Source of the DNA: an uncultured Kushneria sp.
GTDB lineage: Bacteria > Pseudomonadota > Gammaproteobacteria > Pseudomonadales > Halomonadaceae
Direction of reading: 5' to 3'
Assembly (NCBI RefSeq): GCF_947497025.1
Contig: NZ_CANMFC010000002.1
Span: 186,001 to 250,000 of the forward strand
DNA: 64,000 bases
This document shows positions 1 to 64,000 of the stretch, piece by piece (position 1 is the stretch's first letter; the number at the start of each line of letters is the position of its first letter). The position numbers and the translations under genes are program-made. The notes under the pieces are model-generated. The model had not been told where the DNA came from. It worked only from the letters and a program-made list of their open reading frames with translations, and made no database searches.

Positions 1-2
1 TA

Positions 3-1163
3 CCGAAAGGCTATTCACTTATAGAATCTCCGACTCCTCATCCTTATATACGAGTTGCCGATATGCAGCCGGGAAAGGTGGATGGAGCAAATGTAAAGTT
101 TGTGCCTGAAAAAGCCTTTCATGCGATCAAAAATTATAGAATTTATAAAGACGATATATTTATCAGTGTGGCCGGAACTCTTGGCATGGTTGGAACCATC
201 CCAAATTACCTTGACGGAGCCTGCCTCACCGAAAATGCGGATCGGATAACCGATATCAATTGTAACCGATACTATTTAATGTATTGGTTAATGTCTGAAC
301 CAATTCAGAGAGTTATTGATTCAATTCGAACAGTCGGTGCTCAACCAAAGCTAGCGCTTGGCCGAATTGCAAAATTTGATATTGCTATTCCGCCGGACCC
401 GGAAGAACAAGCCGCTATCGCCAAAGCCCTATCTGACGCCGATGCGTTAATCGAATCGCTTGACCGCCTGATCGCCAAAAAGCGCGCTATCAAACAGGGG
501 GCCATGCAGCAACTGCTCACTGGCCAGACTCGGTTACCGGGCTTTACCGGAGAATGGGAGGCGAAGCGGCTGGAAGAAATTGGAGTCTTTTATAAAGGTC
601 AGGGCATTCGACGCGACGATGTAAGTGAAGAAGGTGTGCCATGCATTCGTTACGGAGAGATTTACACCCGATACGACAACTATGTTACGAATCCAGAATC
701 TCGCATTCCAAGAAATATAGCTCTTTCTGCCTTCCCTTTGAAAACCGGCGATATTCTTTTTGCCGGATCTGGTGAAACTGCAGAGGAGATAGGAATGTGC
801 CTAGCCTATTTGGGAGAAAGTTCAGCTTTTGCCGGCGGAGACATTGTTATATTGAGACCTCATTATGGTATCTCCGCTTATCTTGGACACTTGCTGAACC
901 ATCCCTCGATAGCCCAACAAAAAGCCCGGCTTGGACAGGGTGATGCGGTTGTTCATATAAGCGCGCGTAATCTTGCACAGATTGAATTGCGGCTACCCCG
1001 AGCAGATGAACAAACCGCTATCGCCAGCGTCCTCTCCGATATGGACGCCGAAATCGAAGCCCTGGAACACCGCCGCGACAAGGCCCGCCAGATCAAGCAG
1101 GGCATGATGCAAGCGCTCCTCACCGGTCGCACGCGACTGGTCGAGCCAGAGGCCTACCCATGA
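3..1163 (+). CDS. hsdS: Type I restriction-modification specificity subunit HsdS (5' end outside window)
   Basis: DNA-recognition subunit of a type I restriction-modification enzyme; it would direct HsdM/HsdR to a split target sequence. The frame is open from base 3 with HsdS-like residues (YIRVADM) before the first ATG at 63, so the true start lies left of the window and hsdM is presumably there too. Two target-recognition domains are separated by conserved helical spacers: EEQAAIAKALSDADALIESL at about 400-470 and a matching DEQTAIASVLSDMDAEIEAL at about 1005-1070. Each is followed by KQG-M-Q-LLTG-TRL. The recognition parts (about 60-370 and 580-980) are AT-rich compared with the spacers, as expected for domains exchanged by recombination. 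It overlaps the next gene by 4 nt. Confidence 0.9.
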   Translation, partial: PKGYSLIESPTPHPYIRVADMQPGKVDGANVKFVPEKAFHAIKNYRIYKDDIFISVAGTLGMVGTIPNYLDGACLTENADRITDINCNRYYLMYWLMSEPIQRVIDSIRTVGAQPKLALGRIAKFDIAIPPDPEEQAAIAKALSDADALIESLDRLIAKKRAIKQGAMQQLLTGQTRLPGFTGEWEAKRLEEIGVFYKGQGIRRDDVSEEGVPCIRYGEIYTRYDNYVTNPESRIPRNIALSAFPLKTGDILFAGSGETAEEIGMCLAYLGESSAFAGGDIVILRPHYGISAYLGHLLNHPSIAQQKARLGQGDAVVHISARNLAQIELRLPRADEQTAIASVLSDMDAEIEALEHRRDKARQIKQGMMQALLTGRTRLVEPEAYP

Positions 1164-2164
1164 AGCCTAGCGAATTGATTCTCTACCGCAGCGACGATGG
1201 CCAAGCGCAGGTTCACCTACGCGCTGACGGCGATACGGCCTGGCTGACGCAGGCCGACATCGCCGAGCTGTTTGAAACGAGTAAACAAAACGTCAGCCTG
1301 CATGTTCGTAACATATTGAATGAAGGCGAGCTGTTGGCAGAGTCAGTCATCAAGGAATCCTTGACAACTGCTGGAGACGGTAAACGCTATCGTGTCAAGT
1401 GGTATAACCTGCCGATGATTCTGGCAGTAGGGTATCGCGTGCGCTCCCCGCGCGGTACGCAGTTTCGGCAGTGGGCGACGGCGCATCTGAACGAATACCT
1501 GGTGAAGGGCTTCGTGATGGATGATCAGCGCCTGAAGGAGCCCGGCGGCTGGGATTACTTCGACGAACTGCTGGCCCGCATTCGCGACATTCGGGCTTCG
1601 GAAAAGCGCTTTTATCAGAAAGTGCGCGATCTGTTTGCGCTGTCCAGCGACTACCAGCCGAAAGATGCGGAAGCCGCTCTTTTTTTCGCCGAGGTACAGA
1701 ACAAGTTGCTCTATGCCGTGACTGAACGTACCGCGGCGGAAATCGTGGTCGAACGGGCGGATTCGTCCTCGCCGAATATGGCGTTGACAAGCTGGAAAGG
1801 GACGCGGGTTCGCAAACAGGATGTGGTGACGGCCAAGAATTATCTCGTGGCCGACGAGATCGAGACGCTGAACCGGCTGGTCACCCTGTTTATCGATCAG
1901 GCCGAGCTGCGCGCCAGGGATCGCCGGGATTTGACCCTCGATTACTGGCGCGACAATGTCGATCGTCTGCTGGCATTCAGTGAACGCCCGATTCTCGATG
2001 GCGCCGGCTCAATAAGTGCCGAACAGGCTCGACGGGTAGCGCATCAGCGATACGAAACCTTCGACGAACAGCGGAAAAAAGTGGAAGCGGAGCAGGCAGA
2101 CAAGGATGATCTCGAAGCGCTTCAATCGATAGAGCACCATTTGCGGCAGAATAACAAACAGTGA
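1160..2164 (+). CDS. rhuM: RhuM-family protein
   Basis: A 334-residue protein of the RhuM family, named after a gene on a Salmonella pathogenicity island; its biochemical role is not established. The family signature is at the N-terminus: an LYRSDDG start, then DTAWLTQADIAELF and SKQNVSLHVRNI around residues 25-55, which reads like a winged-helix DNA-binding motif. LPMILAVGYRVRSPRG follows near residue 85. The rest is helical and charged. It starts inside the hsdS stop (ATGA overlap), so the two are translationally coupled. RhuM genes are often embedded in type I restriction loci, which suggests an accessory role in the defence module, but that is inference. Confidence 0.85.
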   Translation: MKPSELILYRSDDGQAQVHLRADGDTAWLTQADIAELFETSKQNVSLHVRNILNEGELLAESVIKESLTTAGDGKRYRVKWYNLPMILAVGYRVRSPRGTQFRQWATAHLNEYLVKGFVMDDQRLKEPGGWDYFDELLARIRDIRASEKRFYQKVRDLFALSSDYQPKDAEAALFFAEVQNKLLYAVTERTAAEIVVERADSSSPNMALTSWKGTRVRKQDVVTAKNYLVADEIETLNRLVTLFIDQAELRARDRRDLTLDYWRDNVDRLLAFSERPILDGAGSISAEQARRVAHQRYETFDEQRKKVEAEQADKDDLEALQSIEHHLRQNNKQ

Positions 2165-2371
2165 ATCGTCTGGCAGCGCCATTGTGCAGATGGGTCGCCT
2201 CTGGTGGCGTTTTCTTGATCGGGTCTTGAACGTGGCCTGACCGTTGCATCATGTATGCCCTTTGGGGCTAATAAAAACAGTGGGTTATCTGGTTTCGGCG
2301 GATGGTATTTTCTTGATCGGGTTTTCATCGCCGACAGATAAAGCAAAAGGTTTCACTATGGGGGCAGGGGC
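2165..2371. repeat. Intergenic region with a 15-bp direct repeat (2210-2224, 2308-2322)
   Basis: This 207-bp gap between rhuM and hsdR carries two exact copies of TTTTCTTGATCGGGT, 98 bp apart. No ORF is convincing here. The purine-rich GGGGGCAGGGGC just before the hsdR ATG can serve as its ribosome-binding site. The repeats could be regulatory sites, or the footprint of a small duplication between the two genes. Confidence 0.6.
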
Positions 2372-5300
2372 ATGAGAAGCGATATCGGTCAGCGAGAGCG
2401 TCAGACCCAGCAGGCAGTGCTGCACTATTTTCAGGAAACGCTGAATTATCGCTACCTGGGCAACTGGAAGGATCGCGAGTCCAACCGCCCCATCGAAGAG
2501 ACGCTGCTGCGTGACTGGCTCAAGCAGCAGGGCCATGACACCGGTCTGATCGGCAAGGTGGTTCGCGAGCTGGATCAGGCGGCAGCCATTAGTGGCAGTA
2601 GAACCCTCTACGATGCCAACCGGGCGGTATACAGTCTGCTTCGCTACGGCGTGAAGGTAAAACCCTCGATCGACTCGCAAACGGTCACCGTCTGGCTGAT
2701 CGATTGGCATACCCCGGAAAACAACGATTTCGCTGTCGCCGAAGAGGTGTCAGTAAGCGGTCCGAGCGCCAAACGCCCGGATGTGGTGCTCTATGTTAAC
2801 GGTCTGGCGCTGGGGGTACTGGAACTCAAGCGCTCGACGGTTTCGGTCACCCAGGGCATTCGTCAGAACCTCGACAACCAGAAAGCCGATTTCATCCGCC
2901 CCTTCTTTGCAACCAACCAGTTGGTGATGGCGGGCAACCCCAGCGAAGGGCTGCGCTACGCCGTGATCGATACGCCAGAGAAGTACTGGCTCGAGTGGCA
3001 GGAACAGAATCCCGAGTGGTCGCCCCGGGCACCGGTCGAACCGAAAACGCTCGCCCCCTGGGATCAGGGTCCGCTGTCGAAACTGCATGAGCAACTGGGC
3101 TGGCTGTGCAACAAACCGCGCTTTCTGGAGATTCTGCACGACTTTATCGTCTTCGATGCCGGCATCAAGAAGACCTGCCGTCATAATCAGTACTTTGGCG
3201 TACGGGCTGCACGCGATTTCGTGCGCCGGCATGAAGGCGGCATTCTCTGGCATACCCAAGGCAGCGGCAAGTCGCTGACCATGGTGTGGCTGGCCAAATG
3301 GATTCGCGAGAACGTGGCCAATGCTCGCGTGCTGATCATTACTGATCGCACCGAGCTGGATGAGCAGATAGAAAAGGTTTTCAAGGGCGTCGATGAACAT
3401 ATTTACCGCACCCGTAGCGGTGCCGATCTGATCAGCGTTCTCGGCCTCGATAAAGAGTGGTTGATCGGCTCGCTGATTCACAAGTTCGGTGCCTCCGAGG
3501 AAGGCGATGTGGATGCCTTTCTTCAGGAGGTGCAGGGCAATCTGCCCGATGGATTCCATGCCAGGGGCAAACTTTTTGTTTTCGTGGACGAGTGCCACCG
3601 AACCCAGTCCGGCAAGCTGCACGATGCCATGAAGGCGTTACTGCCCGATGCGATGCTGTTGGGCTTTACGGGTACGCCGCTGCTCAAGGCGGACAAGCGC
3701 AAGAGCATCGAGGTCTTTGGTCCTTACATCCATACCTACAAATACGATGAAGCCGTACAGGACGGCGTTGTGCTTGATTTGCGCTATGAGGCCCGCGACA
3801 TCGATCAGCACGTAACGTCACAGGAGAAGATCGACCAGTGGTTCGAGGTCAGGACCAAGGGGCTCAACGATTACGCCCGCGCACAGCTCAAGAAACGCTG
3901 GGGTACCCTGCAGAAGGTTCTCAGCTCACGGGACCGGCTGGAAAAGATCGTCGCCGATATCCTGTGGGATATGGCGACTCGAGATCGTCTAATGAGCGGT
4001 CACGGTAACGCCATGCTGGCCGCGGGCAGCATTTACTCGGCGTGTCGGCTTTTCGAGATGTTTCAGCAGACGGAGCTGAAGGGAAAGTGCGCCATCGTGA
4101 CGTCCTATGTCCCTTCCACCGCCACGATCAAGGGGGAAACCACCGGCGAAGGTGAAACGGAAAAGCTGCACCAGTACGAGATTTACCGGCGTATGCTGGC
4201 CGCTCATTTTGACGAACCCATGGAAACGGCGCAGCACAAGGTAGAGACCTTTGAAAAAGAGGTGAAAAAACGTTTCATCGACGAGCCGGCGCAGATGAAG
4301 CTGTTGATCGTGGTGGATAAACTGCTGACCGGCTTCGACGCACCGCCGGCGACCTACCTCTATATCGATAAATCGATGCGCGATCACGGCCTGTTTCAGG
4401 CCATCTGCCGCGTCAATCGGTTACACAGCGAGGACAAGGAAGTCGGTTATGTAATTGATTACAAGGATCTGTTCAGATCGCTGGAGCAGTCCATCCAGGA
4501 CTATACCGGCGGTGCCTTCGATGCGTTCGACGCCGAGGATGTGCAGGGGCTACTGGAAGATCGTTTGGAAAAAGCACGAGAGCGTCTGGAAGAGACCCGC
4601 GAAGCGGTCAAGGCGGTTTGCGAGGGGGTAGAGCCGCCTGCGGACAGCGCCGCCTATCGGCGCTATTTTGTGGGGGCAAGCAACGACCCGACGCTTCAAC
4701 AGGAAAACGAGCCGCGCAGGCTGGCCCTTTACAAGCATGTTGGCGCCTTGCTGCGTGCCTGGGCCAATCTGGCCAATGAGATGGAGCAGGCGGGCTACAG
4801 CGAGGCCGAAGCGGCGACCGTGCGCGAGGAGGTCACCTACTATGAAAAGGTACGCGAGGAGATCAAGCTCGCCAGCGGTGACTACATCGACATGAAGCTC
4901 TATGAGCCGGCCATGCGACATCTTCTGGATACCTATATCCGCGCTGACGAGAGTGAGAAGCTCTCAGCTTTCGATGACATGACGCTGGTGGAGCTGATTG
5001 TCGAGCGCGGGGAAGAGGCCGTTGAGGCGCTACCAGAATCGATATCAGGTAATCAGGAGGCGATGGCGGAAACCATCGAAAACAACGTTCGTCGTCTGAT
5101 CATCGATGAAATGGCAGTAAACCCGAGATATTACGAAAAGATGTCCGAGCTGCTGGACGCGCTGATCGAACAGCGCCGCCAGCAGGCCATCGAATATCGG
5201 GAATATCTAAAAAGGGTTGTCGAACTGACACGCCAGACAACACAGCAGCAAGCAGACAAGCGCTACCCCGCAGGTATCGACACCCCGGCTATCAAGGCGC

Positions 5301-5512
5301 TGTATGACAATCTTGGCGAAAATGCGACATTGGCGATACGACTGGATGATCGTATTCGCTCGGTCAAAAGAGCGGACTGGCGTGACAACGCCTTCAAGGT
5401 GAAGGAGCTTCGTAACGCTGTCAGCAATTTCCTTGATGCCGAAGTACGCGAGCAGGGCGGCGCCGATATTGATACCGTCATGGCGCTGATAAAGGCGCAG
5501 CATGAATACTGA
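2372..5512 (+). CDS. hsdR: Type I restriction endonuclease subunit R (HsdR)
   Basis: Motor and nuclease subunit of the type I restriction enzyme; it translocates DNA using ATP and cuts at a distance from the recognition site. At 1046 residues it has normal family length. The N-terminal nuclease domain shows a PD...ELK motif: PDVVLYVNG near residue 135 and GVLELKRS near 150. The helicase core follows, with Walker A (HTQGSGKS) near residue 292, a DEAD-like box VDECHRTQ near 405 and motif III GFTGTP near 432. KLLTGFDAP and the arginine motif QAICRVNRL follow near residues 650-680. The C-terminal 300 residues are helical and would contact HsdM. All motifs look intact. The last 11 nt overlap the next gene. 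Confidence 0.95.
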   Translation: MRSDIGQRERQTQQAVLHYFQETLNYRYLGNWKDRESNRPIEETLLRDWLKQQGHDTGLIGKVVRELDQAAAISGSRTLYDANRAVYSLLRYGVKVKPSIDSQTVTVWLIDWHTPENNDFAVAEEVSVSGPSAKRPDVVLYVNGLALGVLELKRSTVSVTQGIRQNLDNQKADFIRPFFATNQLVMAGNPSEGLRYAVIDTPEKYWLEWQEQNPEWSPRAPVEPKTLAPWDQGPLSKLHEQLGWLCNKPRFLEILHDFIVFDAGIKKTCRHNQYFGVRAARDFVRRHEGGILWHTQGSGKSLTMVWLAKWIRENVANARVLIITDRTELDEQIEKVFKGVDEHIYRTRSGADLISVLGLDKEWLIGSLIHKFGASEEGDVDAFLQEVQGNLPDGFHARGKLFVFVDECHRTQSGKLHDAMKALLPDAMLLGFTGTPLLKADKRKSIEVFGPYIHTYKYDEAVQDGVVLDLRYEARDIDQHVTSQEKIDQWFEVRTKGLNDYARAQLKKRWGTLQKVLSSRDRLEKIVADILWDMATRDRLMSGHGNAMLAAGSIYSACRLFEMFQQTELKGKCAIVTSYVPSTATIKGETTGEGETEKLHQYEIYRRMLAAHFDEPMETAQHKVETFEKEVKKRFIDEPAQMKLLIVVDKLLTGFDAPPATYLYIDKSMRDHGLFQAICRVNRLHSEDKEVGYVIDYKDLFRSLEQSIQDYTGGAFDAFDAEDVQGLLEDRLEKARERLEETREAVKAVCEGVEPPADSAAYRRYFVGASNDPTLQQENEPRRLALYKHVGALLRAWANLANEMEQAGYSEAEAATVREEVTYYEKVREEIKLASGDYIDMKLYEPAMRHLLDTYIRADESEKLSAFDDMTLVELIVERGEEAVEALPESISGNQEAMAETIENNVRRLIIDEMAVNPRYYEKMSELLDALIEQRRQQAIEYREYLKRVVELTRQTTQQQADKRYPAGIDTPAIKALYDNLGENATLAIRLDDRIRSVKRADWRDNAFKVKELRNAVSNFLDAEVREQGGADIDTVMALIKAQHEY

Positions 5513-6221
5513 GATCGAGGTGAGCGGTATCCGCGTCGATATCCACCGCAAGCCAATCAAGAACCTCCATGTCGGTGTCTATCCACCGGACGGTCGCGTG
5601 CGTGTCGCGGCGCCCGAGCGCCTGGACGATGAAGCCGTGCGTTTGGCCATCGTCTCTCGCCTGAGCTGGATTCGTCGCCAGCGCCGTGGATTCATCGAGC
5701 AGACGAGAGAGTCAGCGCGCGAGATGGTGACCGGAGAGAGCCACTATTTTCGCGGCCGTCGATATCGGCTCAACGTTCTGGAACAGAGGACGCCCCCGGA
5801 CGTTCGGATCGCGGGTAGACATACGCTTGAACTACGTGTGCCTCCGGATAGCGAGACCCGGTATCGCCGCAACGTTCTTGAGCGCTGGCACCGTGATCAG
5901 CTGTATCAGGCGATACCCGATTTGATAGAAACCTGGTCACCCATCGTCGGTGTCGAGGTAGCAGAATGCAGGGTCAAGCGTATGAAAACACACTGGGGCT
6001 CCTGCAATATTGCAGCCCGACGCATCTGGTTGAATCTTGAGCTGATTCGCAAGCCACCCAAATGTTTGGAATACATTTTCGTCCATGAAATGGTTCATCT
6101 GCTGGAGCGCCATCACAATGAGCGTTTTCGCCGGCTGATGGATACGTTCATGCCGGATTGGCGCCTGCGCAAGGACGAGTTGAACAAGGCGCCGCTGGCT
6201 CATGAAAAGTGGGATTACTGA
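5502..6221 (+). CDS. YgjP/SprT-like M48-type zinc metallopeptidase (DUF45)
   Basis: A 239-residue predicted zinc-dependent peptidase. The zinc site is HEMVHLLERHHNERF around residues 195-209: two histidines and a catalytic glutamate in HExxH, plus a third ligand histidine just after. WGSCNIAARRIWLNLELI, typical of the YgjP/DUF45 family, precedes it. There is no signal peptide or membrane segment, so it should be cytosolic. It starts inside the end of hsdR (11-nt overlap) and is therefore part of the restriction operon. Genes of this family are commonly found beside hsdR, but their task there is not known. It could process or regulate a restriction subunit. Confidence 0.8.
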   Translation: MNTEIEVSGIRVDIHRKPIKNLHVGVYPPDGRVRVAAPERLDDEAVRLAIVSRLSWIRRQRRGFIEQTRESAREMVTGESHYFRGRRYRLNVLEQRTPPDVRIAGRHTLELRVPPDSETRYRRNVLERWHRDQLYQAIPDLIETWSPIVGVEVAECRVKRMKTHWGSCNIAARRIWLNLELIRKPPKCLEYIFVHEMVHLLERHHNERFRRLMDTFMPDWRLRKDELNKAPLAHEKWDY

Positions 6222-6404
6222 CTTAGGGAAAACCTCTTTGACGTCTCAACGTCACTGATCCGCCGCTGGCTGGGTGATGCTGCCGGCCAGTACGGTCAGG
6301 TATAGACGACGCGGTAGTCATCATCGCCGCGGCTGTCGTTACGGTGTCCTACACTGAAAGCGTCTGACAGCCCTTACAACGCCGGATACGCGAGCCCTGC
6401 GCCC

Positions 6405-7265
6405 ATGACCTCGACCTTTTTGCGTGACGCCATGATCGAGCGCCTGGGGTCGGCGCGTACCGATCAAAACCCCGGCCCCTTCCCCCGTGACGGCCTGGTC
6501 AGAAACATCCACGGCGATTTCACCCCGATGATGTGCGGCGGTATCAGCGCGCTGTTGCTGCAGATGCTGCACCCGCTGGCGCTGGCCGGTATCTGGGACC
6601 ATTCGCGCTTTCGCGAGGACATGATCGGGCGGCTCAGGCGCACCAGTGATTTCATTGCCACCACCAGCTTTGGCACGTTCGAGCAGGCCGAAGCCGCTAT
6701 TGCCCGCGTGCGGCGGGTCCATGAGTACGTGAAGGGCCATGCTGCCGACGGTCGGCCCTACGCCGCCGATGATCCCGACCTGCTGGTGTGGGTCCATGTG
6801 GCCGAAATGAGCCGCTTTCTCACCGCGCACCTGCGCTATCGTAATCCACACCTGAGCCACACCCAGCAGGATCGCTACTTCTTCGAGACCGCCTGCATTG
6901 CCGAGGCACTGGGCGCACGCAACGTACCGGACAGTCGCGCCGCGGTAGAGGATTATTTCGCGCGGACGCGTCATGAACTGGTCTGTGATGCGCGCACCAG
7001 GGAGGTCATTGAGGTGTTGCTGGATGCCCCGCCGCGCAATCTCGTGCTGCGTCCGGCCGGGGCGCTGTTCATGCGCGCCGGCATCGATCTGTTGCCCGAC
7101 TGGGCTGGTGAAATCCTGGAATTGAAGATGTCGCGCCTGCAGCGACGCATGGTGCGCACCGGTATCAAAAGCGCGATGCCGATGATCAGTCGAGCGGTCC
7201 GAAGCGGCGCCTATCAGCGCACGCTGGTGCGACTGCAAAAAAATGACGGGCAAGCGAAGGGCTAG
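6405..7265 (+). CDS. MpaB/DUF2236 family oxygenase-like protein
   Basis: A 286-residue protein of the MpaB/DUF2236 family. Characterised relatives include the latex-clearing protein Lcp and the fungal MpaB oxygenase, so a haem-dependent oxygenase is possible. Family features seen: LLLQMLHPLALAGIWDHSRF near residues 48-65, a central WVHVAEMSRFL near residue 125, and an ISRAVRSGAY-like C-terminal region. No signal peptide is evident. It is a single gene between the restriction locus and the sugar cluster, and it converges on apnO. Substrate is unknown. Confidence 0.75.
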   Translation: MTSTFLRDAMIERLGSARTDQNPGPFPRDGLVRNIHGDFTPMMCGGISALLLQMLHPLALAGIWDHSRFREDMIGRLRRTSDFIATTSFGTFEQAEAAIARVRRVHEYVKGHAADGRPYAADDPDLLVWVHVAEMSRFLTAHLRYRNPHLSHTQQDRYFFETACIAEALGARNVPDSRAAVEDYFARTRHELVCDARTREVIEVLLDAPPRNLVLRPAGALFMRAGIDLLPDWAGEILELKMSRLQRRMVRTGIKSAMPMISRAVRSGAYQRTLVRLQKNDGQAKG

Positions 7266-7302
7266 AGAAAGGGCCAGGGCTAGCAGGGCTAGGGAAAGGG
7301 CA
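7259..7302 (+). repeat. G-rich tract with GGGCTAG repeats at the end of the MpaB gene (G-quadruplex-type)
   Basis: From the stop codon onward, GGGCTAG occurs at 7259, 7277 and 7286. GGGCTAG(A/G)GAAAGGGC is present twice (7259-7274 and 7286-7301). Between 7271 and 7300 five G3 runs are separated by loops of 3, 6, 3 and 3 nt, fitting the usual G-quadruplex pattern on the + strand. The tract lies directly before a strong hairpin, between two convergent genes. Confidence 0.7.
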
Positions 7303-7305
7303 GAA

Positions 7306-7330
7306 GGGTCGGGCACCGGCTGCCCGACCC
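7306..7330. terminator. Hairpin between convergent genes
   Basis: A perfect 10-bp stem (GGGTCGGGCA / TGCCCGACCC) with a 5-nt loop lies between the MpaB gene (+) and apnO (-). There is no long T run on either side, so it may act as a bidirectional barrier rather than a classical intrinsic terminator. Confidence 0.7.
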
Positions 7331-7338
7331 AACGGGCA

Positions 7339-8226
7339 TTACTCGGCGGTAGACACTGGCGCCGAGGTATCGCGGCGCACCTGGTCGATCCTGAGCATGC
7401 GCGCGATGACCCTGTCGAGCTCCTCCTGCTCGAAGATCTTCTTCCAGTCATCCTTGAGGATATTTTCACGTCCGTAGTCGATGGCGATCATGCAGGCATC
7501 CGAGAACGGGTTGGTGCTGCGAAACGCCACGGCCAGTGCAATCTGGATATGGCCGTAGAGCATCGCCTCGGCCGCCTCCCGGGCCACGCCGGTGCGCGCC
7601 ACCGTTTCATCCAGCGCTTCCTTCATGAAAGTGCCCACCATGCAGGCCACGGTCTCCACCAGCGTCGGCTCGAGATAGGCCAGCTGTGTGACGGTCATCC
7701 AGTGCACCTTGTCGACCGGGCCATACATCCGGCGAATCACCGTCTCAAGTGAGGCGCGCTCTGCCTCGCTGCCCTGTTCAAAGGCAGCCGCCACCGACTG
7801 TGTGGCGGCACTGCCGCCAAAGGCGTCGGCCCACTCTTCGTCGCTGCGACGCTCCAGAAACACCGACGGGTGGCAGGGGTGCGCGACGGCGTAGTGAATC
7901 TCGTCGCGCTGATGCAAAAGATTGGCATACGCCGCCGCCGGGTCCAGCGTGAGCACCGTGGCGCCGACCTTCATGCGCGGCACCAGCTGTGCGGAGACCC
8001 TGCCCAGCACGATGTCGGGTACGGCCAGAATCACCAGATCGCAGCGCTCGATGACCTGCTCGATGTCGCTGACCTCTCGCCCGAGTTCACGCATTGTCTC
8101 CTGCGCGGCGGGAGCATTTTCGCAGTAATAAATGTGGCTACTGCTGCCTTCAAGATTGGCCGAGATGCGCATGCCCATCTTGCCGCCGGCACCTACCAGC
8201 GCGATGTGCTGATACAGGTTATCCAT
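7339..8226 (-). CDS. apnO: D-apionate oxidoisomerase-like protein (6-phosphogluconate dehydrogenase-type fold)
   Basis: A 295-residue NAD-dependent enzyme. The N-terminal Rossmann motif is HIALVGAGGKMGMRIS near residues 7-21; the C-terminal helical domain is of the phosphogluconate-dehydrogenase type. PCHPSVF near residue 118 resembles the conserved catalytic region of the family. In the described D-apiose pathway, ApnO converts D-apionate to 3-oxo-isoapionate. The assignment rests on the fold plus the neighbours (TIM-barrel decarboxylase, lactonase pieces, Gfo/Idh dehydrogenase). The ribosome-binding site AGGAG lies inside the end of the upstream gene, and the two overlap by 8 nt, so they are coupled. 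A different hydroxyacid dehydrogenase remains possible. Confidence 0.6.
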   Translation of the reverse strand: MDNLYQHIALVGAGGKMGMRISANLEGSSSHIYYCENAPAAQETMRELGREVSDIEQVIERCDLVILAVPDIVLGRVSAQLVPRMKVGATVLTLDPAAAYANLLHQRDEIHYAVAHPCHPSVFLERRSDEEWADAFGGSAATQSVAAAFEQGSEAERASLETVIRRMYGPVDKVHWMTVTQLAYLEPTLVETVACMVGTFMKEALDETVARTGVAREAAEAMLYGHIQIALAVAFRSTNPFSDACMIAIDYGRENILKDDWKKIFEQEELDRVIARMLRIDQVRRDTSAPVSTAE

Positions 8227-9019
8227 GATGACTCCTTAAAAATGTCATGTTGTGACGGGTCCACTGCGCTTCCAGCGCACAGGTACTCGCTTCATCCTGC
8301 TGCCAGGGCAGCCAGTGTTCGATAATCTCGTTGATACCACGCGCCTCGGGGCTCACCGCCTCACGCATGGCCTTCAGCGGTAAAAGCCCGTCGCCCAGCG
8401 GGCAGCCGGTCAGCTGAAAGCCGACCCAGCCCGGCGCGCGCGAGAAGGCAAAGTCCTTGATGTGCAGATTGACCACCCGCGAAGCCGTGCGCGCGATGAC
8501 CATTTCGGGCAGCTCGAGTGCCGCCACACAGTTACCCGGGTCCAGACAGACCCCGATGTGCTCATCATCGATCGTCTCGATCACCTGCATCAGCGTCTCG
8601 ACGCTGACCTGCTCGTAGGTTTCGAGTGCCAGCGTGACCTGCTGCTGTCTGAGCGCCGGCAGGATCTTTTCGAGTCGCTGCAGGGCCTGCTCAAGCGTCG
8701 GGCGATCCTCCCCGGCATACAGCATGCTGCGAATCAGACGCACATCGAGCAGACGGGCCAGCGCCAGATAGCGCTCGAGATGCTCGGGCGCGATCCCGCG
8801 GGTGCCCAGCTCCAGCACGATATCCAGTGCGCGGGCCCGGTCGCGCAGCGCCGTGAGTCGCGACTCATCAAAGGTCTCGATCGCCGGGTAGTCACAGATC
8901 TGAAAGACCTTCCCACCCAGCGCGGCGGTCTCTTCCAGCATCGCCTCCAGCGTCATGGGCGTTTCGACCTGTTCTGATCCACGCCAGAAAAAGGCGTAGG
9001 TACTCAATCCAGTGGCCAT
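8219..9019 (-). CDS. oiaC: Sugar phosphate isomerase/epimerase-type TIM barrel, probable 3-oxo-isoapionate decarboxylase
   Basis: A 266-residue xylose-isomerase-like TIM-barrel protein. Likely metal-binding positions are in VTLALETYEQ (E near residue 152), CLDPGNC (D near 186), NLHIKDF (H near 211) and INEIIEHW (E near 247). This is the usual Glu/Asp/His/Glu set of the superfamily. In apiose catabolism, OiaC of this fold decarboxylates 3-oxo-isoapionate to L-erythrulose. Its coupling to the apnO-like gene makes that role the best guess. The MFS gene ends 21 nt upstream of its ATG, so all three are probably co-transcribed. No erythrulose kinase is present in the window. Confidence 0.55.
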   Translation of the reverse strand: MATGLSTYAFFWRGSEQVETPMTLEAMLEETAALGGKVFQICDYPAIETFDESRLTALRDRARALDIVLELGTRGIAPEHLERYLALARLLDVRLIRSMLYAGEDRPTLEQALQRLEKILPALRQQQVTLALETYEQVSVETLMQVIETIDDEHIGVCLDPGNCVAALELPEMVIARTASRVVNLHIKDFAFSRAPGWVGFQLTGCPLGDGLLPLKAMREAVSPEARGINEIIEHWLPWQQDEASTCALEAQWTRHNMTFLRSHHG

Positions 9020-9040
9020 GGGGTCTCGGGGGTAAAGGGG

Positions 9041-10399
9041 TCAGTGGGCATGGACGCCGCCAGGCATGCGCGCTCCCGAGTCGGGCCGGGGCACGCGGCT
9101 GATCGCCAGCATCAAAATCCCCGACATCAGCATCAAACCGCCAACCACGAACATCGGCACGGTGTAGCTGCCGGTCAGGTCATGGAGGGCACCGGTGAGA
9201 TAGCTCGACGAGAACCCGGCCATGTTGCCCACGGTGTTGATCAGCGCCACACCGGCGGCCGCCGCGGCACCATCCAGAAAACGCGTCGGCAGGGTCCAGA
9301 AGTTGGGCAGGGCGGCAAAGATCGAGCAGGCCGTCACGGTAATCACGGCCACGGTGGCGGCCGGGGAATCCATGTAAAGCGCCAGCGGAACACTTACGGC
9401 ACCGGTAAAGGCGGGCAGCGCGATATGCCAGCTGCGCACGCCGCGTCGGGTGGCATCGCGTGACCAGAGATAGAGCACGATGGCGGCCGGCAGATAGGGA
9501 ATCGCAGTGATCAGGCCCTTTTGCATCAGATCGAACCGGGTGCCGAACTGCGCTTCAAAACCGCCAATGATGGTGGGCAAAAAGAAGGCGAGTGCATAAA
9601 GCCCGTAGATGAAGCCGAAATAGATCAGCGCCAGCGTCCAGACCCGGCCGTTGGTAAAGGCCAGCTTCAGCCCCTGACGGCCGTGATCACCGCCGCTTTT
9701 CTCGCGGGATTCACGGGCCAGCTCCTCGGTCAGCCAGCGTTTTTCCTCCACGCTCAGCCAGCGGGCATCGGCCGGGCGGTCCACCAGATAGAACCAGGCA
9801 ACGATGCCCATGACGATCGCCGGGATGGCCACCCCGAAGAACATGAAGCGCCAGCCGGCCAGACCGAAAAAGACCCCGTCATGCTGAATGAGAGACGCCG
9901 CCAGCGGCGCGCCGATCACGGTGGTCAGCGGCTGGGCCAGGTAGAAAAGCGCCAGAATGCGACTGCGATAGCGCGCCGGCACCCAGAGACTCAGAAACAG
10001 GATCGCCCCCGGGAAAAAGCCGGCCTCGGCCACGCCGAGCGCAAAACGCAGCGCATAAAGCCCGTTAGCGCTGTCCACCCAGGTAAAGAGCAGGGCGACC
10101 ACGCCCCAGCTCACCATGATGCGGGCCAGCCACTTGCGCGCGCCGAAGCGATGCAGGGCCATGTTGCTGGGCACTTCCAGCAGGATATAGCCCAGAAAGA
10201 AGATGCCGGAGGCAAAGCCGAACTGCGCCGCACTCAGGGCCAGGTCGCTGTTCATGCCATTGGGGGCGGCAAACGAGATCGCGGTACGGTCGAGATAGTT
10301 GATGAAAAACATCAGGGCCACGAAGGGCACCAGGCGAATGGCGACCTTGCGAATGGCAGAAGCTGCCACAGCGTCATTGGGCGCGTGAGACATGATCAT
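9041..10399 (-). CDS. MFS transporter, anion:cation symporter (ACS) type
   Basis: A 452-residue inner-membrane carrier with about 12 membrane segments. ACS-family signatures: FFINYLDRTAISFAAP in the first segment, GYILLEVPSNMALHRFGARKWLARIM between segments 2 and 3, and a central cytoplasmic loop VDRPADARWLSVEEKRWL near residue 215. ACS relatives carry sugar acids and aromatic acids, so uptake of apiose, apionate or a related sugar acid fits the cluster. GGGAG lies 4 nt before the first ATG; the second Met (10393) is an alternative start. The gene has its own 162-bp upstream region with an operator-like motif. Confidence 0.85.
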   Translation of the reverse strand: MIMSHAPNDAVAASAIRKVAIRLVPFVALMFFINYLDRTAISFAAPNGMNSDLALSAAQFGFASGIFFLGYILLEVPSNMALHRFGARKWLARIMVSWGVVALLFTWVDSANGLYALRFALGVAEAGFFPGAILFLSLWVPARYRSRILALFYLAQPLTTVIGAPLAASLIQHDGVFFGLAGWRFMFFGVAIPAIVMGIVAWFYLVDRPADARWLSVEEKRWLTEELARESREKSGGDHGRQGLKLAFTNGRVWTLALIYFGFIYGLYALAFFLPTIIGGFEAQFGTRFDLMQKGLITAIPYLPAAIVLYLWSRDATRRGVRSWHIALPAFTGAVSVPLALYMDSPAATVAVITVTACSIFAALPNFWTLPTRFLDGAAAAAGVALINTVGNMAGFSSSYLTGALHDLTGSYTVPMFVVGGLMLMSGILMLAISRVPRPDSGARMPGGVHAH

Positions 10400-10409
10400 G
10401 TCACTCCCG

Positions 10410-10427
10410 CTGCCGTCTCAACGGCAG
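10410..10427 (-). promoter_or_regulatory. Small hairpin upstream of the MFS gene
   Basis: CTGCCGT / ACGGCAG form a 7-bp stem around a CTCA loop, just before the transporter's ribosome-binding site. It would lie in the 5' leader and could affect translation or mark an upstream transcript end. Confidence 0.35.
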
Positions 10428-10510
10428 TTAACCGGCATGAATGGGCAAAAGTCCTTCGCGGATGCGATCGACTTTATGAAAGCCTGGCCAGGCGAGGAGT
10501 GATCATCATC

Positions 10511-10521
10511 TCATCATACCA
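10511..10521 (-). promoter_or_regulatory. Candidate operator of the FadR-type regulator (copy 2)
   Basis: TGGTATGATGA on the minus strand, about 110 bp upstream of the MFS start. The same 11-mer occurs in the divergent region at 12508-12518, next to a palindrome. Two copies in two intergenic spaces of one cluster suggest a shared regulator site. Confidence 0.45.
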
Positions 10522-10561
10522 CTGGCGCAATACGACTCAGGTCGCATAGCGACGCAAAGGA

Positions 10562-11738
10562 TCACTCAAGCACCAGGCGCAACACCCCGAACGCCGGCAG
10601 CGGCATCGGTGCACCGGCAGCGGTTAAATGATCCATCCATGCCATGTCTTCCAGGTCGGTGTGCGCATCCAGCAGTGCCGCAGCACGTATGGCAACACCC
10701 TGTATCGCCAGACGGACCGGCTCGGTGGAGAGATTGGCCAGCCACAGCTCATCAAACGCCCCTTCGGGCGACTGCCAGCCCACGGCGGCCACGTTGGAAG
10801 GGGCGTCAGGGCAGACCAGCAGCGGCTGACCACCGCCGCGGATCAGTCCGCGCAGTACATGAAAAAGCGGGTACGGCACATGGCCTGCCATATCAAGGGG
10901 TGGTCCCAGCGAGGAGAGTGTCAGCGCCTTTACACCGCCTTCACCGGCGCGGGCGACCACGCCTGTCTGCCAGGCCGCACCGAACAGGGCGCGCTGGCGC
11001 GGGTCTCGATCGCCCGAGCGTGACGCGCTCATTGCCATCACTGGTCGTGAGCTGTTTGCCATAAGGGTTGGTCCACGCCCCGATCGCGCTGGTGGTCACC
11101 CGGTAGGGGCATCCCGGCGCCAGCGCCCGGGCGCTTTTGAAGATATGCGGCAGGCTTTCCAGCGTTTCCATCACCGAAACATCATCGGCGGCATGAACGA
11201 TCGGTGAGAGGGCATGGGTGATGAAATCGATGTGATCCGGGTCAGGACGGCAGCGGTTGAGTTCGGTGAAATACGTTGGAAAACCACCACCCAGCGCCAG
11301 AGCCGGCCAGTACTGGCGCGCTAGCGCCCGGACCATTTCAGGACCGGCACCGTCAGGCCAGGGGCCTTCGGGCTGATGGCTCTTGAGATAGGCACGCGGC
11401 GTGACCAGCATGCCGGCCGGTGACACGCCGGCCTCTTCAAGCCAGCTGGCCAGTCGGGCCAGGCCGCTCTCGGGCCCGTCATCGTCACAGATCACATATA
11501 GCCAGGGCGCCACGTCATGTGCACCGCAAAGTGTCATGACGGCATCAAGCCGCGTGCGGGCCTCCGGCAGGGCCACATCCAGCACAATGTCCAGATGATG
11601 CGGCTGCAGGGCCTTGAGATAGTGCTCGATGCGAGAAAACTCTACCTCGCGATCCAGCCACAGTCCGCAGCCGATCAGCGGTAAGCAGCGGTCTGAAAGC
11701 AGGGCAGGCGTGCACCGATGAACGTCAGCGAGCGTCAT
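10562..11738 (-). pseudogene. apnL: Lactonase (apnL-like), middle and C-terminal part, frameshifted
   Basis: Two overlapping frames make up one protein. The first (11738 to about 11015) runs from MTLADVHRC through a TIM-barrel-like domain to GAWTNPYGKQLTTSDGNERV; the second continues as DRDPRQRALFGAAW to the stop at 10562. The change of frame falls at the CCC triplet at 11013-11015 (GGG in the sense strand). Removing one G gives a continuous VTLGDRDPRQR reading. It is therefore a one-base insertion or a sequencing error. The start at 11738 has a good AGGAG 7 nt upstream and overlaps the N-terminal piece by 14 nt. Together the pieces resemble D-apionate lactonase ApnL, which opens the lactone made by ApsD. 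Confidence 0.6.
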
Positions 11739-12438
11739 GGTCGTTCTCCTCAAGCTGGATCGACAATTCCTGCATCACCGTCTCACCGGCTTCGATCACA
11801 TAGGGCGTGGGCCAGGCCAGCGGGCGGCTGTAGATCTTGAAGGAGGCATCCGACCAGTTGCGCTGGTCCTCCATCTCGAACACCTCACCCTTGAATGACA
11901 GCCGGACGGCAGGCCCGTGCAGCGGGGTGTAGCCAAGCCTTTTGATATCCCAAAAGGGCTGGCCGGGGCTGATGCGTTCGGGAAAGCGTGACGCTCTTTC
12001 AGTGTCATCGCCGTGGGTAATCTGCACGGGGTGACCAACCACGCCGTCAAGGGGCAGCAGCACGATCAGTCCACTGCGACAGGTGGCAAGGGTTCGAGCC
12101 GCCGTCAGGGTCAGAAACATCTCGACACCGCAGGCACTGATGTGCGCTTCAAATCGGCCCGACAGTGCACGCTCGCCCGTCTCAAACTCATGGATCAGCT
12201 GCAGGCTCCCTGGATGAGAGGTGACATGCTCGGTCACGGTTACGAGGTTGTGCGTGCCCCACTGGTCGTCGCGAATGACCGGGCGGACGCCGCGCACGCA
12301 TTCAATACCGCGGTAGCAAAGCGTGCGCAGGGCGCCGGCCTGACGGTGAAACGACAGCGCTCCCACGGCGTGATGCGTGATCGGTGGCTCGGCCAGCGCC
12401 GTGCCGTAATGCCGTTTCCCCCAGCAGCTATCGTCCAT
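11725..12438 (-). CDS. apnL: Lactonase (apnL-like), N-terminal domain, separate frame
   Basis: A beta-rich domain of about 237 residues that looks like the N-terminal part of ApnL-type lactonases: LCYRGIECVRGVRPVIRDDQWGT near residues 35-60, then VFEMEDQRNWSDASFKIYSRPL near 190. The reading frame stays open to an ATG at 12507, but that start lies in the operator-like palindrome and has no ribosome-binding site. GGGAGAG 4-5 nt before the ATG at 12438 makes that start more likely. It ends in TGA at 11725, inside the start of the next piece. Either the ancestral single gene suffered another +1 frameshift, or it is a split version translated by coupling. Confidence 0.55.
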   Translation of the reverse strand: MDDSCWGKRHYGTALAEPPITHHAVGALSFHRQAGALRTLCYRGIECVRGVRPVIRDDQWGTHNLVTVTEHVTSHPGSLQLIHEFETGERALSGRFEAHISACGVEMFLTLTAARTLATCRSGLIVLLPLDGVVGHPVQITHGDDTERASRFPERISPGQPFWDIKRLGYTPLHGPAVRLSFKGEVFEMEDQRNWSDASFKIYSRPLAWPTPYVIEAGETVMQELSIQLEENDHDAR

Positions 12439-12507
12439 TTCTCTCTCCCACACAGAAGCGCTGGTATCGAGCATAGTGACAGGAGGGGCCAGCCGATATG
12501 CGACCAT

Positions 12508-12526
12508 TGGTATGATGACATCATCA
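12508..12526. promoter_or_regulatory. Candidate operator of the FadR-type regulator (copy 1)
   Basis: TGGTATGATGA (12508-12518) overlaps a perfect palindrome TGATGACATCATCA (12513-12526; 6-bp arms, 2-nt centre). It lies between the divergent lactonase and dehydrogenase genes. FadR/GntR-family proteins bind short palindromes of this kind. The 11-mer recurs before the MFS gene. Confidence 0.5.
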
Positions 12527-12593
12527 CTACTACCGGCCTAAATGGACCGATAAGCGTGCCCTACCGGCCGCCGGGAACAGCGTGGGAGAGCCA

Positions 12594-12632
12594 CATGAAG
12601 GGAGAAACAACATGAAGGGAGAAACAACATGA
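12594..12632 (+). repeat. 17-bp tandem repeat carrying ribosome-binding site and start codon before apsD
   Basis: CATGAAGGGAGAAACAA is repeated with period 17 at 12594 and 12611, and a partial third copy at 12628 contains the apsD start. Each copy has an ATG and a GGGAG. The ATGs at 12595 and 12612 open two mini-ORFs encoding MKGETT, each ending in TGA that overlaps the next ATG. Because 17 is not a multiple of three, the three ATGs lie in different frames. Confidence 0.8.
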
Positions 12633-13651
12633 AAGGTGCCCTGATCGGCTGCGGCTTTTTTGCCGAAAACCAGATGAAGGCGTGGCAGTCGCTGCCGGAA
12701 GTGGACATCGTGGCGGTATGCGATCCGGACCCGGTGCGGCGTGAGTACTTTCAGACAAACTTTGACGTGGCCCGCACCTTTGCCGAGGCTCAAACCCTTT
12801 TCGAGCAGTGTCGGCTCGATTTTGTCGATATCGCCGCCCCCACACCGGCCCATGATTCGCTGGTCAGACTGGCCGCCGATCACGGCGTGGCCATCATCTG
12901 CCAGAAACCCTTTGCCGGATCCCCCGATCGGGCGAAGGCCCTGATTCAATACTGTCTGCAAAAGGGCGTTGGCCTGAGCATTCACGAGAACTTTCGCTGG
13001 CAGTACGCCGTGCGCGAGGTGATCCGACGGGTCCGTAATGATGAGATCGGCACGCCCTTTTTCGGGCGCATCAGCTATCGCAACGGCTTTGATGTCTATC
13101 AAAGCCAGCCCTACCTGGCCCACGTCGAGCGCTTTATCATCGAGGATCTGGGCATTCATGTACTCGATATTGCCCGCGCGCTCTTTGGCAATGTGCGCCG
13201 GCTGAGCTGCGAGACGAGCCGCGTGAACCCGGACATTGCCGGCGAGGACGTCGCTACCATGATGCTGCGCCACGACAGCGGCACTACCTCGGTGGTCGAT
13301 TGCAGCTACGCCACGCGTCTCGTCCCTGACCCCTTCCCGCAGACGCTGATCGATATCGACGGTTCCCGCGGCTCGCTGCGTCTGATGGCAGACGCAACAC
13401 TGTATATCCACACCCCTGACGGTTGTGTCGAGCATCACGTAACGCCACAGGCGCCGGACTGGAGCACGCCGCCCTGGACCATCATTCAGGACAGCGTGGT
13501 GGCCTTTCAGACCCACTGGCTTGAATGTCATCGCGCAGGCGTTGAAGCCGATACCTCGGGCAGGGACAATTACAATACGCTGGCACTGGTAGACGCCGCC
13601 TATGAGGCGGCTGCCCATCATACGGTCATGACGCCAGAACGCTGGTCATGA
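12629..13651 (+). CDS. apsD: Gfo/Idh/MocA-family oxidoreductase, probable D-apiose dehydrogenase
   Basis: A 340-residue NAD(P)-dependent dehydrogenase. The N-terminal Rossmann fold has GALIGCGFF near residues 3-11; the family motif with the catalytic lysine is CQKPFAG near residue 92. HENFRWQ near 117 and the IEDLGIHVLDIARALFG helix near 171-188 complete the active-site pattern. ApsD of this family oxidises D-apiose to the lactone, the first step of the oxidative apiose route. The assignment rests on the linked lactonase, oxidoisomerase and decarboxylase candidates. It is divergent from them and followed 27 nt later by the regulator. A dehydrogenase for another sugar is the alternative. Confidence 0.6.
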   Translation: MKGALIGCGFFAENQMKAWQSLPEVDIVAVCDPDPVRREYFQTNFDVARTFAEAQTLFEQCRLDFVDIAAPTPAHDSLVRLAADHGVAIICQKPFAGSPDRAKALIQYCLQKGVGLSIHENFRWQYAVREVIRRVRNDEIGTPFFGRISYRNGFDVYQSQPYLAHVERFIIEDLGIHVLDIARALFGNVRRLSCETSRVNPDIAGEDVATMMLRHDSGTTSVVDCSYATRLVPDPFPQTLIDIDGSRGSLRLMADATLYIHTPDGCVEHHVTPQAPDWSTPPWTIIQDSVVAFQTHWLECHRAGVEADTSGRDNYNTLALVDAAYEAAAHHTVMTPERWS

Positions 13652-13678
13652 CGTGTTCGATACAAGGAAATCGCTTCG

Positions 13679-14392
13679 ATGCTTCCAACCTCCGACGAGC
13701 CGATTCGACGGCGCAAGCTTTCCGACGAAGTGCTGGACAGACTGCTGGAAGAGATTCGCGGCGGGGCGCTGCGCCCGGGCGATCAGCTGCCGCCCGAACG
13801 CGAGCTGATGACCCGCTTCGGCGTCGGGCGTCCGGCCGTTCGCGAAGCGATGCAGAGTCTGGCCTCACGGGGGCTGATCACCATTTCCCACGGTGAGCGT
13901 GCCCGCGTCAGCGAGTTCAGCGTCTCCTCAATGATCGATCAGTTCGATACCACCGCGCGACTGCTGCTGTCAGGCGCCGAGGAGAACATCAGCCATCTCA
14001 TACAGGCACGCCTTTTTTTCGAAACCGGCATGGTGCGCATGGCCGCGGCCCGGGCCACACCCGAGGATATCGCCCACCTTGAATCACTGATCGACGAGAT
14101 GGCAAAACAGCCCACCGGGGCAGCCTTTATCGATTGTGACATGGCCTTTCATCATGCGATTGCCGACATGACCGGCAATCCCATCTTCGCGGCGACCGCC
14201 CGGGGCATGCTGCACTGGCTCAAGGACTATCACGCCGCAATCGTCAGCTTTCAGGGCGCCGAGGACGTCACCCTCAGGGAGCATCGCGACATCGTGCATT
14301 ATCTCGGCATCCATGATGTTGAAGGCGCCGCGCGCGCCATGGGCAATCACCTGACCCGCGCCAGCGAACTTTATCGACAGCGCCTCGATTAG
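13679..14392 (+). CDS. FadR/GntR-family transcriptional regulator
   Basis: A 237-residue regulator. The N-terminal winged helix covers residues 12-75, with LRPGDQLPPERELMTRFGVG and RPAVREAMQSLASRGLI. An FCD ligand-binding domain follows (residues 90-230), with metal-ligand-like residues in DMAFHHAIADMTGNP, EHRDIVHYL and MGNHL. It is probably the local regulator of the apiose-type cluster, binding a pathway sugar acid and controlling the two promoters that carry TGGTATGATGA. It follows apsD closely and is probably co-transcribed with it. Confidence 0.85.
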   Translation: MLPTSDEPIRRRKLSDEVLDRLLEEIRGGALRPGDQLPPERELMTRFGVGRPAVREAMQSLASRGLITISHGERARVSEFSVSSMIDQFDTTARLLLSGAEENISHLIQARLFFETGMVRMAAARATPEDIAHLESLIDEMAKQPTGAAFIDCDMAFHHAIADMTGNPIFAATARGMLHWLKDYHAAIVSFQGAEDVTLREHRDIVHYLGIHDVEGAARAMGNHLTRASELYRQRLD

Positions 14393-14421
14393 CGCAGGCC
14401 AGGTATTCCCCTGGCGGACGC

Positions 14422-15321
14422 TTACGCCGGCGCCGTCAGTTCATGCCGCAGCCACGCCGCCAGCTGCTCGCCGCTTTGCTGGGACGTACCGCGTCCCAGC
14501 AACAGACAGAGCCTTGCATCGGTGTCGACAAACCCCCAGGGCGCCACCAGCCGGCCGCTGTGCAGATCGCCCTCGATCACCAGTCGCGGCGCGATGGCCA
14601 CCCCCAGGCCCGCCAGCGCCGCCTCCAGCAGATAGTAGAGATGTTCAAAGCGCTGGCCGGTCTGGCGAGCCCTGTCCAACGCCGCCTCATCGAGCCCGCA
14701 GGCCTTTGCCCACTGTGGCCAGGCCTGAAGACGCGAGGTGGTCTCCAGAATGGTTTCCTCGAACAGCGCGTCAGGCGGGCGCTGCGTCAGTCGTGCGGCA
14801 ATGCCGGGCGACGCCACCGCGCCGATACTCTCGGCGGTGATCTCGATCACCTGAATATCGGAAGGCCATGGCGGGGCAATAAAGGCCAGTGCCGCGCTGA
14901 TATCGCCGCGCCTGGGGTCGGGCTCGCCGTCGCTGGCCAGCACGTTGAGTCTGAGTGTGGGCAGCTCGCGGTGCAGCCGATCCAGCCGCGGAATCAGCCA
15001 GCGCGCCAGCAGACTGCCCGGGCAGGCCAGCGTGAAGGGCGCGCCCTTGATCTCGCGGCTCAGGGCACGACAGCTCGCGCGCAGCGTGGTAAAGGCCTCG
15101 CTGACGCCGGCATGCAGCTGGCGGCCATGGCGGGTCAGGACCAGACCCCGTCCGGCGCGTTCAAACAGGGTGGCGTCAAAATGTGCTTCCAGTGCACGAA
15201 TCTGACGGCTGACCGCCCCATGCGTGACGCTCAGCTCCTGGGCCGCGGCCGTGACACTGCCCAGCCGGGCGGCGGCTTCAAAGGCCTTGAGCGCATTAAG
15301 CGGCGGTAGGGATTCCGGCAT
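14422..15321 (-). CDS. LysR-family regulator divergent from trpBA (TrpI-like by position)
   Basis: A 299-residue LysR regulator with an N-terminal helix-turn-helix (PLNALKAFEAAARLGSVTAAA, residues 7-60). The substrate-binding domain starts near residue 92. The PPLNALKAFEA start is typical of the GcvA/TrpI branch. In pseudomonads, TrpI is encoded divergently from trpBA and activates it in response to indoleglycerol phosphate; the same arrangement is seen here, so the role is likely but not proven. The 135-bp gap to trpB would carry the shared control region. Confidence 0.75.
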   Translation of the reverse strand: MPESLPPLNALKAFEAAARLGSVTAAAQELSVTHGAVSRQIRALEAHFDATLFERAGRGLVLTRHGRQLHAGVSEAFTTLRASCRALSREIKGAPFTLACPGSLLARWLIPRLDRLHRELPTLRLNVLASDGEPDPRRGDISAALAFIAPPWPSDIQVIEITAESIGAVASPGIAARLTQRPPDALFEETILETTSRLQAWPQWAKACGLDEAALDRARQTGQRFEHLYYLLEAALAGLGVAIAPRLVIEGDLHSGRLVAPWGFVDTDARLCLLLGRGTSQQSGEQLAAWLRHELTAPA

Positions 15322-15477
15322 AAGGTGTGAGTTTTCCTCAATGATTGAAGCGAATTAATCGATGTTATACCGCGCCCTGAACTGTCACGATAGGGCCATC
15401 ATCGATGTTCGCATTGATATCCATTTCATGAGTTGGTGCGTTCATGACCAACCTTCATGACGGACAGGGAGATCACC

Positions 15478-16806
15478 ATGTCGTCTGCTACTGATTCCAC
15501 CACGCGCTTTTCAAGGGGCCCGGACGCCAACGGCTTCTACGGCGATTTCGGCGGCCGCTTTGTCGCCGAAACCCTGATGCCCCTGATTCTCGAACTCGAG
15601 GAGGCCTGGGAGTGGTCACGTACCGATGAGGCCTTTCGCCGCGAGCTTGAAGGCTATCAGCGCGACTACATCGGCCGCGCCACGCCGCTGTACTACGCGC
15701 AGCGCCTGACCGAACATCTGGGCGGGGCGAAGATCTACTTCAAGCGCGAGGATCTGAACCATACCGGCGCGCACAAGATCAACAACTGCATCGGTCAGAT
15801 CCTGCTGGCCCGCAAGATGGGCAAGCGTCGCATCATCGCCGAGACCGGTGCGGGCATGCACGGCGTGGCGACCGCCACGGTGGCGGCACGCTTTGGCATG
15901 GAGTGCGTGATCTACATGGGCGCCACCGACATCGAGCGCCAGCAGCCCAATGTCTTTCGCATGAAGCTTTTGGGCGCCGAGGTCATCCCGGTCGAATCCG
16001 GCACCGGGACGCTCAAGGACGCCATGAACGAGGCGCTGCGCGACTGGGTCACCAACGTCGACTCCACCTTCTACCTGATCGGCACGGTCGCCGGTCCGCA
16101 TCCCTATCCGGCGATGGTGCGCAACTTCCAGTCCGTGATCGGCCGTGAAACCCGCGAGCAGATTCTCGAGAAGGAAGGGCGCCTGCCGGACACGCTGATG
16201 GCCTGCATCGGCGGCGGCTCCAACGCCATGGGGCTCTTCCACCCGATGCTCGATGACGACAGCGTCCACATGATCGGCGTGGAAGCGGCCGGTCACGGCA
16301 TCGAGACCGGCGAACACGCGGCGAGTCTCAACGGCGGAGAGCCGGGCGTGTTGCACGGCAATCGCACCTTTTTGCTGCAAAGCGTTGACGGTCAGATTAC
16401 CGATGCCCACTCGGTCTCGGCGGGGCTGGACTATCCCGGCATCGGCCCCGAACACGCCTGGCTGCATACCCAGAAGCGCGTTGAATACGTCTCGATCACC
16501 GATCACGAAGCGATCGAGGCCTTCAAACTCTGCTGTGAACTCGAAGGCATCATTCCGGCGCTGGAGTCGGCGCACTCGCTGGCCCATCTCAAAAAGATTG
16601 CGCCCGGTCTGCCCGGGGATCATCTGATCGTGCTCAACATGAGCGGGCGTGGCGACAAGGACATGGCAAGCGTTGCCAACTGGCTCGAGCAGCACGGCGA
16701 TACCGACAAGCTGCCGAACACCACGGTCGAGGCCGCCGAGCCCGGCCGGATTGATGACATGCAGCCGCCGCATGATGTGGCGAAAAAGACCGGGGAGACC
16801 GAATAA
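15478..16806 (+). CDS. trpB: Tryptophan synthase beta chain
   Basis: Condenses indole with L-serine to tryptophan in the TrpAB complex. At 442 residues it is slightly long for the family because of a C-terminal extension of about 30 residues rich in Asp/Glu/Pro. The PLP lysine is in HTGAHKINN (K100), the phosphate loop is [10 protein letters not shown] near residue 243, and the loop GAGMHGVA is intact. An ATG also exists at 15457, but AGGGAG 6 nt before 15478 supports the later start. The stop overlaps the trpA ATG by one base, so the pair is coupled. Confidence 0.95.
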
Positions 16807-17627
16807 TGGCCACACGTATTACTCGCCGCCTTGAGGCATTGAAGGCAGAAGACCGTGCGGCGCTGGTCACCTTTACCATGGCCGGTGATCCGAACTATCA
16901 GGCCTCGCTCGACACGCTCAAGGGCCTGCCCGGGGCCGGTGCCGACATCATCGAGCTGGGCATGCCGTTCACCGATCCGATGGCCGACGGCCCGGCGATT
17001 CAGAAGGCCGCCCTGCGGGCGCTGAAAGGCGAGCACACCCAGCAGAAAACGCTCGAGATGGTGCGCGAGTTTCGCCGCGAGGATCAGGACACGCCGATCG
17101 TATTGATGGGCTATTACAATCCCATCTACCGCTACGGCGTCGAGGCCTTTTTGAAGGATGCCGGTGAGGCCGGCATCGACGGGCTGATCGTGGTGGATCT
17201 GCCGCCGGAGCATGACAGCGAGCTGTGTCTGCCGGCGGCGCGGGCCGGGATCGACTTCATTCGTCTGGCCACACCGACCACCGATGACAAGCGCCTGCCG
17301 CGGGTGCTGGAAAACACCTCGGGCTTTATCTATTACGTCTCGGTGGCCGGTGTCACCGGCACTGCCGCCCCCACGCCGGAAAGCGTCGAGCGCTCGATCA
17401 CGCGCATTCGCGCCCATACCGACCTGCCGATTGCCGTGGGCTTTGGCATTCGCAGCGCCGAACAGGCCGCGGCCATCGGTCGTTTTGCCGATGCCGTGGT
17501 AGTGGGATCGGCCCTGATCAGCTGCATCGAGCAGGCCGACAGCGTGGAGGCCGGCACCCGGGACGTTCATGCGCTGGTGCGTGAGCTCTCAAAAGGCGTG
17601 CGCAGCGCGCGCCTGACACCGGCCTGA
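16806..17627 (+). CDS. trpA: Tryptophan synthase alpha chain
   Basis: Cleaves indole-3-glycerol phosphate to indole and glyceraldehyde 3-phosphate, and channels indole to TrpB. It is a 273-residue TIM barrel. Catalytic residues are E49 (DIIELGMPF) and D60 ([11 protein letters not shown]). [12 protein letters not shown] near residue 120 and GFGIRSAEQ near 215 are the usual loop and phosphate-binding motifs. It is the second gene of a two-gene operon; trpEDCGF are not in the window. Confidence 0.97.
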
Positions 17628-17635
17628 TAAAACAA

Positions 17636-17661
17636 CACCGGCTGCCCTGGGGCAGCCGGTG
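17636..17661. terminator. Bidirectional hairpin between trpA and hup
   Basis: CACCGGCTGCCC pairs with GGGCAGCCGGTG around a 2-nt centre (in practice a slightly larger loop). It sits 8 nt after the trpA stop and 30 nt after the convergent HU gene. No strong T run follows. Confidence 0.75.
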
Positions 17662-17690
17662 ATATCAACGCCGTAACCCTTTTGAGGGGA

Positions 17691-17966
17691 TTACTTGGAA
17701 ACGGCGTCCTTGAGACCCTTGCCGGCCTTGAACGCAACGTTCTTGCTGGCAGGAATCTGGATTTCCTTGCCGGTCTGCGGGTTCTTGCCGGTACGCGCGG
17801 CGCGCTCACGTACGGTGAAGGTACCAAACCCGATCAGGGTGACATCTTCACCCTTGGCAACACTGCGGGTAATCTCGTCGAGTACGACGTTGAGTACCTG
17901 ACCTGCCTTGTCCTTTGAAAGATCCGCCTGCTCGGCAATGGCCGCGGCGAGTTCTGGTTTGCGCAT
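17691..17966 (-). CDS. hup: HU-family nucleoid protein
   Basis: A 91-residue DNA-bending protein of the nucleoid. It shows the whole family pattern: MRKPELAAAIAEQADLSKDKA at the start, the core LIGFGTFTVRERAARTGKNP, and the DNA-arm tip KEIQIPASKNVAFKAGK. Whether it corresponds to the alpha or beta chain of enterics cannot be told. GGAGG lies 6 nt before the ATG. It is a single gene, divergent from ubiC. Confidence 0.95.
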   Translation of the reverse strand: MRKPELAAAIAEQADLSKDKAGQVLNVVLDEITRSVAKGEDVTLIGFGTFTVRERAARTGKNPQTGKEIQIPASKNVAFKAGKGLKDAVSK

Positions 17967-18265
17967 AACGCCTCCTGGTTGGGCAATAACATGGCGATTT
18001 TTTGGTGCCGCCCATTGTTATATCGAATTCGCACACTGCAAGGGGGTGCGCGAAGGGTCGCTCACTGCCCTGCACCAGCGCCATGAGGCCGGCCTTGCAG
18101 GGCGAACACTGTTCGACTGGCCTAGACTAGCAACGCCGCCCCGCTTCACGCCAGCCAAAACTGCACAAAATGGCACTTTGTGGCGTATATCCCCCCTAAT
18201 GGATGATATTTTTACCCTCCGGGTACAAAAAGATACCCGATGGCCCTCTTTCGGATGTTTCACTC
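17967..18265. promoter_or_regulatory. Divergent promoter region hup / ubiC
   Basis: About 300 bp without a supported gene. It must hold the promoters of hup (left) and ubiCA (right). A short hairpin CGGGTA / TACCCG (18220-18239, A-rich loop) lies shortly before the ubiC start. No further motif was recognised. Confidence 0.4.
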
Positions 18266-18862
18266 ATGCCCGAATCTTTCCGGTTTTCTCCCACTTTCGC
18301 GCACTGGCAGCCGGTGGCGCTGTCCGGTGTCCATCTTGAAGACCCGCTCAGAACCCTGATGGGCTCGCGGGATTCCCTGACAGCACGGCTGGCCCGTTGG
18401 GTCGGCGCGCCCATCACGGTTCGTCTGCATGCGCAGGGGCCGGGTCGCGGCCGTCATGACGAACTGGCCGCTCTGGGCCAGAAGGCCGGGCAGCGGGTCT
18501 GGCGACGGGAAGTCACTCTGGAAGCCAAAGGCGAAGTGCTGGTGGCCGCGCGTTCGGTCATGGCGCTCAAGGCCTGCCCGCCCTGGATGACCGGGCTGGG
18601 CACACAGGCCCTCGGGCATCAGCTTTTTGCCAGAAGCGCCCGGGCACCGCGCAAGGCCATGGTGCAGCGTTCCAGTCTCGAAATGATTCGGGCCGCGCCC
18701 GGATTTCTGGCCCTGCCCGTAACGTGGGGGCGGCGCTCCCTGTTTGCCCTGGGCACCGGGCGAGCGCCCCTGCTGGTACAGGAGTATTTCGTGCACGAGC
18801 GCTTTACCGAGTGCCAGCGGCCATCACACGTGAAGGGCTCGACGCGCCGCCATTTCGGGTAG
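18266..18862 (+). CDS. ubiC: Chorismate pyruvate-lyase
   Basis: Converts chorismate to 4-hydroxybenzoate, the first committed step of ubiquinone synthesis. About 198 residues from the chosen ATG ([17 protein letters not shown]). Family features: RRVWRREV-type segment [21 protein letters not shown] near residues 73-95, containing the product-binding arginine. [13 protein letters not shown] follows near 112 and LVQEYFVHE at the C-terminus carries the conserved glutamate. An upstream in-frame ATG at 18203 exists but overlaps a small hairpin and gives an unusual N-terminus. It precedes ubiA, as in other proteobacteria. Confidence 0.85.
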
Positions 18863-18915
18863 ACTCATGCTTTCACGCTGACACGCTTGTTTTTACGCTG
18901 ACTGGAGCCCCGACG

Positions 18916-19782
18916 ATGCCGTCGCCCCTCGCTCGACTCCCCGACTTCCTGCGCCTGACCCGGCTCGACCGGCCCATCGGCACCTGGCTTTTGATGTGGC
19001 CGACGCTGGCTGCGCTGTGGCTGGCCGGTGATGGCCTGCCCACGCGTCATAACCTGATCATCTTCATTGCCGGGGTCTACGTCATGCGCGCGGCAGGATG
19101 TGTGATCAATGACTACGCCGATCGTCACTTCGATGCCCACGTCAAGCGTACCCATGATCGGCCGCTGGCGACCGGGCGCATCAGCGCGCGCGAGGCGCTG
19201 ATCCTCTTTGGTGTCCTGCTGGCGATCGCCTTCGTGCTGGTCTGCTTCACCAATACCTTTACCATCATGCTGTCGTTCGGGGCCGCGGCGCTGGCGGCCA
19301 GCTATCCGTTCATGAAGCGCTACACCCACCTGCCGCAGGTGGTGCTGGGGGCGGCGTTTGGCTGGAGCATTCCGATGGCCTTTGGCGCCGAGCAGGGCCA
19401 TGTGCCGGCCGTGGCCTGGTGGCTCTTTTTTGCCAATATCGTCTGGACACTGGTCTATGACACCTGGTATGCGATGGTCGATCGGGACGATGATCTGAAA
19501 ATCGGCATCAAGTCGACCGCCGTGCTGTTCGGCCGCATGGATCTGGTCATCCAGGGCGCGCTGCAGATATTGATGCTGCTGTTGCTGGCCGTGGTGGGCC
19601 GTCTGGCCGGGCTGGATGGCTTCTACTGGGTAGCGCTTGCCGCCATCGCCGCCGTGTTTGTCCATCAGCAGCGGCTTTGTCGCACGCGCACCCGAGAGGG
19701 CTGCTTTCAGGCCTTTTTGAACAATCACTGGGTGGGCGTGCTGCTGTTTGCCGGCATCGCGCTGGCGACCTGGCAGGCCTGA
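18916..19782 (+). CDS. ubiA: 4-hydroxybenzoate octaprenyltransferase
   Basis: Inner-membrane prenyltransferase that attaches the polyprenyl chain to 4-hydroxybenzoate in ubiquinone synthesis. It has 288 residues and 8-9 membrane segments. The two Asp-rich motifs binding Mg-diphosphate are present: [15 protein letters not shown] near residue 64 and [19 protein letters not shown] near residue 183. The frame is open further upstream, but [20 protein letters not shown] is the typical start, with GGAG 9 nt before it. It follows ubiC by 53 nt, which suggests an operon. Confidence 0.95.
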
Positions 19783-19816
19783 TGCCCTGAAAGTGATGGC
19801 GTCAGGCCCGTCGATG

Positions 19817-19834
19817 GTGTCATAAAGTTGTCAC
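19817..19834 (+). promoter_or_regulatory. Pho box upstream of phoB
   Basis: GTGTCATAAAGTTGTCAC closely matches the PhoB-binding consensus (two TGTCA-type repeats 11 bp apart with an AT-rich spacer). It lies about 105 bp before the phoB ATG, consistent with autoregulation of phoBR. Confidence 0.75.
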
Positions 19835-19938
19835 ATGAAGACGTTTGAATGACGATCACATGACGAAGCCGATGACGAAATTCCATCGTGTTCATCGTCC
19901 CGGCAGTCGCCATCGCTATCCGGCAGGGGAAGCCCTTC

Positions 19939-20622
19939 ATGTCCAGAACCGTTTTAATCGTCGACGACGAAGCGCCGATTCGTGAAATGATTGCCATGGC
20001 ACTCGAGATGGCGGACTTTCGCATTCTCGAGGCCGAGGATGCCATCACCGCTCATGAGCTGGTCGTCGATGAACGCCCTGATCTGATTTTACTGGACTGG
20101 ATGCTGCCCGGGGTCAGCGGGATCGATCTGGCCCGCCGCCTCAAGCGCGAGCCCACCACCCGTGATATTCCAATCGTGCTGCTGACCGCGCGCAGCGAGG
20201 AAGACAACAAGGTTCAGGGGCTGGAAAGCGGCGCCGATGACTACATCACCAAGCCCTTTTCCCCGCGCGAGCTGATTGCCCGCCTCAAGGCGGTGCTGCG
20301 ACGCACCACGCCGGCAGGCGTTGAAGAAACCGTTGAGGTCAATGGTCTGTTGCTCGATCCGGTCAGCCATCGCGTCAGCGTCGATGGCCGGGCACTCGAG
20401 ATCGGGCCGACCGAATATCGTCTGCTGCAGTTTTTCATGACCCATCAGGAGCGCGCCTACACCCGCACTCAGCTGCTTGATCAGGTCTGGGGCGGCAATG
20501 TCTATGTCGAGGAGCGGACGGTGGATGTGCACATTCGCCGATTGCGCAAGGTGCTGGGGGACGCTCATCAGCATCTGGTGCAGACCGTCCGCGGTACCGG
20601 CTACCGCTTCTCGTCGCGGTAG
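19939..20622 (+). CDS. phoB: Phosphate regulon response regulator PhoB
   Basis: OmpR-class response regulator controlling phosphate-starvation genes. It has 227 residues. The receiver domain has the acidic pair DDE near residues 9-11, the phosphorylation site D53 in [10 protein letters not shown], and K near 105 in [10 protein letters not shown]. The C-terminal winged helix (residues 135-225) has [28 protein letters not shown] split over its recognition helix. The chosen start ([11 protein letters not shown]) has AGGGGA upstream; a further in-frame ATG at 19888 is less likely. It is followed 6 nt later by phoR. Confidence 0.96.
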
Positions 20623-20628
20623 TCGGAC

Positions 20629-21927
20629 ATGCATTACTGGCTCAATGAACTCTGGCGGCTGGCCTACCTGGTCATCTGCTTCGGCATTCTGGGCACCCTG
20701 CTGGGCTATCCGGGGTGGGGCATTGCCCTGGGGCTGGGCATCCATCTCGCCTTTACCCTTCGACACCTCAAGCGCCTCTACCGCTGGCTGGAAGCGCCGG
20801 TGGATCAGCGTCCGCCCGATGGCGAAGGGGTGTGGGGCGATCTTTTTGACCGGCTCTATCGCTATCAAAAGGGCCAGCAGCAGCTGCAAAACCGTCTGCG
20901 TTCGGTGTTGAAGCGCGTTCAGGAATCGGCCGAGTCGATGAGCGAAGGGGTGGTCATGCTCGATTCACGCGGCTGTCTGGACTGGTGGAACAGCGCCGCC
21001 GAGCGTCTGATCGGACTGGACAGTCGCCACGATCGCGGCCATCACCTGACCAACTATCTGCGCGATCCTGCCTTTATCCGCTATTTTCGCAAAATGGATT
21101 ACAGCGAGCCGATCACGATCGGCGCACCCACCAACGAGGCACGCACCCTGTCGTGCCAGATCACCCGCTTCGGCGATGACGAACGTCTTCTGATCATTCG
21201 CGATGTCACCCGGCTACAGCGTCTGGAACAGACGCGGCGCGATTTCGTGGCCAACGTCTCGCATGAACTGCGCACGCCGCTGACGGTGCTGACCGGCTAT
21301 GTCGAGACCTGGCAGGACAATGATGGCGCACTTCCTGCGTCCTATAAGCGCGGTCTGAGCCGCATGCAGGAACAGACCGTGCGCATGCAGCATCTGGTCG
21401 AGGACCTTCTGACCCTGTCGCGGCTGGAAACCAGCGAGCGCCACCACAACGAGCGCTCGATCGACATGGCCGCACTGTGTGAGCAGATCGCCGAAGACGG
21501 CCAGGAGCTGTCCGGCGGCAGCCACGAGATCACCTGCCGGCTCGAGGAAACGCGGCGGCTGTTTGGCGATGTCGAAGAGCTGCGAAGCGCCCTGACCAAC
21601 CTGATCTACAATGCCGTGCGCTATACGCCGCCAGGCTGTCATATCACCCTCGTCTATCGCCGATGGGACAAGAACGGTGCCGCCGTCGAGGTCATCGATG
21701 ACGGCGACGGCATTTCCCCCGAGCATCTGCCGCGGCTGACCGAACGCTTCTATCGGGTCGACAAGAGCCGCTCGGTAGCCAGTGGCGGCACTGGCCTGGG
21801 GCTGGCCATCGTCAAGCACGTGCTGTTGCGTCACGACGCCCGGCTCGATATCGAAAGCCAACCCGGCGAGGGCGCCTGCTTTCGCTGTATCTTTCCCGTC
21901 ACCCGCCTGGAAACGGCGCCTGCCTGA
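20629..21927 (+). CDS. phoR: Phosphate regulon sensor histidine kinase PhoR
   Basis: Inner-membrane histidine kinase that phosphorylates PhoB under phosphate limitation. It has 432 residues: two N-terminal membrane segments (about 10-50), a charged cytoplasmic linker and a PAS domain (about 90-195). The H-box is VSHELRTPLTVL (H212). The ATPase domain carries NLIYNAVRYTP near 325, DDGDGISPEHL near 358 and GGTGLGLAIVKH near 385. The short periplasmic part is normal for PhoR, which senses phosphate through the Pst transporter and PhoU. Confidence 0.96.
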   Translation: MHYWLNELWRLAYLVICFGILGTLLGYPGWGIALGLGIHLAFTLRHLKRLYRWLEAPVDQRPPDGEGVWGDLFDRLYRYQKGQQQLQNRLRSVLKRVQESAESMSEGVVMLDSRGCLDWWNSAAERLIGLDSRHDRGHHLTNYLRDPAFIRYFRKMDYSEPITIGAPTNEARTLSCQITRFGDDERLLIIRDVTRLQRLEQTRRDFVANVSHELRTPLTVLTGYVETWQDNDGALPASYKRGLSRMQEQTVRMQHLVEDLLTLSRLETSERHHNERSIDMAALCEQIAEDGQELSGGSHEITCRLEETRRLFGDVEELRSALTNLIYNAVRYTPPGCHITLVYRRWDKNGAAVEVIDDGDGISPEHLPRLTERFYRVDKSRSVASGGTGLGLAIVKHVLLRHDARLDIESQPGEGACFRCIFPVTRLETAPA

Positions 21928-21938
21928 CGCGCAGGCGC
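21916..21938. terminator. Hairpin at the end of phoR
   Basis: GCGCCTGC / GCAGGCGC form an 8-bp stem with a 7-nt loop, overlapping the phoR stop and facing the convergent amidase gene. No T run, so only a possible terminator. Confidence 0.4.
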
Positions 21939-21950
21939 GATCATCACGCT

Positions 21951-22922
21951 TTATTGACGCACGGCGCGGACATCAGCCAGACCGTGATAGCGCTCGAGCA
22001 GCGCCAGCAAAATGGCCTGACTTTCCACATCGACATTGCCGTGCGTATCGGCCGGTCGAAAGTGCATCTGAAAGGCGCCCAGCGCCTTGCGGGTCGGCTC
22101 GTCATACGTGCCGGTCACGCTCACCGGATACCCCCAGAGACCCAGCGCGCGCTGCAGCTGCGCCATGGACAAGGGTGAAGCACTGAGCTCGCGCTGATAG
22201 CGCGTCACGACATGGCGCTCGGGCCAGGCGCCGACACCGGCCTCATAAAGGCGCTGCCAGGGAAAGAACGGGCCCGGATCCACCTTGCGCCCCGGGGCAA
22301 TGTCACTGTGACCCAGCACGTTTTCCGGAGCAATGTGGTAGCGGTCGACGATGTCGCGGGCCAGCGCCGTGACCAGCTCGATCTGGGCACGGGAATAGGG
22401 GTCCCAGACCATGCCGTCGGGCGAGGTGTAGTGGCCGCGATTGACGATCTCGATGCCAATGGAGGTATCGTTGAGATTGACACGATCTCCCCAGCTGCTC
22501 ACGCCGGCATGCCAGGCCCGCTTGTTCTCGTCCACCAGCTGCATCGCGACCGGCTGATTCTGATACTCACCGGGCGAAGCCGTGACGAGATAGTGGGCGC
22601 TGACGCTGTTGCCGGTCAGCGCCCGAAAGGCGGCCGTATCATCGCCGCCGGTGTAGTGCAGCACCAGAAAACGGATGCGCTGATTCTGCCCGGGTGAGGA
22701 CACCGAGTGATCTACCCGATAGCCGCTGCGGCGCTCGAGTGTGGCCCCCTGCGCCGGGGTATAACGCCGGGGCGGGGTGGTGTCCTCGATGACCGGGACA
22801 TTGCTGAAAATGCGGTCGATGGCATCGGTATCGACCACGGGCGTCGGGGTCGGTGCTGGCGTACTGGCACAGCCGGCCAGCGTCATGGCCAGCGCCAGCC
22901 CCGCAAGCAGGGATTTTGACAT
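21951..22922 (-). CDS. amiD: N-acetylmuramoyl-L-alanine amidase lipoprotein (AmiD-like)
   Basis: Probable outer-membrane-anchored amidase that cleaves the bond between muramic acid and the stem peptide. It has 323 residues. A lipoprotein signal has its lipobox LAGC at C18, with no Asp at +2, so it should be sorted to the outer membrane. The Amidase_2 domain follows (about 75-235), with zinc ligands in FLVLHYTGG, near HAGVSSW, and in HSDIAPGRKVDPG. A peptidoglycan-binding domain lies at the C-terminus (LQRALGLWGYPVSVTGTYD). Together this matches AmiD in enterics, rather than cytosolic AmpD. Confidence 0.88.
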   Translation of the reverse strand: MSKSLLAGLALAMTLAGCASTPAPTPTPVVDTDAIDRIFSNVPVIEDTTPPRRYTPAQGATLERRSGYRVDHSVSSPGQNQRIRFLVLHYTGGDDTAAFRALTGNSVSAHYLVTASPGEYQNQPVAMQLVDENKRAWHAGVSSWGDRVNLNDTSIGIEIVNRGHYTSPDGMVWDPYSRAQIELVTALARDIVDRYHIAPENVLGHSDIAPGRKVDPGPFFPWQRLYEAGVGAWPERHVVTRYQRELSASPLSMAQLQRALGLWGYPVSVTGTYDEPTRKALGAFQMHFRPADTHGNVDVESQAILLALLERYHGLADVRAVRQ

Positions 22923-23100
22923 GTTGGGTTCCGTCAGGACGGTGAGGTGATCCGGGCTTCAAAACGCCATACGACACGAGTCACTGTGCAGGCCCTGACG
23001 GGCGTTTCATGCGACATGTCACATCATGTGACGACGGCAGGGTCGCATCATAGCAGTGTTGTTCACGCCTGCCTGCATGACGCCTGCATCGAAACAGGGT

Positions 23101-23829
23101 CTATTGCGGCACCGGCAGCGCCATGTAATGACGCCGCCACATCATGACGCCCGCTGCCACCGCAGCCGGCATGACCAGCAGATTGACGATGGGAATCCAG
23201 ATCAGGGCGGAGACCACGCCGCCAAAGGTCAGCGTCGGCCACCAGCGCGCGCTCAGGCGTTTTTTCATGTCGGGAAAGCTCACCCCGTTGTTGTCCATGG
23301 GGTAGTCCAGATACTGAATCGACATGCTCCAGATGGAAAACAGCGCCCAGCACAGCGGCGCCACCAGATGCAGCACGGGGACGAACCCGATCAGCAGCAG
23401 CAGCAATATTCGGGGGGCCATCCAGGCCAGCTTTTGAATCTCGCGCTTCAGACTGTCGATGCCCTGACGCCAGAGCGAGCGGTCATCAATGCTCTCCTGC
23501 TGACCGGACAGACGCCTTTCAACATTCTCGGCCAGAAACCCGTAAAAGGGTGAGGCGATCAGGTTGGCCACGACCGTAAAGGTAAAGGCCAGCACGATGA
23601 TCAGGCACAGCACCACCAGCGGCCAGATCAACCATTCCAGCCACTCGAGCCAGCCCGGCACGCTGGCCATCCAGTAGTTGACCCAGCCGGAGAAACGCTG
23701 GATGACCAGCGTAAACATCAGCGCGTAAATGGCCAGATTGGCCAGCAGCGGGATCACGACGTAACTTCGAAGCCCGGGCGAGAGCACCATGGAAAACCCG
23801 CGCCCCAGCGCAGAGACGGCATACACCAT
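23101..23829 (-). CDS. cysZ: Sulfate transporter CysZ
   Basis: Inner-membrane protein of the CysZ/EI24 family that imports sulfate for cysteine synthesis. It has 242 residues and four to six hydrophobic segments. Family signatures: GFSMVLSPGLRSYVVIPLLAN at residues 10-30, ANLIASPFYGFLAENVE near 87-103, and a C-terminal segment near MDNNGVSFPDMKKRL. It is a single gene between amiD and phoU. No cys genes lie nearby. Confidence 0.85.
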   Translation of the reverse strand: MVYAVSALGRGFSMVLSPGLRSYVVIPLLANLAIYALMFTLVIQRFSGWVNYWMASVPGWLEWLEWLIWPLVVLCLIIVLAFTFTVVANLIASPFYGFLAENVERRLSGQQESIDDRSLWRQGIDSLKREIQKLAWMAPRILLLLLIGFVPVLHLVAPLCWALFSIWSMSIQYLDYPMDNNGVSFPDMKKRLSARWWPTLTFGGVVSALIWIPIVNLLVMPAAVAAGVMMWRRHYMALPVPQ

Positions 23830-23927
23830 TAAAGGATTATCCAGTCATCAAAAGGGGTGGGCAGGCAGATTAGCATACCCGCCGATCCTCGCAGAGAGGG
23901 TCGGCAGGTGTCAGGAAAGGGAAGTGC

Positions 23928-24653
23928 TCAGGCCGTTGGCGTGCTGCCTTGTGGCGGCTGGGTGCTGTTGGCGTGGCGAATGTCGTCACCCTCGACCAGA
24001 TACACCACCGATTCCGCCAGGTTATCGGCATGATCGCCGATACGCTCCAGCGAGCGCAGAATCCACATGACGTTGAGCACCGAGCTGATCGAGCGCGGGT
24101 CCTCCATCATGAAGGTCACCAGCGAGCGCATGGCGGTCTGGTAATCCTGATCAACGATTTCGTCCTCCCCCAGTACCTCGCGCGCCAGGGGTACATCCAT
24201 GCGGGCAAAGGCGGTCAGGGCCTGACGGACCATGTCCCGTACGCGGGTGCTGATATGGCGAATTTCGGTGAAACCGCGGCTGGTCAGACCTTCCTCGATC
24301 AGACTCAGGGCGTGACGGGCGATCTTGTTGGCCTCATCCCCCATGCGCTCCAGATCGGAGGTGGCACGCGTGACGGCCAGTACCAGCCGCAGGTCGGAGG
24401 CGGTGGGCTGGCGACGGGCCAGAATATGGGCGCACTCGTCATCGATGTCGAGCTGGAAGTTGTTGACCTCACGGTCGTTGTCACGCACCCGCTCGGCCGC
24501 CTCGAAATTGCCCTCCAGAAGCGCGGCGATAACCTCGTTGATCTGGCGCTCTACCAGCCCCCCCATCGCCAGCAGCTGGGTCTTCAGTGACTCCAGCTCC
24601 TGATTGAACTGACGTGAAATATGCTGGCTGTGAGGGTCGTTGGTAATGTCCAT
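23928..24653 (-). CDS. phoU: Phosphate signalling protein PhoU
   Basis: Cytosolic regulator that links the Pst transporter to PhoR and keeps the Pho regulon off when phosphate is ample. It is a helical protein of about 241 residues with the two PhoU repeats. Metal-binding-type motifs are DDECAHILARRQPTASDLR near residue 70 and MWILRSLERIGDHADNLAE near 200. The start MDITNDPHSQ at 24653 has GGAG 5 nt upstream; the ATG at 24668 lacks one. Unusually it is neither in a pst operon nor beside phoBR; it carries its own Pho box. Confidence 0.95.
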   Translation of the reverse strand: MDITNDPHSQHISRQFNQELESLKTQLLAMGGLVERQINEVIAALLEGNFEAAERVRDNDREVNNFQLDIDDECAHILARRQPTASDLRLVLAVTRATSDLERMGDEANKIARHALSLIEEGLTSRGFTEIRHISTRVRDMVRQALTAFARMDVPLAREVLGEDEIVDQDYQTAMRSLVTFMMEDPRSISSVLNVMWILRSLERIGDHADNLAESVVYLVEGDDIRHANSTQPPQGSTPTA

Positions 24654-24722
24654 GGTGACTCCGTACACGGATCAGGGGCGCTGCCTGGCAGCGCCATGTT
24701 GTCGCCAGCATCGCGCAGAGTC

Positions 24723-24740
24723 ATGACAATTTAATGACAG
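24723..24740 (-). promoter_or_regulatory. Pho box upstream of phoU
   Basis: On the minus strand CTGTCATTAAATTGTCAT, a near-perfect PhoB-binding site, 70 bp before the phoU ATG. It implies phoU has its own phosphate-controlled promoter between uvrD and phoU. Confidence 0.8.
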
Positions 24741-24767
24741 ACCGGGCTGCCTGATGTACTGGCGCCT

Positions 24768-26966
24768 TCAGCCCAGCGGTACCAGCTTGGCAAAGCCCAG
24801 TACCAGCCACTTGTCGCCGTCTTCCTCAAAGCTGACTTGGACCCGCGCACGCTGACCCTGACCTTCGGCATTGATCACCACCCCTTCACCAAAGACCGGA
24901 TGGCTGACCCGCTGACCCAGGGACAGGCTCGGCAGCTCCTCGCCACCATCGACCTGCTCCTGGCGCACGCTGGAGGCCTTCGAAGTGACCGGGCGCGAGA
25001 TCTGTCCGCGCAGGCGAACCTCCTCGACCAGATTTTCCGGCAGCTCACGCAGAAAGCGCGACGGGCGCTGGAAGGTTTCCTTGCCGTGTAGACGCCGCGA
25101 CTCGGCGTGGGTCAGATAGAGCTTTTCCATCGCCCGCGTGACCCCGACATAGCAGAGCCTGCGCTCCTCCTCGAGACGGCCGGGTTCTTCCAGCGACATC
25201 TTGTGCGGAAAAAGGCCCTCTTCCATGCCGGCCACGAACACCACCGGAAACTCGAGGCCCTTGGCCGAGTGCAGGGTCATCATCTGCACCGCATCCTCGA
25301 ATTCATCGGCTTCATGCTCACCGGAGTTGAGTGCGGCTTCTGCCAGGAAGGTGCCGAGCGTGTCACCCTCACGATCGCTCATCGGATCAAAGGGGTTGCT
25401 CTGGGTAGCGGCCTTCGCCGCGCTGACCAGCTCTTCCAGGTTCTCGACCCGCGCCTGGCCCTTTTCACCCTTCTCAGCGCGGTGATGTTCGATCAGGCCG
25501 GTCTGGCTGATGACGTGATCGATCATTTCGTGCAGAGCCAGGCCCGCGGTGTCGTTATCGAGCTGATCGATCAGATTGCTGAAGGTGGTCACGCTCGAGG
25601 CAGCGCGTCCTTTCAAAAGCCCTTTTGATGGCGCATCGTTGAGGGCCTGCCATAGCGAGACGCCCTCGTCGCGAGCATAGGCGCGCAGCAGCTCGACGCT
25701 GCGCGTGCCGATGCCGCGCGCCGGCACATTGATCACACGCTCAAGCGAGGCATCGTCGTCACGCGACACCATCAGGCGCAGATAGGCCAGCGCGTTCTTG
25801 ATCTCGAGACGCTCGTAAAAGCGCTGACCGCCGTAGATGCGATAGGGCACCTTCTGGCGAATCAGCGCCTCCTCCAGCACCCGCGACTGGGCGTTGGAGC
25901 GGTACAGGATAGCGATATCACGACGGGCACGATCCTTCTCGCGTACCTGAGCGGCAATAGTATCGACAATGAAGCGCGCCTCGTCCAGGTCGTTGAAGCC
26001 GCCGTACAGGGAGATGCGCTCGCCTTCGGCGACATCGGTCCAGAGCTCCTTGCCCATGCGACCGGCATTGTTGCGAATCAATGCGTTGGCCGCCTCAAGG
26101 ATGGCGCTGGTCGAGCGGTAGTTGCGCTCAAGGCGGACCAGGCGGGTATCGTGAAACTCATCGCGAAAGCGCGCCAGGTTCTCGACCTTCGCGCCACGCC
26201 AGCCATAGATCGACTGGTCATCGTCGCCGACCGCCGTCAGACAGGCACGATCACCGGCCAGCAGCTTGAGCCAGGCGTACTGCAACGTGTTGGTGTCCTG
26301 AAACTCGTCGACCAGCAGGTGCTGAAACCGCTCGCGGTAGTGCTGCAGAAGGCGCGCGTTATCGCGCAAAAGCTCCAGCGAACGCAGCAGCAGCTCGCCG
26401 AAATCGACCAGTCCGCCACGTTCACAGGCGAGATGATAGAGCTCATAGAGATCGACCATCTGCTGCATGTAGGCATCACCATGGGCGTCAATGTCGCCCG
26501 GGCGCAGGCCTTCTTCCTTGCAGCCGCCAATGAAGTACTGCACCTGTTTGGGCGGATAGCGCTCGTCATCAATGTTGTGATCGCGCAGCAGCCGCTTGAC
26601 CAGCCGCAGCTGATCATCACTGTCAATGATCTGGAAATGCTCGGGCAGGCCGGCATCCTGCCAGTGGGTGCGCAAAAGTCGATGGGCAATCGAGTGAAAG
26701 GTGCCGACCCACATGCCGCGCGGCGAGACCTTCAAAAGCGTCTCCAGCCGCGATCGCATCTCGCGGGCGGCCTTGTTGGTGAAGGTCACGGCCAGTATCG
26801 ACCAGGGCGACAGGCCATCGACCTCCATCAGCCAGGCAATGCGATGCACCAGCACCCGGGTCTTGCCGGAACCAGCGCCGGCCAGCACCAGCATGTTGCC
26901 CTGAGGGGCGCCGACCGCGTCGCGCTGATCGGAGTTGAGCGAATCGAGTAGCGCAGAGGCGTCCAT
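24768..26966 (-). CDS. uvrD: DNA helicase II UvrD
   Basis: Superfamily 1 3'-5' helicase of nucleotide-excision and mismatch repair. At 732 residues it matches UvrD length. Walker A is AGAGSGKTR near 29-37, motif Ia is VTFTNKAAREM, motif II is LLVDEFQDTN near 218, and motif III is GDDDQSIYGWRGA. Motifs IV-VI include LERNYRST, MTLHSAKGLEF and RRLCYVGVTRAM. The C-terminal Tudor-like segment (GQRVSHPVFGEGVVI) that binds RNA polymerase in UvrD is present, which favours UvrD over Rep. Confidence 0.95.
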   Translation of the reverse strand: MDASALLDSLNSDQRDAVGAPQGNMLVLAGAGSGKTRVLVHRIAWLMEVDGLSPWSILAVTFTNKAAREMRSRLETLLKVSPRGMWVGTFHSIAHRLLRTHWQDAGLPEHFQIIDSDDQLRLVKRLLRDHNIDDERYPPKQVQYFIGGCKEEGLRPGDIDAHGDAYMQQMVDLYELYHLACERGGLVDFGELLLRSLELLRDNARLLQHYRERFQHLLVDEFQDTNTLQYAWLKLLAGDRACLTAVGDDDQSIYGWRGAKVENLARFRDEFHDTRLVRLERNYRSTSAILEAANALIRNNAGRMGKELWTDVAEGERISLYGGFNDLDEARFIVDTIAAQVREKDRARRDIAILYRSNAQSRVLEEALIRQKVPYRIYGGQRFYERLEIKNALAYLRLMVSRDDDASLERVINVPARGIGTRSVELLRAYARDEGVSLWQALNDAPSKGLLKGRAASSVTTFSNLIDQLDNDTAGLALHEMIDHVISQTGLIEHHRAEKGEKGQARVENLEELVSAAKAATQSNPFDPMSDREGDTLGTFLAEAALNSGEHEADEFEDAVQMMTLHSAKGLEFPVVFVAGMEEGLFPHKMSLEEPGRLEEERRLCYVGVTRAMEKLYLTHAESRRLHGKETFQRPSRFLRELPENLVEEVRLRGQISRPVTSKASSVRQEQVDGGEELPSLSLGQRVSHPVFGEGVVINAEGQGQRARVQVSFEEDGDKWLVLGFAKLVPLG

Positions 26967-27080
26967 GAAATCAGATACCCTGGAAATCGGCCGGAAGTGG
27001 CCTGAGAGAAGAGATCAAAAAGAAGCCTCTACCCTAGCATATCCGGCGCTGCCGGTCCCTCTCCCTGCCTTGCCCGGGGC

Positions 27081-27992
27081 CTATTGATCGTCGGATTTGC
27101 CGCGGGTGCGGGCGCATTCCTGACGGGCCCGGTCGAAAGGGTCGGGGCGGGCCGTACGCAGCGGGTCAAGGCTGCGCTTGACCGCTACCAGATGCTCGGC
27201 CAATTGCGGGCCGCGTGTCTTGGCCACGCCCACGGCGAGGATATCGATTACCACCAGATGCGCGATGCGCGAACTCATGGGGCGATAGACCTCGCTGTCC
27301 TCGAACACATCGATATAGAGCCCGAGCGTGCACTTTTCGGCCAGCGGTGAATCCGCCGGACACAGTCCAATGACCGTGGCGCCGTGAGACAGGGCAATGT
27401 CGACGCTTGAAAGCAGCGAGCTGGAACGCCCGGTCTGGGAAATGGCCACCACCACATCATGCTCGCCGAGAGTGACAGCCGACATGTGCTGCATGTGTGG
27501 ATCGGAATAGGCCGCCGTCGAGATGCGAAGGCGAAAGAACTTGTGCTGGGCATCGATGGCCACTGCCCCGGAGGCACCGTAACCGTAGAACTCGACCCGG
27601 CTGGCATCCGACAGCGCATTGATCGCGCGGGTCATGCTGGTGGCGTCGATCCGGTCACGTACGCCCAGAAGCGTTCCCACGGTGGAATCAAAGATTCCGC
27701 GGGAGAACTCGGCGACGCTGTCGGTTTCGTTCATCGAAAATTCCGAAAACTGCTCGCCGGTCGCCAGTGTCTGCGCCAGCTTGAGCTTGAAGTCCTGATA
27801 GCCCGTGCAGTCAATGGCGCGGCAGAATCGGATGACCGTCGGCTCGCTGACGCCTACCCGGCCAGCCAGCGCGGCCAGTGGCAGATGAATGACTTCATCG
27901 GCATTGCGCAGTACAAAACGGGCCACTTTCTGCTCGGAGCGGCGAAAGGCCGGCAGCCGGGCGCGAAGGTCATCAAAAAGCGTGACACTCAA
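27081..27992 (-). CDS. hexR: RpiR-family regulator HexR
   Basis: Repressor of central sugar metabolism (Entner-Doudoroff genes) that senses KDPG in pseudomonads. It is an RpiR-type protein: an N-terminal helix-turn-helix (SEQKVARFVLRNADEVIHLP, then VSEPTVIRFCRAIDCTGYQDFKLKLAQ) and a C-terminal SIS domain (FYGYGASGAVAIDAQHKFFRL, ISQTGRSSSLL, YRPMSSRIAHLVVIDIL). The sequence follows pseudomonad HexR throughout. The frame begins at ATG 28022, but TTG at 27992 with AGAGGA upstream gives the N-terminus expected of the family. No zwf, edd or eda gene is adjacent. Confidence 0.88.
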   Translation of the reverse strand: MSVTLFDDLRARLPAFRRSEQKVARFVLRNADEVIHLPLAALAGRVGVSEPTVIRFCRAIDCTGYQDFKLKLAQTLATGEQFSEFSMNETDSVAEFSRGIFDSTVGTLLGVRDRIDATSMTRAINALSDASRVEFYGYGASGAVAIDAQHKFFRLRISTAAYSDPHMQHMSAVTLGEHDVVVAISQTGRSSSLLSSVDIALSHGATVIGLCPADSPLAEKCTLGLYIDVFEDSEVYRPMSSRIAHLVVIDILAVGVAKTRGPQLAEHLVAVKRSLDPLRTARPDPFDRARQECARTRGKSDDQ

Positions 27993-28116
27993 GGTGCATC
28001 CTCTGTGCTGGTTGACGCACACCCTTTGTTGCGGTACGTCATAAAATTGTCAACAGCACTATCATACGCTGAGTGCGAGCACTGATCGACGCTGACTATT
28101 ACGTTCATGGTCACGT

Positions 28117-28129
28117 TGACACAGTGTCA
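28117..28129. promoter_or_regulatory. 13-bp perfect palindrome between hexR and a small gene
   Basis: TGACACAGTGTCA (6-bp arms around A) overlaps a TTGACA-like hexamer, in the divergent region, 19 bp before the candidate start of the small + strand gene. It could be an operator; the binding protein is unknown. Confidence 0.35.
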
Positions 28130-28147
28130 TGTCCCGGATCCATTTCA

Positions 28148-28387
28148 ATGTCGAAGGGTGCATCGTTCATGCAAAAACAGACTGCTGATCAATCCAGACT
28201 CAATGCCGTTCGCAACGAAATTCTCGATATCGCCCTGCATATCGATGCGAAGGAAAACGAGAAACGCCGACAGCGCGCCGCCGAGCGTGCCCTGAAGGCC
28301 CGTCGAGGTATCGAGGATCACTTCGAATCACGACGGCTGGCCACGCAACTCAGCGAGGAGGATGAACGACGGCATCACTTCGGCTAG
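28148..28387 (+). CDS. Small charged protein, PA3496-like
   Basis: A short protein of about 79 residues (or 72 if the ATG at 28169 is used). It is very rich in Arg, Glu and Lys and predicted to be one or two helices without signal peptide. The C-terminal half, RRGIEDHFESRRLATQLSEE, resembles the small Pseudomonas PA3496-type proteins suggested to affect envelope integrity; the match is by eye and weak. No operon partner: hexR is divergent and the motB-like gene converges. Confidence 0.55.
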   Translation: MSKGASFMQKQTADQSRLNAVRNEILDIALHIDAKENEKRRQRAAERALKARRGIEDHFESRRLATQLSEEDERRHHFG

Positions 28388-28469
28388 CCGACACCGCCAA
28401 CGCCAAACCTGTGCGTGAAACGACCGCGACCGGCAGGGCCGGCCACGATCGCAAGCGGTAGAAGGGTGG

Positions 28470-29390
28470 CTACGGGCTGGTCGAGCGCGTCGCAGCCGGG
28501 CTCAATACCAGCTCGACCCGACGGTTCTGGGCGCGGCCTGCTTCGGTATTGTTGCCGGCCAGCGGCCGGGTTGGCCCATAGCCGATCGCCCGCAGCTGCG
28601 AGGCGCTGACACCGCCCCGGCTCAGGTAGCGCAGCACGGCCGTGGCGCGCCCAACGGAGAGCTCCCAGTTTGACGGGAATCGCTCCGTCGAGATGGTCCG
28701 ACTGTCCGTGTGACCTTCCACCGAAATTTCACCATCGAAATCCCTGAGCGCCGGCAGCAGACGATCCAGCAGTACGCTGCCCTGGCCGCCGATGTCGACA
28801 TCGGCGCTGGGGAAGAGCAGTCGGTCTTCGATCCGCAGGATGGTGCGCTCGCGCTCGCGGGTGACCTGAACCCCTTCGATCCCGGCCAGTCGGCGATCCA
28901 TGGCCATGACCTGATCCGAGGGCGCCTCTTCTGCCGGTGACGCCCTGTTTTCCAGCGGAATCATCACCGCCAGCGCCGCCTGAACATCCACGCGCGCCGG
29001 CGTCCGGCTGTCGTTTACCGCCGTGGCTGACAGCATTTGCCAGGGCGTCTGAACAGCGGGCGAGGCCGCAAGCCATGGCAGCACGCCAGTGGTACTGACC
29101 GGCACGGCCTGCACTGGCGAGAGTCGATCCGTGGCTGCAAGCGTCAGCGGCGAGACCATCACCGCAGCACTTCCTGAAGCCAGTGGCGATGCCGTGGCCG
29201 ACAGCTCCTCCTGCGGGATCACGCCACGCATCGCCAGCAACAGCACGAACAGCACCAGCAGCAGGGTCAGAAGATCCAGATAGCTGAGCATCCAGCCATC
29301 ATTTTCCTCCCCGCGATCGGCACTCAGCACCAGCTCGCGGGCGGCCTGGCGGGCCTGACCCGAGGTTCCCGACGATCGGTGTTCCATCAC
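28470..29390 (-). CDS. MotB-like OmpA-domain stator protein
   Basis: A 306-residue inner-membrane protein with the layout of MotB/PomB. A cytoplasmic N-terminus precedes one membrane helix SYLDLLTLLLVLFVLLLA (37-54), whose D39 corresponds to the ion-binding aspartate. A long Ala/Ser/Pro-rich periplasmic linker (60-190) leads to a C-terminal OmpA peptidoglycan-binding domain (EGHTDSRTIS, NWELSVGRATAVLRYL, NRRVELVL). It overlaps the motA-like gene by 4 nt. No flagellar or chemotaxis genes are near, so it may drive a flagellum encoded elsewhere or serve another envelope motor. Confidence 0.8.
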   Translation of the reverse strand: MMEHRSSGTSGQARQAARELVLSADRGEENDGWMLSYLDLLTLLLVLFVLLLAMRGVIPQEELSATASPLASGSAAVMVSPLTLAATDRLSPVQAVPVSTTGVLPWLAASPAVQTPWQMLSATAVNDSRTPARVDVQAALAVMIPLENRASPAEEAPSDQVMAMDRRLAGIEGVQVTRERERTILRIEDRLLFPSADVDIGGQGSVLLDRLLPALRDFDGEISVEGHTDSRTISTERFPSNWELSVGRATAVLRYLSRGGVSASQLRAIGYGPTRPLAGNNTEAGRAQNRRVELVLSPAATRSTSP

Positions 29391-30274
29391 GACGCGCTGC
29401 CTCCGCCACCTTCCGACTCGCGCGGCAGCGGTCGCTCACCCAGCTCGTCATGGGCCTCGCTGATAAAGGAGTTGAGCGTGGCCTCGATAAAGGAGGGCAG
29501 GCGACGGCGCGAGATCATGGAGACCCCCTCCAGCACCATGTTCATCGCGATCAGCCGATCTTCGGTGCGCCGCTCCAGCTTGACCGCAATCGGTCGGAAC
29601 AACAGATTGGCCAGCAAAATGCCGTAGAAGGTCGACAGCAGGGCGACGCCCATGCGCGGGCCGATCACGGCCAGATCACCGTTCTGGATCACCTCCAGCA
29701 TGTTGATCAGCCCGACCAGGGTGCCCAGCATGCCAAAGGCCGGCGCGTAGGTGGCCATGGTGCGAAAGATCTGTGCCTCGGCCAGCTCCCGGGCGCGCAG
29801 GCGTGTGATACGCCAGCGCAAAAGATCCAGAATCTCCTCTTCGCGCACGTTATCGATCACCAGACTGATGCCGGTACGCAGAAACGGGTTGCGGGTATTT
29901 TCCAGCGCACGCTCTACCGCACGGGCATCGCCATGCATCCATTCCCGGGCCAGGGCCACCAGCTCGTCGATATCCTCGCGAATGAAATCCGGCTCGCGGC
30001 GAAAGACGCTGCCCACCAGCGCCACCACGCGGCGGATTTCGCGCATGGGATAGCTGATCATGGTGGCGGCCAGCGTCCCGGTCAGTACGATCAAAAGACC
30101 GGGCAGGTTGAAAAAGCTCAAGGGGGACTGCGCGGTAAACAGCACCACGACCATGAGCAACAGCATGCTGACTACAATGCCGATCAGGGTCGAAGGATTG
30201 CCGGGAACGCCGGGCGGGCGGCCGGAAGAGGCCTGAGAGGAACTGTCAGTGCTGCCGGATTGACTGCTGGTCAT
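29387..30274 (-). CDS. MotA/TolQ/ExbB-type proton channel protein
   Basis: A 295-residue partner of the MotB-like gene. It has the MotA pattern of four membrane segments: two near the N-terminus (28-48 and 55-75), a large cytoplasmic loop with charged helices (90-185), then MATYAPAFGMLGTLVGLINML near 180-200 and a last segment near 215-235. Closest in type to PomA/MotA-like stators that power rotation with H+ or Na+. The first 28 residues are an unusual Ser/Gln/Pro-rich extension. The downstream gene overlap (ATGA-type, 4 nt) ensures coupled synthesis. The coupling ion cannot be determined here. Confidence 0.82.
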   Translation of the reverse strand: MTSSQSGSTDSSSQASSGRPPGVPGNPSTLIGIVVSMLLLMVVVLFTAQSPLSFFNLPGLLIVLTGTLAATMISYPMREIRRVVALVGSVFRREPDFIREDIDELVALAREWMHGDARAVERALENTRNPFLRTGISLVIDNVREEEILDLLRWRITRLRARELAEAQIFRTMATYAPAFGMLGTLVGLINMLEVIQNGDLAVIGPRMGVALLSTFYGILLANLLFRPIAVKLERRTEDRLIAMNMVLEGVSMISRRRLPSFIEATLNSFISEAHDELGERPLPRESEGGGGSAS

Positions 30275-30593
30275 GAAAGGAGATCCATGTGCATGCAGCG
30301 TCGTGACGCCTACGGCCGACGGGTTTTTCTTCAGCCAGCGCCACTGCTGCCGATATTGACCGGTCCATTCTGACAGAGCACTTTCTCGTCAAACGCCACG
30401 AATAGCGCCATTTTTGCCACGCATTCATTCGCTTGAACAAGAGTTGTGCACCTTTCCCACAGAGTTATCCACATTTTCCATTGACAGTGGATATCCCTGT
30501 GATCAATCGAGGAACCGCCATCCACTGTCGGCATGCACAAATAAAAGGGGCGGGCATCCAGGATGCCCGCCCCTTGCACAGCGGTTTAATGCC
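30275..30593. other. Intergenic region motA-like / NSS transporter with a DnaA box and terminator
   Basis: 319 bp without a supported gene. It contains a perfect DnaA box TTATCCACA (30465-30473), preceded by a looser TTTCCCACA, and the transporter's terminator at 30545-30575. The left part should hold the promoter of the motA/motB-like pair; no clear -35/-10 pair was identified. Confidence 0.6.
30545..30575 (-). terminator. Intrinsic terminator of the NSS transporter gene
   Basis: AAGGGGCGGGCATCC and GGATGCCCGCCCCTT form perfect 15-nt arms around a single base. In the minus direction TTTTAT follows. It lies 19 bp after the transporter stop. Confidence 0.88.
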
Positions 30594-31946
30594 TTACTGC
30601 AGCAGACCGAAGACAAACACGATGGCCACGCCGATCGGCGCCACAAAGCGCGCCGAGAAGCGCCACCAGGCAAAGGCCAGGCCACTCATGTTGAGCTGGG
30701 CACGCACCTCATCACGTCCCATGAACCAGCCCACGAACACGATGGTGGCAAGACCGGTCAGCGGCAGCATGAACTTGCTGGTCACATAATCCAGCAGATC
30801 GAAGATGGTCATGCCAAAGGGCATGAACGCCGACCAGTCGTTGAACGACAGTACCGTGGCAATGCCCAGAAGCCAGGTCGCGGCACCGGCCGCCAGCGCC
30901 GACTGCAGCCGACTCATCGGAGTTTTCTCCTCGAGCCATTCGACAATCGGCTCCAGCAGCGAAATCGCCGACGTCCAGGCGGCAAAGACCAGCAGCAGGA
31001 AAAACAGCGTCCCGAAGATGACACCGCCGGACATGCTGCCAAAGGCCAGCGGCAGGGTCTGGAAAATCAGCCCGGGCCCGGCCGCCGGGTCAAGCCCATC
31101 GGCAAAGACGATCGGGAAGATGGCCATGCCGGCGGCCAGCGCGATCACCGTATCGAGAATCACCACCGTCAGGGCCGTACGGCCGATATTGACGTCATCA
31201 CTGAGATAGGAGCCATAGGCCATCATGATGCCCATGCCCAGACTCAGGGTGAAAAAGGCATGTCCCATCGCCGCCAGAATCACATCGCCGGTCAGACGTG
31301 TAAAGTCAGGCCGGAAGAGGTAATCAAACCCTTCGGCAAAGCTGCCGGTGGTGGCGGCATAGCCCACCAGCACTGCCAGCAGCACCACCAGCGCCGGCAT
31401 GAGGATCTTGGCGGCACGCTCGAGTCCGCCGGCTACACCGCCAGCCACAATGGCAATGGTCAGCACCATGAACAGGCTGTGCCAGGCCAGCAGCGTGCCC
31501 GGGCTTGCCAGCAGATCGGAAAACAGCGTGCCAACGCTTGTGCCATCAAGGCCGGTGAAGGTCGATGTCGCACTATAACGGACATAGGCCAGCGCCCAGC
31601 CGCCGATCACGCTGTAAAACGACAGGATCAGCCAGGCGGCCAGAATGCCGCCCACGCCAATCAGCACCCATGCCCGAGATCTTTTGAGACGCCCGGCGAT
31701 GCGGTTCATGGTCGAGATGGGGTTTTTCTGTCCCAGCCGACCCAAAAGCCATTCGCTCATCAAAATGGGCAGGCCGATCAACAGGATGCAGACCAGATAA
31801 ACGAGAACGAAGGCACCGCCACCGCTCTCACCGGTCATGTAGGGGAATTTCCAGATATTACCCAGCCCGACGGAAGAGCCGACCGCGGCGAGCATGAATG
31901 CAATGCGCGAGGACCACTGCGCATGTGAATGGGGCTTGTTGGTCAT
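30594..31946 (-). CDS. Sodium-dependent transporter, NSS/SNF family
   Basis: A 450-residue inner-membrane symporter of the neurotransmitter:sodium symporter (LeuT-like) family, with about 11-12 helices. The first helix carries the Na+ and substrate-binding stretch AAVGSSVGLGNIWKFPY (20-36) followed by GGGAFVLVYL. GHAFFTLSLGMGIMMAYGSYL near 230-250 corresponds to helix 6. Bacterial members import amino acids using the Na+ gradient, sensible in a halophile; the substrate is not predictable. Monocistronic by its terminator. A structured 48-nt inverted-repeat element lies in its upstream region. Confidence 0.9.
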   Translation of the reverse strand: MTNKPHSHAQWSSRIAFMLAAVGSSVGLGNIWKFPYMTGESGGGAFVLVYLVCILLIGLPILMSEWLLGRLGQKNPISTMNRIAGRLKRSRAWVLIGVGGILAAWLILSFYSVIGGWALAYVRYSATSTFTGLDGTSVGTLFSDLLASPGTLLAWHSLFMVLTIAIVAGGVAGGLERAAKILMPALVVLLAVLVGYAATTGSFAEGFDYLFRPDFTRLTGDVILAAMGHAFFTLSLGMGIMMAYGSYLSDDVNIGRTALTVVILDTVIALAAGMAIFPIVFADGLDPAAGPGLIFQTLPLAFGSMSGGVIFGTLFFLLLVFAAWTSAISLLEPIVEWLEEKTPMSRLQSALAAGAATWLLGIATVLSFNDWSAFMPFGMTIFDLLDYVTSKFMLPLTGLATIVFVGWFMGRDEVRAQLNMSGLAFAWWRFSARFVAPIGVAIVFVFGLLQ

Positions 31947-31971
31947 GAGGCTACCCTGTGGTTCCCTTTAA

Positions 31972-32019
31972 GTCGGCAAACCCGACCGGTTTGAAAAGGT
32001 CAAACCGCCTGTTGCCGAC
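31972..32019 (-). promoter_or_regulatory. Nested inverted repeat upstream of the NSS transporter
   Basis: Outer arms GTCGGCAA / TTGCCGAC (31972-31979, 32012-32019) enclose inner arms CGGTTTGA / TCAAACCG (31987-31994, 32000-32007) with a 5-nt loop. It lies 26 bp before the transporter ATG and about 115 bp after the DUF72 stop. It could be a leader structure of the transporter mRNA or an end point for the pdxY operon. Confidence 0.55.
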
Positions 32020-32133
32020 GCCCGTGCTTCATTGTTGATGTTTTTACGATGCCATTGTGTCAACAACGCCCATCTGAAGCGATTGATGGCGCCCATTGTA
32101 CAGGCGTGGGCATCGACATCACGCGTTGTCACA

Positions 32134-32994
32134 TTAAAAGAGTGATTCCTGCCGCTCACCGGCAAAGGCGGCCAGAGGCGGCAGGGCAATGCGCTCGGCC
32201 AGCCGGCCATGGAAAGCACGGGCCAGCAGTGGCGCTGCCCGGTTATCCGGCGTATGCACAAACAATACAGGACTTTTCCCCTGCTCTATCCACAGCGCCA
32301 GCTGCTCGATCCAGGGCGTGAAGCGCGCGTGATTGATCTCATCATCAAAATGCCCGATAAAGCGCACCACCGGCTGCGCCGCCGTGCTCAAAACGTGCAG
32401 CGGTCGACGCGGCTTCTCGCGCTGGGCCTGCTGTAGCCGGATATCGTCACCGGCCGGGGTAGCAAACAGCGCGCGCGTATCCAGCATGACACGATCGACC
32501 TCATGAGTTATCAACAGCCGGTTGAGCGACTGCTCGGCCATCCCCTTGTGGAAAAATTCACTGTGACGGACTTCCACGGCACAGGGCAGCGCCTTCGGCC
32601 AGCGTTTCAGAACGGCTTCGAGCATGGGCAACTCATCTGCGCCGAAGTCCCGGGGCAGCTGAATCATGGTCGGACCCAGCCGATCATGCAGCGGCGCCAG
32701 CCGCTCAAGGAAATGATCCATCTCGGCCTCGATGCCCACCAGCCGTTTGTCATGCGTCAGCAGGGAAGGCAGCTTGAAGCAGAAGCGAAAGTGGGCGGGC
32801 GCCTGGCGCGACCAGGTCTCGATCACATCGACCCGCGGCGCGCCGCTGTAGAAGGTGGTATTGCCCTCGACGCAGGAAAAGACGCCGGCATAGTCCGGCA
32901 GCGAGTCACTCGGCCCGGTGTAGCGGCCGTAGAGCGTGCCGCGCCAGTCGACATTGGCCCACATGGCCAGGCCCAGATGCAGTGTGCCCGCCAT
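32134..32994 (-). CDS. DUF72 (YecE-like) protein
   Basis: A 286-residue TIM-barrel protein of the DUF72/YecE family, whose function is unknown. Signatures: a start like LGLAMWANVDWRGTLYG, FSCVEGNTTFYSGA near residue 40-53, FRFCFKLP near 72, and VEVRHSEFF near 141. RFIGHFDD and FVHTPDNRAAPLLAR lie in the second half. It lies 2 nt after the pdxY stop on the same strand, so it is probably the second gene of a pdxY operon. Confidence 0.88.
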   Translation of the reverse strand: MAGTLHLGLAMWANVDWRGTLYGRYTGPSDSLPDYAGVFSCVEGNTTFYSGAPRVDVIETWSRQAPAHFRFCFKLPSLLTHDKRLVGIEAEMDHFLERLAPLHDRLGPTMIQLPRDFGADELPMLEAVLKRWPKALPCAVEVRHSEFFHKGMAEQSLNRLLITHEVDRVMLDTRALFATPAGDDIRLQQAQREKPRRPLHVLSTAAQPVVRFIGHFDDEINHARFTPWIEQLALWIEQGKSPVLFVHTPDNRAAPLLARAFHGRLAERIALPPLAAFAGERQESLF

Positions 32995-32996
32995 GG

Positions 32997-33875
32997 TCAG
33001 CGCACCCGTTCGGCGTCAAAGCGCTGTCTGGGCGCCACGATCTCGTTCTGGGCCTGAATCAGGGCAAGTTCGCGGGTGCCGGCCTCAAAGGTATGGGTGA
33101 AAAGGGCATGCACGGCTTCGGCCGTGCTTGCCAGCGCCCGCGCCGGGCCCTCATTGGTCATTCCGTCCTGATCACGCAGGCAGCAGGCCAGAAACACGGC
33201 GGCGGTAAAATCACCGGCGCCGTTGGGGGCCACCGGAAAATCAAAGCGGGGCGTGGCGATCCGCCAGCTGCCCACCGCGGTATCCACCAGCATCTCGATG
33301 GTGTCCGGGGTACTGTCATCAATATCCAGCGAGGTCACCAGCACCACACTCGGGCCCTGCTCGCGCAGCCGTGCTGCTGCAGTCAGCACGTCATCCAGGG
33401 ACTCAATGGGCTGATCGCTCAAAAAGGCCAGTTCAAACTGATTGGGCGTAACAATATCGGCCGCCGGTACGGCGCATTCACGCATCCAGGCCGGAATGCC
33501 CTCGCGAACAAAAAAGCCGCGGCCAATGTCGCCCATGACCGGATCACAGCAGTACAGCGCGTCCGGGTTGGCCGCCCGCACGCGCGCCACGCTCTCCAGC
33601 ACGGCGCGCCCGATGCCTTCATCCCCCATGTAGCCTGACAGCACGGCCTGCACATCCTTGAGCCCGGTCAGCGCCTCAACGCCATCGAGTACCTCCTTTA
33701 AATGCGCCGGCGTAAACACCTCGCCGGTAAAGGCGCCGTAGCCCGTGTGGTTGGAAAACTGCACCGTATTGATGGCGGTGACCTCGCAGCCCAGCCGCTG
33801 CAGCGGCAGAACGGCGGCGCGATTACCCACATAGCCATAGGCCACGTGACTCTGAATGGAAATGATATGGGTCAT
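32997..33875 (-). CDS. pdxY: Pyridoxal kinase PdxY
   Basis: Salvage kinase that phosphorylates pyridoxal (vitamin B6) in the ribokinase superfamily. It has 292 residues from the ATG at 33875 ([18 protein letters not shown]), the normal PdxY start and length; the frame is open to 34385 but the extra N-terminus is not homologous. Key motifs: [21 protein letters not shown] binding the substrate, YCCDPVMGD near 113, [10 protein letters not shown] near 147, and the catalytic [13 protein letters not shown] near 222. Confidence 0.93.
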
Positions 33876-33965
33876 GAAGAAGACTCGATCAGCACATGAA
33901 ATACCCACGAATGCGCGGGCCTGTCTATGCTTTGAAAGATAACATTCCGTTGAGGTAAACCGCTC

Positions 33966-36044
33966 ATGCCGCGTGCAATGCGCATCATCAGTCGGACGCT
34001 GGGGGGGCTTGTGGCCCTGCTGGTACTGCTCATTGTTGTGATGACCCTGATGAGCTGGAACTGGCTCAGACCCACGATCAATGACCGCGTCTCCGACGCC
34101 CTGGGTCGACCCTTTGCCATTGAAGGCGATCTGGGGCTTTCCTGGCAGTGGGACAGCTGGCACCTTTCTCCACGCGTCACGGCCGAGGACATCGTGCTGG
34201 GCGACCCATCTGAACTCAATCAGGCGCGCAGCGTGGAGGCCGGCACCGAAGACGCACGTACGGCCCGTATCGGCCAGGTAGCGGTCAGTCTGCGCCCGGG
34301 TGCCCTGCTGCAAAAGCGCATCGCGCTGCACGATCTGGTCGTGCGCGACGCCAGCGCTACCCTGCGCCGCCTCGATGAGACCCACAACAACTGGCAGCTT
34401 GCCGACAAGGACGATGACGATGGCAATGCCGAGCAGGACCAGGGTAACGGCTGGCAGTTTGCCATCGATCAGCTCGATATTGATCGGGTACAGGTTGCCC
34501 TCAATGACCGGGTGCTGGACGTTGACGCGACCGCCACGCTTGAGACTCTGGGTGAACCGGTCCGCTGGGAAGAGGTCGCCGGAGATCAGAACGCGACCAA
34601 TGAAGGGGGCAAGGCCGCATCAGGGCAGGGCGCCCCGAACGGCGAAGACCGGTTTCGCTTTGCCTGGCAGCTTGAAGGCACCTATCGCGGCAGTGCGCTG
34701 GACGGCGATGGCCGTCTGGGTGGACCGGCGGCACTTCGTGACGGCGGGCAGTTTCCGCTGGAGGTGCATCTGCGCTCCGGCAATTCCCGCCTGGATGTGA
34801 TCGGCACGCTCAACGATCCGATGCAGCTTGCAGGCCTGGACCTGCAGGTCGGCGTGGCTGGTGACAATCTGGGCGATCTCTATGATCTGACCGGTGTGGT
34901 ACTGCCCCAGACACCGCCCTATGCCACGCGGGGCCATCTCTTGGCCGATCTGGATACCCCCGAGGGCGGGACCTTCGAGTATCGCGACTTTGACGGCACG
35001 ATCGGCGACAGCGATATCCACGGCAGCCTGCGCTATGTCAACGGCGCGCCGCGTCCGGTGCTGACCGGTGAGCTCATCTCGAAACAGCTTCGCCTTGCCG
35101 ATCTTGCCCCGCTGGTGGGCGCCGACAATGAAGACACCGGTGATTCGGTCAATCCCGATCAGCCCGAAGACAAGGTGCTGCCGGTCTCCGAATTCAACAC
35201 CGATCGCTGGAATACCATGGACGCCGACGTGCGCTTTCGCGCGCAGAACATCGTGCACGGCGAATCATTGCCCCTGAGCGATCTTTCCACCCATCTGGTC
35301 ATGGATAACGGCGAGATTCTGATGGACCCGCTGAGCTTTGGCGTGGCCGGCGGCCACCTCAATACCACGCTGCGCCTGAGTGGGCAGGCGTCTCCCCTGC
35401 GAGCACGCATCGATATGCACGCCAGAGGGCTTCAACTGAGTCAGATCCTGCCCGACGACAGCGATCTGACCGAGGGTCTGGGCGAGATCAACGGCGATGC
35501 CACCCTGACAGGACGAGGCAACTCGGTCGCCGCGCTGCTGGGATCGAGCGATGGCGAGCTCCAGCTTCTGATCGAACAGGGCCGCATCAGTCGCAATCTG
35601 ATGGAGCTTGCCGGCCTCAACGTGGGCAACTATCTCATCGGTGAGCTGTTTGGCGATGAAGAGGTCGCCATTCACTGCGCCGCCGCCGACCTCCAGTTCA
35701 ATGACGGCATGGTGCGCCCACGCGTTTTTACTATTGATACCGACAACGCCATCATCAACGTTGAAGGGGCGGTTAATCTGGCCAGCGAACAGATGGATCT
35801 GACCATCAAGCCGGAGAGCAAGGGCTTTCGTATTTTCACCCTGCGCACGCCGCTTTATGTCAGCGGCACCTTCAAGAACCCGTCGCCCGGCGTGGAAGCC
35901 GCACCGCTGATCGCCCGCGGGGCAGCAGCCATTGCACTGGGCACGCTGGCGGCCCCGGCCGCAGCTCTTGGCGCGCTGATCTCGACCAGCGCCGGGGAGG
36001 AGAGTCAGTGCGGCGCGCTGATCGAGCGGATGAAAAGCGACTGA
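33966..36044 (+). CDS. AsmA-family protein
   Basis: A 692-residue envelope protein of the AsmA family, related to bridge-like lipid-transfer proteins. It has one N-terminal membrane helix (10-32) and a long periplasmic body. N-terminal AsmA features are RPTINDRVSDALGRPFAIEGDL near 38-58. An acidic linker (DKDDDDGNAEQDQG) near 140 suits a halophile. The C-terminal AsmA domain has GEINGDATLTGRGNSVAALLGSSDGELQLLIEQGRI split near 500-540. It ends in a short hydrophobic Ala-rich segment and SQCGALIERMKSD. Single gene, divergent from pdxY, with its own terminator. Likely role is outer-membrane lipid homeostasis. Confidence 0.85.
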   Translation: MPRAMRIISRTLGGLVALLVLLIVVMTLMSWNWLRPTINDRVSDALGRPFAIEGDLGLSWQWDSWHLSPRVTAEDIVLGDPSELNQARSVEAGTEDARTARIGQVAVSLRPGALLQKRIALHDLVVRDASATLRRLDETHNNWQLADKDDDDGNAEQDQGNGWQFAIDQLDIDRVQVALNDRVLDVDATATLETLGEPVRWEEVAGDQNATNEGGKAASGQGAPNGEDRFRFAWQLEGTYRGSALDGDGRLGGPAALRDGGQFPLEVHLRSGNSRLDVIGTLNDPMQLAGLDLQVGVAGDNLGDLYDLTGVVLPQTPPYATRGHLLADLDTPEGGTFEYRDFDGTIGDSDIHGSLRYVNGAPRPVLTGELISKQLRLADLAPLVGADNEDTGDSVNPDQPEDKVLPVSEFNTDRWNTMDADVRFRAQNIVHGESLPLSDLSTHLVMDNGEILMDPLSFGVAGGHLNTTLRLSGQASPLRARIDMHARGLQLSQILPDDSDLTEGLGEINGDATLTGRGNSVAALLGSSDGELQLLIEQGRISRNLMELAGLNVGNYLIGELFGDEEVAIHCAAADLQFNDGMVRPRVFTIDTDNAIINVEGAVNLASEQMDLTIKPESKGFRIFTLRTPLYVSGTFKNPSPGVEAAPLIARGAAAIALGTLAAPAAALGALISTSAGEESQCGALIERMKSD

Positions 36045-36079
36045 CAGGCGCTGATATCGCCCCCCACGTTGCCAACCTC

Positions 36080-36111
36080 AAAAAACGCCGGCGCAAGCGC
36101 CGGCGTTTTTT
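36080..36111. terminator. Bidirectional intrinsic terminator after the AsmA-family gene
   Basis: ACGCCGGCGC / GCGCCGGCGT with an AA centre, flanked by an A run on the left and a T run on the right. It terminates the AsmA-family transcript and could also stop opposing transcription. Confidence 0.92.
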
Positions 36112-36153
36112 ATGAGAGGATCAACCTGCAGGGCCTGTGCCATGACATGCCAT

Positions 36154-36185
36154 AAAAAAACGGAGCGCCCCAAAGGGACGCCCCG
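36154..36185 (-). terminator. Intrinsic terminator of the PQQ dehydrogenase gene
   Basis: In the minus direction CGGGGCGTCCC pairs with GGGGCGCTCCG (two G-U pairs) around a TTT loop and is followed by seven T. It lies 24 bp after the stop. Confidence 0.88.
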
Positions 36186-36208
36186 TCATCAACCGCGCTG
36201 GCCGGACT

Positions 36209-38275
36209 TTACTGCTTGTCTTCCGGCAGTGCGTAGACGGCAATCTGATCGCCGACCTGATCCTTGAGGATGGTGTTGCCCCCGGCCACAAAGGCCACGT
36301 ACTGGCGACCCTTGTATTCATAAACCGAGGGGTTGGCAACGACCGGTGCCTGGGTCTGATCTTCCCAGAGCTTTTCGCCGGTCTCGAGCGAGTAGGCACG
36401 AACCTTGGCATCCATCGAGGCACCGATGAAGACCACACCGCCAGCCGTCACGGCCGGACCACCAATGGTGGGCGAGCCCCAGCGTTCCGGCATGAAGAAA
36501 CCGAACTGCTGAGAGGCGCCGACCGGCTTGCGCCACTTGACGTCACCGGTGTGCATGTCAATCGCCACGATCTCGCCAAACGGCGGCTCCCAGCAGGGCA
36601 TACCCAGCCAGTTGCTTGCCACGTTCAGGCGCATGCCGTAGGGCGCGCCTTCCTGCGGCGCAAAACCGCTTTCGTTGCCCGAACCGCTATCGGACTTTTC
36701 ATAGTCTTCGCGGTTATAAAGCTTGACGGTCTGGACGATGTGCGAGGTGTTGACGATCGCGGTCTGGCTCACGGGATCAAAGGCGACGCCGCCCCACTGA
36801 ACGCCACCGGCGCTGTCAGGATAGGCAAGCGCCCCTTCACCACGGGTCGTGGGCGGTGTGTACATGCCTTCATAGGTGAGCTCATCCCACAGGCGCGAAC
36901 ACTGGCCAAAACCGACGGCATCCGCCAGCCCCCAGATGTCGGGCTTTTTGGACTGATCCAGCAGCGGGGCAGGCCTGGTCGGGAAAGGCTGGGTCGGTGA
37001 ATAGACCTCGCCCTCGACGCTGCCATCCCCCTGGGGTACCGGACGCTCCTCGATCGGCCAGACATCCTCACCGGTCAGACGGTTGACCACAAACAGAAAG
37101 CCCATCTTGGTGGCCTGCACCAGTGCCGGGATTTCCTTGCCATCGACGGTAATGTCCATCAGCGTGGGCGCAGCGTTGATGTCGTAGTCCCAGATATCGT
37201 GATGGACCCACTGGCGCGACCAGACCACTTTACCGGTCTCGACATCGAGCGCGGTGGTAGAGGTTCCCAGTGGAATATCTTCCTTGCGATTGCCGCCCCA
37301 GAAGTTGGGCGACGGTGAGGAGACCGGCAGATAAATCAGGCCGTTTTGCTCATCCGCCGACATGTGTGTCCAGACGTTGGCGGTACCGCTTTTCTCGCGA
37401 ACATCTTCCGGCAGCGCCTCGAAGGTCCACTCACGCTCGCCGGTGCGGGCGTTGACCGAAAAGACGGTGCCGGCCGGCGCTTCCTCATAGGCCCAGTCCT
37501 TGCCGGCCCAGCCGAAGATGACGTGATCACCCACGATGGTCGGCGGCTGCAAAAGCGACAGCGGGAACTTGGGATTGATGGTGTTCCACTGATCAACATT
37601 GAGCACGCCGTTGTCAGCGAAGTTCTGACATGGCTTGCCGGTGTCAGCGTCGATGGCAAACAGCTGAGCGTCCATGGTGCCCATATAGACGATCTTCTGG
37701 CACGACTCGCCCTCAACCGGATTATCGGCTTCCCAGTAGGCCACGCCGCGATTCTTGAGCACGGGCTGGGTCAACCCTTCCCTTGAGGACTGCGTATCAA
37801 AGCGCCACTTTTCTTCGCCGGTGGCGGGATCGTAGGCAATCAGCTTATAGAAGGGGGTGCCAATATAGAGCGTGTCATTGGCAAACACCGGTGTGGCCGA
37901 CCACACCGTGGCCGGCGTCTCGCCCTTGCCGTCGGAAATGTCGCCGGTATGAACTTCCCAGACCTTTTCAAGCTGGTCGACGTTATCGACGTTGATCTGA
38001 TCCAGCGGACTGTATTTCTGGGCGTTGAGCTGACCGTGGAAGCTGTTCCAGGTCGGCGAGTCCGGCACCAGCGGTATGTTGGCGCGCTCGCCCGGCTGCG
38101 CGCCAGACGCTGCCGGCTGCTCGGTAGACGCTGCCGGCTGCTCGGTAGAGGCTGCCGGCTGTTCGGCAGGCTCGGACGGCTGCTGATCGGCGGCCAAAAG
38201 CATGGTGGGGAAGGCCGCCAGAGAAAACGCGGTCAGCGTACTCAGGCGCCTGAATTCTGTGCGAAGACGCGTCAT
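36209..38275 (-). CDS. PQQ-dependent dehydrogenase, glucose/quinate/shikimate family, catalytic subunit
   Basis: A periplasmic quinoprotein that oxidises a sugar or cyclic polyol and passes electrons to ubiquinone. It has 688 residues: a signal peptide (MTRLRTEFRRLSTLTAFSLA, cleaved near AADQQ), a Gln/Pro/Ala repeat linker (28-58), then an eight-bladed beta-propeller. Family motifs are WNSFHGQLNAQKYSPLDQIN near 75, WVHHDIWDYDI near 345, QCSRLWDELTYEGMYTPPT near 460 and FIGASMDAKVRAYSLETGEKLW near 620. Usual Gcd/QuiA enzymes carry the membrane anchor in the same chain; here it is the separate gene 11 nt upstream. Start at 38275 is chosen because GAGGAG precedes it. Substrate unresolved. Confidence 0.85.
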   Translation of the reverse strand: MTRLRTEFRRLSTLTAFSLAAFPTMLLAADQQPSEPAEQPAASTEQPAASTEQPAASGAQPGERANIPLVPDSPTWNSFHGQLNAQKYSPLDQINVDNVDQLEKVWEVHTGDISDGKGETPATVWSATPVFANDTLYIGTPFYKLIAYDPATGEEKWRFDTQSSREGLTQPVLKNRGVAYWEADNPVEGESCQKIVYMGTMDAQLFAIDADTGKPCQNFADNGVLNVDQWNTINPKFPLSLLQPPTIVGDHVIFGWAGKDWAYEEAPAGTVFSVNARTGEREWTFEALPEDVREKSGTANVWTHMSADEQNGLIYLPVSSPSPNFWGGNRKEDIPLGTSTTALDVETGKVVWSRQWVHHDIWDYDINAAPTLMDITVDGKEIPALVQATKMGFLFVVNRLTGEDVWPIEERPVPQGDGSVEGEVYSPTQPFPTRPAPLLDQSKKPDIWGLADAVGFGQCSRLWDELTYEGMYTPPTTRGEGALAYPDSAGGVQWGGVAFDPVSQTAIVNTSHIVQTVKLYNREDYEKSDSGSGNESGFAPQEGAPYGMRLNVASNWLGMPCWEPPFGEIVAIDMHTGDVKWRKPVGASQQFGFFMPERWGSPTIGGPAVTAGGVVFIGASMDAKVRAYSLETGEKLWEDQTQAPVVANPSVYEYKGRQYVAFVAGGNTILKDQVGDQIAVYALPEDKQ
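38109..38171 (-). repeat. Three 21-bp tandem repeats in the PQQ dehydrogenase gene
   Basis: Units at 38109-38129, 38130-38150 and 38151-38171 encode EQPAAST-like heptapeptides in the linker just after the signal peptide. The first two units are nearly identical at DNA level; the third has several changes. Being a multiple of three, copy-number change would only lengthen or shorten the linker. Confidence 0.85.
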
Positions 38276-38286
38276 GTCGGGGCTCC

Positions 38287-38649
38287 TCATGAAGTCGTGC
38301 GGTGAGCGGGCGAGGGGCGGAAAATATCGATCATCAATCCGACCAGTGCGACAGCCATGGCAATGGCCAGCCACCACAGATGCAGCAGCAGGGCAGCAAA
38401 GGCAGTACCGACAATAAAGGCGAAGACCACAACCCGAAGCAGGTTGTGTAAACCGCGCCCATGGCACAGGGCAAGCCCGAGCCCGAGGGCGACAAGAATG
38501 GCGCAGGTCACGATGACCACCAGTGCGCCAAGCGTACCGTTCACGCCGGTCAGCGGTGTGAGATAGGCATAAAGTGCAATGGCAATGCCCACCGCTGAAG
38601 CGATAAGCACGACCATGGCGCCTGGATTTGAGGATCGCATGGAAGACAT
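38287..38649 (-). CDS. Membrane anchor subunit for the PQQ dehydrogenase
   Basis: A 120-residue inner-membrane protein with four predicted helices (GAMVVLIASAVGIAIALYAYL, LGALVVIVTCAILVALGLGLAL, VVVFAFIVGTAFAALLL, WWLAIAMAVALVGLMIDIF). It corresponds to the N-terminal membrane part of Gcd-type dehydrogenases (the WLAIA...DIFRP ending is typical of that domain). It ends 11 nt before the catalytic gene on the same strand. Start MSSMRSSN at 38649 was chosen over the longer frame opening at 38736. It probably holds the dehydrogenase at the membrane and helps deliver electrons to ubiquinone. Confidence 0.75.
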   Translation of the reverse strand: MSSMRSSNPGAMVVLIASAVGIAIALYAYLTPLTGVNGTLGALVVIVTCAILVALGLGLALCHGRGLHNLLRVVVFAFIVGTAFAALLLHLWWLAIAMAVALVGLMIDIFRPSPAHRTTS

Positions 38650-38706
38650 GGCGAGTTCCCTTCCCTTGGGCAGATTTTTATGTGCCGACTCCCGGCATAA
38701 CGTACA

Positions 38707-38728
38707 CGATACCGCAATCGCGGTATCG
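38707..38728. promoter_or_regulatory. Palindrome upstream of the PQQ dehydrogenase operon
   Basis: CGATACCGC and GCGGTATCG (9-bp perfect arms) flank AATC, 57 bp before the anchor-subunit ATG. Position and symmetry suggest an operator for an unidentified repressor or activator. Confidence 0.5.
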
Positions 38729-38952
38729 AAAATCATGAACGGGAATGGACAGACATTGAGCGATGGCTTTTCAGAGGGCGCATCAGCAGTGTAAATGATA
38801 ACGGTTATAACAAAAAAAAATACTGACTTAATTATAATTGAATCAAAAAATGACGTCCAGGCGTGCTCGGCAAGCGGTCATGACCGGCAGAACCTTAGAA
38901 GCTCTTCAAAAACAAAACCAAAAGAGCGCTTCAGAACCAGAAAGGCCCTTCC

Positions 38953-38987
38953 AAAAAAACGGGTATCGATCACATCATCGATACCCG
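38953..38987 (-). terminator. Intrinsic terminator of glmS
   Basis: CGGGTATCGAT / ATCGATACCCG (11-bp stem, 6-nt loop) with seven A on the left, giving a T7 tail in the minus direction. It is 37 bp after the glmS stop. Confidence 0.9.
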
Positions 38988-39024
38988 AATCAGCAGGGCG
39001 CAAGACACCCTATAGGCGCAGGGG

Positions 39025-40860
39025 TTATTCCACCGTCACACTCTTGGCCAGGTTACGCGGCTGGTCCACATCGGTGCCCTTGAGCACGGCCACGTGATAG
39101 GAGAGCAGCTGCAGCGGCAGGGTGTAGAGAATCGGTGCGATCACGTCATCGACGGCCGGCATGCGCAACACATGGACGCCTTCGCTTTCATTGATCGAGA
39201 CATGTTCGTCGGCAAAGACGAACAGCTCGCCGCCGCGGGCACGAACTTCCTGCAGGTTGGACTTGAGCTTTTCCAGCAGTTCGTCGTTGGGGGCTACCGC
39301 GATGACCGGCATGTCGCTGTCGACCAGCGCCAGCGGACCGTGCTTGAGCTCACCGGCCGGGTAGGCCTCGGCGTGGATATAGGAGATTTCCTTGAGCTTG
39401 AGCGCCCCTTCCAGCGCGATCGGGAACATGGTGCCACGGCCCAGAAACAGCGCGTGATGCTTCTCGGCAAAGGCCGCCGACATCGTCTCGATGGCACTGT
39501 CCAGCGCCAGACCACGGGTGATCAGGCGCGGCAGTTCGCGCAGGGCATTGACCAGACGGGCCTGCACCTCATCATCACCCTGACGAACGTGGCGCAGGGC
39601 CAGGGTCAGCAGCAGCAGGGCCACCAGCTGGGTGGTAAACGCCTTGGTGGAGGCCACGCCGATTTCGGGGCCGGCCTGGGTCATCAGGGTCAGATCGGAT
39701 TCCCGTACCAGCGAGCTACCCGGCACGTTGCAGATCGCAAGGCTTGCCAGATAGCCACCCTTTTGAGAGGCGTAGCGCAGGGCAGCCAGCGTATCGGCCG
39801 TCTCACCGGACTGAGACAGCGTCACGAACAGCGTGCCATCGGGCACGACCACTTCGCGATAGCGATATTCGGAGGCCACTTCGACCTGAGTGGGCACGCC
39901 CGCCAGCTTTTCCAGCCAGTAACGCGCGACCATGCCGGCGTGGTAGCTGGTACCACAGGCGATGATCTGAATGTTTTTGACCCGGTCGAGCAGGTCGTCG
40001 GCTTCGGCGCCCAGAATGCGGGTGAACACATGACGATCCCCGAGGCGGCCTTCCAGGGTATTGGCAATGACCCGGGACTGCTCGTGGATTTCCTTGAGCA
40101 TGAAGTGACGATAGTCACCGCGCGAGATGGCACCGTCACCGTGCTCAAAGATGGCACTGGGACGCTCGACGCTCTGACCGGCGTTGAAGATCTCGATACC
40201 GCCACCGACCGTCAGACGTGCGACATCGCCTTCCTGCAGATAGATGAAGCGGTCGGTGACCTGCAGCAGGGCCAGCGGGTCAGACGCCAGGAAGGCTTCA
40301 TCGATACCCACACCCACGACCAGCGGGCTGCCCTTGCGCGCGCCCACGATCTGGTCGGGGTAGTCGGCATGGGTCACGGCCAGCGCGTAGGCGCCGTCGA
40401 GCATGTCGACCACGTGCTGAAAGGCAGACAGCAGATCGTCATGACGCGAGACTTCACGCGACATCAGATGCGCGATGACTTCAGTGTCGGTCTCTGACAG
40501 AAAAACGTAGCCCTGACCTTCCAGCTCGGCCTTGAGGGTTTCGTAGTTCTCGATGATGCCGTTGTGTACCACCGCCAGGCTGTCGCCGGACTGATGGGGG
40601 TGAGCATTGTTTTCAGTCGGACGACCGTGCGTGGCCCAGCGCGTGTGGGCAATGCCGACATGTCCGCGCAGACCGCTGGCCTGCAGCTTTTCTTCAAGGG
40701 CAGCGACCTTGCCGACCGCACGCTGGCGTGACAGTCGTGCATCGGCGGACAGCACGGCCATACCGGCGCTGTCATAGCCGCGATACTCAAGACGCTTGAG
40801 TCCCTCAAGCAGAATGTTCTGTACCTGACGGTCAGCGACCGCGCCTACAATGCCACACAT
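39025..40860 (-). CDS. glmS: Glutamine-fructose-6-phosphate aminotransferase (isomerizing)
   Basis: Makes glucosamine 6-phosphate from fructose 6-phosphate and glutamine, the first step of UDP-GlcNAc synthesis. It has 611 residues. The start is set at MCGIVGAV (40860) because the second residue is the N-terminal nucleophile cysteine; AGGAG lies 9 nt upstream. The glutaminase domain (1-240) has RWATHG and [10 protein letters not shown]. Two SIS sugar-isomerase domains follow (about 290-420 with [11 protein letters not shown], 460-600 with [19 protein letters not shown] split near 480). It ends in [13 protein letters not shown] as usual. A glmR gene lies just upstream. Confidence 0.97.
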
Positions 40861-40931
40861 GGTTTGTCTCTCCTGAAATGCCAAAAATGGGATATCACCC
40901 CGGATGCCGGATCAATCGACAACCGGCGGTG

Positions 40932-41702
40932 TCACGACGTCTGCGTGCTGACACAGATCAGCACGACGCCCTGGTCCTGGATCCGTTGACGGCTGGTGTC
41001 ATCCAGCCCGTCATCGGTAATCAATACATCAATCTGCGCCCAGCCGAGCTCAAGATTGGGAATGCGCCGGCCAATCTTGTCGGACTCCACCATCACCACG
41101 ACTTCACGCGCCACCTCGGCCATCACCCGTGACAGGCCGATCAGTTCGTTGAAGGTGGTCGTGCCGCGCGCCAGATCGATACCATCGGCACCGATAAAAA
41201 GCTGATCGAAGTCGTAGGCCCGTAGCACGGTCTCGGCCACCCGACCCTGAAACGAGGCCGAGTGCGGGTCCCATGTGCCGCCGGTCATCAAAAGGGCAGG
41301 GGGCATATCCAGCGCCTGAAGTGCCCCGGCCACCCCCAGTGAATTGGTCATGACGACCAGCCCGGTACGGTGTGCCAGCGTCGGTATCAACGCGCTGGTG
41401 GTGCTACCGCTATCGATGATCAGCCGCGCATGATCCGCAATGCGTTCGCTCGCCGCCCGTGCCAGCGCCTGCTTGATGGGTGAAACGCGGTGACGCCCCT
41501 GGTCGCCTTCACGCGGCACCAGCGTGGCGCCCCCGTGGCGTCGAATCAGATGGCCGGCCCCTTCGAGGGTGGCCAGATCCTTGCGGATGGTCACACTCGA
41601 GGTCTCGAAATGTCGCGCCAGTGTCTCGACGGCCACCTCGCCGCGCGCGGCCAGCAGATCAAGAATGGCCTCCCGGCGCTGGGGTGTCTGACGTCGACTC
41701 AT
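40932..41702 (-). CDS. glmR: DeoR-family regulator GlmR-like
   Basis: A 256-residue DeoR-family regulator. The N-terminal helix-turn-helix is RREAILDLLAARGEVAVETLA, continuing SSVTIRKDLATLEGAGHLIRRHGGA (10-60). The sugar-phosphate-binding DeoR domain follows (90-250), with IDSGSTTSALIP and FIGADGIDL. Its place between glmU and glmS matches pseudomonad glmR, linked to amino-sugar synthesis, and that is the basis for the name. The start is at MSRRQTPQRR; the frame is open to 41885 but passes through the operator-like palindrome. Confidence 0.8.
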   Translation of the reverse strand: MSRRQTPQRREAILDLLAARGEVAVETLARHFETSSVTIRKDLATLEGAGHLIRRHGGATLVPREGDQGRHRVSPIKQALARAASERIADHARLIIDSGSTTSALIPTLAHRTGLVVMTNSLGVAGALQALDMPPALLMTGGTWDPHSASFQGRVAETVLRAYDFDQLFIGADGIDLARGTTTFNELIGLSRVMAEVAREVVVMVESDKIGRRIPNLELGWAQIDVLITDDGLDDTSRQRIQDQGVVLICVSTQTS

Positions 41703-41734
41703 GGAAGCGGGGATATCCGTGGATTGAAACCTAT

Positions 41735-41753
41735 ATCTTTCGATGCGAAAGAT
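41735..41753. promoter_or_regulatory. Operator-like palindrome upstream of glmR
   Basis: ATCTTTCGATGCGAAAGAT has perfect 8-bp arms with a 3-bp centre, 33 bp before the glmR ATG. A second, partial TTTCG...GAAA site follows directly (near 41759-41770). DeoR-family proteins bind TTTCG-type repeats, so autoregulation by GlmR is likely. Confidence 0.6.
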
Positions 41754-41867
41754 TTTGTGTTTCGAATGAAAAACCATAACGGTGGCGAGGTCAAGCCAAT
41801 GCAGCGCTTTTGGCACAAAAATATGCGCCTTAAGTCGAATACGTTCACAAGGGCACATATCAGGGCC

Positions 41868-41899
41868 AAAAAAATGGCGCCACACAACAGTGCGGCGCC
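41868..41899 (-). terminator. Intrinsic terminator of glmU
   Basis: In the minus direction GGCGCCGCAC pairs with GTGTGGCGCC (one G-U) around a 4-nt loop, followed by ATTTTTTT. It lies 34 bp after the glmU stop. Confidence 0.85.
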
Positions 41900-41932
41900 C
41901 GGCAGAGGCTTTCGCCCCATCACCCTTCAGGA

Positions 41933-43294
41933 TTACTTGCGGTGCGGCGGTGTCCAGCCCTGCTTGTTGATCTGACGGGCGCGGCCGATGGCCAGCTCGC
42001 GATCATCCACCGTGTCGGTCACGGTGGAACCGGCCGCTACGGTGGCGCCATCGCCAATCACGATCGGCGCGACCAGCGCCGAGTTGGAGCCAATAAAGAC
42101 GTCATGGCCGATCTCGGTGCGGTGCTTGTTGACGCCATCGTAGTTGCAGGTAATGGTGCCGGCACCAATGTTGACGCCACGGCCCAGCGTCGCGTCACCG
42201 ATATAGCTCAAATGATTGATCTTGCTGCCTTCGCCCACGTGTGCCTTTTTGGTTTCGACAAAATTGCCGATGCGCGCCTTTCTTTCAAGACGCGTGCCCG
42301 GGCGCAGGCGCGCAAAGGGACCGATGGCGTTATCGCCCGCCGTTTCGCTGCCCTCGATCATGCTGTGGGCCTCGATACGAGTGGCGTTGCCGATGCTGGC
42401 ATCGCGGACGATGCTGTAGGGGCCGACGTGGACACCATCGCCCAGATGCACCCGGCCTTCGAAAATGCAGCCCACGTCGATGAAGACGTCCTGGCCCACG
42501 CTCAGCTCGCCGCGCACGTCCAATCGCTTCGGGTCGGCCAGGCTTGCACCTTCGCGCATAAGCCGCTCTGCCTCGCGGGACTGATGAATACGCTCCAGCG
42601 CGGCCAGCTGCACCCGGTCATTGACGCCCTGCACTTCACTGACCAGCGCCGGCTCGGCCGTGGCCACTTCGACCCCTTCGCTCGCCGCCATGGCAATGAT
42701 GTCGGTCAGGTAGTACTCGCCCTGGGCATTGTCACTGGAGAGCGCCGGCAGCCAGCGCCGCAGTTGATCGCCGGTGGCGGCCAGAATGCCGGTATTGCAC
42801 TCACCGATCTCGAGCTGTTCGGAGGTAGCATCCTTTTGTTCGACAATGGCCACGGCCTGGCCCTGGCCATTGCGCACGATGCGTCCGTAGCCGTGCGGAT
42901 TGGCCATGGTCACGGTCAACAGCGCCATGTGCTGCTCGTCGACCCGCTCCACCAGAGCGCTCAGCGTCTGCGCCTGAATCATCGGCACATCACCATAAAG
43001 GACCACGACCGGACCGTTGCCCAGCGACTCGAGCGTCTGCGCCACGGCGTGGCCTGTACCGCGCTGTTCGAGCTGATGGGCAAAACTGATGGGCAGATCG
43101 GACAGCGCGTTTTGTACCTGTTCGGCACCGTGTCCCACAACGACGTGCAGCCGCGGTGACGAGAAAGCCTCCATGGCTGACTCGATGACATGACGCACCA
43201 TGGGTTTGCCGGCCAGTTCGTGCAGTACCTTGGGCTTTTGCGAACGCATGCGACTGCCCTGACCGGCAGCCAGAATCACGACATCAATGGACAT
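41933..43294 (-). CDS. glmU: Bifunctional GlcNAc-1-P uridyltransferase / GlcN-1-P acetyltransferase
   Basis: Makes UDP-GlcNAc from glucosamine 1-phosphate, acetyl-CoA and UTP for peptidoglycan and LPS. It has 453 residues. The N-terminal uridyltransferase domain (1-230) has the nucleotide-binding loop LAAGQGSRMRSQKPKVL and YGDVPMI. The C-terminal left-handed beta-helix (250-453) carries hexapeptide repeats and NFVETKKAHVGEGSKINHL split near 350; NYDGVNKH near 388 belongs to the acetyltransferase site. It is followed by its own terminator and preceded by 240 bp before atpC. Confidence 0.97.
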   Translation of the reverse strand: MSIDVVILAAGQGSRMRSQKPKVLHELAGKPMVRHVIESAMEAFSSPRLHVVVGHGAEQVQNALSDLPISFAHQLEQRGTGHAVAQTLESLGNGPVVVLYGDVPMIQAQTLSALVERVDEQHMALLTVTMANPHGYGRIVRNGQGQAVAIVEQKDATSEQLEIGECNTGILAATGDQLRRWLPALSSDNAQGEYYLTDIIAMAASEGVEVATAEPALVSEVQGVNDRVQLAALERIHQSREAERLMREGASLADPKRLDVRGELSVGQDVFIDVGCIFEGRVHLGDGVHVGPYSIVRDASIGNATRIEAHSMIEGSETAGDNAIGPFARLRPGTRLERKARIGNFVETKKAHVGEGSKINHLSYIGDATLGRGVNIGAGTITCNYDGVNKHRTEIGHDVFIGSNSALVAPIVIGDGATVAAGSTVTDTVDDRELAIGRARQINKQGWTPPHRK

Positions 43295-43445
43295 GAAAGA
43301 AGACTCTCCCCCGCGCTGAATGAAAAATGATCACCGATCATGCACCCAACAGATGACATGCTCTGTCATGCCTGATCACTCCTGTGGCTGATAGTGTATC
43401 AGGGCATGAATTAATCGGATTGGTTCAGATGCGCATGGCAGTTAC

Positions 43446-43469
43446 AAAAAAGGCGGCCCGAAGGCCGCC
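43446..43469 (-). terminator. Intrinsic terminator of the ATP synthase operon
   Basis: GGCGGCC / GGCCGCC stem with CGAA loop (UUCG-type in the minus direction), followed by TTTTTT. It lies 67 bp after the atpC stop. Confidence 0.9.
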
Positions 43470-43535
43470 GGTAAAACGCATCCATGGCTTGTGACCATGA
43501 TGCGACAATGCTGCTCGAGACGGTTTCTCCCGAGT

Positions 43536-43961
43536 TTACTGGTTGCCGCGACGATTGCGCAGCTGGGACAGGGTCCGCAGTCGGGCGGTGGCCGCTTCGA
43601 TCTCGGCCAGCGCCTGCTGGTAATCCATCTCACCCGTTTTGCCCTGCAGGGCACGGCGCGCTTCATCGCGCGCCTTTTCGGCTTCGGCGGCATCCAGATC
43701 GCGGGCGCGGTCAGCGCTGTCGGCCAGCACGATGACCATGTTCGGCTGAACTTCCAGAAAACCACTGGAGACGTAGAAAACCTCTTCTTCGCCCCCTTCA
43801 TGGACAATCCGGACCGGGCCCGGCTTCAGCTCGGTCAGCGTCGGCTCATGCCCGCGCAGAATCCCCATCTCGCCAAGCACGCTGATCGCCACAACGCGTT
43901 CTACTTCGCCGGCGAAGATATTACGCTCCGCACTGACGATACTGCATTGCATGGTCGCCAT
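43536..43961 (-). CDS. atpC: ATP synthase F1 epsilon subunit
   Basis: Rotor subunit that couples and inhibits F1. It has 141 residues: an N-terminal beta-sandwich (MQCSIVSAERNIFAGEVERV, LTELKPGPVRIV, VSSGFLEVQPNMVIVLADSA) and a C-terminal helical hairpin (about 90-140). Last gene of the operon. Confidence 0.95.
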   Translation of the reverse strand: MATMQCSIVSAERNIFAGEVERVVAISVLGEMGILRGHEPTLTELKPGPVRIVHEGGEEEVFYVSSGFLEVQPNMVIVLADSADRARDLDAAEAEKARDEARRALQGKTGEMDYQQALAEIEAATARLRTLSQLRNRRGNQ

Positions 43962-43973
43962 GAGCGCCCCTCC

Positions 43974-46282
<2,309 letters not shown>

Positions 46283-46340
46283 AGCGATATTCTCCTAAAC
46301 AATCAGCGCAGGACGCCCGGACCCCGAAGGGCCCGGATCA

Positions 46341-47885
46341 TCAATAGCTCTGCGTTGACTTGAACGATTCAACGCCGCTTTTCAGCCCCTGCTGAATGTC
46401 GTTGTCGTAGCCGCCGGTGCTGTTGATCTTCTCCATCAGCTCACCCTGTTCGGTGCGCATGTAATCGAGCAGATCACGTTCGAAATTCAGCACCTTGTCG
46501 ACCGGTACGTCAGAGAGATATCCCTCGTTGGCAGCGTAGAGCGAGACAGCCATATCAGCGATCGACATCGGCGAATACTGCTTCTGCTTCATGAGTTCGG
46601 TCACACGCTGACCGTGCTCAAGCTGCTTGCGCGTGGCTTCATCCAGGTCGGAGGCAAACTGGGAAAACGCTGCCAGCTCGCGATACTGCGCCAGCGCCAG
46701 GCGCACACCGCCACCCAGTTTCTTGATGATCTTGGTCTGTGCCGCACCGCCCACACGCGAGACCGACAGGCCCGCGTTGATGGCCGGGCGGACACCGGAG
46801 TTGAACAGGCCGGTTTCCAGAAAGATCTGACCATCAGTGATCGAGATCACGTTGGTCGGAACGAACGCCGACACGTCACCGCCCTGGGTTTCGATGATCG
46901 GCAGCGCCGTCAGCGAGCCGGTCTTGCCGGTTACTTCGCCGTTGGTGAACTTTTCCACGTAATCAACGTTGACGCGCGAAGCACGCTCCAGCAGACGGGA
47001 GTGGAGATAGAACACGTCACCGGGATAGGCTTCACGACCCGGCGGACGACGCAGCAGCAGCGAAATCTGGCGATAGGCCACGGCCTGCTTGGACAAATCG
47101 TCATACACGATCAGGGCGTCTTCACCACGGTCGCGGAAATATTCACCCATGGTGCAGCCGGAGTAGGGCGCCAGAAACTGCATGGCAGCGGGGTCGGCAG
47201 CGCCGGCCGCGACAATGATGGTATGTTCCATCGCGCCGTGCTCTTCCAGCTTTCTCACCACGTTGGCAATGGTCGACTGCTTCTGACCAACGGCCACATA
47301 AACGCAGGTGATGCCCTTGCCCTTCTGGTTGATGATCGCGTCGATGGCAATGGCCGACTTGCCGATCTGGCGGTCACCAATGATCAGCTCACGCTGACCG
47401 CGACCGATCGGCACCATGGCATCGATCGACTTGAGACCGGTCTGTACCGGCTGATCGACGCCCTGACGAGAGATAACGCCCGGCGCCACCTTTTCGACGG
47501 CGTCCATCTCGGTGGTGTTGATGTCGCCCTTGCCATCAATGGCGTTGCCCAGCGCATCAACGACACGACCGATCAGTTCACGACCGACCGGCACTTCCAG
47601 GATGCGACCGGTGCACTTGCCCGTCATGCCTTCCTGAAGCTTCTGGTAGTCGCCCAGTACCACAACACCGACGCTGTCGCGCTCCAGGTTGAGGACCATG
47701 CCGAAGACGTCGTTGGGAAATTCGATCATCTCACCGAACATGGCATCGGCCAGTCCGTGGATGCGCACGATGCCGTCAGCGACGCCGACGATGGTGCCTT
47801 CATTGCGCGCCTGTGCATCAAGGTCAAGATTCTCGATCCGGCCCTTGATGATGTCGCTGATTTCGGAAGGATTCAGTTGCTGCAT
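46341..47885 (-). CDS. atpA: ATP synthase F1 alpha subunit
   Basis: Non-catalytic nucleotide-binding subunit of F1. It has 514 residues. Walker A is [15 protein letters not shown] near 169-183, [24 protein letters not shown] split near 260-285 is the Walker B region. The C-terminal [17 protein letters not shown] with the conserved Arg is near 365-380. It follows atpH by 16 nt. Confidence 0.98.
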
Positions 47886-47901
47886 GCCATGTCCCTCGAC
47901 T

Positions 47902-48438
47902 TCAATGGTTCAAGACACTGGAAAGCCGTGCCAGTCGTCCACGCGCCGATCCATCGATAACGGTATCGCCGGCACGAATGACAACGCCGCCCAGCAGCGT
48001 CTCATCCACAGAAGTGGTGATCGTGATTTCGCGATTCAGGCGCCGCTTGAGCGCCTGTGCGAGCTTGTCTTTTTGTGCCTCGTCCAGCGGATAGGCCGAA
48101 GTGATCTCGACGCTGACACGCCTTTCAAACTCGGCGCGTTCAGCCTCGAAAAGATCGCTCAGCAATGCCAGAGCGGGCAAACGCTGCTGTCGGGCCAGCA
48201 CCATCAGGAAATTGGCGCCACGCTCAGGAAGCAGCTCGTCAAGCAGCTTGACGAATACCTGCCCCTTGTCATTCGGGGAGCGCTGCGAGTCCACGAGCAG
48301 CCGTTCGATGCGCTCGTCACTGGTCAGACGTGCCGCCTCGGCCAGCATCGTTGACCAGGCGTCCAGCGCACTGTCTTCCCTGGCCAGTTCAAAAGCGGCC
48401 CTTGCATAGGGACGTGCCTGCGTGATGTGGTCTGACAT
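47902..48438 (-). CDS. atpH: ATP synthase F1 delta subunit
   Basis: Peripheral stalk subunit joining F1 to the b subunits. It has 178 residues. [12 protein letters not shown] at the start and [29 protein letters not shown] split near the C-terminus are the family signatures. It follows atpF by 11 nt. Confidence 0.96.
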
Positions 48439-48449
48439 GTGGCGTTTCC

Positions 48450-48920
48450 TCAGAGCTCTTCAGCGAGTCGATCGACCATCTCACGATGCTTCTTTTCATC
48501 GATGGAGGACTCGAGAATGCGTTCAGCGCCCTGAATGGCCAGTGCCGCCACCTGAGCACGCAGTTCACCCTTGGCCTGCTGAATTTCGCTGTCGATCTCG
48601 CTGCGGGCGTTGGCAATCATGCGCTCGCCTTCAGCGCGGGCATCGGTACGTGCTTCCTCGATCATCTGATTGGCACGAACACGTGTCTTGTCGAGAATGC
48701 GTGCAGCTTCCTCACGACTTTCACGCAGCGTTTCTTCGGCCTGTTCATTGGCCTTGTGCAGCTCGGCGCGTGCCCGGTCGGCCTCTTCAAGACCTTCCTG
48801 AATGCGCTGCTGACGCTCGGTGAGGGCCTGCGTGATCGGAGGCCACACATATTTCATGCAGAACCAGACGAAGATCGCAAAGGCGATCATCTGTCCGATA
48901 AGCGTCATATTGATATTCAC
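48450..48920 (-). CDS. atpF: ATP synthase Fo b subunit
   Basis: Peripheral stalk protein with one N-terminal membrane helix ([20 protein letters not shown], 5-24), a PPI turn, then a long charged coiled coil (35-156). It has 156 residues, normal for the family. Confidence 0.96.
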
Positions 48921-48998
48921 GCGGATCTACCTCCTGCGGGTTCGTGGTGGCCGGAAACGGCGACACCGAGCACCAGGGGCCCGGCGCACAGCGTTTAC

Positions 48999-49226
48999 TT
49001 AACCGGCAACAACGAAGATCAGGTACATCGCGATACCCACACCGATCATGGGCACAGCGTCAAGCAGACCGGCCATGATGAAGGTTTTGGTCTGCAGCTG
49101 GTCACCCAGTTCCGGCTGGCGCGCGGTAGAGTCGAGCAGCTTGCCACCGAGCAGGCCGAAACCGATACCGGTAGCAATGGCAGCGCAGCTCAGGATAAGG
49201 GCAGCAGAAATGTAGACGAGTTCCAT
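48999..49226 (-). CDS. atpE: ATP synthase Fo c subunit
   Basis: Ring-forming proteolipid of 75 residues with two membrane helices joined by a polar loop (ARQPEL). The ion-binding carboxylate is the Asp in [14 protein letters not shown] near residue 56. The Gln/Glu/Ser pattern of Na+-dependent c rings is not seen, so it should be H+-driven despite the halophilic context. Confidence 0.96.
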
Positions 49227-49297
49227 GGAATGGCTCCTGTTTCAGGTTTTTTCAGACAAGGGGTAAAAGGGTTTTGAAGCTGGTTTTGTTGTTGGAT

Positions 49298-50143
<846 letters not shown>

Positions 50144-50572
50144 TTAAAGGGAACCGGATCTGCTGATCAGCCAGGGGCTTAACCAGTAAACGCTCTGGAC
50201 CAGCGCAAACGTGCCAAAAAACCATGCGGGCGCTTGCGGTGGCGACGTTATAAAAATGCCAGTAAACAGCAGGATTGTCAGAAAATGCTTGCCTGCCTGG
50301 GCTCGATATAAACTGCTTATCATCTGACGCCTGAAACGTGCTCCCCGAAACAGGAAGGCGCGCCAGGCGAAATACGCATTGGGCAGTACACCTGTCATCC
50401 CACCCATCAGCGCGGATAAGGCCGCGGCGTTATTCACCTTGAAAGCCAGCGCTGTGGTCACCGCAATGACAATTCCGAGCTGCACCAACAACAATCGGTA
50501 TATACCAGGGCGTCTCGGAGCTGCCGGCACCGCCGGAGCCGTGGGCTCGTGTCGTTGCATGGTTTTATGCAT
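50144..50572 (-). CDS. atpI: ATP synthase protein I
   Basis: Small membrane protein encoded first in the operon; it assists assembly of the c ring. About 142 residues from MHKTMQRHEP, with four membrane helices (YRLLLVQLGIVIAVTTALAF, ALSALMGGMTGVLPNAYFAW, HFLTILLFTGIFI, FFGTFALVQSVYWLSPWLI). MGGMTGVLPNAYFAWRAF is the family signature. The frame extends to 50683, but without convincing start; 50560 is an alternative. Weak conservation is normal for AtpI. Confidence 0.85.
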   Translation of the reverse strand: MHKTMQRHEPTAPAVPAAPRRPGIYRLLLVQLGIVIAVTTALAFKVNNAAALSALMGGMTGVLPNAYFAWRAFLFRGARFRRQMISSLYRAQAGKHFLTILLFTGIFITSPPQAPAWFFGTFALVQSVYWLSPWLISRSGSL

Positions 50573-50756
50573 TCCCGAGATATTCGGCTCTTGACGCCAG
50601 GCAGGCGGATTATAAGGAACCCCCCCGGCGGCTTCAATGTTACCGGCATCGAAAATCGCGGTCTTTAAGCTGATCTGCACCAAAAGCGGCTCGATCCTGT
50701 GTCAAAGCGTCGCAGTTTACAACATGCAATTAAGGCGCGTTTAAGCACCCGTACCT

Positions 50757-51680
50757 CTAGCGGATGTGCGAGAGAATGCCATCAAGCTCATCAAGACTGG
50801 TGTAACGGATTGTCAAACTGCCCTTGCCGGTCTTGCCGTGACTGATCTGAACGCGAGCTCCCAGCAATTCCGCCAGCTGATTTTCAAGACTGCCGACATC
50901 GCCTGAAGGCTGGGCCGGCGCCTTTTGGCTGCCCTGGGCTGCCTGAGCATATTTTTTGACCAGCGCTTCGGTCTGACGCACGGTCAAACCACGCTCGACC
51001 ACCTCACGCGCCGCCTGACGCTGCCTTTTGCCCTTGAGCCCCAGCAGGGCGCGGGCATGCCCGACATCCATATCGCCCCGCTCCAGCAGCGTCTGCACCT
51101 CCTCTTCCAGGGCCAGCAGTCTCAGCATATTGGCGATCTGGCCCCGCGAGCGGCCCACGGCATCGGCCGTCTGCTGCTGGGTCAGGGAAAATTCATCCAT
51201 CAGACGCTTGAGCGCGATGGTTTCTTCAATGGGATTGAGGTCTTCACGCTGGATGTTTTCGATCAGTGCCAGGGCCAGTGCCGTTTCATCATCCAGTTCG
51301 CGCACCACCGCCGGAATCACATCCAGCTCGGCCAGCTGCGCGGCACGCCAGCGACGTTCACCGGCAATGATCTCGTAACGGGCGGCACTGCCTTCGGGCA
51401 GGGGACGCACCACAATGGGCTGCATGACACCCCGGGTCCGGATCGAGGCGGCCAGCTCTTCAAGGCGCTCCGGCTGCATTTCCCGACGCGGCTGATAGCG
51501 CCCGCGGGTCAGCTCCGCCAGCGGCAGGCGCTCAAGACGTTCGCGGCTATCGATCAGGGGGGATGCGGTCACTGCCGCCTCGGCAGAACCACCGTCGGGG
51601 TTCTGGGTCTGTGAACGCTGCCGGGCGCCGGCGCCAATCAGTGCGTCCAGTCCTCTTCCGAGTGCGCGTTTACGCGTCAT
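50757..51680 (-). CDS. parB: Chromosome-partitioning protein ParB
   Basis: Binds parS sites and spreads as a CTP-dependent clamp for origin segregation. It has 307 residues. The N-terminal RALGRGLDALIG is the ParA-interaction peptide. The ParB/Srx domain has QPIVVRPL and the CTP-binding EIIAGERRWRAAQLAELDVIPAVV (110-135). The helix-turn-helix is LTQQQTADAVGRSRGQIANMLRLL (near 175-198). A C-terminal dimer domain ends the protein. No parS consensus was noticed in the window. Confidence 0.96.
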   Translation of the reverse strand: MTRKRALGRGLDALIGAGARQRSQTQNPDGGSAEAAVTASPLIDSRERLERLPLAELTRGRYQPRREMQPERLEELAASIRTRGVMQPIVVRPLPEGSAARYEIIAGERRWRAAQLAELDVIPAVVRELDDETALALALIENIQREDLNPIEETIALKRLMDEFSLTQQQTADAVGRSRGQIANMLRLLALEEEVQTLLERGDMDVGHARALLGLKGKRQRQAAREVVERGLTVRQTEALVKKYAQAAQGSQKAPAQPSGDVGSLENQLAELLGARVQISHGKTGKGSLTIRYTSLDELDGILSHIR

Positions 51681-51787
51681 GAACAGTTTCCTCGTTCAGG
51701 CCATGCAGGAGTAACAACACACGCTGACGTCAGGGACATCAGCGTTCGAGCGTCGAATCATCGACAGTGTGTCCGAACAGGACCGGG

Positions 51788-52558
51788 TTACAGCGACAGC
51801 TTGCGAATCAGTTCCTTGGCCAGCACCCGATAGGCATGCGCGCCCCGGGACATACGCGCGTAGCGGTTGACCGGCAACCCGTGGCTGGGCGCTTCGGCCA
51901 GGCGAATGTTGCGGGGGATGGCCGTTTTCAGCAGATCGTCACCGAAATAGTCCGACAGCTGCTTGCTGACATCCCGGGTCAGGCTGTTGCGATTATCAAA
52001 CATGGTTCTGACGATACCGTCGAGGGCCAGCGCCGGATTGACGCTGTCACGAATCTGCTCAACGGTATCCAGCAGCGCCGACAGGCCTTCGAGGGCATAG
52101 AACTCGCACTGCAGCGGGATCAACACACCATGCGCGGCGGTCAGGGCATTGACGGTCAGCATGTTAAGCGAGGGCGGACAGTCGATCAGAACCACATCGA
52201 ACCGGTCGGCCACGGTCTCGATGGCACGATCCAGACAGCGCTCACGACCTTCGCGTTCGAGCAGGTCCACCTCGGCAGCGGTGAGATCACCATTGGCCGG
52301 CAGCAGCTGATAGCCGGCATTGGGGCAGTCGACCAACGCATCAGACGCTGACAGTTCCCCCAGAAGTACATCCAGCGAGCCGCCGTTGGCCAGCGCGTGC
52401 TTGTCAATACCGCTGCCCATGGTGGCATGGCCCTGCGGGTCCATATCCACCAGCAGCACCCGCTTTTTCAGCGACGCCAGGGCTGCGGCCAGGTTGACGG
52501 CGGTCGTGGTCTTGCCGACGCCACCCTTCTGGTTGGTCAGCGCAATGATCCGGGTCAA
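51788..52558 (-). CDS. parA: Chromosome-partitioning ATPase ParA
   Basis: Walker-type ATPase that moves ParB-parS complexes. It has 256 residues. The deviant Walker A is NQKGGVGKTTTAVNLA near 8-23, LLVDMDPQGHATMG is the A' motif, and VVLIDCPPSLNML near 123 is Walker B. It precedes parB and follows rsmG on the minus strand, the standard order. Confidence 0.97.
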   Translation of the reverse strand: MTRIIALTNQKGGVGKTTTAVNLAAALASLKKRVLLVDMDPQGHATMGSGIDKHALANGGSLDVLLGELSASDALVDCPNAGYQLLPANGDLTAAEVDLLEREGRERCLDRAIETVADRFDVVLIDCPPSLNMLTVNALTAAHGVLIPLQCEFYALEGLSALLDTVEQIRDSVNPALALDGIVRTMFDNRNSLTRDVSKQLSDYFGDDLLKTAIPRNIRLAEAPSHGLPVNRYARMSRGAHAYRVLAKELIRKLSL

Positions 52559-52593
52559 GAGAGAGTTCCTTGTATATTGATCGCTTGGCCTTG

Positions 52594-53211
52594 TCAGGCG
52601 ATGTCCATTTTCAACAGATGACGCTGACCCTGTTCACCGGGAATGTGCAAAGGCCAGGTGTGCGCCAGCCGAATGTCGTCGGGCAGGACAATATCATCGA
52701 CGCGCCCTGCCATGGCCAGCCAGTGACCGCCGTCAGCGAGCAGCGAACGGGTCAGGGCAACAAAGTCTGCCGGGGCGGCAAAGGCCCGGCTGGTGATCTG
52801 CTCAAACGTGACGCCCTTGAGTGTCTCGACCCGATCATGCACGGGGGTGACGTTCTCAAGGCCCAGCTCGAAGGCCACCTGGCGCTGAAAGCGGATTTTC
52901 TTGCCGTTGCTGTCAATCGAAGTCAGGGCAATATCGGGGCGCACGATAGCAACCACAATACCGGGCAAACCGGCACCGCTGCCCACATCCAGAAGCCTCG
53001 ATCCCTCGATCCAGGGCAGGATTGCCAGACTGTCCAGCAGATGGCGCGTCACCATCAGCTCGATATCGCGTACGGCGGTGAGGTTATAGGCCCGATTCCA
53101 CTTGTGCAACAGCGACACAAAGGCCAGCAGGCGGTCACGAACCTCGGGTGAAACGATCAGGTTCAAGGCCATCATGCCGTCATCGAGACGACGCTCGATA
53201 CCGGTACTCAT
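52594..53211 (-). CDS. rsmG: 16S rRNA m7G527 methyltransferase RsmG
   Basis: Methylates G527 of 16S rRNA using S-adenosylmethionine; loss can give low-level streptomycin resistance. It has 205 residues. [11 protein letters not shown] near 40 and [17 protein letters not shown] precede the SAM-binding loop [20 protein letters not shown] near 73-92. [16 protein letters not shown] near 140 is the conserved Arg-Ala-Phe motif. It overlaps mnmG by 4 nt. Confidence 0.96.
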
Positions 53212-55100
53212 GACGTACCGGCCCTGACCTTGTGAGCACTGCCACGCTTTTTGAGATGAATCAGCAGCATTGAGATGGCCGCCGGCGTGACGCCCGGAAT
53301 GCGGCCGGCCTCGGCCAGCGTTTCGGGACGAGCGACATTGAGCTTCTGACGGATCTCGCTGGAAAGCCCATCGATGCGATCATATTCAAGTGATTCCGGC
53401 AGTCGGGTAGCCTCATGTCGCTTGAGCTTGTCGATTTCCTCGCTCTGGCGATCGATGTAGCCCTGATACTTGGCCTGAATCTGTACCTGCTCGCGCACCA
53501 GCGGGTCTTCCGGCGCTCCGTCGGCCAGCGGTGCGATGTCGTCATAGACCAGCTCGGGCCGGCGCAGCAGATCGCTCAGACGATGTTCGCGGGACAGGGT
53601 ACCCACTCGATCGGCAAGGCTTCTGGCCGCGTCGCTGCCAGGCTGGATCCAGATCCGATCCAGACGCTCACGCTCGGCGTCGATGGCCGTGCGCTTGCGC
53701 TCGAAGGCCTCGAAGCGGGCATCGTCCACCAACCCCAGCTGACGGCCTGTCTCGGTCAGACGCAGGTCGGCGTTATCCTCACGCAGCAGCAGGCGATATT
53801 CCGCCCGCGAGGTAAACATTCGATAGGGTTCCTGTGTGCCCATGCGGATCAGGTCATCGACCATTACGCCGATGTAGGCTTCATCACGCCGTGGCCACCA
53901 GGCGTCCAGCCCCTGGACGCGGCGGGCCGCATTGAGACCCGCCAGCAGTCCCTGGGCGGCGGCTTCCTCATAGCCGGTGGTGCCGTTGATCTGGCCGGCA
54001 AACCACAGGTTATGGATGACCTTCGTTTCCAGTGAGTGCTTCAGATCGCGTGGGTCAAAGAAGTCGTACTCAATGGCGTAGCCCGGACGCACGATATGGG
54101 TGCGCTCCAGCCCTTCGATCGAACGTACCAGCTCGAGTTGTACGTCAAAGGGCAATGACGTGGAGATCCCGTTGGGATAGAGCTCATGGGTATCAAGCCC
54201 TTCCGGTTCGATGAAGACCTGATGGCTCTGCTTGTCGGCAAAGCGATGAATCTTGTCCTCGATCGACGGGCAGTAACGCGGCCCGATCCCCTCGATGACA
54301 CCCGAGTACATCGGCGAACGGTCCAGATTGGCCCGGATGATGTCATGGGTGCGCTCGTTGGTATGCGCAATGAAGCAGCTCACCTGATCGGGGTGCATGT
54401 CACGCCGTCCCATGTAGGACATCACCGGGCGTGGCGTATCGCCGGGCTGCTCGGCCAGTTTCGAAAAATCGACTGTTCTGGCATCCAGCCGCGGCGGGGT
54501 ACCGGTCTTGAGACGTGCCACCCGCAGGGGCTGCTCGCGAAGCCGCGCGGCCAGGGCATTGGAGGCCGGGTCTCCAGAGCGGCCGCCACTGTGATGCTCC
54601 ATGCCGATATGGATCACGCCGCCCAGGAAGGTTCCGGTACACAGCACCACGGTTTCGGCCATGAAACGGACGCCGCCCTGGGTCAGCACGCCGCGCACCG
54701 TATCGCCTTCCACGATCAGATCATCAGCCGCCTGGGCAAAAATCGACAGGTTGGGCTGATTTTCAAGGATATGGCGAACGGCTGCCTTGTAGCGAACGCG
54801 GTCGGCCTGAACACGGGTCGCACGTACGGCCGGACCCTTGCGGGAATTGAGCGTTCGAAACTGGATGCCGCCCTGATCGGTGGCCAAAGCCATGGCACCG
54901 CCGAGTGCATCGATCTCCTTGACCAGATGGCTCTTGCCGATGCCGCCGATGGCCGGATTACAGGACATCTGTCCCAGTGTTTCGATGTTATGACTGAGCA
55001 GCAGGGTCTGACAGCCCATGCGAGCGGCGGCCAGTGCGGCTTCGGTACCCGCATGACCACCACCGATGACAATGACGTCAAAGCGGTCCGGATAATCCAC
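53208..55100 (-). CDS. mnmG: tRNA uridine-5-carboxymethylaminomethyl modification enzyme MnmG (GidA)
   Basis: With MnmE it modifies the wobble uridine of several tRNAs. It has 630 residues. The FAD-binding loop is [19 protein letters not shown] near 11-29. [22 protein letters not shown] near 43-64, with the redox Cys, and [11 protein letters not shown] near 153 are family signatures. [20 protein letters not shown] near 365-385 completes the FAD site. The C-terminal helical domain (550-630) binds MnmE. It lies beside the oriC-like region, as in E. coli. Confidence 0.97.
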
Positions 55101-55256
55101 GTGATGAACCTCGAGGGATTGGAGATGAACGTGACACCCGACTGATCAGCGCGTGTCGATACCCACATGCCCGTGCAGGGCGTTGGGGATAAGCCGTATT
55201 GAATGGTGCGCATTATAACGTGGCTGTGAGTAAGCGTCAGGGTTTTCCACATACGG

Positions 55257-55318
55257 ATTTTTTCAAAAGGAAAAGTCCTTAATTAATAAAATAGTCTTTT
55301 AAATAAGAAGTTCTGTTG
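55257..55318. other. AT-rich stretch, candidate DNA-unwinding element of oriC
   Basis: About 60 bp rich in A/T (TTTTTTCAAAAGG..., TTAATTAATAAAATAG, TTTTAAATAAG) between the first two DnaA-like boxes, standing out from the GC-rich surroundings. Confidence 0.6.
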
Positions 55319-55667
55319 TGGTTGTAACTACTGGGAACGCCATTTTCTGTGGAAAAGCTGCTTTTACACTTACAAAACAAAAATTTGCGATGTGATTGGA
55401 AACCCAGGCAAGCTGCTTGCTTCCCTTGTGCAGGCTCTGTACGGGGTGTGCATAAACAGGCAGGTTACCCACAACTCGATTTATCCCCGTCTCGTCAACC
55501 GGGCTCAGAGGTATTTCTCCCCATGGTCATCAAGAAAGGTATCGCTGCGGAAAAAGAGGGCAATACTGGTGTGTGTGGCGGGCTGTAGCGCAGGCGAGAG
55601 AAAAGGACGCGTTTTCTTATCCACAGGGGGCAGCGCCAAAAAAAATCGACCATGCTGATAGCAGACA

Positions 55668-55700
55668 TAAAAAAAGCGCCTGTCAGAAGCTGACAGGCGC
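55668..55700 (-). terminator. Intrinsic terminator of erpA
   Basis: GCGCCTGTCAG / CTGACAGGCGC (11-bp stem, 3-nt loop) followed in the minus direction by a T run. It is 20 bp after the erpA stop. Confidence 0.92.
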
Positions 55701-55720
55701 CTGAATATTGGCAGGCCACA

Positions 55721-56074
55721 TCACACCGTAAAGGAGGCTCCGCAGCCACAGGTCGTGGTGGCATTGGGGTTTTTGATCAAGAAGCGGGCACCTGCCAGGC
55801 CGGCTTCGAAATCGACCGTGGAACCGACCAGATATTGATAGCTCAGCGGGTCGATTACCATGGCCACATCGCCATTTTCAATGACGGTATCGTCTTCACT
55901 GATGGTCTCTGCGACATCGAAACCGTATTGAAAGCCCGAACAACCGCCTCCCGTTACGTAGACGCGCAGTTTCAGGGCCGGGTTACGCTCTTCTTCTATC
56001 AGCGCCCTGACTCTGCCTGCAGCGGCATCGGTAAAGACAAGCGGTGTCGGAACAAAGGATTCTGCTCCGCTCAT
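55721..56074 (-). CDS. erpA: Iron-sulfur cluster insertion protein ErpA
   Basis: A-type carrier that delivers iron-sulfur clusters to target enzymes of isoprenoid and other pathways. It has 117 residues from [16 protein letters not shown]. The three cluster cysteines are in [13 protein letters not shown] near 50 and TTCGCGASF at the C-terminus. AGGAGG 5 nt before 56074 selects this start over 56098. Monocistronic, with its own terminator. Confidence 0.93.
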
Positions 56075-56209
56075 CGCGGCCTCCTTTTGAGATGACACGT
56101 CTGATGCGTGTCAGGAATGGATCAGCATAATGCTGTCATGGCACCCATTATCGACACCCCTTCAGCCGGTGGTCAACCGGCACTCGCCGGGCAGCAATCA
56201 TGAAAGGCG

Positions 56210-58066
56210 ATGACCATAAACAATGATAGGCTGAAGGACGTGTGGTCCCATGACCCCGTTACCGTGCCGCTGGGGAGAAAAAGCTTGCCGCGCCGTCTGC
56301 TGGATATGTCACGCCTGAACCTTGAAAACTTTCGACGCGAGCTGGCAAGTGTCGATGCCCTGCCGCAGCTGTGTCTGCTGGCGGTTATTTCAGGTGCCTT
56401 GACCGGCATCATCATGATCGCCTTTCGAGAGCTGATCGAACTGGGCGCGCTGGTGCTGATGCCCGACGGGCATGCCGAGGCCTTTGAAAGCCTGCCGACG
56501 ATGGTGCGCATGGGTCTGCCGGTGGTTGCGGTGATTCTGATTGGACTGGGGCTTGGCTGGCAGAAAAAAAGCGCCCGGCGCCTTGGTATCACCCATGTCA
56601 TCGAGCGCTTCTCCTTTCATCAGGGCGTCATGGTGCGCGACAACTGGCTCAATCAATGGTGGGTCGGTGTTGTGTCATTGCTGGGCGGGCTGTCCGCCGG
56701 CCGCGAAGGCCCGGCCATTCATCTGGGCGCCGGCGCGTCGGGCTGGATCGGTCAGTTGCTCAAACTGCCGCACAACAGTCTGCGTGTACTGGTCGGCTGC
56801 GGCGTGGCGGCCGGTATTTCGGCCTCATTCAATACGCCCATTGCCGGGGTGATCTTCGCCATGGAAGTGGTGATGATGGAGTACACCCTGACCGGCTTCA
56901 TGCCCGTGATGCTGGCCTCGGCCACCGGTGCTGTCATTACGCAGCTGCATTTTGGCTCGGCGCCGGCCTTCATGATGCCGGAGCTCATCGAGCCCCGTTT
57001 ACTCGACATTCCGTGGCTGCTGCTGATGGCACTGGCCATCGGTATCATGGCCGGCGGCTTTATTCGACTGACGCGTCTGGGCGATCGCCTTGCCCGCGTG
57101 CCCTGGGCCGTTCGTCTGTTGATGGCCGGGGCGCTGACCGGGACCGTGGCCTGTTTTTATCCGCAGGTACAGGGCATCGGCTATGACAGCGTCGAAACGA
57201 TCCTGACCGGTCAGGCAGGCCTGGATGTGCTGCTGGCGCTGGCACTGGGCAAGCTGTTGTTGACTGCCATAACCCTGGCCTGCGGTATTCCGGTGGGCAT
57301 CGTGGGGCCGACGCTGGTGATGGGGGCCGCTGCCGGGGCGCTTTTCGGGCTTGGCGCCTCGGCGGTTTTGCCTTCGATGGTGGGGGAGCCCAACCTGTAT
57401 GTCATGATGGGCATGGCCGCCATGATGGGCGCCGTGCTGCAGGCACCGCTGGCGGCCATCATGGCGCTGGTGGAGCTGACGCACAGTCCTGATATCATTT
57501 TATACGGCATGCTGAGCGTACTGAGTGCGGCGCTGACTGCACGCATGGCCTGGCGCACGCAGGGATTTTTCGTCATGACCCGACAGGGTCACACGCAACA
57601 TCCGCTGCAGCAACCCCTGATGCAGGCGCTCTCGAGAGTCGGGGTCGGTGCGGTCATGGACCGAAGCGTCACCGTGACCGCCGCCGTGATTACCCGGGAG
57701 CGGGCCCGGGTCATTCTGGATGCGCGGCCCACCTGGCTTTTGATCCACCGTCAGAGCGATCAGCACAAGGCCGACCGTGAGCCCGGCAAGGCGCCGCTGG
57801 CCCTGCTGGCGGCAGACATGGCACGGGCACTGGAAGAGAAGGACCAGGCCGGCGTGGAGCAGAAGGACAGTATCAATCTGCTGGAAATCCCGGGCAAGCG
57901 ACTGGAGCTGGCGCCGATTGATCTCCAGGCGACGCTGTCGGAGGCCTTTGCATGTCTTGACGATCAGCGGGTGGATGCCCTCTACGTCAGACACATTACC
58001 GCGCCGATGATGCACCGGGTTTCAGGTATCATCACGCGGGAAGCCATTGAAAACTATTACCACTGA
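56210..58066 (+). CDS. ClC-family chloride channel/transporter with C-terminal CBS-type domain
   Basis: A 618-residue inner-membrane ClC protein. Selectivity-filter motifs: SAGREGPAIHLGAG near 162-175 with the gating glutamate (GREGP), and GIPVGIVGPTLVMGAAAG near 359-375. ASFNTPIAGVIFAMEVVMMEY near 205-225 is also conserved. About 10-12 helices (50-450) are followed by a 165-residue cytoplasmic part resembling paired CBS domains (DDQRVDALYVRHITAPMMHRVSGIITREAIENYY at the end, split). The first 32 residues are polar; an ATG at 56306 is an alternative start. Whether it is a channel or a Cl-/H+ exchanger cannot be told. Confidence 0.88.
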   Translation: MTINNDRLKDVWSHDPVTVPLGRKSLPRRLLDMSRLNLENFRRELASVDALPQLCLLAVISGALTGIIMIAFRELIELGALVLMPDGHAEAFESLPTMVRMGLPVVAVILIGLGLGWQKKSARRLGITHVIERFSFHQGVMVRDNWLNQWWVGVVSLLGGLSAGREGPAIHLGAGASGWIGQLLKLPHNSLRVLVGCGVAAGISASFNTPIAGVIFAMEVVMMEYTLTGFMPVMLASATGAVITQLHFGSAPAFMMPELIEPRLLDIPWLLLMALAIGIMAGGFIRLTRLGDRLARVPWAVRLLMAGALTGTVACFYPQVQGIGYDSVETILTGQAGLDVLLALALGKLLLTAITLACGIPVGIVGPTLVMGAAAGALFGLGASAVLPSMVGEPNLYVMMGMAAMMGAVLQAPLAAIMALVELTHSPDIILYGMLSVLSAALTARMAWRTQGFFVMTRQGHTQHPLQQPLMQALSRVGVGAVMDRSVTVTAAVITRERARVILDARPTWLLIHRQSDQHKADREPGKAPLALLAADMARALEEKDQAGVEQKDSINLLEIPGKRLELAPIDLQATLSEAFACLDDQRVDALYVRHITAPMMHRVSGIITREAIENYYH

Positions 58067-58119
58067 TGGGCCATGCCCCCATCAGCCACGACCTGACGAC
58101 CGTTATTGAGGATGTGCAT

Positions 58120-58554
58120 ATGTACCCCTGGGTTCTGGCCTTTCATATCATTTCATTTACGTGCTGGTTTGCGGCACTGTTCTACCTGCCGCGACTTTTT
58201 ATCTATCACGCCCACGCCATGCGCCAGAATGACGGCCAGGGGTCGACCCGCTTTCAGATCATGGAGCGAAAGCTTTACGGCGCCATCATGACGCCGGCCA
58301 TGATCCTGACGCTGGTGTTCGGCATATGGCTGCTGGCGCTTGATTTTCAGGTCTACCTCACCGCGGGCTGGTTTTACGTCAAGGCAGTGCTGGTCGTGCT
58401 TCTGATCGGCTTTCAGCACATCTGCAAGGCCCACATGAAGCGCTTTGCGTCCGGCACCAACCGTCGCGGTGGCAGCTACTATCGCGTCTTTGGTGTCATT
58501 CCGGCCGTTGTGCTGATCGCCATCGTGATTCTTTCCGTGGTCCAGCCGTTCTGA
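58120..58554 (+). CDS. hemJ: Protoporphyrinogen IX oxidase HemJ
   Basis: Membrane enzyme oxidising protoporphyrinogen IX to protoporphyrin IX in haem synthesis. It has 144 residues with four membrane helices. Signatures: YPWVLAFHIISFTCWFAALFYLPRLFIYH (2-30, with conserved His and Arg), MERKLYGAIMTPAMI near 50-65, and GWFYVKAVLVVLLIGFQHICKAHMKRF split near 85-110. The start at 58120 has GAGG 8 nt upstream and gives the normal length; a longer in-frame ATG overlaps the ClC stop. Its TGA shares a base with the thiD ATG. Confidence 0.9.
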   Translation: MYPWVLAFHIISFTCWFAALFYLPRLFIYHAHAMRQNDGQGSTRFQIMERKLYGAIMTPAMILTLVFGIWLLALDFQVYLTAGWFYVKAVLVVLLIGFQHICKAHMKRFASGTNRRGGSYYRVFGVIPAVVLIAIVILSVVQPF

Positions 58555-59408
58555 TGTCCCTGCCCTGCGTTCTGGTACTGGCCGGTCACGACCCGACCGG
58601 CGGCGCCGGGCTGATCGCCGACGCCGAGGCCATTCGTGCCATGGGCGGCTGGGCGCTGACGGTACCCACGGCGCTGACGTGCCAGACGACCGTTGATGTT
58701 CGAACCGTCATGCCTCGCCCGGGCGAAGAAATACTGGCCACGGCCCGGGCGGTGCTGGAAGACTGTGATATTCACGCCATCAAGGTCGGGTTGATTGCCG
58801 ATCTCTCCGCACTGGAAGCGGTCATTGCGCTGTGCACGGCGTACCCGCATCTGCCGATTGTCATTGACCCGGTGCTCAAGGCCGGCGGTGGCCGCGAGCT
58901 TTCCGGTCAGGCGCTGATGGCCGCCTTTGTCGAGCGGCTGCTGCCGCTGGCCAGCCTGATCACGCCTAACCTTGAGGAACTGGCCCGGCTGACCGGCGGT
59001 ACTTTCGAGGAGGCACGGATCGCCGGTCAGGCCGAACAGATGCTGGCCGCCGGAGCGGGCGCCGTGCTGGCCACCGGCACCGATGTTGCAGACACGCAGT
59101 ATCAGCCCCATGTTACCCATCGACTCTATACGCCCGGAAGCATGCAGGCGTGGTCATGGCCGCGTCTGCCGGGCCACTATCACGGTTCGGGATGCACGCT
59201 GGCCAGTGCCGCCGCCGCCCTGATGGCCCGGGGTGAAACGCTGGCGCAGGCCTGTCAAATGGCGCAGCAGTTTACCTGGCACTGCCTTGAGCGGGCGCTG
59301 ACGCCCGGGCGCGGCCAGCAGATTCCCGATCGCCTGGCCGGGCGATTTCATTTACCGACTCAGGGTTTACCAAAACAGGGTTTACCGAGACAGGGGAGCG
59401 CGACATGA
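58554..59408 (+). CDS. thiD: Hydroxymethylpyrimidine (phosphomethylpyrimidine) kinase
   Basis: Phosphorylates HMP and HMP-P in thiamine synthesis; ribokinase fold. It has 284 residues. [20 protein letters not shown] near 6-25 binds substrate, IKVGLIADL near 76, and [11 protein letters not shown] near 103. [12 protein letters not shown] follows near 141. The catalytic anion hole is [16 protein letters not shown] near 206-221. Overlaps hemJ by 1 nt and thiE by 4 nt. The last 18 residues hold three QGLP-like repeats from 15-bp DNA repeats (near 59361-59398). Confidence 0.95.
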
Positions 59409-60028
59409 CCCAGTGGACGCAAGGGCTTTATGCCCTGACCGATGCGCAGCTGATGCTGGATGACGCCACGCTCATCGATCGGTGCGAGGCGGCGCTGAGC
59501 GCCGGCATTGCGCTTTTGCAGTATCGTGACAAGTCCGGCGATGAAGGGCAGCGTGAGCGACAGGCGCGTGCGCTCAAGGCGCTGTGTGATCACTATGACA
59601 CACCCCTGATCATCAATGATGATGCGGCGCTGGCCTGGCGGCTGGGCGTTGGCGTACATCTGGGGCGCAGCGACGGCTCGATTGCCCGTGCCCGCCAGGC
59701 GCTGGGCCCTGATGCCATCATTGGCGCCACCTGCCAGGGCAGCCTGGAGTTTGCCGAACAGGCCGCCAGCGAGGGCGCCAGCTACCTGGCCTTTGGTCGT
59801 TTCTACCCGTCACGCACCAAGCCCGATGCGCCGCCGGCGGATCTGTCGGTGCTGGCACAGGCGGCCCGTTTTGAGCTGCCGCGCGCGGCGATCGGCGGTA
59901 TCGATGGCGACAATATCGAGGCGACGATCGGGGCCGGTGCCGATCTGATTGCACTGGTCCATGGCATTTTCGGTCATGATGATCCGGGCGCCGTGGTGCG
60001 CCGGCTCAATCAGGCCTTTAATCGATAA
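59405..60028 (+). CDS. thiE: Thiamine-phosphate synthase
   Basis: Joins HMP-diphosphate and the thiazole phosphate to thiamine phosphate. It is a 207-residue TIM barrel. [10 protein letters not shown] at the start, [13 protein letters not shown] near 38-50, [21 protein letters not shown] near 71-91 and [18 protein letters not shown] near 126-143 are the usual substrate-binding motifs. It ends an overlapping hemJ-thiD-thiE set. Confidence 0.95.
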
Positions 60029-60037
60029 GTTTTCATG

Positions 60038-60046
60038 TTATCCACA
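60038..60046 (+). promoter_or_regulatory. Perfect DnaA box upstream of hemL
   Basis: TTATCCACA in the 115-bp gap between thiE and hemL, about 100 bp before the hemL start. It may be a regulatory DnaA site. Confidence 0.5.
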
Positions 60047-60143
60047 CCCTGATGTGAGCAGCACCTGCTGACGGGATGTGAATAACCCTGAATCTGCAGA
60101 CGGTCCATTCGGACCGGCCCCTTTTCCGCACAGGAGCGCGAAG

Positions 60144-61433
60144 ATGAATCTCATCACCTCCGAGACGCTTTTTACCCGCGCCGAACACCGCATTCCCGGT
60201 GGCGTCAATTCTCCGGTTCGTGCCTTCAAGGGCATGGGCCGTGCCCCCATGTTCGTGTCACGTGCCCGCGGCCCCTATCTCTTTGATGTCGAAGGCAAGC
60301 GCTACATCGATTATGTCGGCTCCTGGGGGCCGATGATTACCGGTCATGCCGACCCGGACGTGCTGGGTGCCGTGCGCGATCGACTGGAAGACGGTCTTTC
60401 ATTTGGCACGCCCACGGCGGTCGAGACCGACATGGCAGAGCTGATCTGCGAGATCATGCCGTCCATTGACATGGTGCGCATGGTCAACTCGGGCACCGAA
60501 GCCACCATGTCGGCGGTACGTCTGGCGCGGGGCTATACCGGGCGTGACAAGATCGTCAAGTTCGAGGGCAATTACCACGGCCACGTGGATTCGCTGCTGG
60601 TCAAGGCAGGCTCCGGTGCCCTGACCCATGGTGAGCCCAGCTCACCCGGCGTGCCGGCATCGCTGGCCGAACACACCGTGACGCTCTCCTACAATGATAT
60701 CGAGGGCGTGCGCGAGTGCTTCCGCGAGATCGGCGATCAGGTGGCCTGCGTGATCGTGGAGCCGGTGGCCGGCAACATGAACTGCATTCCGCCGGTGCCG
60801 GGATTTTTGAAATGTCTGCGCGAGGTGTGTGACGAGTCCGGAGCCGTTTTGATCTTTGATGAGGTCATGACCGGTTTTCGTGTGGCGCTGGGCGGCGCTC
60901 AGGCCCATTACAGCATCACCCCCGATCTGACCTGTCTGGGCAAGATTGTCGGGGGCGGCATGCCGGTGGGTGCCTTCGGTGGCAAGCGCCATATCATGGA
61001 ATATCTCTCGCCAATGGGGCCGGTCTATCAGGCCGGGACGCTTTCCGGCAATCCGCTGGCCATGGCCGCGGGGATCGCGCTGTTGAGAAAGATTCGTCAG
61101 CCCGATTTTCACAAGCGTCTGAGCGAGCGTGTCAACACCCTGTGTGACGGCCTCGAGCAGCGTGCAAGGGCTGCCGGTGTGCCGCTTTTGACCCATCGCG
61201 TCGGTGGCATGTTCGGCATCTTCTTTACCGACCAGACCGAGGTCAATGATTTCGCGGCCGCGACCGGCTGTGACGTCGAGCGTTTCAGACGCTTCTTTAC
61301 GGCCATGCTGGATCGCGGCGTCTACATGGCGCCGTCACCGTTCGAGGCCGGCTTCATGTCCAGCGTCCATGAGGATGAAGACATCAATGCCACGCTGGAT
61401 GCCGCCGAGGCGGTGTTTGCGACCCTGACCTGA
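60144..61433 (+). CDS. hemL: Glutamate-1-semialdehyde 2,1-aminomutase
   Basis: Converts glutamate 1-semialdehyde to 5-aminolevulinate in the C5 haem pathway. It has 429 residues. The PLP lysine is K267 in [30 protein letters not shown] near 18-29, [22 protein letters not shown] split near 122-145, and [11 protein letters not shown] near 240 are conserved. AGGAG 7 nt before 60144 selects this start; a longer frame opens at 60078. The window also has hemJ. Confidence 0.96.
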
Positions 61434-61438
61434 TCATC

Positions 61439-61486
61439 GACGCCTTTCGGGGCGTCATCCCCCGTCCGCCGACGTTTCGGCGGACG
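61439..61486. terminator. Two hairpins after hemL
   Basis: First GACGCC / GGCGTC (61439-61456), then CGTCCGCCGA / TCGGCGGACG (61463-61486, 10-bp stem, 4-nt loop) followed by AATTT. The second is the better terminator candidate for hemL. Confidence 0.7.
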
Positions 61487-61506
61487 AATTTCATCACTGA
61501 TCCGGA

Positions 61507-63084
61507 GTGAGCCCCTTGAGTCAGTCACTGATCAGCGCGCTGAGAAGCGGCCGGTTTTTCAATCATGAGGTGTCCAGCCTGCAGGTGTACGAGACCCATA
61601 TTTCCTGGGTCATCCTGACCGGTGATTACGCCTACAAGATCAAGAAGCCGCTGGATTTCGGCTTTCTGGATTTCTCGACGCTGGAACGTCGCAAACGCTT
61701 TTGTGAAGACGAGGTGCGGCTCAATCGCCGGCTGGCAGGCGATCTCTATGAGCGGGTGGTGCCCATCAGCGGTACGCCCGAGGCACCCGTGCTGGACGGA
61801 AAGGGCGAGCCCTTCGAGTATGCCGTGTGCATGCGCCAGTTCGATAATGCCGGTCTTTTTTCGACGCTGCAGGCCAACAACGAGCTGACCCGTACGATGA
61901 TGGACGACATGGTGGATCAGCTGGTCGCCTTTCATCAGCGTGCCGAGCGTGTGTCGCCGGACAGCAGCTTTGGTTCACCCAGCGCCGTCCATGCGCCGGT
62001 GGTACAGAATTTCGATCAGATTCGACCGTTGCTGGAGGATGAAAACGATCTTCGTCGTCTGGAGGAACTGGCCACGCGCGCCGAAGAGCTTTATCACCGG
62101 CTTGAACCCCTGCTGGCAAGGCGCCAGCGCGAGGGCTTTGTGCGCGAAACGCACGGCGACGTGCATCTGGCCAACGTGGTACAGCACGAGGGGCGGGCGC
62201 TGATCTTTGACTGTATCGAGTTCAATGATGACCTGCGCTACAACGATGTCTGCTGTGAACTGGCCTTCTTGCTGATGGATCTGGAAGCGCGCGGTGAGCA
62301 GGCGCTGTCCAGCCATGTGCTCAATCGCTATCTGGAAGGCAGCGGCGATCACGAACTGGTGCGCCTGTTGCCCTGGTACAAGGCCTACCGGGCGATGGTG
62401 CGGGCCAAGGTCGCGCTCTTTCGTCTTCAGCAGCCGGATCTGCATCCGGCGGACCGCGAGGCGGCGCTGTCGGACTATCGCAGTTATATCGCGCTGGCCG
62501 AGCGATACAGCGAGACCGATATCCCCTGGCTTTTGATCAGCGTGGGCGTGTCGGGCAGCGGCAAGAGCCGCTTTACCGAGCAGGTCGTGCGGGCGCTGGG
62601 CGCCATACGTCTTCGCTCCGACGTCGAGCGCAAACGCCTTGGTGAGCTGGCGCCCGATGCCGATTCGGACTCAGGCGTGGCGCAGGGCCTCTATAGCGAT
62701 GACATGACCCGCCGGACCTACGAGCGACTGGCTTCCCTGGGTGGCACGCTGATGGAGGCCGGTTATCCGGTCTGCATTGATGCCACATCGCTCAAGCGTC
62801 TGCAGCGTGACCGGCTGCGACACGAAGCCGAAAAGCGCGGACTGGCGGCGCTTTTGATCAGTTTCGAAGCCGATGACGCTACTCTGCGTGATCGACTCCA
62901 ACGACGCCAAAGCCGGCGTGGTGAAGTCTCGGAGGCAGGGATCGAAGTGCTGGATCACCAGCTCGCCTCGCGTGACGCCTTCGACGAGGATGAGCTGGCC
63001 TATCTGATTCATCTGGATACCACGGCCGAGGATGCCAATCTGACGCTGGTCTCCCTGATCAGGGAACGATTGCGCCTGAACTGA
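61507..63084 (+). CDS. Aminoglycoside-phosphotransferase-like / P-loop ATPase fusion protein
   Basis: A 525-residue two-domain protein. The N-terminal kinase-like domain (1-330) has the phosphotransferase motif ETHGDVHLANVV near 213-224 and the metal-binding IFDCIEFND near 233. The C-terminal domain (340-525) is a P-loop kinase-like ATPase with SVGVSGSGKSRFTEQV near 347-362 and RLRSDVERKR near 373. It is a known conserved fusion of unknown substrate; resistance to aminoglycosides should not be assumed. The frame starts at GTG 61507, with TTG 61516 as an alternative better spaced from GGAG. Confidence 0.82.
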   Translation: MSPLSQSLISALRSGRFFNHEVSSLQVYETHISWVILTGDYAYKIKKPLDFGFLDFSTLERRKRFCEDEVRLNRRLAGDLYERVVPISGTPEAPVLDGKGEPFEYAVCMRQFDNAGLFSTLQANNELTRTMMDDMVDQLVAFHQRAERVSPDSSFGSPSAVHAPVVQNFDQIRPLLEDENDLRRLEELATRAEELYHRLEPLLARRQREGFVRETHGDVHLANVVQHEGRALIFDCIEFNDDLRYNDVCCELAFLLMDLEARGEQALSSHVLNRYLEGSGDHELVRLLPWYKAYRAMVRAKVALFRLQQPDLHPADREAALSDYRSYIALAERYSETDIPWLLISVGVSGSGKSRFTEQVVRALGAIRLRSDVERKRLGELAPDADSDSGVAQGLYSDDMTRRTYERLASLGGTLMEAGYPVCIDATSLKRLQRDRLRHEAEKRGLAALLISFEADDATLRDRLQRRQSRRGEVSEAGIEVLDHQLASRDAFDEDELAYLIHLDTTAEDANLTLVSLIRERLRLN

Positions 63085-63105
63085 TGTCTCCCGGCAGATG
63101 GCCGG

Positions 63106-63789
63106 TCAGGCCGTGTCCCGACGTGTGCGGGGCGCGGCCACGACGGTCGTGGGCTGCTGGCGCAAAAGATTCAGCGCCTGTGCCCGGTTTCTTACCTTGA
63201 GCTTGCGGAACACGTGATACAGGTGCGATTTGACCGTGTGTTCGCTGATGGACAAGCGATCGGCGATATCCAGGTTGCTGGCACCGCTGTCCAGCAGCCC
63301 CAGTATTTCCTGTTCCCGTGGCGTCAGACTTGCCAGCGGCAGCTGCTCGTCATGCTGGCGATGCCAGTAGGCGCACAAAAGACGCTCCATCAAGGGGCGT
63401 GACAGCCACATCTCGCCTTCGAAAAGCTTGCGAATCCCCTTGCTGATCAGCTCAAGGGAATCCCCCCGATAGAAGATGCCGTGTAGCGGCATGCGCATCA
63501 TCAGGGCGACCGCCCGATCTTCATTGCTCATGTTGAAGGCCGTGAAAATGGCATCGTCATACTGGCCCAGCTGCTGCGTCCAGTCGCGCAGCACGGATTC
63601 TTCTAGATGATCATCATCCAGCAGTGCCACAACGCGACAGTGCCTCAAATGCTCCGGCAATTCGGGTGGCTCGTCCGTCGGCAATTGCTGTACATGGCAA
63701 TCCAGCTGCTGACGGAGGTAATCCAGAAACAGCTCATTCTGGGGGCTGCTTTTGGTCACCATGATCAGTGCAATATTTGTCACATCCAT
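63106..63789 (-). CDS. csgD: CsgD-like LuxR-family regulator
   Basis: A regulator of 227 residues. The N-terminal part (LIMVTKSSPQNELFLDYLRQQL) is receiver-like but lacks the phosphorylation pattern, as in CsgD. The C-terminal LuxR helix-turn-helix is LTPREQEILGLLDSGASNLDIADRLS, continuing ISEHTVKSHLYHVFRKL (155-210). The layout and GVFY-like HGIFYRGDSLELISKGIRKLFEGE segment follow enteric CsgD, the activator of curli and cellulose biofilm genes. The ATG at 63789 gives the family length; the frame continues to 63885. No curli genes are in the window, so its targets are unknown. Confidence 0.8.
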   Translation of the reverse strand: MDVTNIALIMVTKSSPQNELFLDYLRQQLDCHVQQLPTDEPPELPEHLRHCRVVALLDDDHLEESVLRDWTQQLGQYDDAIFTAFNMSNEDRAVALMMRMPLHGIFYRGDSLELISKGIRKLFEGEMWLSRPLMERLLCAYWHRQHDEQLPLASLTPREQEILGLLDSGASNLDIADRLSISEHTVKSHLYHVFRKLKVRNRAQALNLLRQQPTTVVAAPRTRRDTA

Positions 63790-64000
63790 GAAAGTGGCCC
63801 TGGTAAAGAGTATGAAGGCCTTCAGACGCCCGATCGCAATCAAAACTGGGGGATGTGCCAAAATCCGGCGCGCCGGACAGGGCACCCTTTACGCTAAGTA
63901 AGATTAAGTAAAAAAATAAACAAAACAACTACTTAAAAGCACTTAAGGTTCAGAGCTGATTAAGCTCTTGCGACTAACGTTCTAGTTCGATCATTTAGAA
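63790..64000 (-). promoter_or_regulatory. AT-rich upstream region of the CsgD-like gene
   Basis: The last part (from about 63890) is AT-rich (AAGTAAGATTAAGTAAAAAAATAA...) with repeated ACTTA/TTAAG words, a likely site of promoter elements and nucleoid-protein binding. No gene is supported here. Confidence 0.4.

Follow-up and report, generated by a model that had tools for sequence, protein, structure and literature searches.

A candidate oxidative D-apiose pathway with a two-gene lactonase in Kushneria

Introduction

Which sugar or sugar acid does a compact catabolic gene cluster in an uncultured, salt-loving Kushneria sp. serve, and by which route? Oxidative pathways for the branched plant sugar D-apiose were reportedly described by Carter et al. 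in 2018 (Nat Chem Biol 14:696), and a preliminary description of the locus within the 64-kb stretch of DNA analysed here (the window) had recognized ApsD, ApnL, ApnO and OiaC, leading to L-erythrulose. This is the best-supported reading of the genes, with the reactions inferred from sequence: we put at roughly 0.7 the probability that the cluster encodes the branch of oxidative D-apiose catabolism that runs through OiaC, with a two-subunit lactonase (frame-broken in this genome), an acid-importing carrier and an unlinked erythrulose set. The cluster would represent the known pathway in a new form, with its lactonase in two genes. Apiose is a component of plant cell walls and glycosides, according to two reports (PMC6302742, PMC11747546). 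The open-access literature yielded no split apionolactonase among the matches listed, and no paper linking apiose with Kushneria or Halomonadaceae.

Gene content of the cluster

The cluster has two divergent arms with the following features (window coordinates):

7339..8226, minus strand: ApnO-like protein, D-apionate oxidoisomerase candidate (PGDH_C PF16896, 1.2e-61; PDB 5t57, 2.8e-64)
8219..9019, minus strand: OiaC-like TIM barrel, 3-oxo-isoapionate decarboxylase candidate (AP_endonuc_2, 2.2e-18)
9041..10399, minus strand: MFS carrier, predicted D-apionate importer (MFS_1, 4.5e-42; TIGR00893, 269.6 bits against a cut-off of 395)
10501..10521, plus strand: another palindrome-like site, preceding the carrier gene (15/21 against the symmetrised motif)
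10562..11062, minus strand: C-terminal ApnLc part, here out of frame with the preceding part (NF049900, 1.3e-7, 30.6 bits, profile 483-593)
10941..11738 (model-matching frame 10941-11753), minus strand: apnLc, second lactonase gene (NF049900, 2.2e-44, 152 bits, profile 273-487)
11725..12507, minus strand: apnLn, first lactonase gene, N-terminal part (NF049900, 2e-52, 178.6 bits, profile 5-233)
12508..12528, minus strand: candidate operator, a palindrome lying in the divergent promoter region (18/21 against the motif; because the window and its relatives were used to build and symmetrise that motif, the score is not independent there)
12629..13651, plus strand: ApsD-like Gfo/Idh/MocA dehydrogenase, D-apiose dehydrogenase candidate (GFO_IDH_MocA, 1.2e-18; PDB 5uhw, 5.9e-108)
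13679..14392, plus strand: GntR/FCD regulator, FadR-family, NanR-like (GntR, 3.1e-20; FCD, 3.7e-24)

Domain matches confirmed the Gfo/Idh/MocA dehydrogenase, ApnO-type oxidoreductase, TIM barrel, MFS carrier and FadR/FCD regulator of the preliminary description; its 'lactonase-like protein' does match the ApnL model, in three reading frames rather than as one protein. The regulator exceeded the cut-off for the NanR subfamily (NF003011; 288.4 versus 260 bits), the NCBIfam search of the cluster proteins returned no OiaC, ApnO or ApsD name, and no Rfam family reached its gathering score within the window. The gene set is kept in relatives.

Among solved structures, the dehydrogenase (PF01408, PF22725 and PF02894) has one outstanding relative, 5uhw, matched over residues 1-331 (next, 1.9e-15); its depositors' name is generic, and we take it to be ApsD. 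The structure matched by the ApnO-like protein, 5t57, is also generically named and is presumably ApnO. Compared with proteins of loci that encode OiaK/OiaX homologues, the dehydrogenase is 50-53% identical and the ApnO-like protein 38-44% identical. The OiaC candidate had only a weak PDB match (8z1i, 0.0038); E133, D160, H186 and E234, presumably metal ligands, were invariant in all 12 alignment rows.

A lactonase in two genes

The three lactonase frames match consecutive parts of ApnL model NF049900 (5-233, 273-487 and 483-593 of 595), and a single protein was therefore rejected. At the first junction, apnLn and apnLc share 14 nt, and GAGGAG precedes the start of the second gene. ApnL consisted of two overlapping genes in 16 of the 17 genomes with both ApnL and OiaC; the split was found in 12 of the 13 Halomonadaceae genomes with ApnL, and also in two Salinisphaera and two Pseudomonas (the scan of named genomes was based on two peptide patterns and is non-exhaustive; locus L132 of genome G818, with a weak match to the N-terminal part of ApnL only and none of the cluster genes, was excluded before counting). 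Decay at the first junction was rejected, because the overlapping start and stop were conserved in 11 of the 11 split relative loci examined and two genes also occurred in the Salinisphaera and Pseudomonas genomes. The ApnL tree, in which the row for the window genome holds only the part upstream of its frame break, had one split and one re-fusion, and we propose that the two-gene lactonase is the ancestral state of one ApnL branch. By inference, apnLc encodes the TIM-barrel part of the lactonase; the PDB contained no solved structure matching the ApnLc profile.

None of the 275 Halomonadaceae genomes reached the curated cut-off of this equivalog model (750 bits), and matches above it were single frames (7 genomes). 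We class the lactonase as ApnL-like, not as an equivalog, since it falls below that cut-off, as does the fused ApnL of S. rhizosphaerae (395.2 bits). ApnL also evolves faster than its neighbours (dN/dS of 0.24-0.35 for ApnLn versus 0.04-0.09 for ApnO), as it would if both junctions were products of decay and the lactonase a pseudogene across the whole clade; this is extremely improbable, however, as lactonase dN/dS is well below 1, both genes are open in relatives, and the split genes, with their conserved overlap, are spread over four bacterial families.

The second junction, aligned with three congeners, is of another kind: the frame of apnLc breaks approximately 240 codons in, leaving 265 codons versus 391 in K. 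phyllosphaerae, and this break was seen in the window genome alone (Kushneria G003, G005, G008 and G009 continue there in one frame). A conserved programmed frameshift was rejected, as the other Kushneria with ApnL read through. Selection looks purifying on either side (dN/dS of 0.18 before and 0.19 after the break, relative to K. phyllosphaerae), so the break is either recent or an assembly error. We give slightly less than even odds to a sequencing or assembly error, in which case both lactonase genes would be intact and the strain fully able to catabolize D-apiose: there is one shift and no additional stop, the break sits within a short run of one base, and dN/dS across it is no higher than in intact relatives (0.22-0.35), but the remaining cluster genes are intact and a congener (G006) has lost its front end. 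With apnLc frame-broken, D-apionate use is predicted and D-apiose use would be poor or absent, unless the lactone opens well enough spontaneously or through another lactonase.

Distribution among relatives

The OiaC candidate occurred in 15 of the 275 Halomonadaceae genomes, including all 13 with ApnL. Among fused-ApnL loci outside the split clade, OiaK and/or a RuBisCO-like OiaX homologue was found in 10 of 15 and OiaC in none of the 15; OiaK and OiaX were absent among the cluster proteins, with no match above 70 bits in OiaC-type relative loci. OiaC goes with split ApnL. OiaK/OiaX loci (Aliihoeflea L056; the strain LCG007 cluster, PMC11747546) resemble the Kushneria cluster in their ApnL and ApnO homologues, and many have ApsD, but their ApnL is fused, they encode OiaK and OiaX homologues, and the examined stretch had no OiaC homologue. 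Plasmid modules of Pantoea sp. At-9b (L133) and Erwinia sp. E602 (L134) share the OiaC candidate (57-58% identical), the ApnO-like protein (69-70%; 69% for At-9b) and the MFS carrier (69%); they differ in their regulator and in carrying kinase and isomerase genes within the module, and their stretch encodes no homologue of ApsD or ApnL. Relative to the pathways reportedly described by Carter et al., the Kushneria cluster likewise combines enzymes of the ApsD, ApnL and ApnO types with a candidate OiaC, but its lactonase lies in two genes (broken in the window genome), its erythrulose-type genes are unlinked and its carrier is of an acid type.

In two Kushneria, the back end occurs alone: lactonase and ApsD are absent in G001 and deleted in G006, where an ApsD stump is left. 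One interpretation, which we consider possible but doubtful, is that Kushneria are turning from D-apiose users to D-apionate specialists, with repeated loss of ApsD and of the anciently split lactonase (the frame break in the window genome being one such case) and retention of the carrier, OiaC, ApnO and FadR genes.

Substrate entry

The carrier is probably a D-apionate importer, a prediction from sequence made because its 69%-identical Pantoea relative sits in a module with OiaC, ApnO and erythrulose-type genes and without ApsD or ApnL. Import of D-apiose itself seems unlikely: where ApsD and ApnL are present in Kushneria and Salinicola, the stretch has no apiose-type ABC binding protein and the MFS is usually the sole carrier, but a 69%-identical MFS lies in the Pantoea and Erwinia modules, Halotalea has both MFS and ABC carriers, and in G006 the MFS outlasted ApsD and ApnL. 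Of 10 Kushneria genomes, 9 encode a relative of the Pseudomonas ABC binding protein (44-47%), which in the window genome lies approximately 5 kb from the kinase locus described below; because it also occurs in three Kushneria without OiaC, it leaves apiose entry unsettled.

The preliminary description had allowed for a related branched sugar acid as substrate. The carrier and the surviving back end do point to acid uptake, the acid being most simply D-apionate. That the cluster acts instead on another branched or hydroxymethylated sugar acid, through apiose-type proteins shifted in substrate, is improbable: although the entire split clade falls under the ApnL cut-off and Kushneria and Salinicola have acid-type carriers (MFS or TRAP) in place of the sugar ABC carrier, Pseudomonas, Salinisphaera sp. 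Q1T1-3 and Halotalea encode an ABC binding protein next to the same enzymes, that protein is 55-59% identical to those of OiaK/OiaX-type apiose loci, and the dehydrogenase is ~51% identical to theirs.

Erythrulose-type genes and regulation

The earlier remark that no erythrulose kinase lies nearby holds for the neighbourhood; candidates are encoded elsewhere on the same contig, ~304 kb away, where a Dak kinase, a TIM-type isomerase and an RpiB-type isomerase occur together (G000:C2:504400-507735). Such a set, together but unlinked to the cluster, was present in 10 of 10 Kushneria genomes, and the idea that the pathway lacks a kinase was therefore rejected. With 169.6 bits, the RpiB-type protein does not reach the D-erythrulose-4-phosphate isomerase cut-off (NF051858; 240 bits). 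The set resembles LerK, LerI and DerI, as presented in PMC10733421, in bringing together a Dak-type kinase and TIM-type and RpiB-type isomerases, but differs in being present also in Kushneria without OiaC; it need not, therefore, have evolved for the OiaC route, and its members may be erythritol or threitol enzymes. The OiaC candidate is linked with ApnO and erythrulose-type genes in the two Pseudomonas, Pantoea and Erwinia, and in the two Pseudomonas all four pathway enzymes share their locus with Dak-kinase, TIM-type and RpiB-type genes and with an ABC carrier of the ribose type. This linkage favours the originally proposed route to L-erythrulose, but support for that route is partial, given a lactonase that is split and, in the window genome, frame-broken, and an ApnL cut-off that even the fused S. 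rhizosphaerae protein misses.

One core palindrome site (12508..12528 in the window) was present at the cluster of G000, G003, G005, G008 and G001, and none in G002, G004 and G007. Sites of 15-16/21 at the place matching 10501..10521 in most relatives are at chance level by score and mean little alone, since shuffles of the 64 kb gave best scores of 14-16/21; weak sites also occurred in fused-type loci (L056, 16; L118, 15; L124, 15). The erythrulose locus (L116, L117) had no site of at least 15/21, nor did the Pseudomonas, Pantoea and Erwinia loci. The motif pointed to a further OiaC locus before that locus was known. The palindrome that separates the divergent arms is probably where the FadR-family regulator acts, a candidate pairing for which common motif letters are not proof of binding.

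Proposed pathway and implications

In the pathway that we propose, ApsD would oxidize D-apiose to D-apionolactone, and ApnLn and ApnLc, as a two-subunit lactonase from translationally coupled genes, would open the lactone to D-apionate, which is probably also imported by the MFS carrier. ApnO would convert D-apionate to 3-oxo-isoapionate; OiaC, a TIM barrel that is probably metal-bound, would decarboxylate this to L-erythrulose; and the unlinked kinase and TIM-type and RpiB-type isomerases may carry L-erythrulose onward to D-erythrose 4-phosphate.

These results tie the split-ApnL branch to the route through OiaC and not to the RuBisCO-like one, and in genomes of these families that lack annotation the pathway may be recognizable by a short motif. 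They also predict which strains would use apiose for growth and which would be limited to apionate, and the window strain may live on apionate instead of apiose. If Kushneria are indeed becoming D-apionate specialists, free apionate would have to be available in nature, produced either outside the cell or by other microbes.

Reading frames and profile searches of the window, which occupies C2:186001-250000 in a 3.53-Mb genome of the genus Kushneria, resolved the cluster into two divergent arms with two palindromic sites:

Leftward arm: lactonase genes, an MFS carrier, a TIM barrel and an ApnO-like protein
Rightward arm: a Gfo/Idh/MocA dehydrogenase and a GntR/FCD regulator
12508-12528, between the arms: imperfect palindrome of 21 bases (18 of 21)
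10501-10521, 5' of the carrier gene: weaker palindrome (15 of 21)

The names ApsD (dehydrogenase), ApnL (lactonase), ApnO (oxidoisomerase) and OiaC (TIM-barrel decarboxylase) stand for likely roles. Homologues of window genes 14422-17627 and 6405-7265 (presumably LysR-trpB-trpA and a DUF2236 gene) flank the cluster in 9 of the 10 ApnL-bearing Kushneria and Salinicola relatives (the exception is K. sinocarnis; S. socius was counted across two contigs). At 63-6221, genes that resemble type I restriction-modification parts (presumably specificity and restriction subunits) lie with what are presumably a RhuM-like gene and a small metal-protease-like gene; G+C is 0.52 at 1-2000 versus ~0.62 in the cluster. 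Immediately 5' of the ApsD start, at 12595-12628, a 17-base unit stands in two tandem copies with a purine-rich stretch and ATG (single copy in K. phyllosphaerae and the Kushneria genome G005), an arrangement that could make ApsD translation variable.

The lactonase is divided. In the window, successive stretches of the ApnL model (NF049900) are matched by three reading frames; the model has matches in 5 of 10 genus, 13 of 275 family, 2 of 369 class and 15 of 398 phylum genomes. A gene split accounts for the first junction: 12 of the 13 family genomes have their match broken in two at profile position ~235-240 (Salinicola rhizosphaerae has one frame). In every one of the 11 split loci examined in relatives, an ATG of the second gene lies across the stop codon of the first, the shared length being 4 nt at seven loci, 11 nt at two and 14 nt at two; the window has an overlap of 14 nt, with GAGGAG upstream. 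ApnL is likewise encoded by two genes in two Salinisphaera and two Pseudomonas loci. For the C-terminal part, a maximum-likelihood tree with 16 split and 16 fused rows needed two changes of state, and its well-supported branches force two; if the root is placed among the other fused proteins, these are one split and one re-fusion, the latter in S. rhizosphaerae.

At the second junction, the window genome alone among the genus and family genomes compared has its C-terminal part out of frame with the middle one, owing to a single frame shift ~240 codons into the second gene (265 codons, versus 391 in K. phyllosphaerae). Computed piece by piece, dN/dS before and after the break was 0.18 and 0.19 against K. 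phyllosphaerae, 0.25 and 0.28 against G005, and 0.22 and 0.29 against K. indalinina (0.22-0.35 between intact relatives over the same parts); therefore, the break is either recent, in a gene until then under selection, or an error.

OiaC candidates occurred in 15 of 275 Halomonadaceae genomes (E <= 1e-40), including all 13 with ApnL, and ApnL was split in 16 of the 17 genomes with both (13 Halomonadaceae, 2 Salinisphaera and 2 Pseudomonas). Searches at E <= 1e-10 of the 18-21 kb retrieved for each of 15 fused-ApnL loci (14 other genomes) revealed no OiaC homologue. Ten of these had homologues above 340 bits of OiaK (9 loci: L056, L118-L124, L126), OiaX (8 loci: L056, L118, L119, L122-L124, L126, L131) or both; five had neither at that level (L125, L127-L130). 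The OiaK and OiaX references were Aliihoeflea proteins named by homology, which score 432.6 and 431.8 bits, under the cut-offs of 700 (ApnL, 733.2 of 750). Among OiaC-type relative loci, the sole OiaK match was 70 bits at 28% identity (L047). Published work reports an ApsD-ApnL-ApnO-OiaK-OiaX set and growth on D-apiose for a Rhodobacteraceae strain (PMC11747546) and, in E. coli, a different apiose route with a kinase and transketolases (PMC13001218). Separately, the ApnL homologues of four loci (L125, L127, L128, L129), some of them adjoining ABC carriers, perhaps act as lactonases on a different sugar: their surroundings lack ApsD, ApnO and OiaC homologues as well as strong matches to OiaK or OiaX. 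Beside the Aliihoeflea apiose locus, a second ApnO-like gene (L056:1098-2802; 33% to the window's) adjoins another sugar-isomerase-like gene.

Erythrulose-type genes are linked to OiaC elsewhere. Directly 5' of OiaC, P. japonica and Pseudomonas sp. JUb42 have an RpiB-type gene, a TIM-type gene and, truncated by the edge of the locus, the end of a Dak-type kinase gene; a ribose-type ABC carrier is also present. On plasmids, Pantoea sp. At-9b and Erwinia sp. E602 have rpiB, MFS, dihydroxyacetone-kinase-family, triose-phosphate-isomerase-family, OiaC-like and ApnO-like genes; the stretch lacks any homologue of ApsD or ApnL. In the window genome, kinase (NF011049, 764 bits versus 492), TIM-type and RpiB-type genes lie near a transketolase gene at C2:504400-507735 on the same contig, at a distance of ~304 kb from the cluster; identity to the Pantoea counterparts is 66% for the kinase and 55% for the TIM-type protein. 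This set is present in 10 of 10 Kushneria genomes, three of them lacking OiaC. According to PMC10733421, LerK, LerI and DerI convert L-erythrulose to erythrose 4-phosphate. The kinase/isomerase locus L116 also has a regulator gene of the SorC sugar-binding type (Pfam Sugar-bind); ~5 kb beyond it (window genome, C2:512862-513749), an ABC binding protein shares 46% identity with its counterpart in the Pseudomonas apiose locus. Together these are perhaps an erythritol or threitol system.

The window MFS carrier is 69% identical to the Pantoea MFS; because the latter belongs to a module beginning at the acid, we predict D-apionate as its substrate. The K. indalinina locus contains a TRAP carrier and lacks an MFS, and S. 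halimionae has none of the three carrier types within the stretch. OiaC is present and ApnL absent in two Kushneria genomes: G001 (with ApnO, OiaC, FadR-type and TRAP genes at this site), where we assume that the front end (ApsD and ApnL) was lost as opposed to never present, and G006 (MFS, OiaC, ApnO and FadR-type genes, plus a 68-codon frame matching ApsD residues 286-339).

In the other loci searched from Kushneria, Salinicola, Halotalea and Salinisphaera, the first palindrome recurs with scores of 16-18 of 21; the second scores at chance level, yet is repeated in relatives. No site of at least 15 was found in the two Pseudomonas, the Pantoea and Erwinia, or the erythrulose (L116, L117) loci. 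Scanning 10 Kushneria genomes with the 17-base core (<=1 mismatch) gave six sites, five at OiaC clusters (window genome, G001, K. indalinina, G005, K. phyllosphaerae) and one elsewhere in K. sinocarnis, and missed the G006 and K. sinocarnis clusters; the reversed core gave none. The G001 site was found before its OiaC gene, ~90 bases away, was known. The regulator exceeds the NanR subfamily cut-off (288.4 bits versus 260), and the half-site resembles the GGTATA-type operator of NanR; we infer that the regulator would bind at the palindrome.

Together, these results make the cluster most likely a variant of the oxidative apiose pathway already described: two genes encode its lactonase, its carrier is of the acid type and its erythrulose-type genes are unlinked, one lactonase subunit being broken in the window genome.
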